Of a stretch of DNA of 20,266 nt, positions 1 to 20,266 are shown in pieces. The notes beneath the pieces are model-generated. The model worked only from the letters and a program-made list of their open reading frames with translations, searched no databases and was not told where the DNA came from. The position numbers were made by a program, and so were the translations under genes. The DNA lies in the IMG/VR virus record IMGVR_UViG_3300005935_005922, positions 1 to 20,266 of that record. The stretch is one strand, 5' to 3'. This DNA comes from a virus. Each line of letters begins with the position of its first letter. The stretch's first letter is position 1.

Positions 1-896
1 GCATCAAATTGATGATTTCCATCTATAAAGACAAGATCTAAACTTTTATCTTCATACATTGTAGATGCTTCAACTGAAGTCATTCCTTTAACTTTCTCAA
101 GTTTTCCCTCTAATTTTTTCTCTTTTGGTTGTTTGCTAGTAGAAATATCGACAAAAACATATTTATCCAAATTACAATGTTCAAGTAAATATTTTGTAGT
201 TTTACCATTATCAATTCCTATTTCTGCTATAGTCTTAAACTTATTTCTAGTAATCAAGGTTTTTAAAGTTTCCCACCTTGATGCACATCTCGTTTTAACT
301 TCAAATTTTCTAGCAACATCCTCGTAATCAAGATCTTCTATTTTTCTAGCTATACCCAAACCATAATTTGGATGTGTGCCAAGAGTTTCAAATCTTTTAT
401 CACTCTTTAATTTCAACCAAGCACCAGCATTCCCCATATCAACAATATCATGAATAAATACATAACCCCAACCACAACCATTTAATTTTGGATAAATTAA
501 TTCAATTTCATGTAAAACTGCTTCTGTTGTATGCTCGCCATCTAAAAAAGCAAAATCAATCCTATCCATAAAATCAATCTTTTTAATTTTCTTTGTATCA
601 GCACAAATAATCTTATGGGGGAGATTTGCTTTAGTTAATTCCTCATCTGCTTTTTTACAAGAATTAGGATCATTGTCAACTCCATAATACATTCCTCCAC
701 TCATCTTAGCAGCATAGGCAAAATAATAAGTTGAATAACCTCTTTCGATTCCCACCTCTAAAATATTCTTGAAATCATGTGCTCTTACAAAAGTATACAT
801 TAGAGGAGGATAATATGGTAAAGTTGAGTTAGCTTCATCCATAAAATGATTACTAAAACCCGATAATAGTTTGTCTTTTTTCCATGCTTCAATCAT
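1..896 (-). CDS. Tandem double class I SAM methyltransferase, partial
   Basis: This frame stays open from an ATG at 896 to the left edge, so the C-terminus is missing (298 complete codons visible). It contains two consecutive class I methyltransferase units of the Methyltransf_24 type. Unit one has motif I ILEVGIERGYST and an acidic FLDGEHTTEA strand; unit two repeats the pattern with IAEIGIDNGKTT and FIDGNHQ. Such domains methylate small molecules or sugars using S-adenosylmethionine, so a role in capping or tailoring the glycan made by the neighbouring genes is plausible, but the substrate cannot be told. It lies 23 nt downstream of the cytidylyltransferase-LicD gene and is probably co-transcribed with it. 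The family call is firm; the function is inferred from context only. Confidence 0.8.
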   Translation of the reverse strand, partial: MIEAWKKDKLLSGFSNHFMDEANSTLPYYPPLMYTFVRAHDFKNILEVGIERGYSTYYFAYAAKMSGGMYYGVDNDPNSCKKADEELTKANLPHKIICADTKKIKKIDFMDRIDFAFLDGEHTTEAVLHEIELIYPKLNGCGWGYVFIHDIVDMGNAGAWLKLKSDKRFETLGTHPNYGLGIARKIEDLDYEDVARKFEVKTRCASRWETLKTLITRNKFKTIAEIGIDNGKTTKYLLEHCNLDKYVFVDISTSKQPKEKKLEGKLEKVKGMTSVEASTMYEDKSLDLVFIDGNHQFD

Positions 897-919
897 AATT
901 TTAAAATTTACTTAATTAA

Positions 920-2008
920 TTATTTATTTTTTGAACTAGAACTTGATAGACTAAATGAAGAACTAGAACTACTAGAATTTGAATTCGAACTTGAAGATTT
1001 AGAATCTAAACATCGACTACAAATTTCTCTAAGAGGATCAAAGTCCTTAGTCCAAAGTCTTGGACGTTTATATCCCCAGACCTGTGCACCAGATGGAATC
1101 CCCCAATTATGATACCACAAATCTAGCAATTCCTTGTAATGATTTGGAATTGAAAATTTCTTTCCCCAAAGTTCAATTTCTTGCAAAGGTTCAAAAAACT
1201 TTGCATCGTTTTCCCAGATACAATATTCTCTTATGCTAGATCCTTCAACTTTTCTAGTCGTATACCACATAGTTCGCTTATCTTTTATTTTGAAAAGAAA
1301 AATAAGTTCAGTCTTCACATTTCTATGTAGTAAAAACCAAATTGGTCTTCTTATGGTTTCACAGGGAAATTGAAAAGATTCACCACTACCAACTAAGAAC
1401 CCAGCCTTTTTAAAAGCATCATATATTTCAATACTTCTATGGATATCTTCTCCATACAATCCAAGATCAATATCATGATCGGTCAATATAATATTTTTCT
1501 CTCTAATGCCACCTAACAATGTTCCACACATTAGAAAAAACTTGATTCCTAATTTATCAAAAACTTCTTTTATTTCAAGCAAATCTAATTTTGCTTTTTC
1601 CCTAAAATTCATTTTAACACTTTGTTCAGTCATATGTTTAAAAGCTATTTCTTTAATTTTTGTACTACTTTGTTCCTCGCAATAAATAATATCTAATTTT
1701 TTGCAATTAGCCCTTTTAATTGCATCAAGTTCTCTTGGTTCAAAACCATCACCAGAAGCCACAAAATCAGGTTTAAATTTTTCAAGATTTTCAAAACAAT
1801 CTACACCATTTTGTTTGACTACCATTTTGACTTCTGGTATAGCCTCCAACATTTCCTTTCGTTGTTCATATGGAATTACTGTTTTTTTATAAGTAGGAAC
1901 ATCCAATAAACCAATTATCACTTCGCCAACTTCAGCACATTGCCTTATTGCTCTTAAGTGACCGATGTGAAATAAATCTCCTGTAAATGGTAAATATACT
2001 ACTGACAT
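920..2008 (-). CDS. Bifunctional HEP-type cytidylyltransferase / LicD-family transferase with poly-Ser tail
   Basis: Residues 1-130 form an HxGH nucleotidyltransferase: HIGH at 14-17, and SSTKI at 114-118 matching the usual (S/T)ST-x-I motif. Residues 140-330 resemble LicD transferases, with CGTLLGG at 161-167 and DHDID at 177-181. Residues 336-362 are an almost pure serine tail interrupted by Asn, Phe, Leu and Lys. Known biology: the Fom1 cytidylyltransferase domain of fosfomycin synthesis activates 2-hydroxyethylphosphonate to its CMP ester, and LicD enzymes move phosphocholine-type groups from CDP donors onto glycans. Inference: this protein makes CMP-HEP and transfers it. It overlaps the upstream Fe-ADH stop by 10 nt. 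Other possible substrates are phosphoethanolamine or glycerol phosphate. The domain calls are strong; the substrate is moderately supported by the PepM/Ppd/Fe-ADH neighbours. Confidence 0.85.
   Translation of the reverse strand: MSVVYLPFTGDLFHIGHLRAIRQCAEVGEVIIGLLDVPTYKKTVIPYEQRKEMLEAIPEVKMVVKQNGVDCFENLEKFKPDFVASGDGFEPRELDAIKRANCKKLDIIYCEEQSSTKIKEIAFKHMTEQSVKMNFREKAKLDLLEIKEVFDKLGIKFFLMCGTLLGGIREKNIILTDHDIDLGLYGEDIHRSIEIYDAFKKAGFLVGSGESFQFPCETIRRPIWFLLHRNVKTELIFLFKIKDKRTMWYTTRKVEGSSIREYCIWENDAKFFEPLQEIELWGKKFSIPNHYKELLDLWYHNWGIPSGAQVWGYKRPRLWTKDFDPLREICSRCLDSKSSSSNSNSSSSSSSFSLSSSSSKNK
930..1011 (-). repeat. Serine-codon repeat (TCN/AGY alternation) at the 3' end of the LicD fusion gene
   Basis: On the minus strand the DNA is a degenerate hexamer repeat of the TCAAGT / TCTAGT kind, reading Ser-Ser. 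TCN and AGT codons are mixed, so the run is not a simple homopolymer. It encodes the C-terminal serine tail, is closely similar in layout to the repeat at 11763-11852, and looks prone to length variation. Confidence 0.75.
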
Positions 2009-2826
2009 AATAATTTACAAATATCTTTTTCTGTTAATTTTAATGGAATATTGCTTGCCCTGGAACTCTCAAATGCTTCTTCCACCACATCTTTATCAAT
2101 CCTTTTAAGAATTGGAACTATATCCACATTCAAATTCTTAATTAGATTCTCAACTTCTTTATAAGGAATCTGTTTAAAATTAAAGAGTTTCATAAAAATA
2201 GGCAAGGTTGACACGCAAGCAATTCCATGTGGAACCCCATAATTAATTGTTAAATAATAAGAAATTGCATGACAAATGGAAGTTCTTGTTATATTAATTG
2301 CCTTGCCAGAAAAATGAGCCGCTTCTAACATTTTCATTCGGAAAGTTTCATTTTTGGGATTTTTGTAAGAAAGCAATAAATATTCCATTGTTAATTCAAA
2401 TGATATTCTTGAAAATTCCTTACTTTCTTTTGTAGCATTTGGAGACCAATAAGATTCGATTGCCTGTGACAGTGCATCTAAACCACTCGAGGCAGTGACT
2501 TCAGATGGACAGGAAACAACTAATTTTGGATTCAATTCATATTCCTCTGGTATTAGCTTTTCATCTTCTAAGCTAATTTTCTTACCATCTTTTATAAAAA
2601 CTGCGAATTTGGTGGCTTCAGATCCTGTTCCAGCTGTAGTAGGGATAGCCTTGTGGGGTATTTTTAAATAAAAAGAAATATACTTTGCTGTATCAATTGA
2701 CGACCCACCACCAACTGAAACCACTTTGGTTGCCCCCTTGGCTTTTTTTAACATTCTTTCGGCGAATTTAATCGTTGGATTTGAGAGAACTTCCTTATAA
2801 TTTATATAGAAAATTTTACTTGGCAT
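1999..2826 (-). CDS. Iron-type alcohol dehydrogenase, probable phosphonoacetaldehyde reductase
   Basis: The Fe-ADH fold is shown by the nucleotide-binding GGGSSID at residues 39-45, TTAGTGSE at 63-70 and metal-site positions D117, H186 and H200. The usual second ligand (His in DxxxH) is Gln121, in the context DALSQAIESYWS, which I recall as typical of phosphonate-cluster Fe-ADHs. Those enzymes reduce phosphonoacetaldehyde to 2-hydroxyethylphosphonate with NAD(P)H. At 275 residues it is about 100 shorter than most Fe-ADHs; the first Rossmann strands are largely missing, and a TAG eight codons upstream rules out an earlier start. It lies just after the terminator that closes the PepM/Ppd operon and has its own -10 element. 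Group III Fe-ADH membership is secure; substrate assignment rests on the neighbours. Confidence 0.85.
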   Translation of the reverse strand: MPSKIFYINYKEVLSNPTIKFAERMLKKAKGATKVVSVGGGSSIDTAKYISFYLKIPHKAIPTTAGTGSEATKFAVFIKDGKKISLEDEKLIPEEYELNPKLVVSCPSEVTASSGLDALSQAIESYWSPNATKESKEFSRISFELTMEYLLLSYKNPKNETFRMKMLEAAHFSGKAINITRTSICHAISYYLTINYGVPHGIACVSTLPIFMKLFNFKQIPYKEVENLIKNLNVDIVPILKRIDKDVVEEAFESSRASNIPLKLTEKDICKLLCQ

Positions 2827-2861
2827 AATTTTTGATTTATAATAGAACTAAATTTATTTAT

Positions 2862-2870
2862 ATTATATCA
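2862..2870 (-). promoter_or_regulatory. Extended -10 promoter element for the Fe-ADH unit
   Basis: The minus strand reads TGATATAAT, an exact TGn-TATAAT extended -10. No good -35 lies 17 nt upstream, where terminator sequence sits. It would start a transcript about 30 nt before the Fe-ADH start codon, restarting transcription after the terminator at 2878-2908. Confidence 0.5.
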
Positions 2871-2877
2871 CATTTTT

Positions 2878-2908
2878 CTAAAAAGCTCTAATTTTTAGGG
2901 CTTTTTAG
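2878..2908 (-). terminator. Rho-independent terminator of the sugar/phosphonate operon
   Basis: On the minus strand a 9-bp perfect stem CTAAAAAGC / GCTTTTTAG encloses an extra 4-bp CTAA/TTAG stem with an AAA loop. The five T residues after GC act as the U-tract. The TAA stop of the phosphonopyruvate decarboxylase beta chain lies inside the hairpin. The A-run/T-run symmetry means it could also work in the other direction. Confidence 0.7.
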
Positions 2909-3359
2909 TTTCTATATTTTTTCTAAAATCATCTGTTATTTGTTTACAAGTTTTATCTGGTCTTGGGGCTACATTTCCTCCTAGTTTTATATCTATTACT
3001 TTCATTGGCAACCAATATTTTATGGCTTCAAAACTAGTTGGTTGCTTACCTGTACTTTCTAGGCATTTATTATTCAAAACTACAATGTCCAAGTTTTTTG
3101 GTTTTTTGTCAAATATTGTTGCTATACTACCCAATTTCATCAATAAAGCACCATCACCTATTAAACATAAAACTTTCTTCTTAGTATTAAGAGCTAGTCC
3201 AAGCGATATAGATAACGAATGCCCCATAGAGCCCTGTAATATAAATACTCCTTTCTGTCGTTGTTTAAATACTTCCCTTCCTATTCTACCAAGGTCAGAA
3301 ATAATATAGGCATCTTTATGCTTATTTAATAAATCTGAAATTGCTTTTTCCCTTAACAT
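2895..3359 (-). CDS. Phosphonopyruvate decarboxylase, beta (TPP pyrophosphate-binding) chain
   Basis: This corresponds to the C-terminal half of single-chain phosphonopyruvate decarboxylases (Ppd/AepY) and to ComE-type beta subunits. It has GSMGHSLSISLGLAL, then the thiamine-diphosphate/Mg motif GDGALL...(N)N ending in VVLNN, followed by a QPTSF segment typical of the family. With the alpha chain it would decarboxylate phosphonopyruvate to phosphonoacetaldehyde, which pulls the unfavourable PEP mutase equilibrium forward. The ATG at 3359 is preferred; a TTG at 3371 is a possible longer start. The first codons overlap the alpha gene by 38 nt in another frame, which suggests translational coupling. 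The 3' end is embedded in a terminator. Confidence 0.85.
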   Translation of the reverse strand: MLREKAISDLLNKHKDAYIISDLGRIGREVFKQRQKGVFILQGSMGHSLSISLGLALNTKKKVLCLIGDGALLMKLGSIATIFDKKPKNLDIVVLNNKCLESTGKQPTSFEAIKYWLPMKVIDIKLGGNVAPRPDKTCKQITDDFRKNIETKKP

Positions 3360-3636
3360 ATTCTTGAACAAAATTACTTGCTTCTATGTGCCATTCTTCT
3401 TCTCTGCCGACCGATATTACCCAATTTACTGGTATTCCATAAGGGATTACTAAACTTGTTAAAGCATTCAAGGCATTCATAAATCCATCAGCTCCCATAA
3501 ACACTGTTCCAGTTTCTCCTGTAGCTAAATAGTACCCTACTACCATTCCAATGGCAGAACCCTCATCAGTGACTACAATATATTCTTTGCCACTTAACCA
3601 ATCAATTAATTTTGTTGTAGGTACACCTGCTATCAT
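3322..3636 (-). CDS. Phosphonopyruvate decarboxylase, alpha (TPP pyrimidine-binding) chain
   Basis: The 104 residues match the N-terminal half of Ppd: GVPTTKL at the start, then TDEGSAIGMVVGYYLATG, whose E25 is the conserved glutamate that activates the thiamine pyrimidine ring, then NALTSL and VGREEEWH. It starts in an ATGA overlap with the PEP mutase stop. It is unusually short: it begins right at the GVP turn and ends soon after the histidine segment, lacking the linker of single-chain enzymes and most of the length of ComD-type alpha subunits. It is either a naturally minimal two-chain enzyme or a trimmed, frameshifted ancestor. The family assignment is confident. Confidence 0.82.
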   Translation of the reverse strand: MIAGVPTTKLIDWLSGKEYIVVTDEGSAIGMVVGYYLATGETGTVFMGADGFMNALNALTSLVIPYGIPVNWVISVGREEEWHIEASNFVQEYVKGKSNFRFIK

Positions 3637-4391
3637 ATTAGTTTGAAAATATCTTCTATTGAAATTATTTCTCCCTTTCCTGCTAAATAATCCTGCATTC
3701 CCTTTATAGAAGCTCTCATTAAATGATTAGCATAAATTACATACTCAAAGGGATGTTTTTTTGGTAATCGATAAGTACTTGGTATCGCTACTAATGGAAT
3801 ATCTTTATATTTCTTTCTAAATTCCTTGGCAAACTCCATAACTTCTGAGCAATCTACTTGTTGTTTGGAATGTATCATTATTCCATCAGCTCCAGCTTTT
3901 ACATAAGCATCAGCTCTTATCAATGCTTCATATATTGAATGTTTAGCTATTAAAGACTCTACCCTAGCTATAATCATTATTCCTGATTTACTTGCCTCCT
4001 TAATCTTTTCACAGAATTTATCTACATCTTCTAAATTATGTTTGCCGTTTTTTAATAAGCTGTTTTGTTTTGGGAACGCTTTGTCTTCTATGATTAAAGC
4101 ATCAGCACCAGCATCAGCAAACCATTTAGCGTGATATCCGATATGTCCTCCACCAGTATCACAATCAACAAATATCAGTTTATCAGAAACCCTGCGAATT
4201 TCCCTGACTAAATCTACTCTTTCACTTAAAGATATTAACTCTGTGTCTGGTAATCCCTTTAAAGCTGAATGACATAAAGACGATACCCAGATACCATCAT
4301 AATCACTATTCTCTACCAATTTTGCTGATAATCCTGAATGGGCTTCTAGGATCCTAAGATAACTCTTCTTTTTAATTTTTTCAGATTTCAT
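3633..4391 (-). CDS. pepM: Phosphoenolpyruvate mutase
   Basis: It catalyses the rearrangement of PEP to phosphonopyruvate, the C-P bond-forming entry step of nearly all phosphonate biosynthesis. The diagnostic signature EDKxxxxxNS is complete (EDKAFPKQNS, residues 102-111) and separates PEP mutase from isocitrate-lyase-family lyases. Also seen are EAHSGLSAKLVE at 16-27, the metal-binding DCDTGGG at 76-82, ARVESLI at 142-148 and IPSTY near 203-207. At 252 residues it is somewhat shorter than typical, trimmed at the C-terminus. It sits between a UGD/WecC-like dehydrogenase (ATGA overlap at 4388-4391) and the Ppd alpha chain (ATGA overlap at 3633-3636), so PepM and Ppd are translationally coupled. 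This is one of the most secure calls in the window. Confidence 0.95.
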   Translation of the reverse strand: MKSEKIKKKSYLRILEAHSGLSAKLVENSDYDGIWVSSLCHSALKGLPDTELISLSERVDLVREIRRVSDKLIFVDCDTGGGHIGYHAKWFADAGADALIIEDKAFPKQNSLLKNGKHNLEDVDKFCEKIKEASKSGIMIIARVESLIAKHSIYEALIRADAYVKAGADGIMIHSKQQVDCSEVMEFAKEFRKKYKDIPLVAIPSTYRLPKKHPFEYVIYANHLMRASIKGMQDYLAGKGEIISIEDIFKLI

Positions 4392-5197
4392 AATCTTTTG
4401 AATCTCGCATTAGAACTTAATACTTCTTTAATTAATTCGGCATCATAACCAGCTATTTCGGCAAATTTAACTAAAGCCTTGGTGTCTTTTGGAAGACATT
4501 TTCCACCAAACCCAGGATTATTTTTGAAAACAAGAGTATGAGATTTTTCTACCTTTGGATCTAATGCCCAAGCCTCCCTTACCTCTCCATAATCAATTTC
4601 TAAAGCATCACAAATATTTTTCATTTCATTTGCCCAAGCAACTTTCATTGATCCCCAACAATTGCTAACATATTTTACCATTTCACTACTTTTGGCATCC
4701 ATAAATTTATAAGTTTTAAATGGTCCAAAAATAGGAAGAAGTAAATCATAAACATAATTTCTATCTTTAGAAGCACCTCCTAGAATTATAAACGGAGTTT
4801 TCAGAGCATCTCTATGGAACTCATAAGGACTCCAATATTTATTTTCACCTATAAACTCTGGACTAAATACTATTCTTTTATGATATTTTTTAATTAACAT
4901 ATCTATAGTTCCAGGAGGGACTGTAGATTTAATTATAATTACTGGAACATCTAACCAAGAAATAACCTCTTCTACTATTGAAATATCACAAGAACCATCT
5001 TCTTTTGAAAGTGTAGGTACACAAACAACTGCAAGATCGCAACGATTAATTTCTTCTTTAGAATTGGAATCAAAAGAGATATCATAGCGAAAGACTGAAT
5101 AAAGATCATTAGAACTCCAAAAAAGAACTTGAGCTTTGCCAACATAACCCTCTGAACCTATAACTCCTATTTTTTTTATTTTATTTAGATTCTTCAT
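4388..5197 (-). CDS. UDP-glucose/UDP-ManNAc 6-dehydrogenase-like protein lacking the C-terminal domain
   Basis: This belongs to the UGD/WecC family, which oxidises a nucleotide sugar twice at C6 to a uronic acid. It has an N-terminal Rossmann motif GVIGSEGYVG (11-20), KSTVPPGT, the SPEFIGEN segment, the conserved Lys about residue 185 in the central helix, and the catalytic cysteine about residue 234 in GFGGKCLPKD. The protein ends about 35 residues later, so the usual C-terminal nucleotide-sugar-binding domain of roughly 100 residues is absent. The start was set at the ATG at 5197 rather than further upstream because GxGxxG then falls at the usual position. It overlaps the GT9 gene by 17 nt. 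With WecB two genes upstream, UDP-ManNAc to UDP-ManNAcA is possible. Whether the trimmed enzyme is active is unknown. Confidence 0.82.
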   Translation of the reverse strand: MKNLNKIKKIGVIGSEGYVGKAQVLFWSSNDLYSVFRYDISFDSNSKEEINRCDLAVVCVPTLSKEDGSCDISIVEEVISWLDVPVIIIKSTVPPGTIDMLIKKYHKRIVFSPEFIGENKYWSPYEFHRDALKTPFIILGGASKDRNYVYDLLLPIFGPFKTYKFMDAKSSEMVKYVSNCWGSMKVAWANEMKNICDALEIDYGEVREAWALDPKVEKSHTLVFKNNPGFGGKCLPKDTKALVKFAEIAGYDAELIKEVLSSNARFKRL

Positions 5198-6197
5198 GTT
5201 TTTTATCAGTAAGTAATTTAATTTTCCCACCATCATAATAAGAAATCATTGCATCTGCAATATGAGAAGGCTTAATTGTCTCAAAACATCGTGGGACTTC
5301 TTCGCCATTTATTTCAACAAGATTAGGACATTTACCCTTTTCACCACCCAACCAACATCCGTCAAATTCCGCATGGGGACAACTTCCAACATTTGTCAAA
5401 AAACGAATCCAATTATACGACTGCCACCTTGGACCTTCTTTGCCTCCAGCAACACAAACCGCAGGTTGTCCAAATGCTGCTGATGCTACAAACTGTAGTG
5501 ATATAGGTCCAACTGTCCCATCTGCATGGTAAATTAATCTAATCAACTGACGTAAATCAGTTTTACCAATTAAATTTAGAACTCCTTTTAATTGAGGATG
5601 AATATGGTCCTTGTGACCAATTTGAACTATTTTCACTTTTCCCTTAAATCGCTCATTAAACAAATCAACTACTTCTTGCCATCTATGATATTGTTTAAGT
5701 GCATTATCTTGCTTGCGACCAGCATTCAAAACCCAAAATTGGCAATCATCATTAAATTCGCAATGAACCTGATTCCACCATCCCTTTTCTTCATCCGAAA
5801 TCCACAATTCAGGCCTTATCCCTGTTTTCTTAATAGGTACTCCAAGCTTCTTTTCCATATCATGTCTCCAAGCATCAGAAAAATGCAATCCATTCCAACC
5901 AGAAACATGGATTTCTGGGTAATCAATATTAAAAACTTCTACCTCTGGATCATTTTTATCCAACTGAGTTATATGGGGAGAATTTTCAAAAACTTCCATC
6001 GCTGGACATTCTATTGCTATCTCATAATTCGGATAACTCATAGCCAAATCACCAACTGCTCTTGTCCAAACAACTAAATCTCCAGGCGATTGACCATTTC
6101 TTAAAATCAATTTTCTCTTCCTATTTATAATCTCAGGATGGGCTTTAGCCCAATCATCCCAAGAAGTTTTGTAATCTATATAATTAACAGGACTCAT
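5181..6197 (-). CDS. GT9-type (ADP-heptose:LPS heptosyltransferase-like) glycosyltransferase
   Basis: The layout is that of GT-B fold family 9: an N-terminal SPGDLVVWTRAVGDL, a central linker with PELWIS, then a C-terminal half with NAGRKQDN...YHRWQEVVDLF, IVQIGHKDHIHP, LIGKTDLRQLIRLI and the conserved acceptor/nucleotide segment GPISLQFVASAAFGQPAVCV. GT9 enzymes transfer L-glycero-D-manno-heptose from ADP-heptose, which fits the HldE and HldD-like genes of this operon. A Cys-rich stretch follows near the C-terminus (CPHAEFDGCW, GKCPNL, RCFET). The start at 6197 is in an ATGA overlap with the WecB stop. No signal peptide or membrane segment is seen, so it would be cytoplasmic. The acceptor is unknown. 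Confidence 0.8.
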   Translation of the reverse strand: MSPVNYIDYKTSWDDWAKAHPEIINRKRKLILRNGQSPGDLVVWTRAVGDLAMSYPNYEIAIECPAMEVFENSPHITQLDKNDPEVEVFNIDYPEIHVSGWNGLHFSDAWRHDMEKKLGVPIKKTGIRPELWISDEEKGWWNQVHCEFNDDCQFWVLNAGRKQDNALKQYHRWQEVVDLFNERFKGKVKIVQIGHKDHIHPQLKGVLNLIGKTDLRQLIRLIYHADGTVGPISLQFVASAAFGQPAVCVAGGKEGPRWQSYNWIRFLTNVGSCPHAEFDGCWLGGEKGKCPNLVEINGEEVPRCFETIKPSHIADAMISYYDGGKIKLLTDKKHEESK

Positions 6198-7279
6198 TGT
6201 TTTTTTCTTAAAATTTTCACAATTCTTTTGGCAGTCTTGCCATCCCATAACTCAGGAACTCGACCCTTCTTATATTTTCCCTTTAAAATTTTATTGATCT
6301 CCTTTAATGTTTTTTCCTTATTATCACAAAGAACATTCGTTCCCTGAGTAATAGTAATTGGTCGTTCAGTATTTTTCCGTAATGTTAAACATGGAATCCC
6401 CAAAAATGTAGTTTCTTCTTGAATACCTCCACTATCTGTCAAAACAATCTTAGCTTGAGAAATTAAAGCTAAAAAATCAAAATAACCAAGAGGCTTAATA
6501 ATTCCCAAATCTTTGATTCCACAATCTTCTAATTCAAGAATTTTTTGAGTCCGAGGATGAATTGGAAAAATTATCTTTATTTTACTTTCGATTTCTGTAA
6601 AAAGATTCAAAAAATATCCCAAATTCTTTAAATTATCAACATTCACAGGACGATGCAAAGTCAAAACAGCATAATTCTTTTTTCTTAAATCTAATTTTTT
6701 AAGAATCCTTGATTTTCGAATTCCAAGTTTCAAACTTTTCAAAGAATCAATTGCTGTATTGCCTACTAAATGAATTTTTTCTTTTGAAATTCCTTCTTCT
6801 AAAAGATTTTTGACCCCACTCGGCTCAGTAACAAACAATAAATCAGAGATATGATCGGTAAGTCGTCTATTTATCTCTTCGGGCATCGATGTATCAAAAC
6901 TCCTCAATCCTGCCTCAATATGAACCACAGGAATATGTAATTTAGCAGCAACTAAAGCTCCAGCTAAAGTTGTATTAGAATCACCTACTACAACAACAAA
7001 ATTCGGTTTTCCTTTTAAAAGAACTGGCTCCAATCTTTTCATTATTTCTGCTGTTTGGAAAGCATGTGAACCACTACCAACTTTTAAATCATAATTGGGT
7101 TTAGGAATGTTCAACTCTCGAAAAAAAACTTTAGACATCTCATAATCATAATGCTGACCTGTATTAACTAACATCGTTTTTATTTGATGATGCTTTTTCG
7201 CCTCTTTCACGAAAGAAGCAATTTTTATAATGTCAGGCCTTATTCCTGCTACACAAAAAATTCTTAGTTTATAATCCAT
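6194..7279 (-). CDS. wecB: UDP-N-acetylglucosamine 2-epimerase (non-hydrolysing)
   Basis: A full-length (361 aa) WecB/MnaA-type enzyme interconverting UDP-GlcNAc and UDP-ManNAc. Characteristic segments: AGIRPDIIKIA near the N-terminus, NTGQHYDYEMS, VVGDSNTTLAGALVA, HIEAGLRSFDTSMPEEINRR (the substrate-binding core), LVGNTAIDSL, TLHRPVNVDN, HPRTQK and TDSGGIQEET. It overlaps the SWIM gene by 11 nt upstream and the GT9 gene by 4 nt (ATGA) downstream. The product could feed the UGD/WecC-like dehydrogenase to give UDP-ManNAcA, an acidic sugar. No key motif is missing. Confidence 0.92.
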   Translation of the reverse strand: MDYKLRIFCVAGIRPDIIKIASFVKEAKKHHQIKTMLVNTGQHYDYEMSKVFFRELNIPKPNYDLKVGSGSHAFQTAEIMKRLEPVLLKGKPNFVVVVGDSNTTLAGALVAAKLHIPVVHIEAGLRSFDTSMPEEINRRLTDHISDLLFVTEPSGVKNLLEEGISKEKIHLVGNTAIDSLKSLKLGIRKSRILKKLDLRKKNYAVLTLHRPVNVDNLKNLGYFLNLFTEIESKIKIIFPIHPRTQKILELEDCGIKDLGIIKPLGYFDFLALISQAKIVLTDSGGIQEETTFLGIPCLTLRKNTERPITITQGTNVLCDNKEKTLKEINKILKGKYKKGRVPELWDGKTAKRIVKILRKKQ

Positions 7280-7478
7280 TGGTAATTTCTTTTATTCTTT
7301 CTAAATTTTCTAACGACTGATGTTGACGATTTAAAAATTTCCTAATTATATCTTTATGGTTACAATTTATTTCTCTCAATCCTGCTGGACAATTGCACTC
7401 TAATTTATTTCTTGTCTCCTGAACTATATAATATAAATCTTCTTTAGTTTTTGATTGAACTTCAAATCTTCTATTCAT
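7269..7478 (-). CDS. Small SWIM-type zinc-finger protein
   Basis: A 69-residue protein whose only recognisable feature is a CxC...CxH arrangement (CNCPAG, then CNH 12-14 residues on), the SWIM zinc-finger pattern. SWIM domains bind nucleic acid or protein partners and usually form part of larger proteins such as MuDR transposases or RNAP-associated factors; a free-standing one in a sugar operon is odd. The ATG at 7478 is preferred over a TTG at 7487. It overlaps the epimerase stop by 8 nt and the WecB start by 11 nt, so it is certainly translated with the operon if real. Function unknown; it might be a regulatory or scaffolding microprotein. Confidence 0.6.
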   Translation of the reverse strand: MNRRFEVQSKTKEDLYYIVQETRNKLECNCPAGLREINCNHKDIIRKFLNRQHQSLENLERIKEITNGL

Positions 7479-8259
7479 AATTTTCAAAATAATCTCTTAT
7501 GCCAGATTCGACCATATAATCTGGCTTGAATCCCCAATTAAGATTTGCCCTAGTAAAAGTTTGATACTTATCTATATAAGGATTTTCAATGAACCTGGGT
7601 TCAACCATGACTTCTAATGTTTGAATAACAATTTTCAGTATATCTCTGAAATCTGTTGCTACCCCAGTTCCCAAATCATAAATTCCACTTTTCATTTTTT
7701 CTGCCATCCTAAAACCCTTAATGATATCTTTGACATAAATAAAGTCCCTTTTATAATCACCTTTAAAAATAACAGGTCTCTCACCTTTTGAAATTTGTTC
7801 TTTCCACTGAGTAATTACACTAGCATCTTTTCCTTTTGGTTTTTCTTGTTGACCATAACAATTAAATGGTCTCAATCCAACAATTTCCATTTTGTCAAAA
7901 TATCTTTTTGCCATTTCGTCAATCATTCTCTTAGATTCACTATAAGCATTTAAAGATCCTTTTCCATTTCCATAAACACTAGCACTTGATGCATAAATTA
8001 ATCTTATTTTGTTATCAAAAGCATATCTTAAAACATTCAAAAACCCCATAATATTATTCCTATACATTTCCATATCATCAGGATATGTTGTACTAGTATT
8101 TGCTGCTAAATGATAAATCATATCAGGTTTCTCTCTTGGAATAAATCCAAGAGAAACATCTGAATTAAATAATTCAATATTTTCTTCTCTATTCTTTAAT
8201 AATGTTTCAAGAAGATTAGAGCCAATAAAGCCCTGACCTCCTGTAATTAAATATTTCAT
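7471..8259 (-). CDS. HldD-like NAD-dependent epimerase (ADP-heptose 6-epimerase candidate)
   Basis: An extended SDR enzyme: GGQGFIG at residues 7-13 binds NAD(P), SSASVYG supplies the catalytic Ser region, and Y106xxxK110 (YSESK) is the catalytic pair. Several stretches recall HldD (ADP-L-glycero-D-manno-heptose 6-epimerase) rather than generic GalE: RPFNCYG followed by an ASVITQW segment, KRDFIYVKDI, YDLGTG and the C-terminal KYQTFTRANL, which parallels RYQAFTQADL of HldD. The substrate is inferred from this likeness and from the HldE-type neighbours; an NDP-sugar 4-epimerase or dehydratase is the alternative. The start is the ATG at 8259, in an ATGA overlap with the cupin-HAD gene. 262 residues, slightly short. 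Confidence 0.8.
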   Translation of the reverse strand: MKYLITGGQGFIGSNLLETLLKNREENIELFNSDVSLGFIPREKPDMIYHLAANTSTTYPDDMEMYRNNIMGFLNVLRYAFDNKIRLIYASSASVYGNGKGSLNAYSESKRMIDEMAKRYFDKMEIVGLRPFNCYGQQEKPKGKDASVITQWKEQISKGERPVIFKGDYKRDFIYVKDIIKGFRMAEKMKSGIYDLGTGVATDFRDILKIVIQTLEVMVEPRFIENPYIDKYQTFTRANLNWGFKPDYMVESGIRDYFENYE

Positions 8260-8882
8260 ACTTTTATTATATGACAATTTGGACAAAGTTTTTCTAAAGC
8301 AACAATTACTTTTGGACTATCTTCAAAATATTCTTCGATTCCTAGCCTATTAATCATTTGAGATTTCCACTCAATTTCTCGTTCAATTGTTTTTTCGTTC
8401 AAACTAATCGGATTGAAATAAACTGGATGATTTTTTCTAGTTTCTTCATCAACTTTTTCTATCTCATCAATAGTTCTACTTGTAATCACAGGTGCACCTT
8501 TCTGAGGTCGTATTCCAGCCTTAATGACACCATCATAGTCATAAGCTTGAAACAAGTGTGCCTTACCTGACATATACTTCCTGTAAGAATCTTTTTCATC
8601 ATGATGAGAAGAAAATTCGATAATTTGAGCATTCGTCAAACCAGTAAAACGATGCCAAGTATTTGGTTGAATGTGGACTGAATCTTCTGGCTTCATTATC
8701 CATTTCTTATCATCAACTTCCATTAATATCTTTCCTCTAATGAGATAAAAAACTTCATCTTTCTTTTTATGACAATGAAGACTACAGCGATATCCCCTAT
8801 TGAGAATAAGTTTCTTTCCACAATAATCTTCATTCCATATCCACTTTTCCTTACCCCAAACTTTTTCAACTTCTTTAATCAT
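8256..8882 (-). CDS. Cupin domain fused to a HAD-superfamily phosphatase
   Basis: Residues 1-100 are a cupin like the C-terminal part of type II phosphomannose isomerases: H36, H38 and E43 followed by YLIRGK, then H77. Residues 110-208 carry the HAD phosphatase motifs in order: DYDG at 115-118 (nucleophile), VITSR with S135 (motif II), K173 (motif III) and EDSP at 187-190 (motif IV acidic pair). Inference: the HAD domain could hydrolyse a sugar phosphate, and because the HldE kinase and nucleotidyltransferase flank it, the D,D-heptose 1,7-bisphosphate phosphatase (GmhB) step is the obvious gap to fill. It has 4-nt overlaps with both neighbours. The cupin's role (sugar isomerisation or binding) is unknown. 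Confidence 0.75.
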   Translation of the reverse strand: MIKEVEKVWGKEKWIWNEDYCGKKLILNRGYRCSLHCHKKKDEVFYLIRGKILMEVDDKKWIMKPEDSVHIQPNTWHRFTGLTNAQIIEFSSHHDEKDSYRKYMSGKAHLFQAYDYDGVIKAGIRPQKGAPVITSRTIDEIEKVDEETRKNHPVYFNPISLNEKTIEREIEWKSQMINRLGIEEYFEDSPKVIVALEKLCPNCHIIKV

Positions 8883-9661
8883 TGATTTAATTCTCTTAAA
8901 GTAATAGCAGAAGTTCCAAAACGAGAAATAACAATTCCAGCAGCTTTATTAGCAAGCTCCATCATTTTTTGTGTATTTGTCAAGCCAATCGCTAAACAAT
9001 ATATAAGAACTGCTATTACTGTATCTCCTGCACCAGATACATCAATAACTTCTTTTGTGATAGCAGGAACATTCATTTTAAATTCTCCATCTTTATAATA
9101 ATTAATTCCTTTTCCACTTTGAGTAATAAAAGCTTGAGGAAAATTCTTATTTTCAGCTTCTTCATACTCTTTTTTGTTAATCTTTAAAATCTGAGTTCCC
9201 TCAAAGACTGATAAATCTTTCTTTTTAGTATCAACAATCGTTGCTTTTCCACCTTTGATAATTCCCTTATTATAATCTATAAAAGCAATAATATCAAATT
9301 CTGAAAATGATGGATACTCCATATTAGCCAAATCTTCTTCTCGATAAACTTTTGGTTCATCCACCCTTAAAAGTTGTTGCCTCAAAGCAGCAAATCTAGT
9401 TTTTACTAATGATACACAATTCTTTGGAGAAACAACAGGAAAGTTAAGCTCCTTTATATAATTTTCATCTACTATAGTAAATACAACTGGCTCAATTTCT
9501 AAACCAAATAAATTTTTAGCAACATTTAAAGCACCACCTGGACGAGTTTCAGTTGCTCCTACATCAAGAATTGGTACTGGGGCTTCTGGAGAAATTCTTT
9601 CTACTTCTCCAAGACAATACTTATCTAAAAAACTATCTCCAACTATTGCAACTTTTTTCAT
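8879..9661 (-). CDS. HldE kinase domain-like PfkB sugar kinase (D-glycero-beta-D-manno-heptose 7-phosphate kinase)
   Basis: A PfkB/ribokinase-fold kinase equivalent to the N-terminal domain of HldE/RfaE. Matches in order: GDSFLDKYCLGEVERISPEA, GGALNVA, RQQLLRVD, DYNKG, the DVSGAGDT anion-hole and catalytic-base motif (D207-T214, base D213) and the AAGIVISRFGTSAIT end. It would phosphorylate D-glycero-D-manno-heptose 7-phosphate at C1. At 260 residues it is clearly shorter than the HldE kinase domain (about 310), with shortening between GGALNVA and the Arg-Gln-Gln motif. Its nucleotidyltransferase partner domain is encoded by the upstream gene, so HldE is split and domain order is swapped. Overlap with neighbours is 4 nt on each side. 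Confidence 0.88.
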   Translation of the reverse strand: MKKVAIVGDSFLDKYCLGEVERISPEAPVPILDVGATETRPGGALNVAKNLFGLEIEPVVFTIVDENYIKELNFPVVSPKNCVSLVKTRFAALRQQLLRVDEPKVYREEDLANMEYPSFSEFDIIAFIDYNKGIIKGGKATIVDTKKKDLSVFEGTQILKINKKEYEEAENKNFPQAFITQSGKGINYYKDGEFKMNVPAITKEVIDVSGAGDTVIAVLIYCLAIGLTNTQKMMELANKAAGIVISRFGTSAITLRELNQ

Positions 9662-10734
9662 GATATATAACCTCCTTTTATTTTTGGTAAATTTTTATCA
9701 AAAGAACGACCTTTAATCTCTTGAATTAATCTAGTGGTCGAATGATGTTCCAGTGTCGGAATAATCACTATTTGCCCACCATAACTTTCTACAAACTCAT
9801 GACCTATTACTGTCTTTCTAGTATAATCACTACCTTTTATCACTATATCTGGTTTTACCTTTTTCATTAAACGCAAAGGATTAAGTTCGTCAAAAATTTC
9901 AACCTTATCAATATATTTTATAGATTCAAGTAATTTCTTTCTCTTTTCTTGATTATTAATGGGCTCTCTTTTTATTTTAGTAGCTGATCTATCTGAATTC
10001 AAGCCCACTATCAATATATCACCAAGTTTTTTGGCTTTTTCGAATAAATAAATATGTCCAACATGAATCAAATCAAAAACACCATTTACAAACACAACTT
10101 TTTCCTTTCTATATAAAGCACTATAAATATCCTTTCTTACCCCACACTCAACCTCTGGATAGCCTGATTTGATAAGTTTAAATCCTCTTGTCTCAAAAAA
10201 TAAATCTAAACTTCTTTTTGTAAAAAAATGTAAATGCTCACCAGTGTCAAATTTAAAATGCTTCCATCCCATTAACTTTTTCCCTTCAGGAAGAATTGGA
10301 AGTGAAACATAAACATAATTAGTCTTTTTAAATAATTTATTTAATACCCGAAAATCTGGAAAATGTTCCAAAACATCACAGAAAAAAACCAGATCATAAA
10401 AATCATGCCTAATTCCAGTATATTTTATTGGAAATTTACCCAAATCAAAAGAATCAACTGTTATTCCTTTGGGAGCAAATTTGGTTAAAAAACTTGCTCC
10501 AGCCCCATAATCTAAAGCAATTTTGGGTTTTATTTCTTTAACAAAATCCCAGCGAACTTTATTAAGTATTTTCGCTGTTTTTTCATAAGCTTTTGAAATT
10601 GTTTTCCAATATTCTTTATTATATTGAAAATAAATATTTTTCTTCATATTGGGAATCTCTTTTAATGGTTGGGGGACATTGGAAAGGTCTAATCCTCCAA
10701 CCAATCTTGTATCCTTAAAACCTTTCCATCCCAT
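9658..10734 (-). CDS. Methyltransferase fused to an HldE-type nucleotidyltransferase
   Basis: Residues 30-200 are a class I SAM methyltransferase (motif I LDYGAGASF at 74-82, DVLEHF at 120-125, then a Met/Lys-rich region ending in EHLHFFTKRSL, as in Methyltransf_11/23 enzymes). Residues 212-345 are the HldE C-terminal adenylyltransferase: NGVFDLIHVGH with HVGH at 224-227, GLNSDRS, the KGSDY loop and STTRLI at 332-337. That domain would make ADP-heptose (or a related NDP sugar) from heptose 1-phosphate; the methyltransferase would modify a sugar. The start is uncertain: the first ATG (10734) lies inside a nested hairpin and has no Shine-Dalgarno, while ATG 10647 directly precedes the conserved domain and may be the real start. 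It is the first gene of the sugar operon. Confidence 0.85.
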   Translation of the reverse strand: MGWKGFKDTRLVGGLDLSNVPQPLKEIPNMKKNIYFQYNKEYWKTISKAYEKTAKILNKVRWDFVKEIKPKIALDYGAGASFLTKFAPKGITVDSFDLGKFPIKYTGIRHDFYDLVFFCDVLEHFPDFRVLNKLFKKTNYVYVSLPILPEGKKLMGWKHFKFDTGEHLHFFTKRSLDLFFETRGFKLIKSGYPEVECGVRKDIYSALYRKEKVVFVNGVFDLIHVGHIYLFEKAKKLGDILIVGLNSDRSATKIKREPINNQEKRKKLLESIKYIDKVEIFDELNPLRLMKKVKPDIVIKGSDYTRKTVIGHEFVESYGGQIVIIPTLEHHSTTRLIQEIKGRSFDKNLPKIKGGYIS

Positions 10735-10790
10735 TGGTTTCGCTGAAACTCCACAAGTAAAGTTTCTCCACCAATGGAAGACTTAAGGAT
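10681..10790 (-). other. Nested inverted-repeat structure between the capsid gene and the sugar operon
   Basis: Three nested arms: outer ATCCTTAA 10711-10718 with TTAAGGAT 10783-10790; middle CCATTGGT 10731-10738 with ACCAATGG 10770-10777; inner GAAACT 10745-10750 with AGTTTC 10761-10766. A further 8-bp pair, GGAAAGGT 10681-10688 with ACCTTTCC 10720-10727, encloses one outer arm, so two folds would compete. No T-run follows, so a simple intrinsic terminator is unlikely; an RNA processing or translation-control element is more plausible. It overlaps the first codons of the longest reading of the downstream gene. Confidence 0.6.
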
Positions 10791-10818
10791 GCTTAAATTA
10801 ATCTATTGACTTTGAGGA

Positions 10819-11757
10819 TTAGTAATCGCTACTACCAGCATAAGCGTATTGCCACATTCCAAATCCTGCATTTCCACGCCAGTCTACTCCGAAGAAGATT
10901 TTCTTTCTCATAAAGTCTTCTTGAGTATTACCAGCGAGAGTACTGAATTTGATATCTTGCCTAAGTTGCAAGATAAGTGGTTTAACTATGCCCGAAGTGT
11001 CCATTACAGACCAAAAATTGGTAGGTACGTGAGGGGTAACATATAAATCAAGTGCACCTTGCATTACATTTGTAGCAAGCTTTTGTGCATTTGCAATCTG
11101 AGTTGGGAAATAGGTACTGTTAAGAATTTCTCGAGCCAAGAACTGATTAGTAGGGTGAACTACTAACAAGTTTGGTCGGATATCCATAATATTACCTTTG
11201 TCATCCACAAATTGCTGCATTGCTGTCATAGCTGCCTGAATGGCTACACTACTGAAAGTTGTTCCTGTAGCAATATTGGATTGAATCCCTGAACTACCTG
11301 AAGTATGAGCTGCTGAAAAGAAAGGTACACCATCATAACTTGTAATACCTTTTCCTGCAAACAATCCAGTTCCAGTGGTTAGATTACCTTGACCCAAAAG
11401 GGTGTAAACTAATCTTCCCCAGAACCTTCTTGCTTTATCAGCTAAATCTCTTACTCTGATACCAATTTGACCATATTGTTCATCATCAAGTGCATTACGA
11501 CCTACTGCGATAGTGCTTTCCCAGTCGTAATTCCTAATTGCGAATTCAAGTTCATTTAAACCTTCTGTGATTCTTTCATCTTTCCACTCTCTTAAATCAG
11601 GAACACCTCCGAGCCATGGATATGTCTCATTAGCTTTAGTTGATTTAATTTGAGTAGCAACTTTTTTCCATTCTGGTTCGTACATCTTCAACTGTTTCAT
11701 GAACTCCTTTTTCATTCCCGCAAGTAATAGATTAGGTATATCTGTTCTGACTAACAT
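10819..11757 (-). CDS. Major capsid protein, Mu gpT-like
   Basis: A 312-residue HK97-fold head protein resembling the Mu-like major head subunit (gpT). Typical traits: an N-terminal helix-rich segment (MLVRTDIPNLLLAGMKKEF), a conserved YPWLG...LREWKDERITEGL block, RVRDLADKARRFWGRL, a Gly/Thr/Ser-rich capsid E-loop-like stretch (GLFAGKGITSYDGVPFFSAAH), PNLLVVHPTNQFLAREIL and the C-terminal FFGVDWRGNAGFGMWQ. It assembles the icosahedral shell after scaffold proteolysis. It starts only 2 nt after the cement protein gene stop, so it is surely co-translated with it. No serine tail here, in contrast with the cement protein. Confidence 0.9.
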   Translation of the reverse strand: MLVRTDIPNLLLAGMKKEFMKQLKMYEPEWKKVATQIKSTKANETYPWLGGVPDLREWKDERITEGLNELEFAIRNYDWESTIAVGRNALDDEQYGQIGIRVRDLADKARRFWGRLVYTLLGQGNLTTGTGLFAGKGITSYDGVPFFSAAHTSGSSGIQSNIATGTTFSSVAIQAAMTAMQQFVDDKGNIMDIRPNLLVVHPTNQFLAREILNSTYFPTQIANAQKLATNVMQGALDLYVTPHVPTNFWSVMDTSGIVKPLILQLRQDIKFSTLAGNTQEDFMRKKIFFGVDWRGNAGFGMWQYAYAGSSDY

Positions 11758-11759
11758 AA

Positions 11760-12293
11760 TTATGAGCTTTCTGAACTAGAAGATGAACTTTTTGAACTTG
11801 AGCTGGATGAACTAGAACTGAATGAGCTTGAACTTGAACTTGAAGAACTCCAAGATTCTTCAACCCATCCCATTTGACAAGGACAACAAACGGCTACCTT
11901 GACTTTGGTTGCACTAATATATCCAACACAATTACCTACTAACATTCCATTGGTTGTAGATTGACGAAGAGCAACAGTATTGTCATCAAGTGCATATACT
12001 TGTCTGCCAACCCAAGCTTGGGAAGCACCAGTACATGGTAGTTGAAAAACACCATTTAGAAATACTCTTACGCCTCTATCTCCATTACTCTCTCCAGCGA
12101 CTGCAACTGAGTTTTCAACGGCAATTCCTGCCATATTGACTGCTGCAGAATCTGTAGCAGGCACTAACCAACCATTAGCGTTTTGGGTAACAACAATTGC
12201 TCCCTTGTAAACGGTACTAGCAGCTAGAATGGAATAGTAGATTATATCTCCATCTTGACGATTATCCTCATAAGCCGTTGTTAATACGGCCAT
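11760..12293 (-). CDS. Capsid cement/decoration protein (DUF2190-like) with poly-serine tail
   Basis: Residues 1-140 follow the DUF2190/cement-protein plan: an N-terminal acidic YEDNRQDGDIIYYSILAASTVYKG, then VVTQNANGWLVPATDSA, AGIAVENS, GVRVFLNGVFQLPCTG and GRQVYALDDNTVAL. These proteins trimerise on the outside of the head, placed here as usual beside the major capsid gene. Residues 147-177 are an added tail of nearly pure serine with one Phe, one Lys and one Glu; it resembles the tail of the LicD fusion at 920-2008. A Cys pair (CCPC) precedes the tail. Inference: an exposed serine-rich tail on a surface protein, in a genome full of glycan genes, is a natural candidate for O-linked glycosylation. 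No Shine-Dalgarno is visible upstream. Confidence 0.85.
   Translation of the reverse strand: MAVLTTAYEDNRQDGDIIYYSILAASTVYKGAIVVTQNANGWLVPATDSAAVNMAGIAVENSVAVAGESNGDRGVRVFLNGVFQLPCTGASQAWVGRQVYALDDNTVALRQSTTNGMLVGNCVGYISATKVKVAVCCPCQMGWVEESWSSSSSSSSSFSSSSSSSSSKSSSSSSESS
11763..11852 (-). repeat. Serine-codon repeat at the 3' end of the cement gene
   Basis: The minus strand is a degenerate run of AGTTCA, AGCTCA and TCAAGT hexamers that alternates TCN and AGY codons and encodes the 31-residue serine tail. The mixed codons suggest selection for the peptide rather than simple slippage, although length variation by recombination is likely. Confidence 0.75.
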
Positions 12294-12327
12294 ATGATTT
12301 TATTCGGTTTATTCAATTTTTAATGAA

Positions 12328-14277
12328 TTAAAATAGAGTTGATTCTTCCTTTTTTCCTTTTCCTTCTTTATTTTTTTTGAAATCCTTGTAGGTATCTTTT
12401 TGGATATCTTCACTAAATCCCATATTATCCATTTGTTCTTTCACTTCTTCAGGGATTTTTTCTTCATCCTTTTTATTACCCTCAATGGTTCCAAACTCTT
12501 CTAAAGAGAAAATAGGACTTCTAGATTCCAAATACTTCTTCAAAGCTTTACGGATATCTACTTTTCTTCCATCAGCTAATTCGATAGGAGTATCTGATTG
12601 TAAAAGTGGAAGTAGAAGATCTTTTTCAGCAGGAGTCACTTGACCTTGCTTCAAAAGTTCTTCAAATATTTTCTCAGCTTCAGCTAACTCAACTCTCTCT
12701 TTTTTAGCTTTAGCCTCTTCAGTTTCTTCCTCAGTTTCAGTTTCCTCAGTTTCAGTTTCTTCGGTTGAAGCTTCCTCAGTTTCTTCTTCCTCTCCATCCT
12801 CGGTTTCTTTACCGACTTCTGGAGACTCAGATTTCTTTGAATCTTCTTCTGTTGAAGTCTCTTCTTCTGTAGGAGTCTCTTCAGTAGATTCTCTTTCTGG
12901 AGTTTCCTCCTTTGGAGTTTCTTCTGAAGTTACTTCTTCTGAAGTTTCTTCTGAAGTTTCATTATCTTCATTTAAACTTACTTTTTCTTCTAATTTTTGT
13001 ATTTTTTCTGCCATTTGACTAAGCGTTAAGTGTACATCTATATTCATAATAGGAATTACTATACTGTCCTTGAAATCATCTGAGAGAGGAACAAAACTTT
13101 CCAATCCCTTGATATAAGGTTCATTTACTAATGCTGCATGGAATAAAGTTGGACCAACGGATTTACTTGTATCTTTTCTAAAGTAATTTTCTGCAAAACT
13201 GGCAGAAATTCCCTTAATAAGTCCTTTCTTAATTTTTTCAGCAATAGTTTCATCCTTAACATCAATTGTTGCCATTAATTTATCACCATCCTTTGATAAT
13301 TTCAAATCAGCTACCTGACCAACATTTTTAGAAGGATCATCAGTTGTAGGATGTCCTAGAGGAACAAAAACATTATCAATAACTTTAGATTTAAAGTTTT
13401 TGACAATAGTCTTTAACATTTCCTTTGTTACATCTAATACACCTGTCCTACTTGCATTATGTTGCCATTTTCCTACTCTCAATAATTCTTTCTTAAATTC
13501 AGAAAACTCTTTTTTGTCTTCTAAATCAATAGCACCAGAATTCATGACACTATAGACAATTTTTTCCTCAGTTAATTCTGTTTCTTCTTTCTTTTCCTCT
13601 TCAGGGGTTTCCTCAGAAGTTTCTTCAGGAGTTTCTTCTGTAGGAGCTTCTTCTTCTACAGGAGTTTCTTCTTCAGTAGCTTCTTCGGTAGCCTCTTCAG
13701 TGGTTTCTTCTTCAGTAGTTTCCTCTGATTCTCCACCCTCACTTAAGTCTATTTCTTTTATTTCTTTGTTTTTCATGTTTTTATCAGCTTCAGCCATTTT
13801 GATAGCTTTTGAAACATACCATCGAATAGCTTTGGCCTCTGGATTAGCACCTTGTGGTACCAAAGATACCTCTATAAGGTGCAATTCTTTAATTAACATA
13901 ATCCTCAAATCAGGAAGTAGTTCGACCTTTTCTGCCTTTAATATCTGCCCTTTTATCGACAAACAATTCAGTTCTCCTGATTTGACTTTTTTTATTATTG
14001 ATTTTTTTGTTACTTCGGTTTTTACCCAAATTTTACCTTTTTTAAAATGGCAATCAATCAATTTGCCAATCGTTTCCTCCGTATGATTTATACAAAACTT
14101 TCCTTCTTTCTTAAAATCACTTATACATTTTCTTAATGCCTCATCTGAAATTATATCATTCTGTAAATCAAAATCATTTGCAGCTGCAAATCCTTCAAAA
14201 ATGAACTTTCCTTCTTTTTCTTTCTTTTCTGATAACTGTAGAGGAAATTCAAACTTTATTTTTGCATACTCTATCAT
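12328..14277 (-). CDS. Double prohead protease plus acidic scaffold
   Basis: Two serine proteases of assemblin-like type sit in one chain. Residues 25-155 match the HK97-type (S78) prohead protease: INHTEETIGK with H65, LNCLSIKG with S107, then LHLIEVSLVPQGANPEAK. Residues 238-405 match the Mu gpI-type protease: PLGHPTTDDP with H309, VGQVADL, GISASF with S358, and HAALVNEPYIKGL. Acidic Glu/Thr/Ser-rich linkers (about 178-235 and 438-525) separate and follow the domains, and a C-terminal segment (QGQVTPAEKDLLLPLL, about 545-560) resembles the scaffold end of gpI. It would chaperone capsid assembly and then cleave itself and the scaffold. Having both protease types in one protein is unusual. 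Its predicted promoter lies immediately upstream and the mRNA may be leaderless. Confidence 0.85.
   Translation of the reverse strand: MIEYAKIKFEFPLQLSEKKEKEGKFIFEGFAAANDFDLQNDIISDEALRKCISDFKKEGKFCINHTEETIGKLIDCHFKKGKIWVKTEVTKKSIIKKVKSGELNCLSIKGQILKAEKVELLPDLRIMLIKELHLIEVSLVPQGANPEAKAIRWYVSKAIKMAEADKNMKNKEIKEIDLSEGGESEETTEEETTEEATEEATEEETPVEEEAPTEETPEETSEETPEEEKKEETELTEEKIVYSVMNSGAIDLEDKKEFSEFKKELLRVGKWQHNASRTGVLDVTKEMLKTIVKNFKSKVIDNVFVPLGHPTTDDPSKNVGQVADLKLSKDGDKLMATIDVKDETIAEKIKKGLIKGISASFAENYFRKDTSKSVGPTLFHAALVNEPYIKGLESFVPLSDDFKDSIVIPIMNIDVHLTLSQMAEKIQKLEEKVSLNEDNETSEETSEEVTSEETPKEETPERESTEETPTEEETSTEEDSKKSESPEVGKETEDGEEEETEEASTEETETEETETEEETEEAKAKKERVELAEAEKIFEELLKQGQVTPAEKDLLLPLLQSDTPIELADGRKVDIRKALKKYLESRSPIFSLEEFGTIEGNKKDEEKIPEEVKEQMDNMGFSEDIQKDTYKDFKKNKEGKGKKEESTLF
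12700..13740 (-). repeat. Two blocks of Glu/Thr/Ser codon repeats in the protease-scaffold gene
   Basis: Around 12700-12965 and 13575-13735 the plus strand is dominated by repeats of the GAAGTTTCTTC and TCTTCAGTAG kind, encoding tandem TEETP / SEETP-like acidic units. They form the flexible scaffold segments of the protein and are likely to expand and contract. The interval between the two blocks is the second protease domain and is not repetitive. Confidence 0.7.
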
Positions 14278-14283
14278 TTTTTT

Positions 14284-14312
14284 ATTTTAATTAGATTATC
14301 ACAAAAGGTCAA
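14284..14312 (-). promoter_or_regulatory. Sigma70-type promoter of the protease-scaffold gene
   Basis: On the minus strand, TTGACC (14312-14307), a 17-nt spacer and TAAAAT (14289-14284). The -35 carries the ACTTGAC extension seen at other promoters here. The expected start point falls at about 14277, the first base of the ATG, so the mRNA would be leaderless. The TGA stop of the upstream AAA+ gene is part of the -35 hexamer. Confidence 0.6.
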
Positions 14313-16582
14313 GTGTTTAACTTCTCCTTGTGCTTAGCATCACTTTCTACCTTGTCTTTTTTGATTCGATCAATTAATTCTTTTTGTCTTTTTAATTTTT
14401 TCAAACTCTTTAATAAAGATTTTCCAGTATCTAATCCATCATCCACTTTAACCATTTTAGCAAAATCAACTAACTCTTTAATATGAGCTCCTGAATATCC
14501 ATTTGTATTATCCAATATAGATTTCATTAAACTATCCTCTATTTTTTCTTCAGTCCATTTAGAAATCATAGCTTTCCGCATATCTCTAGTTGGTAAAGAG
14601 AATTCTAATACATCATGAAATCTTCCAGGTCTATCTAACAAAGCATCAGGAAATTCTTCGGGATTATTAGAAGTAAGAATTGTTATCATTCCATCATTAC
14701 CTTTTAATCCATCCATCTCTGTTTTCAATAAATCCATAGAATAAGATTTTAACCATGTATCTATGTCTTCCATAAATAATATTGCTGGTGTCAATTTTCT
14801 AGCCAAACTAAATGCCATTTTTAAAGCAGTAAGTGGACCAATTTTGTCAAAATCTCTACTCGATACCCAAATAAATGTAGCATCTTTTAAAGTATTCATT
14901 AAAACTTTCCCAGTTTTAGTCTTTCCAGTTCCAGGCTTTCCAACAAACATCATTCCTCTACTCAACGCATTCTCACCCTTAGCATTTAATTGATTTACAG
15001 ATTTCTTGATACTATCCATTACTTCACTATCCAATATCAAGTCATCAAACACATCACTTGTTTTTTTAAGAAAATCACCACTTAATCCAAATATCTCTCC
15101 TCTTAAGAAATTATTTTTATTAGTCCATTCATGAACTTTATTTAATAACTCCTTATTCCAATCTTTGTCTTCAATTGTACTTAATAATTGAATTTGAAGA
15201 CTATACATGCTTGGTTGAATTTTCATTATAACCTTATTATACCCATCAACTTTATAAAAACTTGTTCCATTAACTAGGAAATCATTAGATTTTTGAGAAT
15301 TAAGCTTTATAGTCTCATATTCCAAAGGTACTTCCTTTCCACTATAAGTAAAGTTTCTACAATCAGCTAATTCAAATTCAGACAAAATCTTCTTAAATCC
15401 AGACAAGTAAGTTCCCATCATTGGACTTGGAATTTCGTAACTATTTTGATAGATTTTCTTTACATCGCAATTTAAAAATCTACTAAACATTTCGTACTCA
15501 AAACTAGCCGCTACACTTTCAACCGACTCAACATCAAAGTTTGAAGAAAGACTTAAATTCCATCTAACTCCTTTTTCTTTTATATCATCAGTACCTTCTC
15601 CAAATGAATATTGAGTTACCTCTTCGAATGATTTTGAAGCTACATGGAATGATCCACCCTTGGCCTGACAATGGCTTCTTGCTGAAGAAGCATTCCAAGC
15701 ATCTTTCTTATACCTCATTGATTGTAATTCAGATTTTCCATCCTTAATACCATAAATATGTGCTATACATTTTCCACTACTCTTAACCGCACAATTTTTT
15801 CTAGCAAATCTATCATATCCACTAGGTGAAGATAATCTACAAGAATGCTCACTTGGATATGGTTTTGATAATTCATCAGATTTCTCAACCTTAGTTAAGC
15901 CTTTTTGTCTGTCAAAAGAAACCACATATCCCTTTTTAGCCAATTTCTCTTCAATTTCTTTAGCTCTATGATCCAAACTATCTACAATTTTATGTTTTAA
16001 CTTTCTTCCCAATATCTCTCTTCTAAAAAGAATATGATATTTGATACATTCATCAGAAGGAGCACTCAAGGTATTCCAAAGTCCATGAATTAAGTCATGT
16101 CCTCTCATTAAATCTGCATTTTTGAACTCAGATGGATCTCCGATATCAACATTCTTAAAAACTACACTATCCAACCAAGAATAAACACCATCTGGCTTAA
16201 TAATCTTTTTAGGAGGATCAAATTTAGAAATTATCTCAACAGAGTAATAATAGAAGGTTTCTTCATATGGCCACCACAATTTACGCTCTTTTTCTGATAT
16301 TTTATGGAATTTTGCCAAATTTTTGAACTCTTTTGTGTTAATTTCCTTAGCTGGTTTTATTCTAATTATGGCCAAAGCAACCTCGTCCTCAATAAGATAT
16401 ATAGGAATATCAATATATTTTGCAAATTTCTCACAAGTTACTATGGCTTTTTTTTCTTTTTCCCAAATCATAGTCCCATAAGGCTTCAAAAGTATCTTTC
16501 CAGGTAAAAAAATTCTCTTCCCTGGCTCTAAAAGATCAGGAATATCTGATGGAACTACCATTTTTTTTGTTTGATTAATCAT
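14309..16582 (-). CDS. AAA+ ATPase fused to ASCH-like and prohead-associated domains
   Basis: Residues about 20-125 look ASCH-like (LLKPYGTMIW..., FHKISEKERKLWWP, KFDPP). Residues 240-316 form a Cys/His-containing module (PYPSEHSCRL, IYGIKDGKSELQSMRY, ASSARSHCQ) that I recognise from phage proteins encoded beside prohead proteases. Residues 500-712 are a FtsH/Cdc48-type AAA+ module: Walker A GKPGTGKT (548-555), Walker B ILFMEDID (601-608), sensor LTSNN (636-640), Arg finger DRPGRF (650-655), sensor-2 GYSGAHIKEL (695-704). A Lys-rich coiled tail follows. AAA+ proteins remodel or unfold proteins; placed between portal and protease it may act in head assembly. This is not a terminase, which has a different ATPase fold. 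The middle section (320-500) is unrecognised. Confidence 0.8.
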   Translation of the reverse strand: MINQTKKMVVPSDIPDLLEPGKRIFLPGKILLKPYGTMIWEKEKKAIVTCEKFAKYIDIPIYLIEDEVALAIIRIKPAKEINTKEFKNLAKFHKISEKERKLWWPYEETFYYYSVEIISKFDPPKKIIKPDGVYSWLDSVVFKNVDIGDPSEFKNADLMRGHDLIHGLWNTLSAPSDECIKYHILFRREILGRKLKHKIVDSLDHRAKEIEEKLAKKGYVVSFDRQKGLTKVEKSDELSKPYPSEHSCRLSSPSGYDRFARKNCAVKSSGKCIAHIYGIKDGKSELQSMRYKKDAWNASSARSHCQAKGGSFHVASKSFEEVTQYSFGEGTDDIKEKGVRWNLSLSSNFDVESVESVAASFEYEMFSRFLNCDVKKIYQNSYEIPSPMMGTYLSGFKKILSEFELADCRNFTYSGKEVPLEYETIKLNSQKSNDFLVNGTSFYKVDGYNKVIMKIQPSMYSLQIQLLSTIEDKDWNKELLNKVHEWTNKNNFLRGEIFGLSGDFLKKTSDVFDDLILDSEVMDSIKKSVNQLNAKGENALSRGMMFVGKPGTGKTKTGKVLMNTLKDATFIWVSSRDFDKIGPLTALKMAFSLARKLTPAILFMEDIDTWLKSYSMDLLKTEMDGLKGNDGMITILTSNNPEEFPDALLDRPGRFHDVLEFSLPTRDMRKAMISKWTEEKIEDSLMKSILDNTNGYSGAHIKELVDFAKMVKVDDGLDTGKSLLKSLKKLKRQKELIDRIKKDKVESDAKHKEKLNT

Positions 16583-16697
16583 CTTTCTTTACTTTAATTT
16601 CAAGAGGCCAACTACATTTTTTACAATGTGAGTATTCTTCTTTATTTTTTGTCCCACACTTAGGACATTTTTTTCTGTTCTCGTTTGCAGATGACAT
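16575..16697 (-). CDS. 40-residue zinc-ribbon microprotein
   Basis: A short frame starting at ATG 16697 and ending in TAA at 16575, coding CPKCG (residues 11-15) and HCKKC (24-28), a two-CxxC zinc-ribbon arrangement, followed by a basic end (KVKKDD). It overlaps the portal 3' end by 38 nt in another frame and the AAA+ start by 8 nt, which suits translational coupling inside the head operon. The paired CxxC knuckles make it more than a chance frame. Such ribbons bind Zn and often nucleic acid or protein; here an accessory to the AAA+ protein is a guess. Confidence 0.6.
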   Translation of the reverse strand: MSSANENRKKCPKCGTKNKEEYSHCKKCSWPLEIKVKKDD

Positions 16698-18183
16698 CTG
16701 TGAATTTTTCACCTAATGCGAAACATTTATCTTCAAAATTAGGTTGAATTTTTAAATTTAATAATTGCTCCCTAAGTTTTTTTGGAGTTTTAGGAGCATC
16801 AATCTCCATTTGGTCGGCTTTTGATTTCTTACCTTGCTCAAAAGCAAGAAGTGCTTTTTTATTTTCATCTTCTTTTTCATCTTCTTTTTCATCATTTTTC
16901 TTTCCAGTTCCATCGTTTACCCATTTCAATTTTAAAGTTTTCGATGCTTCTGTAATAACTTCTTGAATAAATCCATCAGGAAGATCATATCCAGTTTTCA
17001 TAATTTGACTAAATACATCTCTTAGGAATGCGACAGATGCATCTGCAAGTTTTTCAAATTTTATCTTAGGATAAACACCAGTTCCATAATTCCAATCTAT
17101 GAGAGGAGCTACTGCATAAGTATTAAGAGTGGCTTCCATTTGTTTCATTATAGATGCGATAGCTAAATCCACATATTGAGAAGCAGGAGTTCCTTTTCCA
17201 TAAGGATAAGCATATTTAACCTGATCTAAAACTTGAACTAATGCAGATTTTGACATTTGATTATTATGATGATTTATAAGTGGCATTGGATCAAATCCTC
17301 CCTCTCCACCTCTTTCAATCTCTAATTCAAGACCAGGTGGTAGTGTTACTCTAGTATTAACACCAATAGTATCTATTACTCCTTCTGCAGTTTCTCTTTC
17401 TTCTGCAGTGGTAGTTTGATTAATTTTTAAAATCTTTAAACCTGTAGTATCTATTTCAGCTTTTTTGTGAGAAATATAATATAGTTTGTGTTTTTTGTCA
17501 TAATGATAATAAGCAGTTTTTAAAATAGATTCTCCATAAAGCCAATGTTTTTCCTTTTGAAATGTAAACAACATACATTTCTCTGGAGGAATGGCAACAT
17601 CTTTTGTTTCTGATCCCAAGGTTGCACTCTGATAAACTCCCTTGAAACCACCATGTTCATCAGCTTTTAACTGAACAGTTTGAGCATCTCTTGGAGCCAA
17701 CTTTCTCCAACTAACCTTTCCCTTATACTTTCCTTTTTCAATAATCTGAGCAACCTTTTCATAGACTCGAAAACCTTCAAAAATACCTCTAGTCATATCG
17801 GCAACAATAAAAGGAAGCGGTGTAGTCATACCGCCCAAATTTGGAGGAGAAAAAAATGCAGTTTCGATAAAATCTCTTTCACCTTTATCACCTTCTGCAG
17901 GCTCTACATAAAGTGGAGTCGAAACTATTGGCAGAGTTAAAAGTCTAACTATTGCTTGAACTTCACCATCATTTCTTTGCATTTCAATATAATCTTCTGG
18001 TTTTAATTCATCAGGATTTTCTTCTGTTTCATAAGTACCGATAACTCCCTCCCTACCGATTCCTAACTCTTTTGTAAACTCAGCAATGCTCAATACCTTT
18101 TTAGTATCAACTTTTTTCTCTACTTCTTCCTTTTTTGGTTTTCTTTTTAAAAAACTAAAGAATGGCACAGTTTTAAAATGCAC
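16660..18183 (-). CDS. Portal protein, Mu gp29-like
   Basis: A 507-residue portal of the DUF935/gp29 type, forming the dodecameric DNA gateway of the head. Supporting features: EDYIEMQRNDGEVQAIVRLL, an Arg-rich MTRGIFEGFRVYEKV block, RKLAPRDAQTV, the PPEKCMLFTF and HWLYGESILKTAYYHYDKK segments, GVNTRVTLPPGLELEI, the QVLDQV/TPASQYVDLAIASIMKQ helix (tunnel-loop neighbourhood) and a charged C-terminal wing. The start is GTG at 18183, chosen because a strong GGAGG lies 10 nt upstream (18198-18194) and the gene has no good ATG nearby. A long structured leader precedes it. The 3' end overlaps the zinc-ribbon gene. Confidence 0.87.
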   Translation of the reverse strand: MHFKTVPFFSFLKRKPKKEEVEKKVDTKKVLSIAEFTKELGIGREGVIGTYETEENPDELKPEDYIEMQRNDGEVQAIVRLLTLPIVSTPLYVEPAEGDKGERDFIETAFFSPPNLGGMTTPLPFIVADMTRGIFEGFRVYEKVAQIIEKGKYKGKVSWRKLAPRDAQTVQLKADEHGGFKGVYQSATLGSETKDVAIPPEKCMLFTFQKEKHWLYGESILKTAYYHYDKKHKLYYISHKKAEIDTTGLKILKINQTTTAEERETAEGVIDTIGVNTRVTLPPGLELEIERGGEGGFDPMPLINHHNNQMSKSALVQVLDQVKYAYPYGKGTPASQYVDLAIASIMKQMEATLNTYAVAPLIDWNYGTGVYPKIKFEKLADASVAFLRDVFSQIMKTGYDLPDGFIQEVITEASKTLKLKWVNDGTGKKNDEKEDEKEDENKKALLAFEQGKKSKADQMEIDAPKTPKKLREQLLNLKIQPNFEDKCFALGEKFTDVICKREQKKMS

Positions 18184-18381
18184 CCAGGTTCAACCTCCAG
18201 AGCATAAAATGCTATATCGGCTTTAAGCAGAGACATAACATGTTTAAGCCTTGCGGACATAAACTATTACCGAGTCTACGGTGGACATAACATATTCTGG
18301 TTCAGTCTCTGCTTTGAGCTAGTGTTTATACACTACACTAAATAGGTGAACCTCCATCATGTTATGTTCCTGCTTAAAACC
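18184..18381 (-). ncRNA. Structured leader upstream of the portal gene, with mutually exclusive stems
   Basis: In the minus-strand RNA, arm C (18381-18358) can pair with arm A (18242-18219) over 24 positions with 23 pairs (two G-U) and one mismatch. The inner part of arm A (18234-18225) can instead form a perfect 10-bp helix with arm B, AAGCAGAGAC (18314-18305). Further hairpins: ACCG/CGGT near 18269-18282 and AGCAT/ATGCT near 18202-18214, just before the portal GGAGG. A 13-codon leader peptide starts inside arm C. This is the architecture of an attenuator or translation switch, but no U-tract is present, so control of portal translation or an RNA with its own function is more likely. No match to a named riboswitch was recognised. 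Confidence 0.55.
18319..18360 (-). CDS. Putative 13-codon leader peptide
   Basis: ATG at 18360, TAG at 18319, coding MMEVHLFSVVYKH. An AGGA lies 7 nt upstream, a reasonable Shine-Dalgarno, and both it and the start codon fall in arm C of the leader structure. Ribosomes on this frame would cover arm C and free arm A to pair with arm B. The frame is short enough to be chance; its placement is the only support. Confidence 0.35.
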   Translation of the reverse strand: MMEVHLFSVVYKH

Positions 18382-18409
18382 AATATCTAATCCATGGACA
18401 CTTCGTCAA
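18382..18409 (-). promoter_or_regulatory. Weak promoter candidate for the portal leader
   Basis: ACTTGACG (TTGACG at 18409-18404), 16-nt spacer, GATATT (18387-18382). The -35 shares the ACTTGAC extension of the other promoters here; the -10 is poor. A start about 18375 would place the leader structure at the 5' end of the transcript. It overlaps one copy of a 24-nt inverted repeat, so the -35-like bases may instead be part of a protein-binding site. Confidence 0.35.
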
Positions 18410-18412
18410 GTT
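18389..18412 (+). repeat. Left copy of a 24-nt inverted repeat flanking the unknown gene
   Basis: The plus strand reads AATCCATG, 2 nt, CAC, 3 nt, GTCAAGTT; the minus strand at 18891-18868 reads the same with only the two short blocks changed (19 of 24 identical). The heptamer ACTTCGT here is ACGAAGT in the other copy, its exact reverse complement. Confidence 0.5.
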
Positions 18413-18429
18413 TTAGCACAAAAATTTGT

Positions 18430-18798
18430 TTATAATATCTTAATTAGTTCGTCCATTAAATCAATAAAGTTTCCAACTGTTTTTAATTGAACTAACTTCT
18501 TGTCTTTGAGAATCTTGATTATCTCAAATGCTTGTTTGGCTTTATCTTTAGCTCGTTCCTGTAAATATACAGGATAACTTTCTCTAATTACTATTGGATA
18601 ATAATAATCTTGATAATAATGCCAACAAGTACAATTGTCAGTATAAGTAGCATGATTTCCTAAATCCGCTATATCGCCCGTGTCAGGAAGAGTTTGTAGA
18701 AAATTAATTGTTCCAGCACTATCCATATTTGAATCAGAAATATTTAAATTATCATCTACTGAACAATTAAGTGTGTTCATCACTTGTTCTTTATCCAT
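18430..18798 (-). CDS. Hypothetical protein
   Basis: I do not recognise this 122-residue protein. The N-terminal third is acidic and polar (MDKEQVMNTLNC...), the middle has an aromatic Cys/His cluster (NCTCWHYYQDYYYP), and the C-terminal third is a Lys-rich amphipathic helix region (ERAKDKAKQAFEIIKILKD). No signal peptide or membrane span. The start is the ATG at 18798; a TTG 10 codons upstream would lengthen it. It stands between the terminator of the upstream unit and the portal leader and is bracketed by inverted repeats, so it may be a separately acquired cassette. Its position before portal would suit a small packaging or head-associated protein, but nothing in the sequence shows this. 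Confidence 0.6.
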   Translation of the reverse strand: MDKEQVMNTLNCSVDDNLNISDSNMDSAGTINFLQTLPDTGDIADLGNHATYTDNCTCWHYYQDYYYPIVIRESYPVYLQERAKDKAKQAFEIIKILKDKKLVQLKTVGNFIDLMDELIKIL

Positions 18799-18867
18799 AT
18801 TTTTTTCAACTAACGGGTGTATTACCAACCGAGAGTTGTAGTTAATATTTTGTACTAAATGTTAAAG

Positions 18868-18891
18868 AACTTGACTTCGTGCTCATGGATT
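18868..18891 (-). repeat. Right copy of the 24-nt inverted repeat flanking the unknown gene
   Basis: Pairs with the copy at 18389-18412 (19 of 24 identical in inverted orientation). Both copies contain the ACTTGAC heptamer pointing outward from the enclosed gene. This copy has no matching -10, so it looks more like a binding or recombination site than a promoter. Confidence 0.5.
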
Positions 18892-18902
18892 GTCAATTGT
18901 TG

Positions 18903-18940
18903 AAATAAAAAAGGAACTAACTTAAATATTAAGCAGTTCC
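18903..18940 (-). terminator. Rho-independent terminator after the beta-rich protein gene
   Basis: Minus strand: GGAACT, an inner CTTAA/TTAAG hairpin, AGTTCC, then TTTTTTATTT. The stop codon TAA (18931-18929) lies within the stem-loop, the same economical layout as the terminator at 2878-2908. Confidence 0.8.
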
Positions 18941-19375
18941 AACAAGCCCTTTAATGGTCGCAATGCTATTTGCGGGATCACCATTACCGATAAGCATAAT
19001 TTTGATATACTTGTCCATTATCGGTACTATCAATCTATATGTGCCTGAGGCAGAATATCTATGGCTTAACATCGAATCTGTGCTAACTCCAGCAGTAACA
19101 GAAGAACCAACTTCCTGATACCAAAGTGCTGCTGCTACAAGTGTTGTTGTTGCATTATCAGTGAAATATATCTTCAAGTCCATACTACTTGATGATCCCA
19201 AACTGAGATAAATATACAACACCAAATAGTTACAATCTTCTGCATCAATAGCTTCATTGTCTTCATCATCATCACTAGTAGACAAAATAGCAGTCCCATT
19301 AGTAAAATCATTAGGTAAGACAGCATTCCAAAGCTCGTATTCCCTATGTATATAAAAATGTGATATAGATGGCAT
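18929..19375 (-). CDS. Putative virion-associated beta-rich protein
   Basis: 148 residues with alternating hydrophobic strands (NYLVLYIYLSLGSS, MDLKIYFTD, TYRLIVPIMDKYIKIMLIG) and the DPANSIATIKGLVGTA end seen in small phage structural or fibre-like beta-sandwich proteins. An acidic stretch (DDDEDNEAIDAEDC) follows the N-terminal third. No signal peptide. It has its own consensus-like promoter that places the start point at or within a few bases of the ATG (leaderless mRNA), and its own terminator, so it forms a one-gene unit. That arrangement suggests high, separately timed expression, as for a structural protein. No specific family name can be assigned. Confidence 0.65.
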   Translation of the reverse strand: MPSISHFYIHREYELWNAVLPNDFTNGTAILSTSDDDEDNEAIDAEDCNYLVLYIYLSLGSSSSMDLKIYFTDNATTTLVAAALWYQEVGSSVTAGVSTDSMLSHRYSASGTYRLIVPIMDKYIKIMLIGNGDPANSIATIKGLVGTA

Positions 19376-19383
19376 ATTATTTA

Positions 19384-19412
19384 ATTATTACTTATTAAAA
19401 ACTTAGTGTCAA
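19384..19412 (-). promoter_or_regulatory. Sigma70-type promoter of the beta-rich protein gene
   Basis: TTGACA (19412-19407), 17-nt spacer, AATAAT (19389-19384), with the ACTTGAC extension. The expected start point (about 19377) is at the ATG (19375), so this mRNA is predicted to be leaderless or nearly so. Confidence 0.6.
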
Positions 19413-19482
19413 GTGTAAAATAGGGAAGCTGACTGCTTTAGCCGCTTTATATTTTATATGTGTGTGACTTATTGCAAGCCAG

Positions 19483-19502
19483 CTCCCTTTCTCCCAAGGG
19501 AG
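19483..19502. repeat. 7-bp perfect hairpin in the leftward leader
   Basis: CTCCCTT, 6-nt loop, AAGGGAG. No T-run follows on either strand, so it is not a standard terminator. It lies between two leftward promoters. Confidence 0.45.
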
Positions 19503-19553
19503 AATTATCATGTGTCTATAATAATTTTCCCCCATTAAATGAACTATTATTGG

Positions 19554-19582
19554 AATATAACATTACTGAAACATAAGGTCAA
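19554..19582 (-). promoter_or_regulatory. Leftward sigma70-type promoter
   Basis: TTGACC (19582-19577), 17-nt spacer, TATATT (19559-19554), again with ACTTGAC. The ten bases around the -35 (AACACTTGAC) are shared with the promoter at 14284-14312. It would give a leader of about 170 nt before the ATG at 19375. Confidence 0.6.
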
Positions 19583-19673
19583 GTGTTTGTAAATCTGCGA
19601 GTTTCAGAAAAAAAATTATAAAAATTTTGCCCTATACTATATATAGAAAAGACATAGAGATAACAAGGGGTTG

Positions 19674-19687
19674 TGAACCTAGGTTCA
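19674..19687. promoter_or_regulatory. 14-bp perfect palindrome, operator candidate
   Basis: TGAACCTAGGTTCA is self-complementary throughout. It lies 12-25 nt downstream of the expected start of the strong leftward promoter at 19706-19733, a typical place for a dimeric repressor to block elongation or clearance. No second copy was found in the window. Confidence 0.5.
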
Positions 19688-19705
19688 TATATATAGTGTG
19701 TTTAT

Positions 19706-19733
19706 ATTATAACAGTATATAGGTAGATGTCAA
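19706..19733 (-). promoter_or_regulatory. Full-consensus leftward sigma70 promoter
   Basis: TTGACA (19733-19728), 16-nt spacer, TATAAT (19711-19706); both hexamers are perfect. It is preceded by CTC rather than the AC extension. It fires leftward towards the head genes, with a palindromic operator candidate just downstream. Confidence 0.65.
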
Positions 19734-19853
19734 GAGTTAAGTTTAAAGCGAGTTTTGGGATTTTTATGTAGGTTGGGAGATACAGGGAGTATCCTTTAAT
19801 CTATATTTATTTTTTTTTATCCCTTTTTATAACTAGTTGAATTGCTAGGGGGT

Positions 19854-19883
19854 GGCTTGGGCTTGAGCTTGGGCTTGAGCTTG
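19854..19883 (+). repeat. 12-bp tandem repeat GGCTTGAGCTTG
   Basis: Two full copies of GGCTTGAGCTTG preceded by a partial GGCTTG. The minus strand would read Ser-Ser-Ser-Pro units, recalling the serine-codon repeats elsewhere, but no open frame of useful length contains it. Possibly a decayed coding repeat or a replication/regulatory iteron. Confidence 0.5.
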
Positions 19884-19910
19884 TTTTAACTTGATCAATA
19901 GTTTTCCACA

Positions 19911-19928
19911 AGTCAATTTTGTTTGACT
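19911..19928. promoter_or_regulatory. Inverted repeat abutting the rightward promoter
   Basis: AGTCAA, 6 nt, TTGACT, ending 2 nt before the rightward -35. It is a possible operator for the rightward unit. The TTGAC half-site itself resembles a -35, so chance similarity is possible. Confidence 0.35.
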
Positions 19929-19930
19929 AC

Positions 19931-19959
19931 TTGACAGGGGGGGGTGATTTTGGTATTAT
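19931..19959 (+). promoter_or_regulatory. Rightward sigma70 promoter with a G8 spacer
   Basis: TTGACA, 17-nt spacer that begins with eight G, TATTAT; also ACTTGAC-extended. It drives the small gene at 20025 with a leader of about 60 nt. An uninterrupted G-run in a promoter spacer is unusual and could be a length switch. Confidence 0.65.
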
Positions 19960-19970
19960 TAACTATGGAG

Positions 19971-19989
19971 GGTATAACTATTTTATACC
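19971..19989 (+). promoter_or_regulatory. Palindrome/hairpin in the rightward leader
   Basis: GGTATAA, 5 nt, TTATACC: a perfect 7-bp inverted repeat starting about 5 nt after the expected start point. It may be a repressor operator or a 5' stabilising hairpin. Confidence 0.45.
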
Positions 19990-20024
19990 ATTAAAAAAGT
20001 TTGCTGGAACTTTTAAAAATAAAT

Positions 20025-20231
20025 ATGACTAAAAAAGATTATGTTAAAATCGCTTCTATTATTAAGGAGGCGTGGAATAAAACAACCGATAAACAGGCAG
20101 TAAGGCATATAATAACTGGACTAGAAAAAATATTTTCTGATGATAATGAAAGATTTGATATTGAAAGATTTGAAAAAGCCATTGACGATAAACCGATTAT
20201 AAACTTTAATTTTTTAAAAGAAAATGATTAA
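20025..20231 (+). CDS. Small conserved phage protein (MTKKDY-type)
   Basis: 68 residues starting MTKKDYVKIASIIKEAW and containing DNERFDIERFEKAI. Short proteins of this pattern (an MTKKDY-like start, helix, then D-x-x-RFD-x-x-(R/K)F) are frequent in phage early regions, and their role is unknown to me. The ATG at 20025 is used rather than a TTG at 20001, because the family-like start falls there. It is the first gene of the rightward unit, behind a strong promoter. It overlaps the next gene by 8 nt. Confidence 0.75.
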   Translation: MTKKDYVKIASIIKEAWNKTTDKQAVRHIITGLEKIFSDDNERFDIERFEKAIDDKPIINFNFLKEND

Positions 20232-20266
20232 GAAAATAAACTGGTCAATGATCCAAAAAGAAAAAA
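20224..20266 (+). CDS. Partial gene running off the right edge
   Basis: ATG at 20224 overlapping the previous stop by 8 nt; 14 codons are visible (MIKKINWSMIQKEK) with an A-rich purine stretch ahead as a weak ribosome site. Too short to identify. The INW-x-x-IQ start recalls some phage homing-endonuclease or DNA-binding proteins, but this is only a suggestion. Confidence 0.4.
   Translation, partial: MIKKINWSMIQKEK

Follow-up and report, generated by a model that had tools for sequence, protein, structure and literature searches.

The window analysed here, the whole 20,266-nucleotide stretch of IMG/VR virus record IMGVR_UViG_3300005935_005922, raises the question of whether a phage can make a phosphonate of its own and, if so, onto what that phosphonate is placed. 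Phosphonate synthesis in cells has been proposed to protect their surfaces against phages and grazers (PMC8931226), and the steps following phosphonate activation have been called enigmatic (PMC6697681).

Phosphonate, sugar and head genes in one string

Five cassette ORFs are all present at positions 920-4391 on the minus strand, with tight or overlapping spacing; sugar genes and a head block of the Mu type belong to the same gene string. A sequence-only reading had described five pathway genes on one strand linked to capsid genes; this is confirmed by motifs and by profile searches, in which the PepM, Ppd, Fe-ADH, PF01467 and LicD families are all matched. The capsid linkage is real, as profile searches recover a Mu gpT-type major capsid protein immediately before the sugar/phosphonate block (10819..11757, minus strand; PF10124 1.5e-58, phrog_371 1.5e-64), a cement or decoration protein with a poly-Ser tail (11760..12293, minus strand; PF09956, phrog_1731), an S78 protease and a Mu portal. 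The genes of the window all lie on one strand, and its G+C content is even.

Upstream of the cassette, also on the minus strand, are a nucleotide-sugar dehydrogenase of the UDP-glucose/GDP-mannose family (4388..5236; PF00984, PF03721, TIGR03026), the UDP-GlcNAc 2-epimerase WecB (6194..7279; PF02350 9.1e-109, TIGR00236 above its cut-off), an NAD-dependent sugar epimerase resembling ADP-heptose 6-epimerase (7471..8286; PF01370, TIGR02197 5.1e-56), a sugar-isomerase-like cupin protein (8256..8882; PF07883 7.1e-12), a heptose-7-phosphate kinase-like protein (HldE domain I; 8879..9661; TIGR02198 1.3e-55) and a methyltransferase fused to a heptose-1-phosphate adenylyltransferase (HldE domain II; 9658..10734; PF13489, PF01467, TIGR02199 2.9e-47). 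The product of 5181..6248 (minus strand) is not assigned to a family, with no Pfam match and no PDB sequence match, and resembles a glycosyltransferase of the heptosyltransferase type by eye only. The cassette is followed by a methyltransferase-like gene (3..896, minus strand; PF13578) that is cut by the end of the record. No RNA families are matched in the window, and the counts of promoter-like and terminator-like signals do not differ from chance.

A predicted route from PEP to an activated phosphonate

The PepM gene (3633..4391, minus strand) encodes 252 residues that match PF13714 at 6.5e-42 (144 bits, cut-off 31.5) and carry the EDKxxxxxNS signature as IEDKAFPKQNS, the combination used as the PepM criterion in PMC6697681. 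All 11 catalytic residues checked (S46, D58, D85, D87, E114, K116, K120, N122, S123, R159 and H190 in the mussel enzyme numbering) are kept. The best NCBIfam model is the PEP mutase TIGR02320 (6.3e-76), with 255 bits, below the equivalog cut-off of 319.55; the stand-alone sister PepMs of contigs L002, L006 and L102 also fall below it, and L126, a phage contig with a fused PepM, clears it at 383 bits. As no other model scores nearly as well as TIGR02320, the protein is classed as a divergent PepM, and mutase activity, which would convert PEP to phosphonopyruvate, is predicted. A lyase or hydrolase identity was rejected, as the catalytic set is intact and TIGR02320 scores well above TIGR02321 and TIGR02317; in the tree, the protein groups with other viral PepMs, and it keeps the mutase signature, against the lyase outcome that had been named as a refutation.

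The conversion of phosphonopyruvate to phosphonoacetaldehyde, which would pull the unfavourable mutase step, is probably carried out by a two-chain TPP enzyme. The N-terminal, alpha-like chain PpdN (104 aa; 3322..3636, minus strand) matches positions 9-95 of TIGR03297 (1.9e-14), and the C-terminal, beta-like, TPP-binding chain PpdC (2895..3371, minus strand) matches positions 171-289 (3.6e-30), in addition to PF02775 (2.1e-13), and contains the TPP motif GDGALLMKLGS...NN. The longest PpdC ORF, of up to 158 aa, starts at TTG, with an ATG at 3359. The usual cellular enzyme is one chain of ~370 aa: two-chain Ppds occur in 44 of 46 phage contigs, whereas 63 of 64 cellular loci have the single-chain form, and 39 of the 41 phage Ppds lie apart from cellular Ppds in the tree. 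A sequencing or programmed frameshift was rejected, as the split is conserved across phages. PpdN is itself conserved among sister phages, and the junction varies, with halves ~0.7 kb apart and another ORF in between (L010), a one-base gap (L016, L019) or another frame offset (L015, L137, L138). The two chains thus appear to be a variant form of phosphonopyruvate decarboxylase. The sulfopyruvate decarboxylase ComDE is also a two-chain TPP decarboxylase, and the window chains match TIGR03845/TIGR03846 (PpdN matches the alpha chain at 7.1e-10); unlike ComDE, however, they match TIGR03297 better and adjoin pepM.

Phosphonoacetaldehyde would then be converted to 2-hydroxyethylphosphonate (HEP) by a compact Fe-ADH of 275 aa (1999..2826, minus strand; PF00465, PF25137), a presumed phosphonoacetaldehyde reductase in which the QAIESYWS variant is present. 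Among NCBIfam models, the phosphonate Fe-ADH TIGR03405 (PhpC-like; 1.8e-44) matches best, although the protein is not full length and its 152 bits lie below the equivalog cut-off of 423.7, as do the 350.6 bits of a full-length cellular neighbour ADH. The AlphaFold model (pLDDT 95.7) has a TMq of 0.91 to the sulfoacetaldehyde reductase 6jko, and TMq values reach 0.92 among the structure matches, consistent with the Fe-ADH fold. The substrate of sulfoacetaldehyde reductase is the sulfonate analogue. The metal-site residues D117, H186 and H200 are invariant, and the usual second-ligand His is replaced by Gln, as it is in 6jko. Truncation as an artefact was rejected, as the short form is common to phages (about 262 aa; the median in cells is 368 aa) and models with this high pLDDT; phage and cellular ADHs are separate in the tree.

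The last cassette gene (920..2008, minus strand) encodes a cytidylyltransferase domain (residues ~1-125; PF01467 4.2e-11) fused to a LicD domain (~143-330; PF04991 4.3e-6, 27.4 bits against a cut-off of 22.6) and a C-terminal poly-Ser tail. The best PDB match of the former is the Fom1 cytidylyltransferase 5x3d, and its motifs DLFHIGH (HxGH) and QSSTKIK ((S/T)ST..K-like) are of the Fom1 type, so that the domain probably forms CMP-HEP from HEP and CTP. Judged from known families, the reactions through to CMP-HEP are very likely. Fom1 of the fosfomycin pathway is a cytidylyltransferase-PepM fusion, an arrangement found in many sister phages; unlike in Fom1, the window PepM is stand-alone and the cytidylyltransferase is joined to LicD, and no epoxidase or other fosfomycin genes are recognised within the window.

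The LicD domain shares the motif GTLLG..R...D.DID and the fold with the FKRP/LicD phosphotransferases, FKRP being the fold nearest to its model with a TM-score of only about 0.5. The known donors of these enzymes are CDP-ribitol or CDP-choline, and the FKRP structure was solved with CMP and CDP-ribitol. The fusion in the window, which has the opposite domain order (LicD-cytidylyltransferase) in L155 and L157-L159, suggests a CMP-phosphonate as the LicD donor, and CMP-HEP is a likely substrate. The phosphonyl unit may be transferred to a hydroxyl of a glycan made by the neighbouring nucleotide-sugar genes.

Recurrence in viral contigs

IMG/VR scans yield 48 viral contigs with PepM (the window counted, some near-duplicates), of which 40 have all five activities and 19 a verified phage hallmark. 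The cytidylyltransferase is present in all 48, an ADH lies near PepM in 41, LicD in 23 and an aminotransferase in two. The same gene string, which the sequence-only reading had proposed to seek beside capsid genes in viral metagenomes, was found, with the cassette between capsid and head-adaptor genes in eight contigs. With dozens of viral contigs independently showing it, the gene string is more than chance, and dN/dS (0.06-0.49, all <0.5) points to purifying selection. The description of the pathway as complete holds for the five activities, but its Ppd and ADH are of a compact type specific to phages, and a few sisters lack the ADH (L002, L103) or have a class-V aminotransferase (L018, L020).

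A bacterial/phage chimera, which had been named as a possible objection, was rejected on the basis of this recurrence, the capsid-adaptor placement, the even G+C and the single strand. Although the short and split Ppd, the short ADH and the 20-kb fragment might suggest a chimeric contig or decayed, non-functional genes, such an artefact is hardly credible: the short forms, gene order and capsid linkage are the same in independent contigs, dN/dS is well below 1, and the ADH models confidently. The INPHARED PepM matches MT837901 and MT836947 were rejected as phage; they are probably bacterial DNA, with PepMs that nest with Lachnospiraceae and Clostridia. The A4 scan gave no new PepM contig, PHROGs gave no hallmark among the L133 genes, and searches of 28 records for NCLDV capsids and T4 portals gave no match, with no signal from the controls either.

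Possible destination of the phosphonate

Because the cassette sits inside the head-gene block, the glycan would most likely be on the virion head or a decoration protein; the chances that the virion is the destination of the phosphonate glycan are about even, and the poly-Ser tails of the decoration protein are possibly the glycan site. The same chemistry might instead serve a host envelope glycan during infection or lysogeny, for receptor masking or superinfection exclusion. Cellular phosphonates tailor mainly cell surfaces (PMC6697681, PMC8931226), and a licD in gut phages has been interpreted as modifying teichoic acid to prevent superinfection (PMC8008677). However, the cassette lies within the head genes, and a hydropathy scan of the cassettes found no multi-pass membrane protein of the flippase or polymerase type, although export could come from the host; a host envelope destination is rather unlikely. 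The claim that the virus makes and attaches a phosphonate thus finds good sequence support for the route to activated HEP, and becomes conditional for the LicD donor, the glycan acceptor and the virion site.

A product other than HEP, such as 2-aminoethylphosphonate, is improbable. Aminotransferases are frequent at cellular PepM loci and occur in the two sisters noted above, and the substrate range of the cytidylyltransferase cannot be told from sequence; against this, ADHs far outnumber aminotransferases near the viral PepMs, and HEP-using Fom1 is closest in the PDB. Even less probable is a free phosphonate that would store phosphorus, act as a signal or be antimicrobial. Free phosphonates do occur among natural products, and LicD is not near PepM in 25 of the 48 contigs, but the ubiquitous cytidylyltransferase, its fusions to LicD and the glycan genes around the cassette argue for transfer. 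Taken as a whole, a phage-adapted phosphonate cassette is the fairly probable explanation; that tailed phages evolved their own compact pathway, by which a C-P-linked glycan from capsid-linked genes coats virions, is proposed tentatively, at slightly less than even chances.

Viruses too may therefore build phosphonates, with a shortened gene set of their own that lies next to capsid genes, and the cassette offers a route to virion or host-surface phosphonylation that is open to testing. LicD as a candidate transferase for CMP-activated phosphonates bears on the enigmatic post-activation steps. Viruses may contribute to environmental phosphonates, of which phage particles would be an uncounted source if virions are coated.

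Cellular phosphonyl tailoring (PMC6697681) and marine pepM clusters (PMC8931226) likewise involve PepM, Ppd, Fe-ADH, a PF01467 cytidylyltransferase and LicD-like or glycan neighbours, whereas the two short Ppd chains, the short ADH and the capsid linkage set the phages apart. The literature searched yielded no account of phosphonate synthesis encoded by a phage. The virus-like Borg elements of methane-oxidising archaea carry a PepM-cytidylyltransferase fusion (PMC12660748), but they are not tailed phages, and a cassette with a two-chain Ppd and an ADH next to capsid genes is not described in that paper. Vibrio phage Va2 (MW073017), a cultured-phage record, also has a PepM-like and a Ppd-like gene; it differs from the window in that its PepM is only 31% identical, its TPP enzyme is single-chain and its final 43 kb carry no annotation of an ADH, cytidylyltransferase or LicD.

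The phosphonate cassette within the head-gene block

The window spans an entire IMG/VR virus record (20,266 bases). Nearly every gene lies on the minus strand, and the G+C content is even along the record. In transcription order, a Mu-type portal gene (16660-18183) is followed by genes for an AAA protein, an S78 protease, the cement protein and the gpT capsid protein (10819-11757), and then by sugar genes encoding a methyltransferase-adenylyltransferase fusion, a heptose kinase, a cupin, a heptose epimerase, WecB, an unassigned protein and a nucleotide-sugar dehydrogenase. The cassette comes next (minus strand, 920-4391), in the order PepM, PpdN, PpdC, Fe-ADH and the cytidylyltransferase (CyT)-LicD fusion, downstream of which the last gene, for a methyltransferase, runs off the record end. 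The capsid protein is related to that of Faecalibacterium phage FP_Mushu (35.6% identity), in which a head adaptor directly follows the capsid gene, whereas the sugar and phosphonate block occupies that place in the window. An inverted repeat of 14 pairs lies between ppdC and the ADH gene (2878-2908).

The EDKxxxxxNS signature that the sequence-only reading had assigned to PepM is retained, as is every catalytic residue checked. In HMM searches, as that reading had proposed, PepM has PEP mutase as its top NCBIfam model, well above hydrolase and methylisocitrate lyase, but scores below the PEP-mutase cut-off; the fused phage PepM of contig L126 scores above it. PpdN and PpdC match opposite ends of the Ppd model TIGR03297, and their ORFs overlap (3322-3371 in the window) with an identical frame offset in nearly all phages, which looks like one ancestral split. 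In contig L010, a 227-aa ORF without a Pfam match lies between ppdN and ppdC (6660-7343). The top match of Fe-ADH is the phosphonate Fe-ADH model TIGR03405, but approximately 55 N-terminal residues are missing. Among the near fold matches of its AlphaFold model (mean pLDDT 95.7) is the sulfoacetaldehyde reductase of Bifidobacterium (6jko, TMq 0.91). This reductase acts on the sulfonate analogue of phosphonoacetaldehyde and has the SQAIE variant in common with the window ADH; a search of BFVD with this fold gave no significant match.

Recurrence and phage-specific forms

IMG/VR scans brought the number of PepM-bearing viral contigs to 48, the window included; a few of these are near-identical. 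Ppd is present in 46, as two short ORFs in 44 of these, and an ADH match (41 contigs), LicD (23) or an aminotransferase (2) lies close to PepM. All five activities occur in 40 contigs, mainly as PepM-PpdN-PpdC-ADH-CyT (10) or with a fusion as CyT.PepM-PpdN-PpdC-ADH (25). A phage hallmark was verified for 19 contigs, including the window, the remaining ones being viral by IMG/VR classification only. These hallmarks are terminase PF03237 (L002, L006, L010, L011, L013, L016, L102-L107, L109, L150), capsid (L002, L006, L007, L008, L011, L102, L107, L108), gp23 (L109, L150), and a terminase and portal adjoining the cassette (L139). The gene string was thus found beside capsid genes in viral metagenomes, where it had been suggested to look: in L002 and the seven other contigs named above for a capsid hallmark, the cassette is flanked by the capsid gene on one side and an SU10-type adaptor gene on the other. 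Their capsid family is phrog_267, unlike the gpT type of the window, and the same cassette therefore follows the capsid gene in head modules of more than one type.

A B12-binding radical SAM protein is encoded within the gene block of the cassette in L002 (3349-4842) and L006 (4077-5603) and possibly methylates the glycan or the phosphonate. Additionally, L018 (7517-8623) and L020 (near 7499) carry a class-V aminotransferase in the vicinity of two LicD genes and a fused PepM, and may represent a variant for aminoethylphosphonate.

The cellular comparison comprised the 80 closest PepM loci found, a sample picked by closeness to the phage PepMs. Of 64 cellular Ppds, 63 consist of a single chain, and the median length of single-domain ADH is 368 aa in cells versus 261.5 aa in phages. 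In quick trees without bootstraps, one branch (SH-aLRT 92) parts all 34 phage ADHs from 26 cellular ones, a branch with 97% support places 39 of 41 phage PpdCs together, and the window PepM, whose placement the earlier reading had left to trees, groups with the viral PepMs of L006, L007, L008 and L011 (99%), apart from cellular ones. These phage-specific forms, in addition to dN/dS values of 0.06-0.49 between related phages where measurable (some dS near saturation), show that the cassette was not acquired recently and is not in decay.

Proposed activation and destination of the phosphonate

The formation of phosphonopyruvate by PepM, phosphonoacetaldehyde by Ppd, 2-hydroxyethylphosphonate (HEP) by Fe-ADH and CMP-HEP by a Fom1-type enzyme is established chemistry (PMC6697681, PMC9381506). 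In the virus, PepM would make phosphonopyruvate and Ppd then phosphonoacetaldehyde, from which Fe-ADH would yield HEP and a Fom1-type CyT CMP-HEP; LicD would take up the phosphonate thus activated. The top PDB match of the window CyT domain is the Fom1 cytidylyltransferase. In the CyT of L006, L007, L008 and L011, TxGH is present instead of HxGH.

By fold, the LicD domain best matches FKRP; complexes containing CMP and CDP-ribitol are among the matched structures, and the TM-score is moderate (approximately 0.5). Known LicD-type enzymes take CDP-activated donors, CDP-ribitol in the case of FKRP, and the window LicD is fused to a phosphonate-type CyT. Given such donors, this fusion, which recurs in the opposite domain order in L155 (9443-10411), L157 (9374-10429), L158 and L159 with a CyT related to phage CyT-PepM, speaks for the activated phosphonate as the LicD substrate; no PepM was found in any of these four loci.

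A phage licD has been interpreted as teichoic-acid tailoring (PMC8008677), and the cassette could likewise serve to tailor the host surface. A crude hydropathy scan of the cassettes, however, reveals no multi-pass membrane protein, and the cassette lies inside the head-gene block; for these reasons, a glycan on the virion, to which we give an even chance, is favoured over host-surface tailoring, which appears unlikely. On the minus strand, both the CyT-LicD fusion (920-1010) and the cement protein (11763-11855) carry a poly-Ser tail at the C terminus, encoded by mixed Ser codons, and such a tail is otherwise absent from the viral protein set, except for one doubtful ORF. As a speculative hint, the shared tail may provide acceptor or docking sites.

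Related genes in other records

Phosphonate-degradation genes occur in viruses (PMC13188868), a PepM-cytidylyltransferase fusion occurs in Borgs (PMC12660748), and cellular phosphonates have been proposed as protection against phages (PMC8931226); the literature searched, which spans open-licence papers only, reports no phage-borne phosphonate synthesis pathway. Among 50,697 phage records, only Vibrio phage Va2 has a protein annotated as PepM; this PepM is distant from the window PepM, and the Va2 TPP enzyme is single-chain. In this cultured-phage record (L005), the divergent PepM and Ppd-like TPP enzyme (3089-4189 and 7890-9194) flank ribonucleotide reductase genes, and the phage may be usable as a laboratory model. 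Two records deposited as 'Bacteriophage sp.' (L003, MT837901; L004, MT836947) are probably bacterial DNA, because their PepM nests with Clostridia/Lachnospiraceae.
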